Positions 1 through 64,000 of a stretch of 64,000 nucleotides of DNA are shown piece by piece. A model generated the notes under the pieces. That model did no database searches, was not told the origin of the DNA, and saw nothing but the letters and a program-made list of their open reading frames with translations. Position 1 is the first letter of the stretch; every line of letters begins with the position of its first letter. Made by a program: the position numbers and the translations under genes. Source of the DNA: Argopecten irradians (lineage: Eukaryota > Mollusca > Bivalvia > Pectinida > Pectinidae); NCBI RefSeq assembly GCF_041381155.1, contig NC_091144.1:31366980-31430979 (forward strand), read 5' to 3'.

Positions 1-1101
1 GTGTTAAATAGGCCTACATTGTCTGATGGAAGTCATAAGATTTGCAATCGTAATGGCCGCCATTTTGGAATTTGGTAATTGTAATAAAGGAGTCGGATAG
101 GTATAACAAATCCGGATTTAAATTAAATTTTATAAATGCTGTATGGCCTACTACTCAAATGTCAATAAATTGTACTAGATCTAGTATAAAAACAATTTGT
201 ATTGAAATTTTATGAACAGAGAATTTTTTTTCTCTAAAACATAATTAAATGTAATAATTTAATTAGTATGTCAAAAGATTTTTATTAGTATTTTAGGCAT
301 GCATATAGCTAGTTGTTTTGAGAACAAGCTCACAATAAAATGATAATTATTTATAATTTTGAACCCTGTTCCATCAATTTAAAGAGGTATTTAATACTAT
401 TTAAATCTCTGATCTAGATAAGTATCTTTAGAAATAGTTCAAGTATACAAATATATTAACTTAGTATTATTATTTTTTGTTACAGTTAGATGGCCGCATA
501 CTTATACTCAAGTCATCAATTTTTTTTACCTTTTGTTTTGTAATAATTGGAGAAATTTATGTTTGTGTACATCAAGCATAAAAAATGTCTCTTTTAGGTA
601 TGATTTATTAATGCTTTATTTGTACATTTTAAAATCCAGAAGTAAAAAAACTGTTGAAAACTCAAGATGGCACAAAACAAAAGTATCGTATCGAAAATAA
701 TCGAATCGAGAGGCATGTATCGTGATACGTATCGTATCGGAGTACTGGTGTATCGTTGCAGCCCTAAAAAATACAAGTTCAAAGTTGACGAAATTACGGA
801 AAGATACAGTTTAATTCCTGAAATCAGCAGCTCTCCTCATATCATGATCATTAGCTTATTAATAATCAAATGATATAGATAATAGATCTAACACAATATA
901 TATATAATACACTAGAATCTGTTAGACTTACAAGATAAAGGTTTTATGATCCTGTTTGCAGGTTACTATTCACTTTATAGCTTTTTCATCTGGAAAGGAG
1001 TGGATTTTATGATAATGAAAAAAATAATTGCAAGTTTACTGCGAATGAAACACCCTAATAGATCTGATGTACATGGTCCTTTTCAATTTCATTTTTTACA
1101 G
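1..1101. other. AT-rich sequence upstream of first visible exon
   Basis: I see no gene here that I can support. Because 1101 ends in a good 3' splice site (T-rich tract, then ACAG), this stretch is most simply the intron before the giant exon. A run at 781-870 on the plus strand reads as a plausible peptide for about 28 codons, but no splice sites or homology support it. Upstream exon(s) of the 1102-10902 gene, including its start codon, should lie further left. Confidence 0.5.
680..770. repeat. Possible hAT-like transposon end
   Basis: This short stretch is dense in TATCGTATCG words and ends in a sequence whose reverse complement begins AGGGCTGCAACGATACACC. That resembles the CAGGGCTGCAACG-type termini I associate with hAT-family non-autonomous elements. 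No matching opposite end or 8-bp target duplication was found, so it would be a fragment. The family call rests on memory of motif style. Confidence 0.3.
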
Positions 1102-4100
1102 AAAATGACATTGTCCAGTCTGAAATAGATGAGTCTGGAAACCTGGTGTTTTACCTTATGCCAGGGAAGTCATCACAACAGAGCCCTACAACAGATCTGA
1201 TGTACAATTTAGTCAACGAGCAGGGACACTGCCAACAAATAGGTGCTAGTAGTACTGTCATGGACTCTCATCAGCTGATGGCCCACCCCGATGCTAGCGT
1301 ATCCCTGGCCACAAAGGGAACAGATTACCAGTATACTGCACCAGCGACACCTGTACAAAGCTACCAAGTACTACCAAGCACCTCAAATTCCAATAAAGTT
1401 CTTGTGGAGAGGGTTAATTCAGTTGAGCATAATCCACCCAGTAGCTTCAGTTCTACAATCTCGGCAGACATGTTGAACAGTACTAACACCGACATTTTCA
1501 CATCAAATGAAGCACCTCAACTAGGTGTCAGTGCTACTGGACAAGTTAACAGCTATCCATCCGATAACCATGGCAATATGATGTCCTTCGCCAATACGTA
1601 TGTGTCTCTCCATAGCCAAACACTGCAGGTTCAGCCCACTGTTGAAGAAGTGCAGCTTTTGAGCCATTTAAGTGCAGAGACTCTGGAATCTTTGCAGTCC
1701 ATATTTGATGTAGATGTAGACAACACAATTACTACTACAACTGACGAACTATTGGAGTCGGCATTGGAACCAACAGAACATACAACAATTAGCAGTCAAA
1801 GTAACTCACTCCAAACACTACAAAGTGGTCAAGGCTTAAGACTTACTCCCAAAAAGCAGTCATCAAGTCCTTTGCGTCGATCAAAGCGTATTTCTTTGAA
1901 GTCCTATGATTTTACAAAATATACATATCCTGATGAGGAACCGATCAACAGAAAAGAACAAAAAAAATTGAAAAAACAAGAATTAACCGGTAATGAAGTT
2001 TTCATGAGTCCAGAGGATGCCAGCATAGTAAAGAAAAGTGTGAGTAATTATCGACCAGACTTCTCTTCATATCCCGAGTTTTGTAGATGTGTTGCTAGAC
2101 CGAAAGGAACCGACATTCCTGTGGAACAAATATGGCTGCACCATAACCAGATGTATTATTTGCCACAGATAAGCATTATGGTGATAAGCTACGAGGAATT
2201 TGTTGGGTTCCTGCGTAAGGATGTATGGTATGTTAGTGTTGGCGAGATAACACACCGACTCATACCAAAATGTAGGAACGAGGTCGAGTCTTATCTCATC
2301 AAAAATGTGTGTGACAAACAGTTTCTTTCACCAGAGGAAATTGAATACCTCAAGCAGAGAAAGTGTGTCAACCAAGGCATGAAATCTGGTATCATGATAT
2401 CTCTCCGGTCCTTCCGAGTAATGTGCAAGGAGCTTTTGAGAACAAAATCATTCATACAAGCGCCAACAACAGGACTGTCAAATGCCGCTCATGGAAACAT
2501 CTACAGGAAGCTGTTTGAGATGAACACCAGGTGTTCCAAATGTGGTGGTGCTGTTGAAGACGCTAAATCAGTTGATAGATACATACTGATTGATGTTGGT
2601 GTGGAAGCAAAAACTTGTAACCAAGTGCAGGCTGTTGTACAGCAGGGCGTTCCTGTTGAGAAGAGTATGCATGTTGGAGAGGTTGCCATTGCAAAAGTAT
2701 TCTTCCAATGTTTCAAGCTAGAAGAATTAACCTATATCTCCCTCAAGGAAATCGTTGAGTGTCAGATGTTCAGCCTTCAAGTACTTCAGTCGCGACTTGT
2801 GCAGCTACAATACCGGCCCCGCCCTGCACCAGCATCCATTGATTATTACTTCTCCAACGTTTGCTCGATTGTGAGTCAGACACTATGGATTGACCTGATG
2901 ACGTTGCGTTGTGTCTGCTGTATGAGCCGACTTCGCTCTCCAACAGCGAACAACGAAATATTGCAACAATTGTTCTCAAGGGGCCAGTACACCTGTTCAT
3001 TTAACAGGGAAATAATCGCTATTGACGACTACGACTCCGCCAACAATGACACAGTGTATACACTGGATCCACATACGTACAAGATTACCACCAGGCATAA
3101 CTACACACAAGCTACAGGTACAGGTCAGAAGGATGAGAAAAAGCAGGAAACAGATGTGAAATGTGAACTTCCTTTAATGAAACCGAAATCCAAAAAAATG
3201 AACCCTGGTAAGGTGACTAAAGTCAAATGTTCCCCTCCGAAACTGGAGTCCCAGCTATCGACCCTCAAGCCAGGGGTGTACTATTTTTCAGACAAAAATA
3301 GCATTGTTGACTTTTTGAAAGACGGGTCTGAGGATGTTGCTATTCCAGAAAAGAAGCAAGCAGTGACTGACAACAAAATGTCCTATTCAAACTCTGTGCA
3401 GTTTCAAGTCAGGCCTGCTCCCAACAAAATACCACATCTTTTAAGAAACGGTATAAGAACCTCGAACAACCTAGCCAAAAAAGCAAAACGACAGGGAATG
3501 CCCAAGAGAGGCTTTAAGAGAAAGTTAAAAGAAGTGGAAATGGACAGAAACATGGAATATTTGAGAAATGATTCCTGTCGAGAGGAAGGTATTGCAATTG
3601 AAAACGATGTATCAAGTTCAGTGCCATTTAATGCTCCTCTCCCATCCTCATTATGTGGTCAGTACGAAAGTTGTGCATCAGGGTCAAATATTCCATCAAA
3701 GCATCACTTCAGTCGTAGCGCAGCAGAGAGTCCAGAAGTCCAGAACAAAAATGTGGATAGTACAGCAACCAACAATATTGAAGAGGAGTTTGAATATTCG
3801 CACAATGGAATCGAAAGACTGTCTTCCGAAAGCATTACATACTCGGAAAAACAGGGCAACACACACTTGGAAATGCAGGGCAATCATGATGACCCTGATG
3901 AGCTTCAGCTCGATATGGAAGACTTTTGTAGTGACAATGACATGGAAGAGGAATCCTCCTATTTGGACGCGGATGATAAGGCCAATAATAACGTGTCTTA
4001 TTGCAAAACATCTTCAGCGCCGAAGCATACTGGATTCTCCTCTCCAGATCAACTCTCATCAAAATGTCCAAGTATAAAAAGTCTGTCTACATCAACACCT

Positions 4101-7100
4101 CAGCCTTCAAGTAAAGGGAATGAAAGAACTCCAAGAAAAACACCCCATTCGTCGGGATCTGCATCACAAAATATTTCTGTCGAAGGAAGAACTAGTAATT
4201 ATGAGCATCCATTTTCGGACGTCCAGCCCTCAAGTCAGGAGAGACTATCTCTTGCATGTGATGGCAACACATCATTGTCTCCGTTCAAATTCGATATCAG
4301 TGATAGTGCTTTAGAGGAAACTGGAAAAACAGGTTTGTTTTCAACGCCATGTTCATCACCAATTCTTGATAGAAAATTTGACAAAAAGGGGAAAACTCCA
4401 AAAATGGAGAGATTGTATAATAAGTGTGCTTTGTTAGACACTTCATCTGGTGCAGATGAGTCTTTGCATGTGTTAGCGACAGTAGCAACAGATCTTGAAA
4501 CATTAGACGAAACTTCTTCACAATCCAATTCATCAGAGAGACTTGATCCGTCTGTTTTAGATTCAGAAATTAACAAAGACAACGGGGTTGGTTCGAAAGT
4601 AGCGACAAAACGAGACATTCTAGTGCAGTTTCTCAGGCAAATAGTGCAAGATATTGAAGTCAGCAATAGCTTATCATCAGGGAGCCGTGTCTTAGTGAAA
4701 TTCCAAGAGACGGCGAAACATCATTATCCTGGTAAGTCCATGAATGTTTATTAAAGGATTTGTGCAGCCAAAAATTTTTTTTTATAATACGTCAGGATAT
4801 TGCTTTAGATGAATGAAAAATTAAGTCCCACCCAACGAATCGCCTAGCTTTTAGCGCTATCGGTTGGTTTTGGTCGTGATTTACGGGTAGTGTCAACTAC
4901 GGTTCAGAGATAATGAGCTAGGCGGTCACGTGGTCTTGTGATGTCAGAGTAGTCCGCGGCTACACAAGGTAAGCCTAGTACTATGCATCTATACAGCACA
5001 TATACATATACGTTAGATCTACAATTTGAGTTTTTCGAGTAAATGGTTATTCTAGCTTTATGATGTAGATATTTTCAGTTTCAAAACATTCCATTTACAC
5101 CAATTCAAATATTCAAACAAGTATATATCTAACTTTAGATAAGATAATCAGTCCAATTTGATAGCGATATCAAAACGATGTTTGGATCAGTCTGGACTGA
5201 GATTTAGATAGAATATTACATGTATGTAAATTTCTGTGTAATGAAAAACGGTATAATGTAACACTATCTTTATACGAGTAAAATCACAAAAATAAGCATG
5301 AATATATCTATGATGCGTGTTTTTATTTCAAACTTCTGCCATAATGATGCAAAAACGGCACAGTTTTTGAGTAAAAATAAAATGTAGACGGTTGTCAGTT
5401 ATGTGATATTGGAGTAACAGTACCGATCTTATACCGAAAATAATACGTATATCTATATTGTTGCCTTTGAAACTTTATCCATAACGTTCACTAAAAAGCA
5501 GAAATACATCAATGATATTTCTGATATAGGTTTTATAATTACAGTATAAGTGTAGATTTAAAAAAACAACCCATTATTTAAAAATTAAACTAATCCTTAA
5601 AATAGCCTATTCATTGTCGAGCCTTTTGTATATCATACAGAGATTTAAACAGTGTGATATATGAACATACTTAGTGATATTTAAATTAGTATATTTAGTG
5701 TGGTAATGCTGTAACCCTTCTTGTATGACTATACATGTAGATTCGAAAACGGTGAAAATACATGCTTAGAATTCTTACTTATACCTTAGAAATTACGGAA
5801 GATTGCTATATATGCCACGATTCTGTTATTACAGTACTTGACTGGAATAATTTTTAAGGTCAAACCTTTAGTTGAAATAGTTCTTAGAACCATTTTTGTT
5901 TCTGAATAAGTCAACTTCCATTATTATTTTATCTGTGTACGACATATATATATATATGTTTGTGTAATATATATTCCTAGGTATGATCAGGGATATTTTA
6001 TTTCCATTTACTTTTACATCTTCATTTAAAAATGGAGGTGACAATAAAATACCTAGAGCATATAGATGTACGGGGTTTCCATAATTCAAATCGCAATCCA
6101 ATTAACGGATGTCCTAGCCTGATTGACAGTAAGACAATATCAAATACCCGATATAGTCCACCGAATAGCAAATTGCTCGCGGCCTTGTAATTACAGGTGA
6201 GTTCGATGAATGGCGTTGTGTACAGGTATACAACATCCTGGTCCAGGTATTACATAACCATCAAACCAAAGGCATGGCTAATTATATATTTATATCGGTG
6301 TATCTCTTCGTATATCGATTAAAAATCGAACATGACCGCACTGTCTTATCAAAACAGTTTGTTTTGCTTAATATTTCAATATTTTTGATCTTTTATAATA
6401 TCAAAAATAAATTCTCTACTACATGTTGAAACGTATTACGGAATTGTAATAAATGTATCTCAATTTATTCGGTTAGAAACCCACAACACATATGTTTGTA
6501 ATGATCAATCATCGGTGTGTACGTATGTCAAGCATCATATCCTCGATGCTTTAATCAAGGATTTCTTAAATTTACTTGTAACGTAAAATTTCATTTTACA
6601 GTCACAATCTTTGCAATTCACAGTGTATCAAAGATACAGACTACAGGAAAATATTATCTTATTAAAGCTTATTCGTTGCTGAACTCCTCGACAAAAAAAA
6701 ATCCGAAACTTTTATTTCTGTGTGGGTTTTCTTTCATAATTACACGAAGATACCTGCTATTAGAGCATACAAAATGTAAATTAGAGTATTTGAAACATCG
6801 AATTTCACTCTTTTAATTATTTACATTCGAGACAAAGTTATTGTACGAATAATTATAACTTCACTCAAAAGTAATCATAAAAAAATCGTTGATCGGTTTT
6901 TCCTGTGACCGTTGATATAAGCGTTATCACATCAGTTATAGTACAGCTATAAGCCACTGACTATTATGACGTCTCACGCTTTAGAGCTAGAAAATATGCA
7001 TAATCGGGTGGTCAGAAAATTTGACCTCGATATTGACGGCTTACGGGTTAATCCGGTCGCGCGGGGTACGGAGAGGTTTCTACACGTGCTAATAAAGCCA

Positions 7101-10100
7101 TTTCCAGCATAAACTGAAATCATCATTTTTGACTGCACAAATCCTTTAATTATATCCGTCAACGATATTTGTTAGCCTTCAGAAAATATTGAAAGAATAA
7201 TGGTTCAAATGGTAATCCTGTGGTTGACACAAGAACATTCAAATTGAAATAATCTGAACACATGTGTACATAAAAACCTCAATTATTTTGTCAAATGTTT
7301 TACTGACTTGGAGACAATTCCAATATAATAATGTTTGGCTACAATGAAGTATTTCTAGTTGTGCATATTTCCGAAAACATTAAGTTTGTAAAAAAAAAGA
7401 TCTTTTCAATTAATTTTTAAAATTTTGGACATTTTTTTAAAAAGTTTTTAATTTAATTTTAATTTTAAATTATGTCATGGTGCGTTGTCCGTCTGTCCAT
7501 CAATGTTTCCTTTATATCGACATATGGCCATTAGTCATAAAGTTGTGCGTGGATTTAAACCAAGTTTGGCCAGAAAAATCCTCTGGGTTATGGGAACAGA
7601 ATTAATATAAATTTTGCCTCTGATGTGTCTGTCAGTCACTTGTAATTTATAAATTTCTATTTACCAGCCCTTTGGAATGAGTCAGGACAGACCAGATTGA
7701 AGAAGTTAGCAAAACTATTGGCTCTCAGTGTTCCTTTCAGGTAAGTAAAGCTTCAGGAAGTCTTCATGTTTCAAAGAAAAACAAGAATTGTTGATTTGTA
7801 ATGAGTCATAATTTGATCAAAGATAGAACAACATATTAAATATTTATGTTGTTAATTTGTTTAAAAGTGTTTAAATGCATGTAGATGTGATTTGTTTTCT
7901 TGCCTTTTGCTTAATTTGAAACTAATGTTTTGCTTGTTTTCTGCATAAAGGGAATTTGGATGTGTGGTTTGCCCGTTATATTGCTATGGGATGGGGTGTG
8001 CTTGTTTGGTGTCTTCATACTTCACTGAGATAGCACTATAAAAAGAACAAGAGATCCTCTTTTACGAAAAGACACAACACATCTATATCTCAGTCTCCCA
8101 AAACATGCACTTTACACATGCAGCACAAAGCATGCATGGGAGGCCGTACTTACATAACTGATGCTGTTAATTATACTAGGATGTTAATTTAATCAAACAA
8201 ATATCTGCAACTAGCAAATCATCAACAGTGTCTGACAGCATTTTTCATTGCTATTGAATTTATTTTCTGGACTGAAAAACATTATTGACAAGGTGGCTTA
8301 ATTCTGGTACGATTTATATTTTGTAGCCCTACCAAAGAATTTTCCTCCTAGCTGTGACCTGATGTGGAAATCTCAAGTTTCCTGGATTGAAGATTAGGTC
8401 AAATGATATTGCATAACTTGTGATTAAGTATTAAAGTATTTTATTTCTGTCATTCCGGTTTAAAAGTATTTTCAAGCACTGTGCCATGGAAAGAATAGTG
8501 GCATATAAATGGTGTTACCTGATCATGAGTTGTTGTCCTGTCCCGGACATTTCTGTGTTTTATAGATATACGTCTCCCCTAAGGTTTATATCACAGACAA
8601 TAGACAAGTAAATTTTTAGAAATTTTTAAGTGTGCCAAATACGTTAAATCAGAAGTCAAATTAGTTCTTCAGTCAGTTTATTATAGCAGTTTTTAGGCAC
8701 TGTTTATATATTTTAATCACGCCATACTCCTTGGAGTTTGTAATTCTGACTTTTGATAATGCCTGAAAAATATTTTGCTTGCTGAATTGTGCCAAAGTTA
8801 CAAAATCAAAAAATCACAACGATTGCTCACCGCGTCCAAAGGACCAAGGGGTGATATTGCTATACTATGGTGGCATATGTCGTCTGTCAGCAACAAATTA
8901 ACCATTAATAACCCCTGATCAGAATTTAAACAAATAACAGGTGGGTATTCATTCATATTACTGTAGCCGTGTTCAAAGCTGTGAATATTGCTTATATATC
9001 ACCAGTACTAAGATTGAAGTGGCATCACTATGGTGCAATGGTTCAAAATTTTACAAATGGTTGAGTTAATCCTAAAGGAACCTGAAGGACTGAGTCACGG
9101 TTGGATGCACACTTGTTTAATTTGTCATTAGCTCACTTGCCGGTGAGCTTATATCATGGCCTGGCGTCCGACCGCTGTCAACATTTCCTTTAAATTGATA
9201 CCAGTCATAGAGTTCCACTTCGATTGTAACCTCCTTTGGCGAGAAACATCCTTGGGGAAAGGGGAAAAAAGTTTGTAAAAATGTTGACTCTGACCCCCTG
9301 GGGGCAGGGTGGGGGGGCAGGAACAGCCTTGGAGGAAGTAGAAAATGTTTGTATAAATTTTGGCTCCGCCCCCCCGTTGGCAGGAGGAACTGGGTCCAAT
9401 AGGAGATATAGAGGTTAATTCTTTAAATCGCGACTAATCATAGTGTTCTGTATGGATTGTAACCAAATTTGGCCAGGAACAACCATGGAGGAAGGGAACA
9501 GGTTTGTATAAATTTTGGCTCTGACCCCCGGGGGTAGGAGGGGCAGGGTCTGACAGGGAAATTAAAGAGTTTAATATTTAAATTCCTTCAAAAAAGAAAC
9601 AATGATCTTGTAATACAGTATTCAGAGCATTACTTGGCATTACAACCAGGTGAGCGATATAGACCCTCTGTGCCCCTTGGTTTTAATACATGCTGGAGTT
9701 TGAAATTGTGAAAGTGCCTCAATGATCTGCAAAACAGGAGTAATTTTCCAATGCTGTTGCAACAAAACATGTTCAGCAGGGGGCAGCAGGTGGTCAGTTA
9801 GCAACATCTCTTACCATATTTGACCCAAAAAGTGCCCCCGTCCTGATATGCACACCTTCCCCCTTTTTGATGTCTCAATTTTACTTTCATTGACTTAATT
9901 GGGTCAAATATTGTACATTGGTCTGGTGGAAATTTAATTTTGATTTTGTAAAAAAAAATGGTAATTTTGATTGTATATTGAGCTTCATGCGAATGTCAAT
10001 TCTGAATGGGAATTACAATACAACCTGTCAGTATTGACCCTTGTCTAATCCCTGAATATTCCACCTTAATTGTGTGACATTTTCCTTTTGGTATGCAATA

Positions 10101-10902
10101 AAATCCTGTATATGTTTATCATGATTCCCGTCAATCCTGGTTATTGAGTTTCATGTGAATGTTAATTCTAAATGGGAATTGAAATATAACTGTCAAAACT
10201 GACCTTTGTTTTAATCTGGATCCAGGCACTATTGTATGGAATTTTACTTCTTATATGCTATGTAATAAAATCCTGTATATGGAAGTCTGTTAAAAAGTCC
10301 CTGTATTTCACATAACTTCATAATTCACTGTAAGTCTGTAAAATTTTGTTTGTTTTTAAGTCGTATATGAATTTTCTCTTTTATATATGACTTCTACTTT
10401 TCAGTAATATTGTTCATTTTATGAATGTGTAATAAGGACATCCAACAGTTTCAAATGGTGTATTCATTAATGTGTGGTATTAAAAGGGGAGAATTTGTTG
10501 ATTATTTAGTTACATGGACACAACTATATAATTTATATATATATTTGGCTGTTTAGTTTTCCCTGATAAAACATAATGAATCTTTGGAGGGAAGCATTTG
10601 ATTTGTTACGTTGAAGTTCTGTAGATTTATCATTGTTTTTGTAAAACTTGACTTAGGTAGAATTGTAACCCTGGAAGTGTTTTTAGGAAAATGTAAAGAT
10701 TATGTAGAAGTAGATATATTTTCTTTGTTTTACTGTTTTAAGATTTTATTTTGAAATAATGGCTAGGTGCTATGTTATGAAAAGCTGCATTCAGATACTT
10801 CGTTAAAGTTGTGTAGAAGATAGTATGTTGCACAAAATTTCTCTCTGCAGTTGGTTGTTCTGTCCAGTATTACCAGGCAAGACATTAATCAGTTACTTTT
10901 AA
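1102..10902 (+). CDS. Unrecognised large, probably nuclear protein (3 exons, 5'-partial)
   Basis: Exons 1102-4731, 7668-7740 and 10851-10902 join in frame. The acceptor is TTTTTTACAG, the donors are G|GTAAGT and CAG|GTAAGT, and the second acceptor is TTTACCAG. The visible product is 1250 residues; entry at 1102 is mid-codon, so the start lies upstream. The N-terminal third is Ser/Thr/Gln-rich. A basic cluster (RRSKR, about 1878-1892) follows, then a compact conserved-looking region (about 2040-3060) with a CSKC pair at 2532 and a CVCC group at 2910, possibly a split zinc site. After that come a Lys-rich patch (about 3478-3534), an acidic stretch (about 3885-3980) and a long low-complexity tail. 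The join after HHYP gives an Ala codon, then LWNESGQTRLKKLAKLLA. The cysteine region faintly recalls the vertebrate C2orf42 family, but this is weak. The third exon is the least certain; an ATTAAA (10995) follows its stop. Confidence 0.72.
4751..7149. mobile_element. TTAA-flanked DNA transposon, non-autonomous, in intron
   Basis: The element runs 4755-7145 and is bounded on both sides by TTAA (4751-4754 and 7146-7149). Its ends are perfect 13-bp inverted repeats, AGGATTTGTGCAG at the left and CTGCACAAATCCT at the right. They extend to about 20 bp with one mismatch. TTAA target duplication is typical of piggyBac-like elements. I see no transposase reading frame, so it is non-autonomous or an internally replaced derivative. 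It starts 20 bp after a splice donor (4732) and fills most of the 2.9 kb intron. An alternative is two related short elements in opposite orientation. Confidence 0.7.
4815..4985. repeat. GC-richer block inside the TTAA element
   Basis: A stretch of about 170 bp of distinctly higher GC than its surroundings lies just inside the left end of the TTAA-flanked element. It has no reading frame and no tRNA-like boxes that I can defend. It resembles a dispersed mollusc repeat in style, but the family is not identified. Confidence 0.3.
8820..9690. repeat. Dispersed mollusc-type repeat block
   Basis: The block begins near GCTCACCGCGTCC and ends near GGTGAGCGATATAGACCC, so the two outer ends are partly inverted copies of one another (GCTCACC and GGTGAGC). 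Inside, a module of roughly 130-160 bp recurs two to three times. It contains a TTGTATAAATTTTGGCTC word next to runs of C and G (about 9260-9320, 9345-9390, 9505-9545). A non-autonomous DNA element is most likely. No protein is encoded. Confidence 0.45.
9976..10280 (+). repeat. Direct repeat pair, about 138 bp units
   Basis: Unit 1 (about 9976-10112) and unit 2 (about 10142-10280) share the order TATTGAG, TTCATG, GAATGT, AATTCT, AATGGGAATT, TGTCA, TTGACC-like and AATAAAATCCTGTATATG. They are visibly diverged, so this is an old local duplication. It contains no gene. Confidence 0.6.
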
Positions 10903-12449
10903 AAAAATGTGATATTCAGTAATCTTGTTTTTTCCCCTTGTAACAAATCTTGTGGAGAGGGAAGAAGGGATGTCTCGAATGTTGTTCGGTGTTAATTAAA
11001 GATTGACCTCATTGATAGTCTAGATGTCTGGGAACTTCATTTAATCATTAGGGGAAATGATCTGAAGTAATATTTCTACATTCCAAATTCCTATGGGTGG
11101 TTGTACAATTTCACATTTTGATGACATTCAACTTTTGGTAGAGTTATGGCCCTTTTAGTAGATATTTCATCCAGAACTTTGTACCAAGTAGATCTAATTT
11201 ACTACAGAAGCAATATTGCTCAAACCTGTCGTTAAGAATTAATATACAGCTGTACCATTTCATTTTTCAGTCTAAAGATGATAATGCTATACGTGATTGT
11301 ATGAAAATTAGTGTCAGGATTTATACATGTGTATACAAATGCTGATAAGTGTAAGGAAGTGCTAGATCTGTTGGCATTTGCCTGGCTAGTTCTGTTATTC
11401 TATAAAAATGTTCTTCTTGTAAACAATATTTTGTTATCATGAATCTAAACATACTGAAAATGAGTTCCAAGAAGAATTTTAACAATGCATAGATACAATG
11501 TGTGTTAAAACATATTTGTCCAGACTATTATGATATAAAAAATAATTTTAATATCAACCTTTCAAACTACAGTGTAATTTTTACAAAGGAATGTACATTT
11601 TATTACATTATGCTTAAGTATAGTGGTTAAAATATTTACTTTCAAACGAATGATCAATACGTTATACGCTGCATTGGAACATAGTATAGCATTTACTTGG
11701 ATAGTGTTCTACAAAAAATCTCATTCAAAGGGCATTACTTATATGTATAACGATTTTATGTATATTAGTTAGTTAAAGTTGCTCCACCGCTGACAGAATA
11801 TAAACGATACCCCTCATTTGAACAATAACTGAGTTATAATCGTGTCTATGTATGTGTCTAATTAACACAAAACTGTTTTTGGTGGGTGCACAATCAGTAC
11901 TTAATTCCATATACCTGTAGGTCATAGTGCCAAGGAATTTTTTCGTAACGCAATTAATTTTTCTAATATTTTATGTTAAATAAAGAAGCTCAAACTTTTA
12001 ACTAGTGGTAATAGTGTAAAGTAAGTACCTTTTGTAACTGATCATGAGGAAAAATACTAATTTGTCTGCTCCTGTTTTTGATGGGGAAAAATACCATTGG
12101 TCGGCGATGGAGCATCTTTAAATGTACTGTGTCTGGTATGTGATCTTAACATGGAAAACAAGCCAAATGAATGTTTTTTTGTCAATAACTGATGTTTGCA
12201 TTTAATTTGATTTATATTGTGTATTGATTTTAAGGTCACCTTCAAAGAAGTGTCAAAATGACCTATTCTAGTTGTTTACCAATTGTCATCTGTTTCCATG
12301 TCTGAATTCTGTGAAACCCCTACACCAATTTATGCGTAACTAAAGTTTTGAAGATTGTTTTTCTCGATCTTAAGTCAACTATAACAGTACTAGTGTGATC
12401 TTAACACTATCTTTATTCTTCATTGCTATAAAGGTAATACCATTCTGAC

Positions 12450-12508
12450 TATCAGAGTTATCTCCCTTCTTTTGTAATGGAATAAAACCAAGGGAAGTAA
12501 CTCTGATA
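12450..12508. repeat. Short hairpin element (MITE remnant)
   Basis: Arms ATCAGAGTTATCTCCCTT (from about 12450) and AAGGGAAGTAACTCTGAT (to about 12508) are near-perfect inverted copies with a loop of about 20 nt. The unit 2 counterpart near 28699-28757 has lost part of the right arm. A related degenerate copy lies near 51942-51992 inside copy C. Confidence 0.5.
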
Positions 12509-13928
12509 GATCGAACTGTGATAGGACAATCTTGTACAATTTCCATTATTGTATTCACTTCAGATACTTTGTAGACCTATACATAGAAATGTATGGGGAA
12601 TTCAATTAAAAAAAGCCAGAATAAAAATAAGTGAAGTATACAGTATACAAATCATGTATGGGTCTGTTGATACAATGTTATTAACCATTAAAAGGTAATA
12701 CTAATATACTAGTCAAAGTTAATACTGTAATTAAATCGTGGTTTCAATATCAAATAAGATGTTTCCACACAGCACACTGTGCTTCTGCAATACTTTTATG
12801 TTTTATGTATAATCAAATTTGTTTTTAATCGCTGATTGTACCAATTTGTTATTATCAGCTTGTTAAAATTTGCATTATGCCAAGTTCATATTAAAAAAAA
12901 AACTTTTTACATTAATCATGTTTTGGAATTTTTTGTAGCAGAGCACTTGGATCATAGAAATTCTAATTGCTCCCCTGGCTTAGGGGCATATTACAGAACA
13001 CATTGGTATAAAAGTTTACAATTGGAATGTTGATTTCAGGTGTAATGAACCCAGTAATTATTCGAGGAGGTAAACGTTTAAACATTACAGTGCCATTTGT
13101 GTTGATGTTGTTTGCAACCAGTGCTTCATTTAAAAAGATGATTAATTGAGAATAGGTGGGTCGATTGGTTTGCCATTTGGGATTTTTGACAACGTTGTCT
13201 GCAATGTAAACTTATAAAAAGATTGATTTATTGAGGTTAGGATGGGTCGACTGGTTTGCCCGTTGCCAGAATAATTTGATCGACTGAGCCATTTGGGGTC
13301 TTTGACGTTATGTTTCTATAGGATTGCACTATAAACTGAGCAAAGGTTCAATAGAAACTTAATACGAACAAAGCATGTAGTCTCCCAATACACACACTGG
13401 AGAATGACCTAACTGTAGACAATAACGACAACGGTTAAAGTTGCATGTTTGTCAAAGTGATGGTAAGCGTGTCTGGACTATTTAGTGAGCATTTCCCAGA
13501 TTTCGGAGTACAGCAAAGAGGTGTACGTTATCAAGTCCTTAATCATGACTAGTCAACTTTAGGTCCGAAATATCCTGATTTACCAGGTATACTAGTGTAA
13601 GGTATTATCATTTCGCATCATTAGAAGAAGAATACGAAAAGTAATGAAGATCATTTTCCATCGTAATCGCTGGTCTCAAGGCGCATAAAATTGCATACAA
13701 ATTCTACGTCATGGTTCATACTTGTAAAATAAAATTTTGATGAACAATTAGATTTGAACGAAATACAACCTCTTTAATCAAAGTAGATTAACAAAATAAA
13801 AGTTCTATGAAGTGAAATGATTTTAAATAACCATATTCTATTATTCTTCGATAAATTTACAACCAGCAATCATGTAAAAACTTTCTTATCGCGATACTGA
13901 TTTTGTAACGTGGGACAATTACTGGATA

Positions 13929-14133
13929 TACTGTATGGTACACGTGAACCAACTTTTTCCCCGTGTTATTTACGCCACTGTTTATGTTTATTTCCGCGAA
14001 TGCATATGAACCTCGCTAATATTGATATATATATTTGCATTTAATTTTCAAATTCGAGAAAGTTCATCTTCGCGAAATTTTTGAAATTAAAATCGCGAAA
14101 CTTAATAGCCGCGAAAAAAGTTGTTTAACAGTA
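13929..14133. repeat. MITE with TACTGT ends and CGCGAA motifs
   Basis: It starts TACTGTATGG and ends AACAGTA, so the termini are inverted. CCGCGAA and TTCGCGAAA words lie inside, as in the other small elements of this window. No reading frame. The unit 2 counterpart is 30184-30388. Confidence 0.55.
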
Positions 14134-15049
14134 CCCCGAAAATGAAAACACGATGTGAATTACGATAATACAAATGCCAAATTTACTTGCAACATAAACC
14201 GCAAATATATTACCACTAAGTGTATAAACCCGCATATATTCACACACGCTCTCGTTTAAATTAACAACTAAGTCTAGTGCTTCACTTTCTGACGACAGCA
14301 TCAAAACAACACATCTCTTTTCCTAGTACAAGTGTTGGTGTTGCGTTTCAATGGATCCTGAACACGATGCTCCAGGAGTGCTTAGACCGTACATAATCAG
14401 TTATCTGCAACGCTATGTAACAAACAACCTAAGGCATTACCAGTGACAAAATATTTACTTGATTATCTTTCACCTGCTAATTCTAATGTCACATGCTAAT
14501 TTCACAATGCTAACACACCTTACAATCAAAGTTATTGTTTTTAATCATCCACACAATCAGATACTACCGTGTCGGTTTGTATTCAATATGACGTCTGATA
14601 TAATGTGTTTGGAATAGCATTTCAAGTGTAAACCGCACAGGACTACAATGTACTACATGTAGTATGTATGATTTAGGACTTCTTTTTGGCCCCAAAGTCA
14701 ATATTACTATGTTTAGAAATTAAGGTGCCGTATTTAAACAAATCAGCACATCCTTCATTCAATTATAGTGAGAGATCTAATAATTTGACAACTTTAGTTA
14801 CCATGGTAACCATCCAAAACATGCGTTAATCAAGTAATGTTTTGTCCATTTAAAAAAAATTATGATAACACATGTATAATAAAAAAAAAACCAACTTGAA
14901 CATATAGAGGACACAATCCATACATCGTTCTATCAATGTAACCGCATGTTGAGGTGTTTGCTACTGGGGTCAAACTTGTCCTCTCGAAAGTCATATAATA
15001 CAACGCGTTAGATAAGACACATTTCTGGTAATGTATGATCAAAGACATT

Positions 15050-15055
15050 TTTATT
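15050..15055 (-). terminator. Poly(A) signal of SLC7 copy A
   Basis: AATAAA on the minus strand, 39 nt after the stop codon of copy A. The same signal is present for copy B at 36536-36531. I do not find one at a comparable place after copy C. Confidence 0.6.
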
Positions 15056-15093
15056 TACATTTGGTGAGGTCATGACCATATGATACTTGGATG

Positions 15094-18000
15094 TTACAGG
15101 TCATCGTCCTTAACGACGTGAGTTGGCACCACCTCCAGTAAGCACTGTGTCCATCGTGTTAGGGTAACTACAATTAAATACAGAATATTCACTTTCAAAA
15201 GCAAGTTTTACTTAAAATTATTATAGATCCCTTAAAGTTATGTGTTGGAAACCTTTTGTGTGTTCTTAATTTAAAATGTATGTGTGCTTACCAAACAATA
15301 GTGAAAATATCAAAGTTTCGTCCTCACTCGATGAAATATAACTGGTATTCATCAAGAAACAAAGTATATCCTCTACGTATTATATAAAACTCTATATATG
15401 ACTTTCATAGTGATCCATGTATGAATAGTATTCATATACATTATAGTCTAAGAATACGAATACATTTTTCACTTCAACAACCGGTATTTTCTTACTCATT
15501 TAATTTTATTGAACTTGTGTATAATGTCCAGCGCGTCATTGGTACTTTCGGTTTGACAACAGTTTGCTAACGCTGCTTATGCAAGACATATTTCAATAGA
15601 ACTCTAGATACAATGTGTTTTTGACATGAAATCTCTGACTTTGACGTTAACCATCCATTATTATTTTTTGTTTGTTTGTTTTTTTTTGTTTGGTTTGGTT
15701 TTTTTTTTCGTTTTTTTGTTTGTTATATTCCCCTGCATAAATGCTTTCGATTTAATATAATAAAATAAAAACACTTACCAAGACCAGGGATTTGGAGTTT
15801 AAAATGAACCATCGGTATATACACCAGGGCCCCAAGACCTAGGAAAGCCAGGGCGTAAAGGAATTCTACTTTAGGGTTCTGTAGAAATGGGGCTATCACA
15901 AGGTATATACATATCAGTAGTACGAATACTGGTATCACCAGGGGTAACTGTAATGGAAACAATACCACAAGCATTGATTTAGTATCAAAAACAATTATCA
16001 GGGGTAACTGTAATGGAAAAAAAATACCACAAGCATTGATTTGATATCAAAAACAATTATCAGGGGTAACTGTAATGGAAAAAATACCACAAGCATTCAT
16101 TTGATATAAAATAATTATCAGGGGTAACTGTAATGGAAAAAATACCACAAGCATTGATTTGATATCAAAAACAATTATCAGTGGTAACTGTAATGGAAAA
16201 GATACCACAAGCATTCATTTGATATAAAAACAATTATCAGGGGTAACTGTAATGAAAAAAAATACCACAAGCATTGATTTGATATAAAAAAACAATTATC
16301 AGGGGTAACTGTAATGAAAAAAAATACCACAAACATTGGTTTGATATAAAAAAACAATTATCAGGGGTAACTGTAATAAAAAAAACTCTAATAAATCCGA
16401 TACTAGTAACTTTACATGTATCCAATATCACAAGCTGTTGGTCGGGAGTCTGCTTACCAGTTATAAAATTCTGTAACCGATTTACGGATTATATACATTG
16501 ACATCCAAAACTTTTTACAAATATACATTAAGTACAGAGATATGTAAATATTTCCAATACACGCATCAGTATATATAGTTTATCGACTTATTTATCTTCT
16601 CGAACTCATTGACTAACTAATTGCTTTTGTGAAAGTTTTCTTCGAGATAAATTGTCATTTCTTTTAACATTAGTAACATAACTTTTGGTGGGAAGTGTAT
16701 ATGTGTCTCTCTGTTTAATTATTACGGAAAGTTCAATGCATGTTAACCTAAGTTACATGCACAGTATATAATATTGATACGATATCCGAGGGGGAAGAAA
16801 CATGCTAATGTTATTAATCTTTGTAATAGAATACTGACGCCATTGTCTGTTACCAACATAATCAGCCTATCCCGCTATCTCTTTCTTCTATCTAATCTGT
16901 TCCTATTTTTAAGAAAACTAATTATGGTGATTTGAAATATAATGCTATCTAATAATGTTTGGATCTAACGTGATTTAACGTGTGTCTGACCCTCTTGCTA
17001 ATATGACAATAAATTATGTTTAAATTAAAATATCGTATAGCTGGATGTTTTCGCGGGTAAAATGAATAGTGATTTTAATTTAACTCCAGAAAAAATAAAT
17101 CTCTACAAAACAAAAATCTTTGCGACATCAATAATATCCTGCGAAATCGCAAAAAAAATCCCTGTGAAAATTGCCGACTATACGGTAGGATCACCATGCA
17201 ATCTGATATCATAAAATAGGCACTACCTATAACTGATTTATAAAAACAACAAAATAATGGAAATATCAGATGACAACAAATTTATTTTTTAAAGTATTGA
17301 ATTGATAATGGCGGTTAAAAGAAAATATGGCTGTTATGTTAAAAAAAATTCCTAATGGCAACTAAAGTTGCAAAACAAAGCATAAAATCTACCATTTCGA
17401 TAGATCATATCATAATGAACATCCCCGAAATGCTATTGAGAGGAACGCGAGTACAAGCGTCTATAAAATTGTGCATTTTAAGGGATGTGATGACAAAGAT
17501 ATGCATTAAAAGTTCTTTACCTTGATGACTCGTTCAGCATCTTTCATTTTCCATCTGAGTATAATAACAGCGACCATTGCCATTCCATAGAAAAGCCAGG
17601 AGAGGAAGTTCAGTAGGTTGAGAAGAGTAGCAATCTCTGCGGGGATCATGTAAATCATGCTTAAGGTCGTCTGATAGCAAAAAAAGGAATGAACGAGGAT
17701 AGAAACATTTATAAAATATCCAAATTTACAGCAAAACACACAACTGCGATTAACCGTTTCTTCTTTAAAATTACACTCTTTTTGTTTACCTTTTTGGTGT
17801 CTCTAGTATAACCAATTGATGAATATTTTTTGTTTATGTACGTGCCAGGGCTTACCCAAAGTATTTGAATAATTGGCTTGCCATTTGTCTTTACTTCACA
17901 ATCAATACCTACCCACAATGGCATAGAGCTCTGTAATATTCAAATCATTCTTGAATTTTTTGTTTCTGTTTTAACTTTCTTAAGTAACTTCTTATTCACA

Positions 18001-21000
18001 ATTTGAATAAAAAATCAATGAATATATAATCTGTAAACTGTACTAAATCAAAAGTGTAAGGGTAAGAACAAATGTATAGTGTTGACAGAACTCACAAGAA
18101 GCAGGACGGAAGGTAATGGAATCCGACTTTTGACATGGATGTATGAACACAGCTCAGGCATATGGTTTTCTCTGGCAGCCTGGAACAACAAGCTACTCAA
18201 AACAATGACACAATATCAATACCAGTAAGGAATCTCATATATTCAAATTGTATACCAGATAGTAGATAGCCAACAATTTTTTTGCTTAATTTAACAAACG
18301 AAACTTTGACTACACTAACCGTGAACTTGTGAAGCTGCTTCCATTGCTGGAGCCGTATACGGAACAGATGACGACGATGGGTATGAGGATGACAGCCGGC
18401 GGTATTACCTGTTCCGCCCAGGTCTGAAACGTAAGTGTTTTAGGCTATACTGGTAGTTGTGTTTTTTTCCCAATTTTGTGTCCGCGTGCTGAACGGTTTC
18501 TAGTTCACAAGGATGAAAAGCAAACACAAACATTTTGTTTTATCTGAGCAGTAAAATAAAAACCTGTGAATCAGAGCAATAACTAGACTGGTATTTGAAA
18601 AAAATTTAAAGTAATGTGTTGTTGATTTTTTACAGTGCTATCTGTTGTGGTAGATCATCTCTGTGTTACTTTATATGATATATCTTATTATGGAAAGCAC
18701 AAAAAAGTTTATATAAATTAATAAAATAAGTTCAATCAATAAAGACAAGTCATAATAAATGTTGAGAATAATGTGTAAAAGAGTAGTTGTAATAATATAA
18801 GACTGAGTTAAAAGTTATGAACAAAAGTTGAAAGAGTGACCTAATGTGTGAGGCTATATGTTGTGATGTGGCTGACCCTAGGTTTCCAACCTCGGCAGCT
18901 CTCCAAATAAAATTTGTTTGTTTTGAAAAAAAAAACTATCAATGCGAGCTGACAGAAACCAGGAGTCATACCCATACGTCACTGTCTGACTATTTGAAAA
19001 AAAATGCCTGGATTTCTCCTTTATTTTGCGAATATTTATTGCAACAGATGCAAAATGTAATAATGATGTAAGCAAAACATCTTTTTTTATTCCTGTGTAA
19101 CCTTTATGTACATTTACTTTTAAGTCGGGACATTTTTTCTGAACCACCCTGTACGTACCACTCCCACTGCCCATGACGATAGAAACTCGGTTTTGGTCAG
19201 GACAGCGAGATAGGAGGCGTTGACCAATAGGTAAACAATGGTGACCAGTATTACCGAGATCACGATGGCTAGAGGCAGGTTCCTGGTAAAAGATCAACGT
19301 GTCAGAAATGTCAAAAATGATCTTTATCACTTCTTCTCTAGATTCAGTAAAGACGATGATAAAATGATATTGCACTTTTATGAAATTTGGAATAGAAAAT
19401 TGATTCGTTTCCATAGAAAATAAACATGCTTTAAAAAGTAGGTTGATTAGAAGAAATGTTTTTACTTATCACGCGACAAAAATCCCTATAAATAAAAAGT
19501 AACTGAGGTAGTTCTGTTATAAATCTTCAGAATGCAATACAACAATACAGTTAAGTTTATTCGCCATACAGAATAGTTATACTTTAAAACATACCTCCTC
19601 GGTTTTTGAATTTCCTCTGTTACAAAATTTAGTCCTCCCCTATAAGAAAGAAAATCTAATTTTATTTAATTTTTCAATAAAACACATAAAACAGTTTTGC
19701 TAAGTGTTAGGATTTATCTTTAAGTAACTGCAGCTTACCTGCTAGAAAGCTACCTTACACAAAGGATTTTATTTATAAACACATATTAACATGATTATTG
19801 ATTACGATAAAATCATATAAGCACTGTGGTTTGAAGCATCAACTTCTACGTTTGAGTTTGACGTATAATCATTGACGAAATGTCTGTTCCTATATGTTCC
19901 TATATTTACTCTCACTAGTTTTGAATTTCTTAATATTCTCGTACAATATTGTGTACTCTTTTCTCCATTTACCATCCATCATAAGCCCAGAGACCGCTGT
20001 AAACCGCCAATGCCACATTCTGTACATCGTCTGTCGTACCTTCAAACCCAGTCACCAGACTTCCATATTTCCCTAAAATAATTAGTATTATCTTATTGGT
20101 ACATGTATATTTGCTCATTTATGAGCCACAACTGTTAATATAATATTAGTATTCTGATTCTTTTGGTTATATTGTTCTATTCATAATGTATATATCAATA
20201 CAGATGTAATTCAGCATTTTTTGAAAGCCAAACGATTACGCTGTAGACCAGTATATATACTTCACAATGATATATGGTTTATAAAATTGCCTTTCTTCTT
20301 CTGTACATATGCCATCATTACTAAGCAACTTTAAAACAGATGTAATGCGTTAAAACAGTTCAACCTTTAAATTCTCTCATACATTTTGTTTCACTTATTT
20401 ATCTAAATCTAACATCCGGGTCAGTAACTAACCTTGCGACATCCATATTATCCCTCCGATCATTATAACCACCAACCCCATCAGTTTGACGAACGTAAAG
20501 AAGATCTGTACCCGAGCTGTGAGTCGTACGCTGATAGAGTTGGTAATGGCCACTGATACTACAAAGGTTTCGAAGAAATCAAATCAATAGATCGTGGTAT
20601 GAAGCAATCTTCAATCACTTCATATTTACTGTATAGCAGGTTATTTTCGCGGGGATTATACCTTTGAGATTTCGCGGTCATTTCTATGATCATAAATATT
20701 TGAACCGTGAAATATTGAAAATGATAACTATTTATTATATACACTTAAAGCCAGATTGCAAAAAAATTGACCGCGTAAATAACCGGTTATACGGTATTGA
20801 AGTAGATATTGGGCTACGTTATTTGATCTTTCAAAGTCTCTTGCCTTTCACCGGCAGAATTGCGCTTTCAATTCATGTCAATGCATCCACTTAGTTTACA
20901 TTTTTGTAGGTATTGAAGTAGATATTGGGCTACGTTATTTGATCTTTCAAAGTCTCTTGCCTTTCACCGGCAGAATTGCGCTTTCAATTCATGTCAATGC

Positions 21001-24000
21001 ATCCACTTAGTTTACATTTTTGTATGTACTGTTATACTGTAAACACACTTAGTTCAGCACAGTTTAATTTTAGCGCAAGCCCTGTAAATTATCATTTATT
21101 AGATATAAATAAGTGCATTTCGGTGGTACCCGTTTACAAAATTTACCGCTGTACATGAATTAGCGCTTCAAATACAGCACATAAATCACTAAAATAAAGC
21201 CACCGCTAAAATACGTTCAGCTACAGTATTCGTTTTGCTCTCTGCTGAATAGTGTTGTGATACTATTTGTCATTTCAGATTGTATTGTTCATATAAAAAT
21301 TCCCGCAAAACTAGGTCATGGTGTGAATGGCTTATGGAGAGTTGCTTTAACCAAATGGATGACGTTTTGATATCATGACTGAACAACGTATGCGCGATTC
21401 GCTAGTTTCAATAAAATATCTTTAAACTATATCCGAGTTCCTGTTGGATAGTGGTTATATTTTATCCGTTAACCAATGTTTTTTCTCTGGTAATTTATCT
21501 TGATACATGTAGTTGTTAACAATTATATCACGAATTAACGTAGCGAAGTGATCAAATCGTCGTCATCATGCCTTAAAGCAAAATATATGTAAATCAACAA
21601 TAACTTGGATACTCACATACAGCTGTAGTTGCTATGACCTTTTTTATGTTTGTCGACTGACTACAATCATCAAGTATTACTTCTGATAGATACTCAGCTA
21701 ATGTGAGAGCTTTCACTGTCATTGCACCCGGCATTACTGCTAATGCCTGACACCAAACATACATAAAGGCCACGAAAGATCCGTAAGTCTTCAGAAAGTA
21801 CGCATGCTCAGCACCCGACTTCCGGATTAGCGTTCCAAGTTCAGCATATACCAGTGCGGCTGTAAAACAATGTAACCAACCGATTTAGTAAAAAGATTAT
21901 CAGATAACGCAAAATACCTTGTTTTTGTAAAGTTATTGAAGTGTTATGATCTGCACGACAGGTAAATAATTGTATATGATGTAACTAAACTTTGATATTG
22001 TCTTTCTAGAAAATTGTAATAATTTGTTTGAACGGTTTAAAATATTCTGTAATCTCTTAACATATTTTTTTTTTCATTTGGTGATTACAGTTATAACATA
22101 CACATCCTTTGTATAACGATGTGAAAAAAGAAAATCATGAATTGTGAAACTGTAAAACAAAACCGTACCAATAAATTGACGAAATAAACTATTGCGTAAA
22201 AAGGAAAAATTATGACTTCAAATTACACGAGCTATATCTTAGTAATCACAAGTAATTAATACACTTTCTAATTACCACACATGGAGATGACGCCACACAG
22301 AGCCCAGACCACCAGACACAGGCCAACAGATCCTGTTTTAGCCAAGACATTCCTGGGGGATATAAAGATACCTGACCCTGAAAAAGATGAAGTTTTCATG
22401 GAAAAGGTATGAAGTATTTGTGTTTCATTTATAGCAGATGACAAATAATATAACAAAATAGATGGATCATTTCTGCATCATATCTCTTTCTTGTTCAGTG
22501 ATGTTAAGAACCAAATGTATTGTTAATTGGAGACGATGAAATTTAAATTGCAGCCACTCGTCAGTAATAATCTCCCTTCATTCATCTGTCATCAATTACC
22601 TTTGTTCGTTAGTTATTATCTCCCTTTGTTCGTCAGTATTTGTCCCCCTTTGTTCTTAGTCATTGTCTTCCTTTGTTCGTCAGAAATTGTCTCATTTTGT
22701 TCGTCAGTTATTGTCTCCCTTCGTTCATTAGTTATTGTCTCCCTTTGTTCGTCAGTTATTTTCTCTCTTTATTCGTCAGTTATTGTCCCCCCCCCTTGTT
22801 CGTCAGTTATTATCTCCTTTTATTCGTCAGTTATTGTCCACCCCCCCCCCCACTCCCGTTCGTAAGTAATTATCTCCATTGGTTCGTCAGTTATTGTACT
22901 TCCTTGTTCGTCAGTTATCATCTTTTATTCGTCAGTTATCATCTCCCTTTATCAGTTACTGTCTCCCTTTGTTCGTCACTTATTGTCTCTCTTTGTTTGT
23001 CAGTTATTGTCTCCCTTTGTTCGTCGTAAAAACCTTTATGAATTATCATGACTGTGTACTAAATAAAAAACTCTTTTATGCTTTATTATGTAGTTATTTG
23101 ATTTCGCAGGGAAAACTGTTTGCGCATTTGCAATTGTTAATAAGCTATCTTGTTATTAGTTTTATTTTATTTGCGAGCATTTACATTTTCGAAAATTTAA
23201 TAGATCTCGAATATAGCGAAATAATACCAAAAGTAATAAATGTTTTCCTGGTATGAAACAAAATCGACAAAAATAGATATGCAATGGTATCTTTAATATT
23301 GAGATGCGTTATTCAAAACCACGAACACTTTGTTCGTGGGAGGCAAACACGGAGAAGATTGAGGTTACATTTTATTAGGTGGAACATCGCGTTGGTTTAT
23401 AACACAAATATCATATCAAAGCCACGAATACGTAGTTCAGCAACATTATTACATCGCAGGCCGATATAAAAATACACAAGAATAGTGTAGAAACAAACAA
23501 ACCATTAGCACAGAGGCTTATGAAGAACAGATAACGTTAAGCTAGTGTTACTTAGAAGTCAATGTTCTAGACTCCACTGACAAGCTTGGGATTACAATCA
23601 CGGGTCAAATTTAAATAAGTCATCAATGCGTTGATAAGGTGGAAATGAGGACAAAACACCACTTAACTTTCCATATCTGATCGGGAATATTTATTTTCCA
23701 CGACCAGAAGACTGCTGAAGAGATTGCGTTAAATTTGTGCTTGTAAAAAATGATACTATACATGTATTTGGCATATTATCTCTTTTTTTATTTTGCCAAA
23801 CGTTTCACTTGATTTGACCTCGAGATGACTGTTCGCTTCTGTGAGGTCTATCACCTACCCTTGAATGTAAACGTGATATTTTCTGAGTCTGCTTAATTAT
23901 CGGTCGGCATATGAATGAGATGACATGCGTGTCCGCTGTCAGTATAGTGTGACCAAGCGGAGTACAATTATCGGTGTCTTTGGCAGCATGCTTCCGTGAG

Positions 24001-25333
24001 ACAACGTTTAAATGAGCCACAATTTCGTCTATGTTTAGATAATATCACAGCCTCCTTAAACACACAGCAGCTAGCAGCACTATTGTTGTATACATGGGAG
24101 GTCGTCCGAAGAGGACATAAGCTTTTTATAGGCTATTTAGCATAACAAACCAAGACATTGTCACGAAAATAAACAAAAATACTTTTTACTACATATTTAT
24201 CCATATGTTGTTTTCAAATTATGTATAATGAAAAAATCAAACAAATGACAAAGTTTAATTTGAACTGGACGATGTGATTTTTTTCCTATATTTACATGGT
24301 AAAGTTAACTACGTCGCACCACCATAAATGATCGAACAAAGGTTTTGTAAAATCACTGAAACATCCTTCTTTTTAACATAACTATTTTAAACCTTTTTAT
24401 TTACACGAAGTCAATATTTCATGTTTTTGTTCTAATCAACATTTTCACTAATTCATAAATTAGCGATAAGGAACACCAAATGACAATCGTGCATTCATGA
24501 ATACAATAATTCGAGAAACAATTGAATTTCAAACTCGGACTCCCTCGTGAATTCATGCGAAAATTTGTATCCTGTGAAAAGTTATTTACAGAAAACAGTA
24601 CAAATTATATGCATACTTTTGTACGTTAAGGCCTAAATTAACACTGTTGTGTCTATTAGTAGTGGGGTGTCGTTAACATATTGGTAATGAGGGTTACGAC
24701 CTTTTACAGACATTTAAAGACTGATGGCCTTGATTTCATGTTCTTTTTATGTTAAAATTGTCAATATTATCAAATACTTACGCTGAACATTTTAATGTTG
24801 CATTTATATAGACTTAGGTATTATCATATGTAAAAATGCATAAAGGGACAAAGTCTTAATACGTATTGGAAGTTGCATTTATATCGGCTATAAACCGGTT
24901 CTAATAAAAGCAGAAGTAGTTTGGTCACTGTGATCTGTGTACAAATGTCTACTCAAAAGCACGTTCACCGCCATTAAAAATGGTAATAGCTTTTTGTTTA
25001 TTGTAAGCCGAACATGAACCCACACAAGTTGAAGAAGGCACGTTATGTCTGGAACTACTATTTGTGGTCTTTGCATAACTTACTGTAATTCGTCTTCGGT
25101 ATGAGTAACAAAAAATGAGATTGGGTATGTACCAAAATTATATAGCTCCTCTTCAAACTTAACTTCCGCCGACCATTTTACGATTTATAGCAAATCACCT
25201 AGATGCCATGTAGTTTCATATGTGTTAACTCACCTATGATGCTACCAACTATAAAGGATATTGAACTTAATAAACCAAGTCGCCGCTTGACCCCAAATTT
25301 CTCTACGGTAACTTTGTTGGTAGTTTCTGACAT
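15094..25333 (-). CDS. SLC7A9-like: SLC7 amino-acid transporter light chain, copy A (12 coding exons, 477 aa)
   Basis: Exons, 5' to 3': 25333-25234, 22377-22276, 21859-21617, 20558-20433, 20072-19973, 19639-19595, 19282-19159, 18423-18320, 18192-18096, 17670-17521, 15947-15779, 15167-15094. All junctions are GT-AG, and the lengths sum to 1434 nt in one frame. The protein has the TM1 GSGIF motif (about residue 34), [14 protein letters not shown] before it, and [11 protein letters not shown] with Cys133 where light chains disulphide-bond to an SLC3 heavy chain. It also has [21 protein letters not shown] and a VVP tail. Family knowledge: such carriers exchange amino acids at the plasma membrane as a heterodimer; b(0,+)AT (487 aa in human) handles cystine and dibasic amino acids. 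Assignment to b(0,+)AT rests on the TM10-12 and C-terminal pattern; another LAT branch is possible. A sister copy lies directly upstream. Confidence 0.93.
15941..16384 (-). repeat. Minisatellite carrying the exon 11 splice acceptor (copy A)
   Basis: Eight units of about 60-63 bp, counting the functional one. On the gene strand each unit ends with a T-rich tract and CATTACAG followed by TTACCCCTG, which is the real 3' splice site plus the first bases of exon 11. The seven extra units lie in the intron upstream of the used acceptor (15948). Units differ by a few bases and by A-run length; some have CATTACAG, others TTATTACAG. Confidence 0.9.
17030..17188. repeat. MITE in intron 10 of copy A
   Basis: The ends ATCGTATAGCTGG and GCCGACTATACGGTA are imperfect inverted repeats, with TTTCGCGGG near the left and CCCTGTGAAAA near the right. 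The counterpart in unit 2 is about 38510-38668. No coding capacity. Confidence 0.5.
17674..18045 (-). other. Intron 9 block conserved across copies A, B and C
   Basis: About 370 bp next to the exon 10 acceptor align with copy B (about 39150-39525) and, unlike most introns, also with copy C (52427-52875). C carries a few small insertions. Part of the block (near 17850-17930) shares a GGGTAGGTATT word with a small element at 53066-53200, so some of it may be repeat-derived. A 71-113 codon open frame on the gene strand in A and B is not kept in C. Confidence 0.55.
20627..20796. repeat. MITE with palindromic ends in intron 3 (copy A)
   Basis: Left end TACTGTATAGCAGGTTATTT and right end AAATAACCGGTTATACGGTA are near-perfect inverted repeats, with CGCGGGG and GACCGCG just inside. 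The counterpart in unit 2 is 42096-42261. It lies immediately beside the 117-bp duplication at 20793-21026. Confidence 0.7.
20793..21026 (+). repeat. 117-bp tandem duplication private to unit 1
   Basis: Two nearly identical 117-bp units (20793-20909 and 20910-21026), each starting GTATTGAAGTAGATATTGGG. Unit 2 has a single copy (about 42259-42375), so the extra copy arose after the large duplication or was lost from unit 2. Confidence 0.85.
21035..21228. repeat. MITE with TACTGTA/TACAGTA ends in intron 3
   Basis: Begins TACTGTAAACACAC and ends TACGTTCAGCTACAGTA. The inner parts TTTTAGCGC and CCGCTAAAATA are also inverted. Unit 2 counterpart 42385-42578. Same general style as the element at 20627-20796, different internal sequence. 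Confidence 0.6.
22565..23028. repeat. 24-bp minisatellite in intron 1 coding side (copy A)
   Basis: Roughly 19 degenerate units of TTATTGTCTCCCTTTGTTCGTCAG. Because the period is a multiple of three, several frames stay open and give spurious 112-129 codon frames of repeated LFVSYCLP-like octapeptides. It lies in the intron between coding exons 1 and 2. The copy in B is longer. Confidence 0.9.
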
Positions 25334-25388
25334 CTTCCTGGATCCTTGTTGACTGTGTACAATTCGAGTCAGGGACAACACCAAGTGC
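25234..25388 (-). other. First coding exon of copy A with 5' UTR part
   Basis: The acceptor TTATTTACAG puts the exon start at 25388. The 55 nt before the ATG (25333-25331) are untranslated, so at least one further noncoding exon is expected upstream. The equivalent exon is 46897-46744 in B and about 60569-60394 in C. Confidence 0.65.
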
Positions 25389-27771
25389 CTGTAAATAATG
25401 ATACTGATCATAACATTTCTAAGTGACATTTATTGATACACACACGTATTTTCAAATATATTTTCACATACAGAGAACAGAGAGAACAGACTTATCCCTT
25501 ACAAAAACACAATTTTTGCATTGCTAATGCGATATCAAAAACTTTATGAACGAGGTTTTAAAAGCATCCTGCTTTTAATCTCCACATTAAACTCTTACTG
25601 GAATACCTACAGATTACGTTTTAAAAGTCTTCAATATTTTATCGCTCATTCAGAAATATAGATCTATTTGTAAGACAGCACCTTTGAAAATGTTTGTTCG
25701 GAAGATACCATTGTACACCTACCTTTAAAATCGTGTAAAACTCGATCAAACCTGTGTTGTGACGTTCATTCAATGACGAAAATATGACATGCATACATCT
25801 GTATTTTGTCTACATGCGGCTGGGCTGTACTGCAGTGGCATGGTACATTATATTGTCGGTGTAATAGGTACCACCCAAATGGTTTTATTAGCGAATTACA
25901 ATGATAGAAACTTCTAATATATGCATGGACATCAACCGTGCCAACTAGTGACAACAGCTAACTGTGCCGAATAAAAGTAAAAAATAACAAAGATGTCCGA
26001 GTTGTGACTATAGTAAACTTGTCAGAAAAAAAAACCCCAACAAAAACAACATTATCGCATAAATACAAAATTTGGTCGTGGTTTCATTACTGTGTGCTCT
26101 TTTGGCTATAGATATGTGACTGCAGTCACAAAATAAATAGGACGATTTTCAGCTACAACTTGACACAGTTTCAGGTTTGGTATCTTAATTAGTGTCATTT
26201 GATATTGGTTTAATCATGGAAGAGGTTGACGTAAATCTGTTTTGTACATTAAATTGGTATTGTGAGTGGAGCTAAAGGTAGATAGGTCAAACAAGGAGAT
26301 ATATTGGCCAGGTACCAACTACTTAAATCAGAATATAACGTTTATCAGGTTTCTATCGAAATGTGATGCAGATGCAGTATTTTGAATAGACGTTCGATCA
26401 ATTGCACGCACTAGTTACGTTGAGAGAGAAATATTACATAAAAATACTGTAAATCATTTTGTTTTTTTTATATGTAGACTAGACTGAATATCCTTGCATA
26501 AATTATTGTTTGAAAGATGTTACCTCGCTGCTTTTTTTGCCATTTTCATTTTTTCTATATAAGAAATAGAAGCAAACGAAATAGTATTTTTCTTCAGATA
26601 CAAATGTTACCTACTTTACACCATTACCATCATTGAAAAAATGAGCTTCTTATTTTACTTCAAGATAAAAATATTAAAAAAATATAAGTTGAGTTCGAAC
26701 AAAAAGTCCATGGCTCTACGCCATATATAGAATGAAGCACAGATTGTGCATCCACCCAAAGCAAAACAAGTTATATAATGTTAATTAGACTTAAGTTTAT
26801 GTACATTAATTAACACTTATTACTGTTCAAATGATGAGTATCGTTTATACACTGTCGGCGGTAGAGCATATTTAAGATATAAAACAATAAACGATACATT
26901 CTCCTATTCCAAACTTTTGTGTTTTGAATTGTTCATATATTATGTCAATTTAACGGTAATTTATAGATATTCTTAATATGGCAACGCTGTTTCACCATCA
27001 AAGTCCTATTATTTAACATTTGCGCTAGCCAAATACTTGTGAAGAGGTGATGTCAGGTCGTAACCTTTAAGTTTGACTAAGATGTTTGTCTAAGGATATA
27101 CACAGAAAAAGTAAACGTTGTGTCAATGATACTATTTAAGAGTAAAGGTCAGCCTACAAAGTTGACTATGTGATAAGATGTGTGATTTTAAGCATATTTT
27201 GAAGATTTGATTATATATAAAACAGTATTTTCGAAATAAATTGCTTGTTTTGTGTAAATATTTGCAGAATGGATAAACACCAACAACAATTTATAAGAAA
27301 AGTAGTGGATGTAAATTATTAACTACCATTTAGCAATTTAATAATTTATCAATTTTCGATATTTCTGCTAATATTTTCAATTTGAAGGTGACTTTTATTC
27401 TAGTACTCCATTGTGTGAAAAAGACATTTACAAAGATATATTAATAAAAACAACATCTGTGTTTAAGTACAACAGCAAAATTTGTGTAGTGCGACTTGAG
27501 AAAATCGTTAATATACTGCTGTTGTCGGTTCTTCAATAAATGCATTGCCCTTTCTTCAATAAATGCATTGCCCTTAGTATATTTGTATGATATTCAATTG
27601 TTCAATCATTATATGCAAAAAAAATTGCAATAAAGAAAATGAATTTATTGATTTCACACTGTGAAAATTAATTAGGCATATTCTGACAACATGACACCAA
27701 AAAATATACATAAATTTAGAATATACAATACCAGGAATTCAGACCGAGGGAAATGAAAGATGAATACTCAC
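25389..27771 (-). other. Long 5' UTR intron of copy A
   Basis: AT-rich with no exon visible. It contains a 317-bp stretch (about 25929-26245) that is absent from unit 2, and a dispersed repeat at about 26700-26885 that is an inverted relative of the repeat at about 11774-11945. A 26-bp word around 27535-27575 is tandemly doubled here but single in unit 2. Confidence 0.55.
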
Positions 27772-27855
27772 CGACAGTAGAAGTTGACAGTGGTCTTGTT
27801 TATGGCGGTGTCCAAATTACAAAAAAACATTGCACCTGTCTGTCCACGAAAGATT
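27772..27855 (-). promoter_or_regulatory. Putative noncoding first exon and promoter of copy A
   Basis: On the minus strand, CTACTGTCG|GTGAGTATTC gives a good splice donor (intron starts 27771). The same sequence in unit 2 has its donor at 48954. The first exon would lie within the roughly 80 bp between this donor and the duplication edge at 27855. Everything further upstream differs between A and B. This is inferred from the donor and from the 5' UTR acceptor at 25388. Confidence 0.45.
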
Positions 27856-30800
27856 GCATTATGCTTAAGTATATTGGTTGAAATATTTACTTTCAAACGA
27901 ATGATCAATACGCTGATTGGAACATAGTATAGCATTTACTAGGATAGTGTTCTACCAAAAAATCTCATTCAAAGGGCATTACTTATATGTATAACGATTT
28001 TATGTATATTTGTTAGTTAAAGTTGCTCCACCGCTGACAGAATATAAACGATACCCCTCATTTGAACAATAACTGAGTTATAATCGTGTCTATGTATGTG
28101 TCTAATTAACACAAAACTGTTTTTGGTGGGTGCACAATCAGTACTTAATTCCATATACCTGTAGGTCATAGTGCCAAGGAATTTTTTCGTAACGCAATTA
28201 ATTTTTCTAATATTTTATGTTAAATAAAGAAGCTCAAACTTTTAACTAGTGGTAATAGTGTAAAGTAAGTACCTTTTGTAACTGATCATGAGGAAAAATA
28301 CTAATTTGTCTGCTCCTGTTTTTGATGGGGAAATCTTTAAATGTATACATTCAACCACTGTATACTTTTTACTGTGTCTGGTATGTGATCTTAACATGGA
28401 AAACAAGCCAAATGAATGGTTTTTTTTGTCAATAACTGATGTTTGCATTTAATTTGATTTATATTGTGTATTGATTTTAAGGTCACCTTCAAAGAAGTTT
28501 CAAAATGACCTATTCTAGTTGTTTTCCATTTGTCATCTGTTTCCATGTCTGAATTCTGTGAAACCCCTACACCAATTTATGTGTAACTAAAGTTTTGAAG
28601 ATTGTTTTTCTCGATCTTAAGTCAACTATAACAGTACTAGTGTGATCTTAACACTATCTTTATTCTTCATTGCTATAAAGGTAATACCATTCTGACTATC
28701 AGAGTTATCTCCCTTCTTTTGTAATGGAATAAAACCAAGGGAAGTAACTGTGATAGGACAATCTTGTACAATTTCCATTATTGTATTCACTTCAGATACA
28801 TTGTAGACCTATACATAGAAATGTATGGGGAATTCAATTTAAAAAAAAGCCAGAATAAAAATAAGTGAAGTATACAGTATACATGTCATGTATGGGTCTG
28901 TTGATACAATGTTATTAACCATTAAAAGGTAATACAAATATACTAGTCAAAGTTAATACTGTAATTAAATCGTGGTTTCAATATCAAATAAGATGTTTCC
29001 ACACAGCACGCTGTGCTTCTGCAATACTTTTTATGTTTTATGTATAATCAAATTTGTTTTTAATCGCTGATTGTACCAATTTGTTATTATTGGTTAAAAA
29101 AAATTGGTTATAGCTTGTTAAAATTTGCATTATGCCAAGTTCATATTAAAAAAAAAACTTTTTACATTAATCATGTTTTGGATTTTTTTGTAGCAGAGCA
29201 CTTGGATCATAGAAATTCTAATTGCTCCCCTGGCTTAGGGGCATATTACAGAACACATTGGTATAAAAGTTTACAATTGGAATGTTGATTTCAGGTGTAA
29301 TGAACCCAGTAGTTATTCGAGGAGGTAAACGTTTAAACATTACAGTGCCATTTGTGTTGATGTTGTTTGCAACCAGTGCTTCATTTAAAAAGATGATTAA
29401 TTGAGAATAGGTGGGTCGATTGGTTTGCCATTTGGGATTTTTGACAACGTTGTCTGCAATGTAAACTTATAAAAAGATTGATTTATTGAGGTTAGTATGG
29501 GTCGACTGGTTTGCCCGTTGCCAGAATAATTTGATCGACTGAGCCATTTGGGGTCTTTGACGTTATGTTTCTATAGGATTGCACTATAAACTGAGCAAAA
29601 ATTCAATAGAAACTTAATACGAACAAAGCATGAAGTCTCCCAATACACACACAGGAAAATGACCTAACTGTAGACAATAACGACAACGGTTAAAGTTGCA
29701 TGTTTGTCAAAGTGATGGTAAGCGTGTCTGGACTATTTAGTGAGCATTTCCCAGATTTCGGAGAACAGCAAAGAGGTGTACGTTATCAAGTCCTTAATCA
29801 TGACTAGTCAACTTTAGGTCCGAAATATCCTGATTTACCAGGTATACTAGTGTAAGGTATTATCATTTCGCATCATTAGAAGAAGAATACGAAAAGTAAT
29901 GAAGATCATTTTCCATCGTAATCGCTGGTCTCAAGGCGCATAAAATTGCATACAAATTCTACGTCATGGTTCATACTTGTAAAATAAAATTTTGATGAAC
30001 AATTAGATTTGAACGAAATACAACCTCTTTAATCAAAGTAGATTAACAAAATAAAAGTTCTATGAAGTGAAATGATTTTAAATAACCATATTCTATTGTT
30101 CTTCGATAAATTTACAACCAGCAATCATGTAAAAACTTTCTTATCGCGATACTGATTTTGTAACGTGGGACAATTACTGGATATACTGTATGGTACACGT
30201 GAACCAACTTTTTCCCCGTGTTATTTACGCCACTATTTATGTTTATTTCCGCGAATGCATATGAACCTCGCTAATATTGATATATATATTTGCATTTAAT
30301 TTTCAAATTCGAGAAAGTTCATCTTCGCGAAATTTTTGAAATTAAAATCGCGAAACTTAATAGCCGCGAAAAAAGTTGTTTAACAGTACCCCGAAAATGA
30401 AAACACGATGTGAATTACGATAATACAAATGCCAAATTTACTTGCAACATAAACAGCAAATATATTACCACTAAGTGTATAAACCCGCATATATTCACAC
30501 ACGCTCTCGTTTAAATTAACAACTAAGTCTAGTGCTTCACTTTCTGACGACAGCATCAAAACAACACATCTCTTTTCCTAGTACAAGTGTTGGTGTTGCG
30601 TTTCAATGGATCCTGAACACGATGCTCCAGAAGTGCTTAGACCGTACATAATCAGTTATCTGCATCGCTATGTAACAAACAACCTAAGGCATTACCAGTG
30701 ACAAAATATTTACTTGATTATCTTTCACCTGCTAATTCTAATGTCACATGCTAATTTCACAATGCTAACACACCTTACAATCAAAGTTATTGTTTTTAAT

Positions 30801-30859
30801 CATCCACACAATCAGATACTACCGTGTCGGTTTGTATTCAATATGACGTCTGATATAAT
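27856..30859. other. 3' flank of copy B left of the retroelement
   Basis: Repeats 11606-14602 of unit 1. No gene is visible. It holds the unit 2 counterparts of the hairpin element (about 28699) and the MITE (30184-30388), and serves as the region upstream of copy A. Confidence 0.6.
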
Positions 30860-31116
30860 ACTGATTACCGACGTGTACGGTAATCAAAGTTATTGAAGCC
30901 ATTATGGAAGTTTAGTATGTGTCATACGTAAGGTCACAGGAGTTACCCCCCTTTGACAGTAGTTAATAATTTAGAGTTATCTCGCTTTGCATAGGAAAGC
31001 ATTGTATAGAACGTTATCCCAGCATGCTAAGTTAACATCCGGTCATCGACAGATTAGCAAATAAGAGGCACATGCTTGCAGAGAATTTTAATTTGTACTG
31101 ATCGGATTTCTTAAGT

Positions 31117-32121
31117 ATGCCAAGAGGTCTTGGAATTAGGAAGCGGCGAGGTCCCGGGGTGGCTTTGTCTCCGCCCCCAGAGAAAAGAAAAGGGGGAAGG
31201 CGAGCAGTTCCCCTCCCAAAAAGGACGGAGACCGCCGCTGGCGAGACCCGGAGGGAGACTCCACGTGGTCAGCTGCCAGAGGTACCAGTAGTAGAGCTAG
31301 AGGAGGTGCAAGTGGAGGATGGGATCACAGGTATGGGCATAGAGCCCGAACCGCAGATGTTATTAAATGTACATGATAATGGTTACAATAATAGCACTAC
31401 CCCCGAGATCGAAATTATCCCCCTGGAGTCCGACTCCATCGGTGACCATGTGCCCCGGGCTATAAAACAAAAAATCTGGGGTCACGAGTATATAAATTTG
31501 GCCCTTCTTTTAAAGGGCTACTCAGAATTGAATGACTTTTGCACTAGTGCGCCGATGGTTGTCGGATCCAGTGGGATGATAGAGACCCGCCCCCCTACTT
31601 GTAAAGAAAAAATACCAAATGTGGAGAAATGGACAGATGCTTTCCACATTTATATGTCCATTTATTTGGAAAGATTCCCCGCTAAGGTACAGGAACTTTT
31701 GCAGTATGTAAAAACAATACGTGGGGCAGCTTGTCAGGGTGTGCCGGGGGGTTGGCGAGTGTATGATGAGCAATTTAGGGCTCGTCTTAGTCAATCTCCT
31801 GGTTTAGCATGGAACCAAATTAATTCAAACCTTTGGCTCCGGGTAATGACCCCTCAAGCCGGTGGAATGGGGAAGAACAATGTGGTCAAGGGAGGTAACA
31901 AGGAGTGGGGTGGGAAACATTCCAAGCCATCACCTTGCTTTGGCTTCAATAGGGGTAAATGTACGTATAGTAACTGCAGGTACACTCATGTTTGCAGTAT
32001 TTGTGCTGCTGACCATAGTGCATTGCAGTGCACTAAGTCTTTTCGGCCCTCAGATGCAAGTTCCAGTCAGGGAAAAAACCCCCATGGCAGTGTCCAGTCT
32101 GGGAAAAACCCCAATAAATAG
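31117..32121 (+). CDS. Gag-like part of the Ngaro-type element
   Basis: The frame starts with a basic N-terminus rich in Arg and Pro. The C-terminal part has closely spaced Cys and His (CFGFNRGKC, then YTHVCSICAADH), the usual nucleic-acid-binding module in these elements. It overlaps the following frame, as overlapping frames are common in the family. Treated as a fossil part. Confidence 0.7.
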   Translation: MPRGLGIRKRRGPGVALSPPPEKRKGGRRAVPLPKRTETAAGETRRETPRGQLPEVPVVELEEVQVEDGITGMGIEPEPQMLLNVHDNGYNNSTTPEIEIIPLESDSIGDHVPRAIKQKIWGHEYINLALLLKGYSELNDFCTSAPMVVGSSGMIETRPPTCKEKIPNVEKWTDAFHIYMSIYLERFPAKVQELLQYVKTIRGAACQGVPGGWRVYDEQFRARLSQSPGLAWNQINSNLWLRVMTPQAGGMGKNNVVKGGNKEWGGKHSKPSPCFGFNRGKCTYSNCRYTHVCSICAADHSALQCTKSFRPSDASSSQGKNPHGSVQSGKNPNK

Positions 32122-33799
32122 TAAAAAATTAAAACAGGAATTGCTTGATTACCCAAACCATCAAATCACACAGGAGCTTGTTGATGGTTTTTCAGAGGGA
32201 TTTCCTTTGCATTATCAGGGTATTAGGGAGGATACTGATTGTTTAAATTTAGGTTCAGTCAGACAGAATGTCAATATGGCCCTTAAAAAAGTTCAAAAAG
32301 AGGTGGATCTTGGAAGGGTTGCCGGTCCATTTAAGGAAAGACCTTTACCAAATTTGAGACCTTTGGGTCTGATTCCAAAGAGTACACCGGGGGAGTTTCG
32401 TTTAATCCACCACTTGTCACATCCTAAAGATAATTCAGTTAATTCTGGTATCGATTCGGATTTGTGTTCTGTTCAGTATACCAAATTTGATGCGGCGATT
32501 GAATTGGTCCAAAATTTAGGTCAAGGGGCTTTATTAGCAAAATCCGATATCAAATCAGCTTTTAGGTTACTGCCAATATCTCCACAAGACTTTGATTTAT
32601 TGGGATTTAAGCTTCAGGGTTATTATTATTTTGATAAATGCTTACCGATGGGATGTTCATTATCATGCAGCTTATTTGAGAAATTTTCAAGTGCTTTAGA
32701 ATGGATAGTTCAAAATAAATCAGGAAAACGATCTGTATTACATTATCTTGATGATTTCCTTTTTGGAGGTAAAGCTGGTTCCACCCAATGTAAGGATTTA
32801 TTGGAATGTTTCTTAGCTTCTTGTGAAAACCTGGGAGTCCCTATTGCTGAGGAAAAGACGTTTGGCCCTTGCACTGTGTTATGTTTCCTAGGTTTAGAAA
32901 TTGATACTGTAAATCTTACAATTAAAATTCCTGCAGCTAAAGTAGTTGAGATTTGTGAGAAGCTAGAAAATGTGTTCTCAAAGCAGAAAGTAACTTTAAG
33001 GGAAATGCAGTCGTTGATTGGGGCATTACATTTTGCTTGTAGGGCTGTAAGACCTGGGCGGATTTTTTGTCGACGTCTAATTAATTCAATTAAGGGTTTA
33101 ACTCAGCCCCATCATCGCATTCGGGTTACTGGGGAAGTCAAGCAAGATATTGAGGCATGGTTATATTTCTTTAAGGGTTTTAATGGAGTTTCAGTGTTTC
33201 TAAACAAGGAATGGGAGAGTTCTCAGGATTTGTGTTTGTACACTGACAGCGCCGTGGGCCCAGGAATGGGGTTTGGGGCCTTTTTTAATGGTAAGTGGTG
33301 TTTTGGAGTATGGCCAGTCAAATGGCATGATCAGGGTTTAACCAGAAGTATTACACTGCTTGAATTTTTCCCAATTTTAGTGGCCATAGTTGTTTGGGGG
33401 GAATTACTAACTAATAAAAAGATATTGTTTAGGTCAGACAATACAGGAGTTGTAAGCATCATTAATTCTCTAACATCTAAGTCAGATCTGGTTATGAAAC
33501 TAGTCCGGTCATTTGTTTTGAGATGTTTAAAATTTAACATATTGTGTAAATGTTCACATATCCCTGGTGCTGATAACACTGTTGCTGATTCAATTTCACG
33601 TTTGCAGTGGGGACAGATTCTTCCAGTTAGCTACAGGCGCAGAACGGGAGCCACATGTGGTGCCAAACCATCTATGGGAAATCTTCAATTAGTGATTGAG
33701 ACTTTAATTCAGGGTAGTTTGTCCAATAATACTAAGCAGGCATACAGTACAGGCCTGTCATCTTTAAAAAAAATTCCGAGAGTTATACAGGCTATCTGA
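31862..33799 (+). CDS. Reverse transcriptase / RNase H part of the Ngaro-type element
   Basis: RT motifs are visible in order: RLIHHLSHP, AKSDIKSAFRLLPI, LPMGCSLSC and the YLDD box. RNase H follows, with LYTDSAVGPG, TLLEFFPILVA, RSDN and GADNTVADSISR. The arrangement matches tyrosine-recombinase retrotransposons rather than LTR elements, and no protease or DDE integrase is seen. Treated as a fossil part. Confidence 0.88.
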   Translation: MEWGRTMWSREVTRSGVGNIPSHHLALASIGVNVRIVTAGTLMFAVFVLLTIVHCSALSLFGPQMQVPVREKTPMAVSSLGKTPINSKKLKQELLDYPNHQITQELVDGFSEGFPLHYQGIREDTDCLNLGSVRQNVNMALKKVQKEVDLGRVAGPFKERPLPNLRPLGLIPKSTPGEFRLIHHLSHPKDNSVNSGIDSDLCSVQYTKFDAAIELVQNLGQGALLAKSDIKSAFRLLPISPQDFDLLGFKLQGYYYFDKCLPMGCSLSCSLFEKFSSALEWIVQNKSGKRSVLHYLDDFLFGGKAGSTQCKDLLECFLASCENLGVPIAEEKTFGPCTVLCFLGLEIDTVNLTIKIPAAKVVEICEKLENVFSKQKVTLREMQSLIGALHFACRAVRPGRIFCRRLINSIKGLTQPHHRIRVTGEVKQDIEAWLYFFKGFNGVSVFLNKEWESSQDLCLYTDSAVGPGMGFGAFFNGKWCFGVWPVKWHDQGLTRSITLLEFFPILVAIVVWGELLTNKKILFRSDNTGVVSIINSLTSKSDLVMKLVRSFVLRCLKFNILCKCSHIPGADNTVADSISRLQWGQILPVSYRRRTGATCGAKPSMGNLQLVIETLIQGSLSNNTKQAYSTGLSSLKKIPRVIQAI

Positions 33800-33800
33800 G

Positions 33801-34595
33801 ATGTGGCCTGTGCCTATCAATCATTTGCTACAATATGTGGCTTATTTATCTATCAGTGGAGCATCCCCTAGCACTACACAAACTTACTTGTCAGGTATAA
33901 GTTACCACCACAAAATTAAGGGGTGGGGGGATCCTGCAAAACAATTTTTAGTACAGAAAGTTATGGAAGGTTATAGGCGTACAAAGGCATCTCCTGATGT
34001 GCGAGCTCCAATTACCTTAGATATCTTAAGGAAGATTGTAGGTGCATTACCGTTTGTTTGCACTTCAACATATGAAACAAGTTTATTTCGTGTGGCCTTC
34101 CTGTTAGCCTTTTATGGCTTTATGAGGGTTGGTGAACTTACTAGTACTGCTAATTCAGATCATGCAGTGGGACTATCAGATGTGTCTTTAAATGATCAGG
34201 AGGTGACATTAAAACTAACCCACTCAAAAACAGATCAGACAGGTAAGGGTCATATTTTGGTTATCAGTGCTTGTCCAGATTTATCATTGTGCCCGGTTAA
34301 GGCAACATCAGCATTCCTTAGGATACGTCCTAAATCTCTAACTCGTGAATTTCTTTGCCATGCTAGTGGAAGGTCATTGTCGCGTTACCAATTTTCAGCA
34401 GTTTTGAAGAAAACATTGCAGTTCGCTAATGTCCCAGCTGCCAATTTTAAAACTCACAGTTTTCGCATAGGGGCGGCGTCTGCGGCTTCGTTGCAGGGAA
34501 CTTCGGATGAACAGATAAAAGTGCTGGGCCGCTGGAAGTCGGCATGTTTTCAGAGATACATACGTATTAGTGCTCCAACATTGTTATGCCGTTAG
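33801..34595 (+). CDS. Tyrosine recombinase part of the Ngaro-type element
   Basis: An N-terminal SAM-like segment (YVAYLSISGASPSTTQTYLSG) is followed by a catalytic region with FMRVGEL, THSFRIGAA, LGRWKS and FQRYIR. These are the Arg, His-x-x-Arg, Trp/His and Tyr positions of phage-integrase-type recombinases. In this family the recombinase replaces the DDE integrase of LTR elements. Treated as a fossil part. Confidence 0.88.
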   Translation: MWPVPINHLLQYVAYLSISGASPSTTQTYLSGISYHHKIKGWGDPAKQFLVQKVMEGYRRTKASPDVRAPITLDILRKIVGALPFVCTSTYETSLFRVAFLLAFYGFMRVGELTSTANSDHAVGLSDVSLNDQEVTLKLTHSKTDQTGKGHILVISACPDLSLCPVKATSAFLRIRPKSLTREFLCHASGRSLSRYQFSAVLKKTLQFANVPAANFKTHSFRIGAASAASLQGTSDEQIKVLGRWKSACFQRYIRISAPTLLCR

Positions 34596-34716
34596 CTGTT
34601 TATTACTGCTTGTTTAAGGACATACTTTAATTTACCAGTAGCGTTGTTCGTTTTTGTGTATATGCTGTAATTAATTAGAGTAGGACAGATGCTAATATTG
34701 TAAGTTCATTACAGAT

Positions 34717-35500
34717 GTGTGGATCATTGGGTCTTCATTAGTTTATTGGGCAGAGAAGAGGGCAATACAGAGACTGAACAACAACCTTCGTCTTGAGAAT
34801 ATTAAAGTAGACATTACATGGACAGGTATTCGGGGTATGCATTGGCGGGATTTAATCCCTAAGGTCCGTCAGATGTTGTCAGTGAGTCAGGCAGGTCCCC
34901 CTTCTATGATGATATTACATTTGGGCTCCAATGATTAGTTGACCCTCATGTTAGTTGACCGCTCTGTCCTGGTGTCGATGTTTTGTTAGGTTGTTTTGGT
35001 TGGCTGGAATTTGAGAGTTCAGAGAAAGCGGGCAATTGCAAATGATACAGAAATATCTTTTGATTGTGCTCGTAAGGATGGTACTCATTTGCTGATATTG
35101 TAATGATATATTATACTGATTTTCAATCAGCACTTGAGACATTCGTGAAAACAAATGCTACGCTACCGAAGACTGTCCTGGTCTGGTCAGATGTTTTGTG
35201 TAGGTTGTTTTGGTTTGGGGCTGGGAATTTGAGAGCAGTTCAGAGAAAGCGGGCACGGATAAATAGGAAAGGTAGAAAAGTAGTGAGAGCCTTTGGGGGA
35301 AAAAATCATACACCATACAGAAATATCTTTTGATTGTCCAGACCTGTTTCGTAAGGATGGTACTCATTTGTCTGATATTGGTAATGATATATTTATAACT
35401 GATTTTCAATCAGCACTTGAGACATTCGTGAAAACAAATGCTATAGTTTTTTAGCTGCTAAAATTAAAGGGCGTAGGGCATTGGTTGTTGCCAGATTGGG
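34717..35500 (+). pseudogene. SGNH-hydrolase-like part of the Ngaro-type element
   Basis: It opens with WIIGSSLVYWAEKRA and ILHLGSND, which resemble the first blocks of the SGNH/GDSL-like domain that accompanies Ngaro elements. Further family-like words occur downstream. This part is broken. Its presence is the main reason for preferring the Ngaro branch. Confidence 0.6.
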
Positions 35501-36083
35501 GCAGTAAGCTTTGCTTTCTGTTTGGCGGAATTCTGGCAAGTTGGCGGCAGCATGTGTCAATAAGCAAATTCCCCTTTCATTTTTAAGTGGTACGGGTATC
35601 CAGGGTAGGTCTGCTTGGTTTCCCAAGGGACATAACTCAGGAGGAAAAGTGATAAGGGGAGGTAACTCTGCAAGAGATGGATGATAGATCCAAGTTTGGG
35701 TGTTGGCTATGGGAGCCATCACAGTGTTTCATAGGCAACTGCTTGGAGCACACCAGCATGGTGTGTGCTTACACAAGAGTTGTGTTCGCCTGGTTTCCCA
35801 GGGAACAGCCCTATAGTGTTGCTGTTTGTTGCTCATTATGCTGGTGGGCATTCAGCTTGGTGCTGTTTGTCGGGTAACCATGCAGGTGAGCATTCAGCAG
35901 TTTGCTGTTTGCTGGACACTATGCTAGTGGGCATTCGGCTGGAGATATCAGTCTCTTGTAGAGTTTCAGGTATATATAAATATATATGCTTGTTGGCACA
36001 TGCTGCTGCTGTCTGGTTCAAAAAATCTGTGGCCGTATCCCAGCAATGAGTTTGTGTTGTTTGTATGGAATAAGGGTCTTGAA

Positions 36084-36574
36084 ATAATGTGTTTGGAATC
36101 GCATTTCAAGTGTAAACCGCACAGGACTACAATGTACTACATGTAGTATGTATGATTTAGGACTTCTTTTTGGCCCCAAAGTCAATATTACTATGTTTAG
36201 AAATTAAGGTGCCGTATTTAAAAAAATCAGCACATCCTTCATTCAATTATAGTGAGAGATCTAATAATTTGACAACTTTAGTTACCATGGTAACCATCCA
36301 AAACATGCGTTAATCAAGTAATGTTTTGTCCATTAAAAAAAAATTATGATAACACATGTATAATAAAAAAACCAACTTGAACATATAGAGGACACAATCC
36401 ATACATCGTTCTATCAATGTAACCGCATGTTGAGGTGTTTGCTACTGGGGTCAAACTTGTCCTCTCGAAAGTCATATAATACAACGCGTTAGATAAGACA
36501 CATTTCTGGTAATGTATGATCAAAGACATTTTTATTTACATTTGGTGAGGTCATGACCATATGATACTTGGATG
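36084..36574. other. Unit 2 sequence between retroelement and copy B 3' end
   Basis: Resumes the match to unit 1 (from about 14598). It contains the poly(A) signal of copy B at 36536-36531 (minus). No gene is visible, so the retroelement ends only about 490 bp beyond the copy B stop codon. Confidence 0.6.
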
Positions 36575-39500
36575 TTACAGGTCATCGTCCTTAACGACGT
36601 GAGTTGGCACCACCTCCAGTAAGCACTGTGTCCATCGTGTTAGGGTAACTACAATTAAATACAGAATATTCACTTTCAAAAGCAAGTTTTACTTAAAATT
36701 ATTATAGATCCCTTAAAGTTATGTGTTGGAAACCTTTTGTGTGTTCTTAATTTAAAATGTATGTGTGCTTACCAAACAATAGTGAAAATATCAAAGTTTC
36801 GTCCTCACTCGATGAAAAATAATTGGTATTCATCAAGAAACAAAATATATCCTCTACGTATTATATAAAACTCTATTTATGACTTTCATAGTGATCCATG
36901 TATGAATAGTATTCATATACATTATAGTCTAAGAATACGAATACATTTTTCACTTCAACAACCCGTATTTTCTTACTCATTTAATTTTATTGAACTTGTG
37001 TATAATGTCCAGCGCGTCATTGGTACTTTCGGTTTGACAACAGTTTGCTAACGCTGCTTATGCAAGACATATTTCAATAGAACTCTAGATACAATGTGTT
37101 TTTGACATGAAATCTCTGACTTTGACGTTAACCATCCATTATTATTTTTTGTTTGTTTGTTTTTTTGTTTTTTGTTTGTTTTGGGTTTTTTTTCGTTTTT
37201 TTGTTTGTTATATTCCCCTGCATAAATGCTTTCGATTTAATATAATATAATAAAAACACTTACCAAGACCAGGGATTTGGAGTTTAAAATGAACCATCGG
37301 TATATACACCAGGGCCCCAAGACCTAGGAAAGCCAGGGCGTAAAGGAATTCTACTTTAGGGTTCTGTAGAAATGGGGCTATCACAAGGTATATACATATC
37401 AGTAGTACGAATACTGGTATCACCAGGGGTAACTGTAATGGAAACAATACCACAAACATTGATTTAGTATCAAAAACAATTATCAGGGGTAACTGTAATG
37501 GAAAAAATACCACAAGCATTGATTTGATATCAAAAACAATTATCAGGGGTAACTGTAATGGAAAAAATACCACAAGCATTCATTTGATATAAAACAATTA
37601 TCAGGGGTAACTGTAATGGAAAAAATACCACAAGCATTGATTTGATATCAAAAACAATTATCAGGGGTAACTGTAATGGAAAAGACCCCACAAGTATTGA
37701 TTTGATATTAAAAACAATTATCAGGGGTAACTGTAATGAAAAAAAATACCACAAATATTGATTTGATATAAAACAATTATCAGGGGTAACTGTAATGAAA
37801 AAAATACCACAAGCATTGGTTTGATATAAAAAAACAATTATCAGGGGTAACTGTAATAAAAAAAACTCTAATAAATCCGATACTAGTAACTTTACATGTA
37901 TCCAATATCACAAGCTGTTGGTCGGGAGTCTGCTTACCAGTTATAAAATTCTGTAACCGATTTACGGATTATATACATTGACATCCAAAACTTTTTACAA
38001 ATATACATTAAGTACAGAGATATGTAAATATTTCCAATACACGCATCAGTATATATAGTTTATCGACTTATTTATCTTCTCGAACTCATTGACTAACTAA
38101 TTGCTTTTGTGAAAGTTTTCTTCGAGATAAATTGTCATTTCTTTTAACATTAGTAACATAACTTTTGGTGGGAAGTGTATATGTGTCTCTCTGTTTAATT
38201 ATTACGGAAAGTTCAATGCATGTTAACCTAAGTTACATGCACAGTATATAATATTGATACGATATCCGAGGGGGAAGAAACATGCTAATGTTATTAATCT
38301 TTGTAATAGAATACTGACGCCATTGTCTGTTACCAACATAATCAGCCTATCCCGCTATCTCTTTCTTCTATCTAATCTGTTCCTATTTTTAAGAAAACTA
38401 ATTATGGTGATTTGAAATATAAAGCTATCTAATAATGTTTGGATCTAACGTGATTTAACGTGTGTCTGACCCTCTTGCTAATATGACAATAAATTATGTT
38501 TAAACTAAAATATCGTATAGCTGGATGTTTCGCGGGTAAAATGAATAGTGATTTTAATTTAACTCAAGAAAAAATAAATCTCTACAAAACAAAAATCTTT
38601 GCGACATTAATAATATCCTGCGAAATCGCAAAAAAAATCCCTGTGAAAATTGCCGACTATACGGTAGGAACACCATGCAATCTGATATAAAATAGGCACT
38701 ACCTATAACTGATTTATAAAAACAACAAAATAATGGAAATATCAGATGACAACAAATTTATTTTTTAAAGTATTGAATTGATAATGGCGGTTAAAAGAAA
38801 ATATGGCTGTTATGTTAAAAACAATTCCTAATGGCAACTAAAGTTGCAAAACAAAGCATAAAATCTACCATTTCGATAGATCATATCATAATGAACATCC
38901 CCGAAATGCTATTGAGAGGAACGCGAGTACAAGCGTCTATAAAATTGTGCATTTTAAGGGATGTGATGACAAAGATATGCATTAAAAGTTCTTTACCTTG
39001 ATGACTCGTTCAGCATCTTTCATTTTCCATCTGAGTATAATAACAGCGACCATTGCCATTCCATAGAAAAGCCAGGAGAGGAAGTTCAGTAGGTTGAGAA
39101 GAGTAGCAATCTCTGCGGGGATCATGTAAATCATGCTTAAGGTCGTCTGATAGCGAAAAAAGGAATGACCGAGGATAGAAACATTTTCAAAAAATATCCA
39201 AATTTACAGCAAAAAACACAACTGCGATTAACCGTTTCTTCTTTAAAGTTACACTCTTTTTGTTTACCTTTTCTGGTGTCTCTAGTATAACCAATTGATG
39301 AATATTTTTTGTTTATGTACGTGCCAGGGCTTACCCAAAGTATTTGAATAATTGGCTTGCCATTTGTCTTTACTTCACAATCAATACCTACCCACAATGG
39401 CATAGAGCTCTGTAATATGCAAATCATTCTTGACATTTTTGTTTCTGTTTTAACTTTCTTAAGTAACTTCTTATTCACAATTTGAATAAAAAATCAATGA

Positions 39501-42500
39501 ATATATAATCTGTAAACTGTACTAAATCAAAAGTGTAAGGGTAAGAACAAATGTATAGTGTTGACAGAACTCACAAGAAGCAGGACGGAAGGTAATGGAA
39601 TCCGACTTTTGACATGGATGTATGAACACAGCTCAGGCATATGGTTTTCTCTGGCAGCCTGGAACAACAAGCTACTCAAAACAATGACACAATATCAATA
39701 CCAGTAAGGAATCTCATATATTCAAATTGTATACCAGATAGTAGATAGCCAACATTTTTTTTTTGCTTAATTTAACAAACGAAACTTTGACTACACTAAC
39801 CGTGAACTTGTGAAGCTGCTCCCATTGCTGGAGCCGTATACGGAACAGATGACGACGATGGGTATGAGGATGACAGCCGGCGGTATCACTTGTTCCGCCC
39901 AGGTCTGAAACGTAAGTGTTTTAGGCTATACTGGTAGTTGTGTATTTTTTTCCAATATTGTGTCCGCATGCTGAACGGTTTATAGTTCACAAGGATGAAA
40001 AGCAAACCCAAACATTTTTTTTATCTGAGCAATAAAATAAAAACATGTGAATCAGAGCAATAACTAGAATGGTATTTGAAAAAGTTTAAAGTAATGTGTT
40101 GTTGATTTTTTACAGTGCTATCTGTTGTGGTAGATCATCTCTGTGTTACTTTATATGATATATCGTATTTCTCCTTATTATGGAAAGCACAAAAAAGTTT
40201 ATATAAATTAATAAAATAAGTTCAATCAATAAAGATACAAGTCATAATAAATGTTGAGAATAATGTGTGAAAGGGTAGGTGAAATAATATAAGACTGAGT
40301 TAAAAGTGATGAACAAAAGTTGAAAGAGTGACCTAATGTGTGAGGCTATATGTTGTGATGTGGCTGACCCTAGGTTTCCAACCTCGGCAGCTCTCCAAAT
40401 AAAATTTGTTTGTTTTGAAAAAAAAAAAACTAACAATGCGAGACAGAGTCCAGGAGACATACCCATATGTCACTGTCTGACTATTTAAAAAATAATAATT
40501 CGCCTGAATGTCTCCTTTATTTTGCGAGTATTTATTGCAACAGATGCAAAATGTAATAATGATGTAATAAAACATTTTAGTTTATTTCTGTGTAACTATT
40601 ATGTACATTTACTTTTAAAGTCGAACATTTTTTCTGAACCAACCTGTACGTACCACTCCCACTGCCCATGACGATAGAAACTCGGTTTTATTCAGTACTG
40701 CGAGATAGGAGGCGTTGACCAATAGGTAAACAATGGTGACAAGTATTACCGAGATCACGATGGCTAGAGGCAGGTTCCTGGAAAATATCAACGCGTGAGA
40801 AATGTCAAAAATGATCTTTATCACTTCTTTACTATATACAGTAAAGACGATGATAAAATGAGATTGCACTTTAAGAAATTTGGAATAGAAAATCGATTCG
40901 TTTCCATAAAAAAATAAACACATTTAAAAAAAAGTAATTTGAATAGAAGAATTGTTTTTATTAATCACGCGACAAAACTCCCTATAAATAAGAAATTAAC
41001 TGAGTATTGCAATAGTGTATTACTGTAAAGTTTATTCGTTATACAGAATAGATGTACTTTAAAACATACCTCTTCGGTTTTTGAATTTCCTCTGTTACAA
41101 AATTTAGTCCTCCCCTATAAGAAAGAAAATCTAATTTTATTTAATTTTTCAATAAAACACATAAAACAGTTTTGCTAAGTGTTAGGATTTATCTTTAAGT
41201 AACTGCAGCTTGCCTGCTAGAAAGCTACCTTACACAAAGGATTTTATTTATAAACACATATTAACATGAGTATTGCTTACGATAATATCATATAAGCACT
41301 GTGGTTTGAAGCATCAACTTCTACGTTTGAGTTTGACGTATAATTATTGACGAAATGTATGTTCCTATATTTACTCTCACTAGTTTTGAATTTCTTAATA
41401 TTCTCGTACAATATTGTGTACTCTTTTATCCATTTACCATCCATCATAAGCCCAGAGACCGCTGTAAACCGCCAATGCCACATTCTGTACATCGTCTGTC
41501 GTACCTTCAAACCCAGTCACCAGACTTCCATATTTCCCTAAAATAATTAGTATTATCTTATTGGTACATGTATATTTGCTCATTTATGAGCCACAATTGT
41601 TAATATAATATTAGTATTCTGATTCAAATTTTGGTTTGTATTGTTCTATTCATAATATATATATCAATACAGATGTAATTCAGCATTTTTTGAAAGCCAA
41701 ACGATTACGCTGTAGACCAGTATATATACTTCACAATGATATATGGTTTATAAAATTGCCTTTCTTCTTCTGTACATATGCCATCATTACTAAGCAACTT
41801 TAAAACAGATGTAATGCGTTAAAACAGTTCAACCTTTAAATTCTCTCATACATTTTTTTTCACTTATTTATCTAAATCTAACATCCGGGTCGGTAACTAA
41901 CCTTGCGACATCCATATTATCCCTCCGATCATTATAACCACCAACCCCATCAGTTTGACGAACGTAAAGAAGATCTGTACCCGAGCTGTGAGTCGTACGC
42001 TGATAGAGTTGGTAATGGCCACTGATACTACAAAGGTTTCGAAGAAATCAAATCAATAGATCGTGGTATGAAGCAATCTTCAATCACTTCATATTTACTG
42101 TATAGCAGGTTATTTTCGCGGGGATTATACCTTTGAGATTTCGCGGTCATTTCTATGATCATAAATATTTGAACCGTGAAATATTGAAAATGGTAACTAT
42201 TTATTATATACCCTTAAAGCCAGATTGCTTTTTGACCGCGTAAATAACCGGTTATACGGTATTGGAAGTAGATATTGGGCTACGTTATTTGATCTTTCAA
42301 AGTCTCTTGCCTTTCACCGGCAGAATTGCGCTTTCAATTCATGTCAATGCATCCACTTAGTTTACATTTTTGTATGTACTGTTATACTGTAAACACACTT
42401 AGTTCAGCACAGTTTAATTTTAGCGCAAGCCCTGTAAATTATCATTTATTAGATATAAATAAGTGCATTTCGGTGGTACCCGTTTACAAAATTTACCGCT

Positions 42501-45500
42501 GTACATGAATTAGCGCTTCAAATACAGCACATAAATCACTAAAATAAAGCCACCGCTAAAATACGTTCAGCTACAGTATTCGTTTTGCTCTCTGCTGAAT
42601 AGTGTTGTGATACTATTTGTCGTTTCAGATTGTATTGTTCATTTAAAATTCCCGCAAAACTAGGTCATGGTGTGAATGGCTTATGGAGAGTTGCTTTAAC
42701 CAAATGGATGACGTTTTGATATCATGACTGAACAACGTATGCGCGATTCGTTTGTTTCAATAAAATATGTTTAAACTATATCCGAGTTCCTGTTGGATAG
42801 TGGTTATATTTTATCCGTTAACCAATGTTTTTTCTCTGGTAATTTATCTTGATACATGTAATTGTTAACAATAATACCACAAATTAACGTAGCGAAGTGA
42901 TCAAATCGTCGTCATCATGCCTTAAAGCAAAATATATGTAAATCAACAATAACTTGGATACTCACATACAGCTGTAGTTGCTATGACCTTTTTTATGTTT
43001 GTCGACTGACTACAATCATCAAGTATTACTTCTGATAGATACTCAGCTAATGTGAGAGCTTTCACTGTCATTGCACCCGGCATTACTGCTAATGCCTGAC
43101 ACCAAACATACATAAAGGCCACGAAAGATCCGTAAGTCTTCAGAAAGTACGCATGCTCAGCACCCGACTTCCGGATTAGCGTTCCAAGTTCAGCATATAC
43201 CAGTGCGGCTGTAAAACAATGTAACCAACCGATTTAGTAAAAAGATTATCAGATAACGCAAAATACCTTGTTTTTGTAAAGTTATTGAAGTGTTACGATC
43301 TGCACGACAGGTACATAACTGTATATGATGTAACTAAACATTGATATTGCCTCTCTAGACAATTTTATTGATTTGTTTGAAGAACGGTTTAAAATATTCT
43401 GTAATCTCTTAACATATTTCTTTTTTTTTTCATTTGGATGATTACAGTTATAACATACACATCCTTTGTATAACGATGTAACAAAAGAAAATCATGAATT
43501 GTGAAACTGTAAAACAAAACCGTACCAATAAATTGACGAAAGAAACTATTGCGTAAAAAGGAAAAAATATGACTTCAAATTACACGCGCTATATTTTATA
43601 TAATCACAAGTAATTAATACACTTTCTAATTACCACACAAGGAGATGACGCCACACAGAGCCCAGACCACCAGACACAAGCCAACAGATCCTGTTTTAGC
43701 CAAGACATTCCTGGGGGATATAAAGATACCTGATCCTGGAAAAGATGAAATTTTCATGGAAAAGGTATTAAGTATTTGTGTTTCATTCATAGCAGATGAC
43801 AAATAATATAACAAAATGGATTTGCATCATATCTCTTTCTTGTTTTGTGATTTTAAGAGCCAAATATATTGTTAATTGGAGACGATAAAATTTAAATTGT
43901 TGCCATAAGTCAGTCATAATATCCCTTCATTCATTTGTTATCATCTACCTTTGTTCGTCAGCCATTATCCCCCTTTGATCGTCAGTAATTGTTTACTTTT
44001 GTTCATTAGTTATTGTCTTTCTTTGTTCGTCTGTTATTGTCTCCCTTGGTTCGTCAGTTATTATCTTCCTTTGTTCGTCAGTTTTTGACTCCCTTTGTTC
44101 ATTAGTTATTGTCTCCCGTTGTTCGATAGTTATTTTCTTTCTTTGTTCGTCTGTTATTGTCTCATTTTATTCGTCAGTTATTGTCTCCCTTTGCTCATTA
44201 GTTATTGTCTCCCTTTGTTCGTCAGTTATTTTCTTTCTTTGTTCGTCTGTTATTGTCTCATTTTGTTCGTCAGTTATTGTCTCCCTTTGTTCTTTAGTTA
44301 TTGTCTCCCATTGTTCTATAGTTATTGTCTCCCTTTGTTCGATAGTTATTGTCTCCCTTTGTTCGTCAGTTATTACCTCCTTTTATTCGTCAGTTATTGT
44401 CCCCCCTTGTTCGTTAGTAATTATCTCAATTTGATCGTCAGTTATCATCTCCCTTTGTTCGTCAGTTATTGTCTCTCTTTGTTCTTCAATTATTGTCGCC
44501 CTTTGTTCGTCAGAAATTATCTCCCTTCGTCATTTATTGTCTCTCTTTGTTCGTCCGTTATTGTCTCCCTTTGTTCGTCGTATTTATCATTGACAAAAAA
44601 CCTTTATGAATTATCATGACTGTGTACTATATAAAAAACTCTTTTATGCTTTATTATGTAGTTATTTGATTTCGCAGGGAAAACTGTTTGCGCATTTGCA
44701 ATTGTTCATAAGCTATCTTGTTATTAGTTTTATTTTATTTGCGAGTATTTACATTTTCGAAAATTTAATAGATCTCGAATATAGCGAAATAATACCAAAA
44801 GTAATAAATGTTTTCCTGGTATGAAACAAAATCGACAAAAATAGATATGCAATGGTATCTTTAATATTGAGACGTGTTATTCAAAACCACGAACACCTTA
44901 TTTGTGGGAGGCAAACACGGAGAAGATTGGGGTTACATTTTACTAGCTGGAACATCACGTTGGTTTATACTGCAAATATCATGTCAAAGCCACGAATACG
45001 TAGTTCAGCAACATTATTACATCGTAGGCCGAGATAATAATATACAAGAATAGGGTAGAAACAAACAAACCATTAGCACAGAGGCTTATGAAGAACAGAT
45101 AACGTTAAGCTAGGGTTACTTAGAAGTCAATGTTCTAGACTCCACTGACAAGCTTGGGATTACAATTACGGGTCAAATTTAAATAAGTCATCAATGCGTT
45201 GATAAGGTGGAAATGAGGACAAAACACCACTTAACATTCCATATCTGATCGGGAATACTTATTTTTCCACGACTAGAAGTTTGTTTGTGCTTGTAAAAAT
45301 GATACTACTCATGTATTTGGCATATTATCTCTTCTTTTTATTTTGCCTAACGTTTTACTTGATTTGACCTCGAGATGACTGTTCGCTTCTGTGAGGTCTA
45401 TCACCTACCCTAGAATAAAAACGTGATATTTTCTGAGTCTGCTTAATTATCGGTTGACATATGAATGAGATGACATGCGTGTCCGCTGTCAGTATAGTGT

Positions 45501-46843
45501 GGCCAAGCGGAGTACAATGATCGGTGTCTTTGGCAGCATATGCTTCCGTGAGACAACGTTTAAATGGGCCACAATTTCGTCCATGTTTAGATAATACCAC
45601 AGCCGCCTACAACACACAGCAGCTAGCAGCACTATTGTTGTATACATGGGAGGTGGTCGTCCGCAGAGGACATAAGCTTTTTATAGAATATTAAGCATAA
45701 CAAACCAAGACCTTGTCACGAAAATAAACAAAAATACTTTTTGCTACATATTTATCCATATGTTGTTTGTAAATAATGTATAATGAAAAATTCAAACAAA
45801 CGACAAAGTTTAATTTGAATGGGACGATGTGATTTTTTTTTCACAACCATAAATGATCAAACAAAGGTTTTGTAAAATAACTGAAACATCCTTCTTTTTA
45901 ACATAACTATTTTACAATTTTAAACTTTTTTATTTACACGAATTCAATATTTCATGTTTTTGTTCTTATCAACATTTCCACTAATTCATAAATTAGCGAT
46001 AACGAACACCAAATGACAATCGTGCATTCATGAATACAATAATTAGAGAAACAATTGAATTTCAAACTAGGACTCCCTCGCGAAAGTTATTTACAGAAAA
46101 CAGTACAAATTATATGCATACTTTTGTACGTTAAGGTCTAAATAAACACACTGTTGTGTCTATTAGTAGTGGGATGTCGGTAACATAATGGTAATGAGGG
46201 TTACGACCTTTTACAGACATTTAAAGGCTGATGACCTTGATGTCATGTTCTTTTTATGTTAAAATTGTCAATATTATCAAATACTTACGCTGAACATTTT
46301 AATGTTGTATTTATATAGACTTAGGTATTATCATATGTAAAAATGCATAAAGGGATAAATCAGTCTTAAAACGTATTGGAAGTTGCGTTTATATTGGCTA
46401 TAAACCGGTTCTAATAAAAGCAGAAGTAGTTTGGTCACTGTGATCTGTGTACAAATGTCTACTCAAAAGCACGTTCACCGCCATTAAAAATGGTAATAGC
46501 TTTTTGTTTATTGTAAGCCGAACATGAACCCACACAAGTTGAAGAAGGCACGTTATGTCTGGAACTACTATTTGTGGTCTTTGCATAACTTACTGTAATT
46601 CGTCTTCGGTATGAGTAACAAAAAATGAGATTGGGTATGTACCAAAATTATATAGCTCCTCTTCAAACTTAACTTCCGCCGACCATTTTACGATTTATAG
46701 CAAATCACCTAGATGCCATGTAGTTTCATATGTGTTAACTCACCTATGATGCTACCAACTATAAAGGATATTGAACTTAATAAACCAAGTCGCCGCTTGA
46801 CCCCAAATTTCTCTACGGTAACTTTGTTGGTAGTTTCTGACAT
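36575..46843 (-). CDS. SLC7A9-like: SLC7 amino-acid transporter light chain, copy B (12 coding exons, 477 aa)
   Basis: Exons, 5' to 3': 46843-46744, 43735-43634, 43208-42966, 42027-41902, 41537-41438, 41114-41070, 40777-40654, 39904-39801, 39671-39575, 39146-38997, 37432-37264, 36648-36575. Lengths and phases are identical to copy A, and all sites are GT-AG. By my reading the protein differs from A at three places: Met66 to Leu, Arg238 to Lys and Thr268 to Asn. It keeps GSGIF, the heavy-chain Cys133 and the VVP tail, so it should be a working carrier of the same kind. It differs from A mainly in its upstream DNA, and a Ngaro-type element lies just beyond its 3' end. Whether B is a paralogue or a mis-assembled second haplotype is a real question. 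Confidence 0.92.
37426..37860 (-). repeat. Minisatellite carrying the exon 11 splice acceptor (copy B)
   Basis: Same array as in copy A: the functional acceptor (37433) plus seven upstream units of about 60 bp, each with CATTACAG followed by TTACCCCTG on the gene strand. The two units nearest the exon keep its reading frame, so the open frame runs from 37579 straight into exon 11. Equal copy number in A and B means the array is older than the duplication. Confidence 0.9.
43910..44581. repeat. 24-bp minisatellite (copy B), expanded
   Basis: About 27 degenerate units of TTATTGTCTCCCTTTGTTCGTCAG-like sequence in the intron between coding exons 1 and 2. It is roughly 200 bp longer than the array in copy A. 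The 174-codon frame through it is a by-product of the 24-bp period. Confidence 0.9.
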
Positions 46844-46897
46844 CTTCCTGGTCCTTGTTGACTGTGTACAATTCCAGTCAGGGACAACACCAAGTGC

Positions 46898-48954
46898 CTG
46901 TAAATAATGATACTGATCATAACATTTCTAAGTGACATTTATTGATACACACACGTATTTTCAAATGTATTTTCACGTACAGAGAACAGAGAGAACAGAC
47001 TTATCCCTTACAAAAACACAATTTTTGCATTGCTAATGCGATATCAAAAACTTTATGAACGAGGTTTTAAAAGCATCCTGCATTTAATCTCCACATTAAA
47101 CTCTTACTGGAATACCTACAGATTACGTTTTAAAAGTTCTTCAATATTTTATCGCTCATTCAGAAATATAGATCTATTTGTAAGACAGCACCTTTGAAAA
47201 TGTTTGTTCGGAAGATACCATTGTACACCTACCTTTAAAATCGTGTAAAACTCGATCAAACCTGTGTTGTGACGTTCATTCAATAACGAAAATATGACAT
47301 GCATACATCTGTATTTTGTCTACATGCGGCTAGGCTGTACTGCAGTGGCATGGTACATCATATTGTCGGTGTAATAGGTACCACCCAAATGGTTTTATTA
47401 CCGAATTAATTACAATGATAGAAACTTCTAATATATGCATGGACATTAAATTGGTATTGTGAGTGGAGCTAAAGGTAGATAGGTCAAACAAGGAGATATA
47501 TTGGCCAGGTACCAACTACTTAAATCAGAATATAACGTTTATCAGGTTTCTATCGAAATGTGATGCAGATGCAGTATTTTGAATAGACGTTCGATCAATT
47601 GCACGCACTAGTTACGTTGAGAGAGAAATATTACATAAAAATATTGTAAATCATTTTGTTTTTTATATGTAGACTAGACTGAATATCCTTGCATAAATTA
47701 TTGTTTGAAAGATGTTACCTCGCTGCTTTTTTTGCCATTTTCATTTTTTCTATATAAGAAATAGAAGCAAACGAAATAGTATTTTTCTTCAGATACAAAT
47801 GTTACCTACTTTACACCATTACCATCATTGAAAAAATGAGCTTCTTATTTTACTTCAAGATAAAAATATTAAAAAAATATAAGTTGAGTTCGAACAAAAA
47901 GTCCATGGCTCTACGCCATATATAGAATGAAGCACAGATTGTGCATCCACCCAAAGCAAAACAAGTTATATAATGTTAATTAGACTTAAGTTTATGTACA
48001 TTAATTAACACTTATTACTGTTCAAATGATGAGTATCGTTTATACACTGTCGGCGGTAGAGCATATTTAAAATATAAAACAATAAACGATACATTCTCCT
48101 ATTCCAAACTTTTGTGTTTTGATTTGTTCATATATTATGTCAATTTAACGGTAATTTATAGATATTCTTAATATGGCAACGCTGTTTCACCATCAAAGTC
48201 CTATTATTTAACATTTGCGCTAGCCAAATACTTGTGAAGAGGTGATGTCAGGTCGTAACCTTTAAGTTTGACTAACTAAGATGTTTGTCTAAGGATATAC
48301 ACAGAAAAAGTAAACGTTGTGTCAATGATACTATTTAAGAGTAAAGGTCAGCCTACAAAGTTGACTATGTGATAAGATGTGTGATTTTAAGCATATTTCG
48401 AAGATTTGATTATATATAAAACAGTGTTTTCGAAATAAATTGCTTGTTTTGTGTAAATATTTGCAGAATGGATAAACACCAACATCAATTTATAAGAAAA
48501 GTAGTGGATGTAAATCCTTAACTACCATTTAGCAATTTAATAATTTATCAATTTTCGATATTTCTGCTAAAATTTAAATTTGAAGGTGACTTTTATTCTA
48601 GTACTCCATTGTGTGAAAAAGACATTTACAAAGATATATTAATAAAAACAACATCTGTGTTTAAGTACAACAGCAAAATTTGTGTAGTGCGACTTGAGAA
48701 AATCGTTAATATACTGCTGTTGTCGGTTCTTCAATAAATGCATTGCCCTTAGTATATTTGTATGATATTCAATTGTTCAATCATTATATGCAAAGAGTTG
48801 TAAAAATTGCAATAAAGAAAATGAATTTATTGATTTCACACTGTGAAAAATTAATTAGGCATATTCTGACAACATGACACCAAAAAATATACATAAATTT
48901 AGAATATATAATACCAGAAATTCAGACCGAGGGAAATGAAAGATGAATACTCAC
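46898..48954 (-). other. 5' UTR intron of copy B
   Basis: Colinear with 25389-27771 of copy A except for the missing 317 bp (junction at the ACAT word, 47443-47446) and small indels. No exon is visible. Confidence 0.6.
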
Positions 48955-49078
48955 CGACAGTAGAAGTTGACAGCGGTCTTGTTTATGGCGGTGTCCAAAT
49001 TACAAAAACATTGCACCTGTCTGTCCACGAAAGATTCTGAGCTCACATAAATAGATATGTTAATGTGCTAATTTGCAT
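48955..49078 (-). promoter_or_regulatory. Putative first exon and promoter of copy B
   Basis: Donor CG|GTGAGT puts the exon end at 48955. In the unique DNA upstream of the duplication edge (49036) the minus strand has a TATA-like CTATTTATG (about 49045-49053) and a perfect octamer ATGCAAAT (49078-49071). The spacing would suit transcription starting near 49015-49020. Copy A has the same exon but not these upstream elements. Motif presence is seen; function is inference. Confidence 0.4.
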
Positions 49079-51093
49079 ACCACTACGAATGAACTATACA
49101 TGTTGTGTGTAAAACGTAAACTGGTCGACCCATGGTAAATATTGTTATACACATACGTATGCTAATATGTACTGTGATGGACGGTTTACTGGGCGTTTTG
49201 ACATACATTTGGTTACGAGGTTACGAGGTCTTAAGGTGAAATGTTTGAGTATTAACCAAAGTCGTTGTTTCGTTAAATCCGTGATAGGTGCATCCTATTG
49301 GCTATACTAAACTAAAGTTAATTTATTTGACCTATGTTAAAATTGATAATTCATTAAAGTAAAATAAAAAAAAACACTGCAAAATAACAGATCATATATC
49401 TAAAAGAGGTATTCTATTAACCTGATGATTCCTATATGACAAAAGAATGTGTATTTCATACAATCGTTTATAGACCAGTTTCTTTACATAGTTTCCTCGT
49501 GATTTATAGTCTATTTACAGTTGCGGGTTTTCTTCTTTTTTTCTTTTTTTTCGGGAAGTCTAGAGTTCCTAGAGGAAAACAACTTCCCTATAATACTTTC
49601 AAACTTTATAAAACTTTAATTATTATTATTTTGCATCTTTGAATAGTTTTCACTGTCAGCTGCTTAATCATTCAACGTTTTTTAGAATATATTTTTTATA
49701 TCCTCATATAAACGTGTAAATGCAGCATCCAGAGTCCGTGAAGGATCAACAATGTCTGATGATAATATGATTCAGAAAAAACGACTGGAACGAACCTCCT
49801 TATGATCTGTTGCTGTCAACATATACAGTTATTTCCCCGTCGTTGTTAAACTTGGTTGTTTGGTTGATTAGACTTTACGCCCTATTCACACCTACTATTT
49901 AAGGATGGCATCCCCTGTTGCGTATGTGAATGTGTGTATGTTTTGGGGAGCTGCGGTATATTCCTGTTGTGTGACCATGTAATAGTGGAACTTTTGCCCT
50001 TTTTTGCCTATGGCACTGCTGACATAGACAACGAATAAGCACACTCTACTACTCAGTCACACTATACTGAAATCGAGCAAACTAGTCTTCCCACTCCCTA
50101 TAATTCTACCACGTTTCTATGGTGTGTCCCAGGCAGGTGACAGAGCCCGGAGCCTTCCTCGCTACGGCGAACGGTCAACTCAAAGGCAAAGGTGAGTTGG
50201 TATCAAGGGAGAAATAAGGAAGAAGAGAAAAGCTAAGGTCGCAAGTTTATTCGCCTTTTACGGTCATTTAATGGGGCTAGTAGCTGCAATCCTAACACCA
50301 TATTTGCAAGGTAGTCGTTGTAAAGTAGAAAAAACAAGTATACAACCATTGACAATATGCAACGACAGCCAAATGGTAAAGAAATTATTTCAACATTTGT
50401 TGAATTACTCCAGTTACCAAAACCCGATCGAGGACGGTTTTGTTCCAGTTTTGGTGGAACCATTTCGATTTTAGAATTCAAATTCATCAAAACATTTCCA
50501 TCTTCCCTGATTAAGCCCTAGCTATGGCATTGATAAAGTATATTTTATAACTCTTAGCATTTAAAAAACATAGGCTTTAGAGAAAAAAAAATCAATTAAC
50601 TACATTACAAGCACAAAATTGATATATTACTCAATATAAGTCTATTGTCTAAAGAATATTCGCCCATTAAATAAAACCAAACGAGAACTTTGAATTAACT
50701 GGTCGCAGCCTCATTTATATCAAATTGTACAGCGTTTTGAACATAGTTGACGGTAAGACAAGTAGTTACCCAGATAAATCCCTGACGGAAGATAAATAAC
50801 AAATGTTACTACAAGGGCACGCATTTAATAAGCAATTATGTTATTACAAGTACACACATTAAATAATTATTGCACTTCAATATTTGTGTGCTGTTAAAGC
50901 CTACTGAAATATTTGTAGACAATTATAGTTCTTCATCATTTGTATGGATTTTGGGCTCAGACTAAAAGATATACTGTGTCTAGCGGAGTGCGTATTTTTC
51001 GCAGTAAACAAATTGACCAAATTGGAGATAATTCGTCACACAGATACCAGCTACTCCAATTTCTATCAATGTCAATGTCAATCATCTAAGACG
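49079..51093. other. Unique spacer between unit 2 and copy C
   Basis: No gene is visible. One full-length member of the SINE-like family lies at about 49855-50311. The rest is AT-rich, and small open frames on both strands fall in the repeat. Confidence 0.6.
49855..50311 (+). repeat. SINE-like dispersed element, near full length
   Basis: Shares an ordered set of words with 57187-57610 and 62359-62854: GTTTGNTTGATTA head, CCTATT, TTTTGGGGAG, TGTTGTGT, TAGTGGAACTTTTGCCC, CAGTCACACTATACTGA, TGACAGAGCCCGGAGCC and CGCCTTTTACGGTCAT. No coding capacity. This family occurs repeatedly to the right of the duplication; I did not recognise a copy inside units 1 or 2. Confidence 0.6.
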
Positions 51094-52426
51094 TTACAAG
51101 TCATCATCCGTAACGATGTCAGTTGGTACCACCTCCAGTAAGCACTGTGTCCATCGTGTCAACGTGACTACAATGAAAGATTAATAAATGGCCACTACTT
51201 TCATCTTAGGTTTATTTTATGATAAAATCCGTACCCATTATGATAACCCTTTTTATGCCTAAATGACCATGTAATAAACACTCGTTTTATATATATGCTT
51301 ACCGAACGATTTATTAATGCGTATGTAAAGTACGCAAACGTACAAGTCTTAAAAATGAATGTGACTTTCATATTGCACTAAGGACTTATCATTATTAATA
51401 TGCAATTATTCATGCATAGCAATTGATATAATTTTTGTAACCATTTGTAACTATTGTATCTCGGTTTACAAGAACAAAACATTCATGATAATGACACATA
51501 TGTTAAATCAAAAGTACATAAACTCTATTCGTTCTCTATGCAATATCGCTTTTGATTGGCTTGTTCAGTGGCGTACTAATTCAAAAGCAAATAGTCCACG
51601 TCATATAGTGATAATTCAAATGATTTCTTGGTTTTGTTGTGCTATATCTCCATGACGTAAAATGCAATCACATTAATCTTTGAACACTTACCAAGACAAG
51701 GGATTTGGAGTTTGAAATGAACCATCGGTATATACACCAGGGCTCCAAGACCGAGGAAAGCCAGGGCGTAAAGGAATTCTACTTTAGGGTTCTGTAGAAA
51801 CGGCGCTATCACAAGGTATATACATATCAGTAGTACGAATACTGGTATCACCAGAGGTAACTGTAATGGAAAACATGCGTTGATTTGATATTATAAAACG
51901 ATTATTATCTGAGGTAAATGCAAAATAATAATATCAGAGTTACTCCCCCCCCCAGTCGCCAGTAAAGAGTGAAAAGAAGAGAAGTAACTCTTATGCATTA
52001 TACTGACTGTTTTTGAGGAAACCGTATCAAAATATCATTCACTGCTATTCTGTAGCATAAAACTGGTATTATCAAAGTTAGGTTAGAACAATAAATAAAA
52101 CAAAATCTATTTACAAATAATTATAGAAATATCAAGTCACATCACAACAAAACGATTACGTATTCAATGGATAGGAGAGATAATTAGGAAAAAAACGAAA
52201 ATTCTGAGACATGCTGGGAAATAATAAAACTTTATTGTCAAATGCCCTTATACTAATATTAAAGGTTCGTTACCTTGATGACCCGTTCAGCATCTTTCAT
52301 TTTTTATCTGAGAATAATAACAGCTACCATTGTCATTCCAGTAAAAAGCCAGGCGAGAAAGCTCAGTAGGTTCAGAAGAGTAGTGATCTCGGCGGGGATC
52401 ATGAAAATCACACTTAAGGTCGTCTG

Positions 52427-52875
52427 ATAACAAAAAAAGGAATGACCGAGGATAGAAACATTTTCAAAAAATATCCAATTTTACAGCAAAACGCACAACT
52501 GCGATTAACCGATTCTTTTTTTAAAGTTACACACTTTTTTAACGTATACACTGCTCAGTTGCATGATCTGAAGATGAGGTCATACCAAAATTCCAAACAG
52601 TTTGTTTACCTTTTCTGGTGTCTCTAGTATAACCAATTGATTAATATTTTGTGTTTATGTACGTGCCAGGGCTTACCCAAAGTATTTGGAAAAAATAATT
52701 GACTTGCCATTTGTCTTTACTTCACAATTAATACCTACCCACAAGGTCCGTAATGTAATATGCTAATCATTCTTGACTTTTTTGTTTCTGTTTTAACTTT
52801 CATAAGTAACCTAAGTAACTTATTCACAATTTGAAGAAGAAAAATCAATGAATATATAATCTGTAATCTGTTGTG
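52427..52875 (-). other. Copy C version of the conserved intron 9 block
   Basis: Aligns to 17674-18045 with insertions, the largest about 70 bp near 52540-52610. Beyond 52875 the alignment stops abruptly in unrelated sequence. See the copy A entry. Confidence 0.55.
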
Positions 52876-53065
52876 TATGTTTCTATCAAATCTCGACTCT
52901 GTTCTTTTTGACATGTTCTTGCTGCATTATGGCATGTTTTTCATATCCAAATACAGCTTGGCCTGCTGTCGGTAATGATACTCTTAGAGAGCACTGCTAT
53001 TTGAGGAGATATGAAGGAATAATGTCTAAGGATAAAAACATATTCTATACATACTCAAGAATTAT

Positions 53066-53200
53066 TTCCCTTGCGGGTAGGTATTCATTGTGAGGTCATT
53101 ATTTTGTGGGCGCAATTCATGTCGTTTTCTGCGAAAAGTATGACTTTACGCTCACAAACACATGACGTCAAAAATCAATACCTACCACAAGGGCAGATAA
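53066..53200. repeat. MITE with CCTTGCGGGTAGGTATT ends
   Basis: The ends CCTTGCGGGTAGGTATT and AATACCTACCACAAGGG are inverted repeats around about 100 bp of noncoding sequence containing GCGCAATTCATG and GCGAAAAG. A related terminal word, GGGTAGGTATT, sits in the intron 9 block of all three SLC7 copies. Confidence 0.55.
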
Positions 53201-53437
53201 CTTTGTGATATGCAAATACAGCGTAAACAATGGTAGGGTTTGTTACTGATAAACGTTGACTATTCAGTGCAGGTGACTGGTTTGTCTTATATCAATACTG
53301 TGGTAACATAGAAAATATTATAATCTGATTTTTAACTATTCCCATAGGCTAATGCATGGTCACCTGGGATGTCACAACTGGATTAATTTAATATCACGTT
53401 TTCAGAGCTAATAACTTTCTCATGGAAATTTAATGGT

Positions 53438-53600
53438 GTTTGTGTTTGATTAAATCAACGTCCTATTAACAGCCAGGGTTACGTAAGGACGCCTTCTAAT
53501 GAATGCCGTATGATGCGTATATGAAATACATGATGCGTATTTTTGGAGACTTTGGTTAATTCGTGTTGTGTTTTCTTGCATAGTGGAACTCTTGCCCCAT
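53438..53600 (+). repeat. SINE-like family, 5' fragment
   Basis: Starts GTTTGATTAAATCAACGTCC, then CAGCCAGGGTTACGTAAGGA, and ends in the TAGTGGAACTCTTGCCC word. Only the 5' part of the family is present. It lies inside intron 9 of copy C. Confidence 0.6.
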
Positions 53601-54127
53601 GTTTGTTTGTAATTGAAACATTGTCGTGACGATTGACTTTCGAGAATTCTACTCGCCCGCGGAATATGTGAAATCAAATCATCCGCGAAAATAAGTTGGT
53701 TTTAAAGTATCTCTTTTAATGACATTGATAAAAATAATTCATAAATATTTATCATAAAATAACATTGAAACCACATTAAAGTTACTTCTAACAAGAAAAC
53801 AAATATATGTATGTATCCCACTATGTTTATAAAAATTGATCTGATTATTGTAAATAAAACATTTGTTTTTGTTCTAGACCTTTTTGCTTTCAAAATAATT
53901 TTCACATCCAATTATTTAACATAATTAGAAGAATGTTATTAGCCTGGTAACAAAAACGTAGTAATATATTTTATCACTAATTTACCATCATTTTGGAGGT
54001 AGTATAAAGGTTTACCGCGTTGTATTAGACTTACAAAAACTAAAACGTTATGTAAATTCAGCGCAAGAGGAGGATATCTTCCTTAACAGATTTGTATCAT
54101 TGTTGATGTTTTATATATAACTTTATT

Positions 54128-54234
54128 ATCGATGCTATGTAACAGTTTGGAAAAAACCCACAAATAATATATGCAAATTATAAAAGTCATCATTCGGGTG
54201 TATGTGTAAAATATGTAGCATTGTATGAACTCAC
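54128..54234 (+). repeat. Left arm of inverted repeat around exons 8-9 of copy C
   Basis: About 105 bp ending at the exon 9 splice donor (ACTCAC on plus, 54229-54234). Its inverted copy is 54919-55026. Shared words include AATATATGCAAATTATA, TCATTCGGGTGTA and ATGTAGCATTGTATGAAC. Copies A and B have different sequence after this donor. Confidence 0.75.
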
Positions 54235-54429
54235 AAGAAGTATAACAGAAGGTAATGGAATCCGACTTCTGACATGGATGTATGAACACAACTCTGGTAG
54301 GTGGTTTTCTCTGGCGGCCTGAAACAGCAAACTACTCAAAACATTAACAAAACCTAGTAATAGCGTGACGTTAACCAAATACAGATAATATAGAATAAAA
54401 CACTGTGAAGATTGAGATTTACGTGCGAT

Positions 54430-54565
54430 GGATATCCATGCTAATTTCACGAAAAAAAAATTAGCGCGAAAATTTCACCCGCGCGGAATATTTAGTGTTT
54501 ATATGAAACTATGTTGCGAAAATTGAACAGGTGTATTTATCGCGAAATGTTTACACATGAAATTC
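54430..54565. repeat. CGCGAA-rich MITE-like segment
   Basis: Noncoding stretch between exons 8 and 9 of copy C with TTAGCGCGAAAATTTC, CCCGCGCGG and TTTATCGCGAAATG words, in the style of the TACTGT-ended elements elsewhere. The ends are not clear. Confidence 0.35.
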
Positions 54566-54918
54566 GAAAAAAAAATATTCCCGAATATATTTGATCTGTA
54601 AGAAAGGGCATATACAACACCAACCGTGAACTCGTGAAACTAGCTCCATTGCTGGCACCATATACGGAACAGATGACGACGATGGGTATGAGGATGACAG
54701 CCGGCGGTATCACCTGTTCCGCCCAGGTCTGAAAAAGTAAATTATGCATCAAACATTATTCGTTTCAAAGTGAAAGATATTTCATTTAGACTTTAACACA
54801 TCACCGTGGAAATAAATATGTCACCACAGTAAGAATAAAGTAAAATCCAAAACAACAACAGCGTCAAACGATAGACATATTTTATTATGAAGACTATGGG
54901 AAGTTTTATGGGCGTTTT

Positions 54919-55026
54919 ACGTGAGTTCATACAATGCTACATATTTCACACCTACACCCGAATGACGATTTGTTATAATTTGCATATATTATTTATCATT
55001 TTTTCCAAATTGTAACTTAACATCGA
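54919..55026 (-). repeat. Right arm of inverted repeat around exons 8-9 of copy C
   Basis: Reverse complement of 54128-54234 with a few mismatches and small indels, lying in the intron between exons 7 and 8. It includes an inverted copy of the exon 9 splice donor (GTGAGTTCATAC at 54921 on plus). See the left arm. Confidence 0.75.
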
Positions 55027-55084
55027 GGTAATCTTAGAAAGCTTTAAAGCGAAAAGACCACATGTGTTGTAACAGGAAAGAAAA

Positions 55085-55190
55085 AATGTAACGACCAGAC
55101 CGGGGTTCGAATTTAGGATCTCCAATTTGGATGCTCTACCGAATGGGGTACGTGTTCACTGATGATCGCCCCCATCCAATTCCGCTACAT
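55085..55190 (-). repeat. tRNA-headed SINE remnant
   Basis: On the minus strand TCGGTAGAGCATCC resembles a tRNA A box and TTCGAACCCCGGT a B box, about 35 nt apart, followed by a T-rich tail. Flanking stems do not pair as in a tRNA, so this is a tRNA-derived SINE head rather than a tRNA gene. Confidence 0.5.
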
Positions 55191-56969
55191 ATATAACCAA
55201 ACAAATAAAACAAGCAAAACGAAACTAACAAAAACAGTTTGACCTAAACACCTACCACAGTATAAACCCTAGATGACTACTGAGGCACTTGTTGACCACA
55301 GGAAGCAGAAAAAACGTACCACTCCCACCGCCCATGACGATAGAAACTCGGTTTTAGTCAGGACAGCGAGATAGGAGGCGTTGACCAATAGGTAAACAAT
55401 CGTGACCAGTATTACCGAGATCACGATGGCCAGAGGCAAGTTCCTGGTAAAAAATAAGTCTTATAAGTTTTGAAATGCAATTTCTTTGTATACTGTATTA
55501 AAACGAATGGGTATCTATTAAATGTGACAATCACATTAACGTCATTCTCAAGACATCCTAAAAGACATTTTTTTCTCCCATTATTGACTGATTTGTCAAA
55601 GGTTTTAGCCGTGAGAGATTTTTTTGTCAACCCATAGGGTATGACAGATTGCGCGTGCTAACATTTTAAACCCGAAAACAACTACGTAATGTCATTCATA
55701 TGAGGGTGTGACAACGAAATCACAACCCTCAGGGGAATTCCGTAATGACCAACAATGATCAAATAAAGGGGGAAAAAGAAAACATATTTACAAAAAGGAC
55801 ATTCTGAAAATTATTTTAAGACCAACTTTGATGCATCATGAACAACAATGTACCTTTTTGGTTCCTGTATTTCCTCTGTTACGGTATTTAAAGCTGACCT
55901 ACAAGGAAACAACATTCAAATAGTAATTCTTTCCTCCATTAAGTGATATCAGAAGAGCTTTGTTAGTTCCATGCCAATGAAACCAGAGAAGACTATACTA
56001 TTTATCTCCGTCTGTCTGTCCCGATATTGGTTTCCAGAGGTTATCTTGCATGAGAACGGAATGGAAGCTTATGAGATAACACATAAGGATTTGGTCATAC
56101 GGATAAACAAAAATGTCACTGCTACTAATAAAAAAAAATATTTTGCCATATTTTGGTTTCTTTGTATCAACTTGAAAACCAGATGGTGGATTTCGTTGAA
56201 GTTTCATAAAATGTTAGGTTGTAAACTAAAATTTTAAAATGTCACTGTTACTAAAACATGAAAGTACTTCCATAGAAATTTGTTTCCGAACAATAATTTT
56301 AATAGCATATTTCACACATGTAAACAATATGAATATCTTAGAGAAAAGTTTCAAAGTCGTTAGGTCAGGGTAACTATTGCTATCGGCAGTGTATGTATTG
56401 CTTCAGCAGTACTCATAAACTGTTTTATAGATTATATGAACAAGCTGTTACATCATAAGTAGGTATACTATGTATTAAGTATTTATATAGACACAATGAT
56501 TGTGAAAATATCTCATATTCACAAATCTTACATATAAAAGTAGAGGAAACAAAATGGTTGACCAATATGGACACGTTTGGCGTAATGCAGCGAACTAAAT
56601 TCTTGTTTTCAGAATCCCCATTAGATTGGTTAAGAATGCCAATTTCGATAGCCTACCAGTACAAACTAGTTATGAATTCCCTCATGCTTACCAGCCGCCA
56701 TAAGCCCACATACCGCTGTACACCGCTAATGCCACATCCTGAACATCATCCGTCGTACCTTCAAACCCAGTCACCAGGCTTCCATATTTTCCTAAAATAA
56801 TTAGTAATTATCTTATTGATAAATACCAATTCAGGAGCAACAACTGTTATAAAATGGTATTTCGATTCAAATCTTGGTTTATATAAACCTTGTAATAATC
56901 TTCATTAGCATACACACGAATTCAAGATAAGTGTTGAAAACAATGGTTTTTTCGAAGTGGTTGTATGAT

Positions 56970-57800
56970 TGTTTGGTGAGGTGATTAGATTTTCGTCCAA
57001 TGAAGAGCCAGGGTCATTTAAGGACGACCTCTCTGTAAGTGTGTACGATATATTTCGTGTATTATGTTGGTGATTTTGGAGGCTGTAGTATGTTCGAGTT
57101 GTCTCTCTTTGTATTAGTGGAACGATCCCCTGTTTATAGTGCTATCTCACTGAAGCTGAAACATGCCGTCAGAGACAGAGTTTGTTTGTTTGTTTAATTT
57201 ATTAACGTCCTATAAACAGCCAGGGTCATGTAAGGACGGCCTCCGATGAATGCGGTGTGCAGCGAGTTTGTTGGCCTAGTTTGCGGTGCGTGTTTTGGGA
57301 GACTGTAGTCTGTTCGTGTTGTGTCTTCTTGTATAGTGGAACTTTTGCCATTTATAGTTATACATGTACAGTGCTATATCACTGAAGCATGCTACCGAAG
57401 ACACCAGACACACACCCCACTCGTTCACATTATACTGACAATGGGCGAACCACTTGTCCTACTCTCTGTATGCAGAGCTAAGCAGCAACAGAAACTACCA
57501 TTTTTAAAGTCTTTAGGACAGAACCCAGAGACTACCTCACGTAGGCGAGCGCTCAACCGAATGCCAAATGGAACAAGCACACCGCGCGAGGTCACACTAA
57601 ACTGACAACAGGCAAACGAGTCTTTCAACTCGGAGTCTCCCTTTATCATGAGTTATAATCACCAGCAATACGTACAACTAGGGCAATGTCGGCCTCACAT
57701 GCATGTGGTGTGTTGCATGGAAGACTGTTGCGTATTTCTGTTGTGTCTATTTGTATTGTGAAACTACTGAAGGATGCCGCCGAAGACATCCAACCTGATA
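56970..57800 (+). repeat. Cluster of three SINE-like family copies
   Basis: A 5' part at about 56970-57150, a near-complete copy at about 57187-57610 starting TTTGTTTGTTTAATTTATTA, and a diverged fragment at about 57688-57800 with the GTTGTGTCTATTTGTATTGTG and GCCGCCGAAGAC words. All lie in the intron between exons 4 and 5 of copy C, and help explain why its introns do not match A and B. Confidence 0.6.
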
Positions 57801-58926
57801 CGAACAGCTGTGACTCCGAAAACCGTTCAACTTCATAGCTTACAAACATATTTGGATTTTGCATTTCTATATAAATTAGCCTAAATAATTAACTTACCTT
57901 GAGACACCCACCATATCCCTCCGCCCATTATAACCACTAGTCCCATCAGTTTGACGAACGTGAAAAAGATCTGTACCCGAGCCGCGAGTCGTACGCTGAT
58001 CGAATTGGTAATCGCCACAGATACTACAAAGGAATCAAATAAGATGGTATAGAATTTTTAACGCTATTTTTTATCAAATTAATTAGTATTTTTAACTGGA
58101 CTTCACTTACTATTACTTTACAACTCCATTGTTATTTCAGCCATGGCGCTGGGTGTACATATAAATTTACCTTTGTTCTGTACCAGTTGATGTTAGTCCA
58201 ATGCCCTTTCAGATTGTATTATTTATTAGCAATGTCATAACTGGGTCTCAGTATAAATGTTGCATAGTGAGATGGCGGAAGTTTTGATATCAAGTCTGAT
58301 ATTCTACCGCTCTTGGAGCGGGCTTCATTAACGCTTAACAACTGATGCCCAATCCTTTTGGTTCAATAAAATATGTTTGTTCCATTGGTTTAAAAAAGTG
58401 TTTCATCATTGAACATGTTTCTCTGGGAAAGTATCTCTATAGTTGTATACATAAGACTCAAACATCAAAGTACCAAAACCAAATGAATGAATTGCTGTTG
58501 AGCCATGAGCAAAATGTATTAGGACATATTCGTGAAGTGAATCTAAAATGAGTCTTTGTTGTCTTGATTACTGATAACTCGTACATTTTTTATACTTACA
58601 TACGGCCGTGGTTGCTATGACCTTTTTCATGTTTGGCGACTGACCACAACCATCGAATATGACTTCTGATAGATACTCAGCTAATGTGAGAGCTTGTACA
58701 GTTATACCACTCGGCATTACTGCCAATACCGAGCACCAAACATACATGAAGGCTGCGAAAGACCCGTAGGACTTCAGGTAGTACGCATGCTCACCACCCG
58801 ACTTCCGGATCAGAGTTCCAAGTTCAGCATATACCAATGCAGCTGTAGCAACAAATGTCCAATTAGTACTTAAATGTATATTTATCAATTATTGACCTTC
58901 GGCGATGTCCATATATATTTTAATAC

Positions 58927-58970
58927 CACCCTGGTAGAATTTCATTTTTTTTTTAAATTTTACCAGGGTG
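58927..58970. repeat. Perfect 10-bp hairpin over a T-run
   Basis: CACCCTGGTA (58927-58936) and TACCAGGGTG (58961-58970) form a perfect inverted repeat around a T-rich 24-nt loop, in intron 2 of copy C. Probably the remnant of a small palindromic element. Confidence 0.45.
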
Positions 58971-61738
58971 CACACAATACACAATACACAATAGTATGTT
59001 CTTAATTTCTTTATTAGACACCGTATTCGATGAAATAAGCAACCCCATTCCTATATGTGCCCCTCTTCCTTTTTCAGGCTTCAATTTTACTTACTTCGAA
59101 TTAAATGCAGACTGACAATATGAGATAAGGATTGGTTTCCTTTCTCATTTGCAAATTGATTTAATGGTTTACTATGTAGAATAATTTTATAAAAGGCTTG
59201 TCTAAATTTATTTATATTAAGTGCCTTTTTTAAACGCCTTGTGTACTAATTAGGTCAAGTACGGTATGTAGTTTATTTGACAAATGTCAAAAGTATTTTA
59301 TGATGTGCATGTTAATTACAAGAAAAATGATGGCCATAGAACGCCAACCTAAAGGACACAACGTGGGGCAATGAAGATTAAGATTTAGACTCACATACTG
59401 TGAAAAATGTCATTGTCTATTACAGATATAATTTTGCGCCATACACTTGTATCATATATCATATACATGATATGATGATGTATATGGAATATGACAATAT
59501 CCTCTTTTTGTTAAACCAAATGCTTATTCCAAAATACTCTAGTGCTGTGGATTTATCTCGCTCTATGTGGCTTATGAACTTGATTGATGTAAACTGAGGG
59601 AGAGTAACAATTGTCCTGGCAGTTTATTTAGGTATATTCCAAACTTTTTTCATGTTATTGATATATCTTATAATTGGCTTACTGAAGATTATAGAAATTT
59701 AGAACGTGTGAATATTTGCCGGGTCGAATTGATTAAGAAATTCTCAATTTTACTGTGTAGTCTATCATTAATAATTTTTAAGGAAAAGATAAATAGAGAA
59801 AATATATTAAATTAAAAAGAAAGTAATAAACGGTTAAGGCTATAGAATAAACTTATATAAAAACGAAAAGGAAAATATCACATTCAACACGTAAAAACCG
59901 CGACTGTTTAATTACTTTTGCTCTAATTATTTTCTCACTTATAGTAAATTAATCGCCATACCACACATGGAGATGACACCACACAGAGCCCAGACCACCA
60001 GGCACAGGCCAACAGATCCTGTTTTAGCCAAGACATTCCTGGGGGATATAAAGATACCTGACCCTGGAAAAGATGAATTTTTCATAACAAAAAATATGCG
60101 AAGTATGTATTTATATTAGTTATTTAAAATCGTTTTTATTTAGTTTATGGATTGTATTTAATAAAGACATATAAGTTGTCAGACCTAAATCGAAAAAATT
60201 CATTTCATTTTTGAAAAAAAACACACAAAAAAACATTTCAAGGTTTACATTTAGTATGGCTATCCGTATATTGACGATTTACATCAAATAACCTGGATAT
60301 CATGTAGTTTCATGTCTTTGTAAATATTATATTGTTTCAAGGCTGCACATCATCATATACAATGTGTTTAGGATTAATCCTACCTTCACTTACCTATGAT
60401 GCTACCAACTATAAAGGATATTGAACTTAATAAACCAAGTCGTCTTTTGACCCTAAATTTCTCTACGGTAACTTTGTTGGTAGTTTCTGACATCTTCCAG
60501 GATCGATCCTTGTTTACTGGCTGTTTGTTGCCTAATTGAAAGATTCTTGGCAAGGATTACACAAAGCGCCTGGAATGTAAAGACTCTGGATATATTATCC
60601 CTTGGCTAAACAAGTAGTATATTAGTGCATGAAGTTACCACGCCTTGTATTCCTATTTGTTGAAATGACATCACATGATAATAATACGTTTTGCCCGATG
60701 CATTTGGACCCAATATGTTCTGTATTATGTTAATAACAAACTATGTAACTAATAGTACATTGTATTTACAAGTAAATCGTCACATACAAGAAAATTACTT
60801 AGACTGTTACAAACAAACAGCTTTCTGTGGTTATTACATTGTAAGAAAAGTCTAAACGAAATTAAAAAATAATGCAATCAAATACTTATCATTTAAAACT
60901 AAAATTAAAATAAAAGGTGTTGCAAACAGGGTGAAAATCCGCCCACGATATTTTTTTGATTTTTGAATTTAAATTAGTTAATTGCATTAATACACATATG
61001 TCTATAATACTTAAAACCCGATTGGGCCATTATTAGGACTACAGCGCCCCCACATTAACACTGGTAAATTTAATGTCCATTGGGCCTTTTACCTAGCATA
61101 AGTCATAGCAAAAAAACTTAAATCACGTTTTTCTTGTGATTTAAAATACCACATAAAATTGCCTTTTTAACGACATATCACACTTGGCTGTATCATATAT
61201 CATTCGATCACAAATCGAATGTAAATATCAAATTTGACAGAAAATACGACTTTTTGAAGTTTTCAAGTTTTCGTTCGAGCACCAGAATAAGTAAGGCACT
61301 ACTCGAGTACCCTAAAATTTTGATGTTTAAAATTATATTCAGGTTATCATCGATTTACCATAAACAGCTCAAGTTGATGAATCATTGGATATGCCACGTT
61401 TTTTTTAGGTTAATTTCGTCTACCCCCTGTTTTTTCCATAATATCAAAGTAATGAGAGTACACTGTCTAATATTACCGACTTTACTGTTGGAGTAGAATG
61501 TGATGATGAGGTGCGTATTTCGACCAAACCTTGAAATAATCATCATAAACTCATGTTTAAATAAATATTTTTCAGAAATTCTACTTATCCGTTTTGAAAC
61601 AGTGGGACACATAAAACTGACAGTTATGATTTAACATATACACAATGCCATGTTGCATTCCAGAAACTGTATAAGCATTAAGGTAATAAATAGGACAGTA
61701 TGTGTCCTTTGCCCATTGTTATTTAAAGGGAACCATCA

Positions 61739-61835
61739 ATGTTGCCATCGTCTCGGGTAGGGCGTTAGAATTGCACCTGCTATACCCATTGCATGATCGT
61801 AAAAGGCGACTGAATTTGGTAACTATTTTGCTGGC
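61739..61835 (-). repeat. SINE-like family, 3' fragment, inverted
   Basis: GGGTAGGGCGTTAGAATTGCACCTGCTA followed by GCATGATCGTAAAAGGCGACT is the reverse complement of the 3' end of the copy at 62359-62854 (AGTCGCC, ATCATGC, AATTCTAACGCCCTACC). Only this end is present. Confidence 0.6.
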
Positions 61836-62358
61836 GTCAATCAGACATCAGACGAGGCGCTATGTCTCATTTTACCTTTAGTAACCTATAGGTATCGCGA
61901 AATAATACCACTAAAATGTTTACCAGGTACTGATTACAAGTTATAAGTTTGTTTCTCATCCAACAACCTTCATGAAAGTGCATGATTTCTAGCAGCTTCA
62001 TTTTGCTAGATATTTTTGTCTAACTTCTTAGAACAAAAGGAGACCGAAATACCTATATCATTGAGTTTATTAGAATTGGTCGGTCAATGTTTATATCAGA
62101 TTCACTATTTTCAAAAAAAAAAAAAAAAAAAAAAAACTATTGTTACTAAATTAATAATGGCGGAAAAACTTTGATGAAATATCTTGGTTCTGTCCTTTGA
62201 TGGGGCAACACCATAGAATATATGAAAGGACATACATGGGATGCCGTCCTTAAATGACTATAGCTGTAGTAGTACGTCAATAAAAATCAGCGAATCAACC
62301 AGTTTACTTTTGCAGTAGACCAATTCCTGCATTCTTGACTCTATAAAATTGTTTTCAT

Positions 62359-62854
62359 TGTTTGTTTGATTAAATCAAAGCCCTATTGATAGCCAGGATC
62401 ATGTAAGGAAGGCATCTTATGTATGCAGTGTCCTGAGTGTATGAAGTGCGTAGTGTGCGATATGGGAGACTTCGGTATATTCATGTTGTGTCTTCTTCTA
62501 TAGTGGAACTCTTGCCCTTTTCATAGTGCTATATCACTGAAACATGCCGCCGAAGACACCAAGCAACACATCCCCCAGTCACATCATACTGACAACAGAC
62601 GAACAAGTCGTCCTACTCCCTTAATGCTGAGCGCTAAGCAGGGTGTGTCTCCGCCAGGTGACAGAACCCAGAGCCTACCTCACAGGGGCGAGCTCTCAAC
62701 CGAAGGCCAAATGTGAGACAGTGTCAAGGAAGACGTTAAGAAGTATAAATTAAGTTAGGAAGAAGGAGATGCTATGATACGATCCTAAATTTAGTCGCCT
62801 TTTCTTATCATGCGATATGGGCAGTAGGTACAATTCTAACGCCCTACCTGCAGG
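62359..62854 (+). repeat. SINE-like family, near full length
   Basis: The most complete copy in the window, from GTTTGTTTGATTAAATCAAA to GCCCTACCTGCAGG. It contains all the shared words listed for 49855-50311 plus GCTGAGCGCTAAGCAGG and GGGGCGAGCTCTCAACCGAA. No reading frame and no clear pol III boxes, so SINE is a working label. Confidence 0.65.
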
Positions 62855-62984
62855 ACCGCATTTTCATCGTTATTTCATTTTAATGTCATAGGGTCATCTA
62901 ACCAGAAGGGTCAGGATGACCTACAGCCACCATGCTTTGTCCATGGTCGTGCGCTGTTCGCATTTCGTTGTAGGTATAAACTTT

Positions 62985-63800
62985 TCATTCAAACAACTTC
63001 TTCTCAATATCCGAAAGGCCCAAGAAACTGATATTAGGCATGTAGAATGCTGAAATGATGGACCACAAAGTTTGTGGAATGTGGACCTTCATTCAAGGTC
63101 AAAGAATTCAAAAAGGCTAAATCTTTTAACGATTTCTTGTGAATAACTAAGATGCCTAGATACCTGATATAAGGCATTAAGTATGCTGGCATGAACGACT
63201 ACCAAGTTCATTTAAGGTTACAAGGGTCAAATAGGCTAAAAACTTTAAACGACTTATTGTGAATAACTAAGAGGCATTGAAATCTGATATTGGGACTGTA
63301 GAATGATAGCTTAAACGACTACCAAGTTTGTTTAAATAAATGACCTTGACCTATCTTCATGGTCACATGAGTCAAATAGACTGAAATCTTTTAAACGACT
63401 TCTTGTGGATAACTAAGAGGACTAGACACCTGGTATTGTACATGTAGCATGTTGGGATGAAGGGCAAATGTTCCTAAACCATCTTGCCCGATAGGTCAGG
63501 GTGACCTTGAGTGATCGTGCTTCGTGCGCCGTCGTTCATAAACTTTTCATTCAAACGACTTCTCAACAATTGGAAGGCATCAATACATGATGTTAGACCT
63601 AACATATTCTTAAATAAAGGGCTACTAATTTGTTTGTCAAATGAATGACATTGACGTTAATTGAAGGTCACAGGGTTCAAATTGGCAAACATAAACGACT
63701 TCTTGACAATAACTAAGACGCCTTGCAGTATGCTGGAATAAAGGGCTTCAGACAAGTCAAATATATGAAAATCTTCAAACAGCTTTTCAATATGTGAAAG
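62985..63800 (+). repeat. Degenerate tandem array, about 120-160 bp period
   Basis: About six units whose phase is marked by AAACGACTTCTTGTGAATAACTAAGA-like words at about 62990, 63130, 63250, 63395, 63557 and 63696. They are followed by a GATATTRG-like word, a GTAGNATGNTGG-like word, and AAGGTCANNNGGGTCAAAT-like words before the next unit. Units are strongly diverged and of uneven length. No coding potential. Confidence 0.65.
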
Positions 63801-64000
63801 GCCTAAAGAACTCAGATAGTGGGTCTGCAATATTCCGCATGATTTGTTTACTTTACCTACTTTCATAGTAACAGTTTTTAAATATATCAGACACCAAGAA
63901 CGTCAATTGAAGAGTTCCTAGAGTGAAATATCTTATTTGGTGCCCCAAAAAGTTAAGCAATTTCAGTCCACTGTATTCTTTTTTCATTACTGTATAGTTT

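Follow-up and report, generated by a model that had tools for sequence, protein, structure and literature searches.

The window analysed here is a stretch of 64,000 nucleotides from Argopecten irradians (contig NC_091144.1, positions 31,366,980 to 31,430,979). A b(0,+)AT-like SLC7 gene is present in it, on the minus strand, as three copies designated A, B and C. The Pfam family AA_permease_2 is hit by exons 1-3 at E 9.8e-19; the part encoded by exons 10-11 falls under the cut-off of that family by itself (21.6 vs. 27 bits). Exons 10 and 11 joined give an ungapped match over query residues 3-101 with the b(0,+)AT chains 6yup_D, 6li9_B and 7nf6_B (E 1e-21 to 9.1e-20). Copies A and B form a tandem pair of duplicates, in which 11602-27855 pairs piecewise with 27853-49036 at 91-97% identity and the two blocks abut at 27855/27853. 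Copy C begins at about 51.7 kb and is more divergent from A and B than these are from each other. About 5.2 kb of the B block (30859-36059) is missing from the A block, and TRF reports a 116-bp tandem duplication (99% match, 20793-21028) for the A block but not for B. A 24-bp minisatellite occupies 431 bp in the A block (22599-23029) and 643 bp in the B block (43937-44579).

The exons that matter here are the tenth and eleventh. Exon 10 of copy A (17521..17670, minus strand, 150 bp, TTLSMIY...ERVIK) ends in phase 0; it lies in an open reading frame, and its edges come from homology and from the acceptor found for copy B. Exon 11 of copy A (15779..15947, minus strand, 169 bp) starts in phase 0 and has its real acceptor at the high-coordinate end, with a CAG directly before 15947 and the donor GTAAGT at 15773-15778, both edges being placed by reading. 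The peptide of exon 11 in copy B (37264..37432, minus strand) is identical to that of A, and exon 11 of copy C lies at 51692..51860, also on the minus strand, so that the first base of the exon is 15947 in A, 37432 in B and 51860 in C. A first-pass annotation of this DNA had called exon 11 the last-but-one coding exon, a description that fits three paralogs, each with a short further exon. Exon 10 of copy C contains an in-frame TAA (ILR*KMKD, 52304-52306, minus strand). Because of this stop, copy C may be a pseudogene, and its value as a clean single-acceptor control is weakened.

In A and B the acceptor of exon 11 is part of a minisatellite. The array of copy A (15939..16385, minus strand; TRF 7.4 copies, score 700) extends 9 bases into exon 11, and that of copy B (37424..37865, minus strand) has the same TRF copy number and a score of 698. 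When the arrays are split between CAG and TTACC, each copy shows eight acceptors ahead of exon 11, of which seven are spare and one is real. The first-pass annotation had arrived at the same seven spares per copy, and the TRF arrays and the count at this joint bear it out. Every unit carries CAG plus about 9 exon bases, and a unit therefore covers the exon-intron boundary together with its splice signal. The general form is a T-rich tract, (C/T)ATTACAG and then TTACC(C/A)CTG, much as had been described from the first reading; the outermost acceptor departs from that description in both copies, reading TATTACAG and not CATTACAG, and in A the bases after the fourth acceptor are TTACCACTG and not TTACCCCTG. 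Unit lengths are 62, 62, 59, 60, 58, 62 and 60 bp in A and 61, 59, 60, 60, 58, 60 and 60 bp in B, so that these two paralogs of one assembly share the number of spares and differ by 1-3 bp in the length of four units. The 24-bp minisatellite described above, by comparison, differs in length between the same two blocks. A DNA search of the whole 846-Mb genome with the array, by a method that passes over very common words, gave two candidates; both were scored, and they are the A and B arrays themselves.

Copy C has a single acceptor at exon 11, in line with the earlier statement that it has essentially one, and a degenerate unit start in the intron upstream. There TTACCTCAGATAAT is found 57 bp before the exon start TTACCTCTG, and it is preceded by CAT instead of CAG. 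The last 62 intron bases of C align with the unit at a score of 48, compared with a maximum of 24 in 300 shuffles. Unit remnants sought farther upstream in C were not found (scores of 17, which 236 and 220 of 300 shuffles equalled or beat). Two histories would both fit these sequences: copy C may be near the state that preceded the duplication and retain the short direct repeat that seeded it, or it may have lost a spare by a small deletion.

The units also carry information on the age of the array. When all A units are compared with all B units, A1, A5 and A7 find their best match at the same position, and A4 and A6 are equally close to B4 and to B6, which are identical in sequence. A2 is nearest to B1 and A3 to B5. 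The matching, mostly at the same position, indicates that the array was largely built before A and B separated, and the two displaced pairs suggest some exchange between units since then.

To estimate acceptor strength, a PWM was built on 60 acceptors (median 8.8) that belong to nine SLC7 genes in the same genome; it is rough because the training sites were picked by a simple rule. The real site scores 7.0 in both copies. The spares score 8.0, 8.1, 8.1, 7.6, 7.9, 7.9 and 10.1 in A and 8.0, 7.7, 8.1, 6.6, 7.9, 7.9 and 7.9 in B, where six of the seven lie above the real site. For background introns, 74 of 3224 AGs score at least 7. Scores so similar to that of the real site make some use of the spares plausible. 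A branch-point-like TACTAAA, which resembles the branch-point motif, occurs in only two of the 14 units, the exon-proximal A7 and B7; these carry GATACTAAATC and the other twelve ATATCAAA. By reading, its adenine lies about 31 bases ahead of the AG. By the general consensus for such sites TACTAAA would be a candidate branch point, and the change that produced it is one event common to A and B.

The reading frame separates the units further. The exon-proximal unit of A (15948..16007, minus strand, 60 bp), the only one of the seven A units with TACTAAA, is in frame and would add 20 residues. The nearest spare reads into exon 11 from 60 bp away; the six farther spares of A run into stops after 22-46 codons. 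The two nearest spares of B, at 60 and 120 bp, are open and in frame, as the first-pass annotation had noted, and the five farther ones stop after 22-106 codons. A graded acceptor system would be marked by spares that keep the frame, which here is kept by one of seven in A and two of seven in B. The insert predicted from spare use is hydrophobic, of the (L/F)VVLFPLQ type with 20 residues per unit, and would fall in what we take, from the usual helix numbering, to be the loop before the last two helices.

Constraint on the array, which would be a sign of use, was sought in the divergence of A and B relative to the flanking introns, and none was found. Of 432 aligned sites in the array 10 are different, as are 18 of 2178 in the flanking introns (6 of 1110 and 12 of 1068) and 0 of 171 in the exon stretch. 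The array is the more diverged by both substitutions (Fisher P 0.017) and indel events (P 0.024), and is thus conserved no more than intron. The AGs are intact at all 14 spares. Given the rate seen (33 substitutions in 840 sites), all of them would stay intact by chance with a probability of about 0.33, and their intactness is therefore uninformative on selection.

Arrays at splice junctions are also found elsewhere in this genome. A genome search with the exon 11 peptide gave 11 loci. At one of them, L013 (C2, near 68.634 Mb), an acceptor array at 577-1533 lies at the homologous exon 11 joint and is unrelated in sequence. It has 16 acceptors at an exact spacing of 57 bp, and all 15 units read IFLPLPILFIVCFNLIVFQ or a close variant, with no stop and in frame. 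Units 1-4 recur as units 12-15, which indicates recent expansion, so that selection is not required to explain the open frame. Exon 9 of this gene is interrupted by an in-frame TAG. In locus L039 exon 10 is flanked by arrays on both sides, an acceptor array at 7691-9011 (period 43, TRF 30.7 copies, with TTATTCCACAG before the joint and TCTTTGGTAGG after it) and a donor array at 9131-9577 (period 40, 11.0 copies). Other donor arrays occur at exon 5 in L043 (36 bp) and at exon 9 in L049 (61 bp) and L037 (58 bp); the last two are at homologous exons and may represent one event. Some candidates proved to be of a different kind. The array in L032 stops just short of the exon and repeats no AG joint. 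A 43-bp array in L037 (7307-7562) was dropped as junction-spanning because the upstream acceptor lies outside it, which changed the count from 8 of 20 to 7 of 19 arrays. This L037 array lies within the exon start and its unit is not a multiple of three; exon 9 of the gene has an in-frame stop.

Of 23 loci matched in the genome, 17 lie outside the nine SLC7 genes; they were judged by TRF rows at the matched exon only. One of these is a clear case (L033 is ambiguous): a sugar-transporter exon outside the SLC7 set, in L030, has a donor array at 1721-2385 (51 bp, 13.0 copies). A muscle-myosin stretch of 9.5 kb (L058) has two arrays, neither of which overlaps a matched exon. The muscle-myosin gene on C5 gave seven matches to a scallop sequence, six at 89-94% identity and one at 70%, as suits a bivalve; a COX1 match was sought in the assembly and not found.

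Arrays of period 25-250 make up 22,665 of the 302,129 bp examined, a chosen sample in which some loci overlap and are counted twice; in 11 copies of SLC7 genes, 16,164 bp out of 74,161 bp of intron belong to arrays with a period of at least 20. The null model lets single units arise uniformly and removes those that fall in exons, for nine genes (with A standing for A, B and C) and 142 internal boundaries. Under it 1.98 junction-spanning arrays are expected in the nine genes, and seven of 19 are observed (P 0.0016). Leaving out A gives six of 16 vs. 1.55 expected (P 0.0023), leaving out A and one exon 9 array five of 15 vs. 1.44 (P 0.0095), and leaving out A and the L037 gene four of 11 vs. 1.06 (P 0.015). 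By TRF edges the seven arrays kept all reach at least 7 bases into the exon. A looser rule that accepts any contact within 30 bp, and still includes the dropped L037 array, gives six observed vs. 4.26 expected (P 0.23). The excess in SLC7 genes is suggestive and no more than that, since homology was used to place the exon edges, the exon set is incomplete, one gene family is represented and the looser rule gives this higher P.

The best explanation for the array, to which we give a probability of roughly three in four, is a neutral splice-junction minisatellite of the mirage type known from lancelets, with the exon-proximal acceptor used and the spares removed with the intron. The likely seed is TTACC.C.G, a short direct repeat that stands at the exon start and a second time in the intron, 57 bp upstream, as copy C still shows; the stretch between its two occurrences was probably duplicated in tandem. 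The duplication would then have grown to seven extra units, mostly ahead of the A/B split. Splicing most likely uses the acceptor of the exon-proximal unit, which combines the best branch-point-like motif with a complete exon downstream, and the spare acceptors would depart with the intron. We infer this seeding route, the exclusive use of the proximal acceptor and the neutrality of the array from the patterns described above.

The first-pass annotation had proposed two functions for the array, graded acceptor use and a splice buffer, and neither finds support here. With graded choice, a low level of splicing to the nearer spares would insert 20 hydrophobic residues ahead of the last membrane-helix pair, once in isoforms of A and once or twice in those of B, and farther spares would lead to stops and lower the mRNA by decay. 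The PWM scores of the spares, similar to that of the real site, and the open frame of the nearest spare in both copies, and of two in B, speak for it. We nevertheless regard it as unlikely: an insertion would break a joint that is ungapped in solved relatives, all farther spares end in stops (11 of 14), the array diverges more than the flanking introns and is without sign of constraint, and copy C does without spares, though it may be a dead copy. As a buffer, the spares would be kept by selection either as cover for the joint should the real site be lost or to titrate splicing factors. The 14 intact AGs are what such a role would leave, but intactness is expected with a probability of about 0.33 in any case, and the 11 spares that lead to a stop could not rescue the protein; this role is very improbable indeed. 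An assembly artefact, with A and B as two alleles placed in tandem or an array of the wrong length, would account for blocks that abut and pair piecewise at 91-97% identity, a value that may fall within allelic difference in bivalves. It is nonetheless improbable, given that the window contains no N, that some 5.2 kb of the B block is absent from A and that other loci carry junction arrays unrelated in sequence; even if it were true, one array would remain.

What deserves to be followed up is that junction arrays recur in this genome; a use for the spares is unproven, and we do not favour it. A broader proposal, which we offer as a rather doubtful one, is that minisatellites arise preferentially at splice junctions in this bivalve, perhaps by a route linked to transcription or splicing, that many of its genes hold arrays of spare donors or acceptors, some of them feeding isoforms or new introns, and that this genome-wide class is one named mirage only in lancelets in the literature searched. 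If junction arrays are common, they provide a natural test bed for how the spliceosome chooses among near-identical sites. Acceptor arrays with 7, 15 (L013) and 25 spare acceptors, along with the spare-donor arrays, form a graded natural series in one gene family of one genome.

Several known systems share features with the A and B arrays. NAGNAG tandem acceptors likewise offer more than one acceptor per exon; their acceptors are 3 bases apart, whereas those of A and B are 58-62 bases apart. A junction-spanning minisatellite from a mollusc was not among the literature matches listed, in a search mostly outside subscription papers. An intronic minisatellite is described in an abalone TSSK1-like paper and is not placed at a junction in the text examined; one in C. 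elegans is tied to alternative splicing, and the text examined describes no repetition of splice sites. The human interferon-induced gene 6-16 (IFI6/G1P3) has, by the title of the report, a minisatellite with multiple splice donors. It resembles A and B in repeating a splice signal and differs in that the repeat is on the donor side and, again by title, the sites serve in the transcript. In human segmental duplications, internal tandem repeats at exon-intron boundaries are reported, which can switch on cryptic splice sites and give rise to introns (PMC2812944). These too are boundary minisatellites in recent paralogs, but they come with transcript evidence, whereas the A and B arrays are known from sequence.

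The closest likeness is to the mirages of amphioxus. These are tandem units, there of 10 to about 160 bp, over an acceptor or donor junction (PMC3087553, PMC3902484). In the globin gene BflGb6 the 3' end of an intron and the start of exon 2 are duplicated, as intron end and exon start are in A and B, with 6 and 3 units in two haplotypes (PMC3087553). Adh3 data and RT-PCR of globins suggest that regular splicing is undisturbed by mirages, and the same paper notes that the repeated signals might serve as cryptic sites (PMC3087553). In PGBD5 repeats also lie over splice sites, and the mirages of Adh and TnC are cited as being without aberrant mRNAs (PMC3902484). That junction arrays can yield new introns was proposed for the amphioxus globins (PMC3087553), an idea that common junction arrays in this genome would also put to the test. 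The authentic junction is kept in both systems, which is shown here by the ungapped homology across the joint. The amphioxus mirages are reported to vary in unit number between haplotypes and to be somatically unstable, and cDNA data are given for them; the A and B arrays come from one assembly, are found in another phylum and have an exonic share of 9 bases. The match in structure places them in a kind of repeat already named in lancelets, of which the A/B array would be a further example in another phylum.
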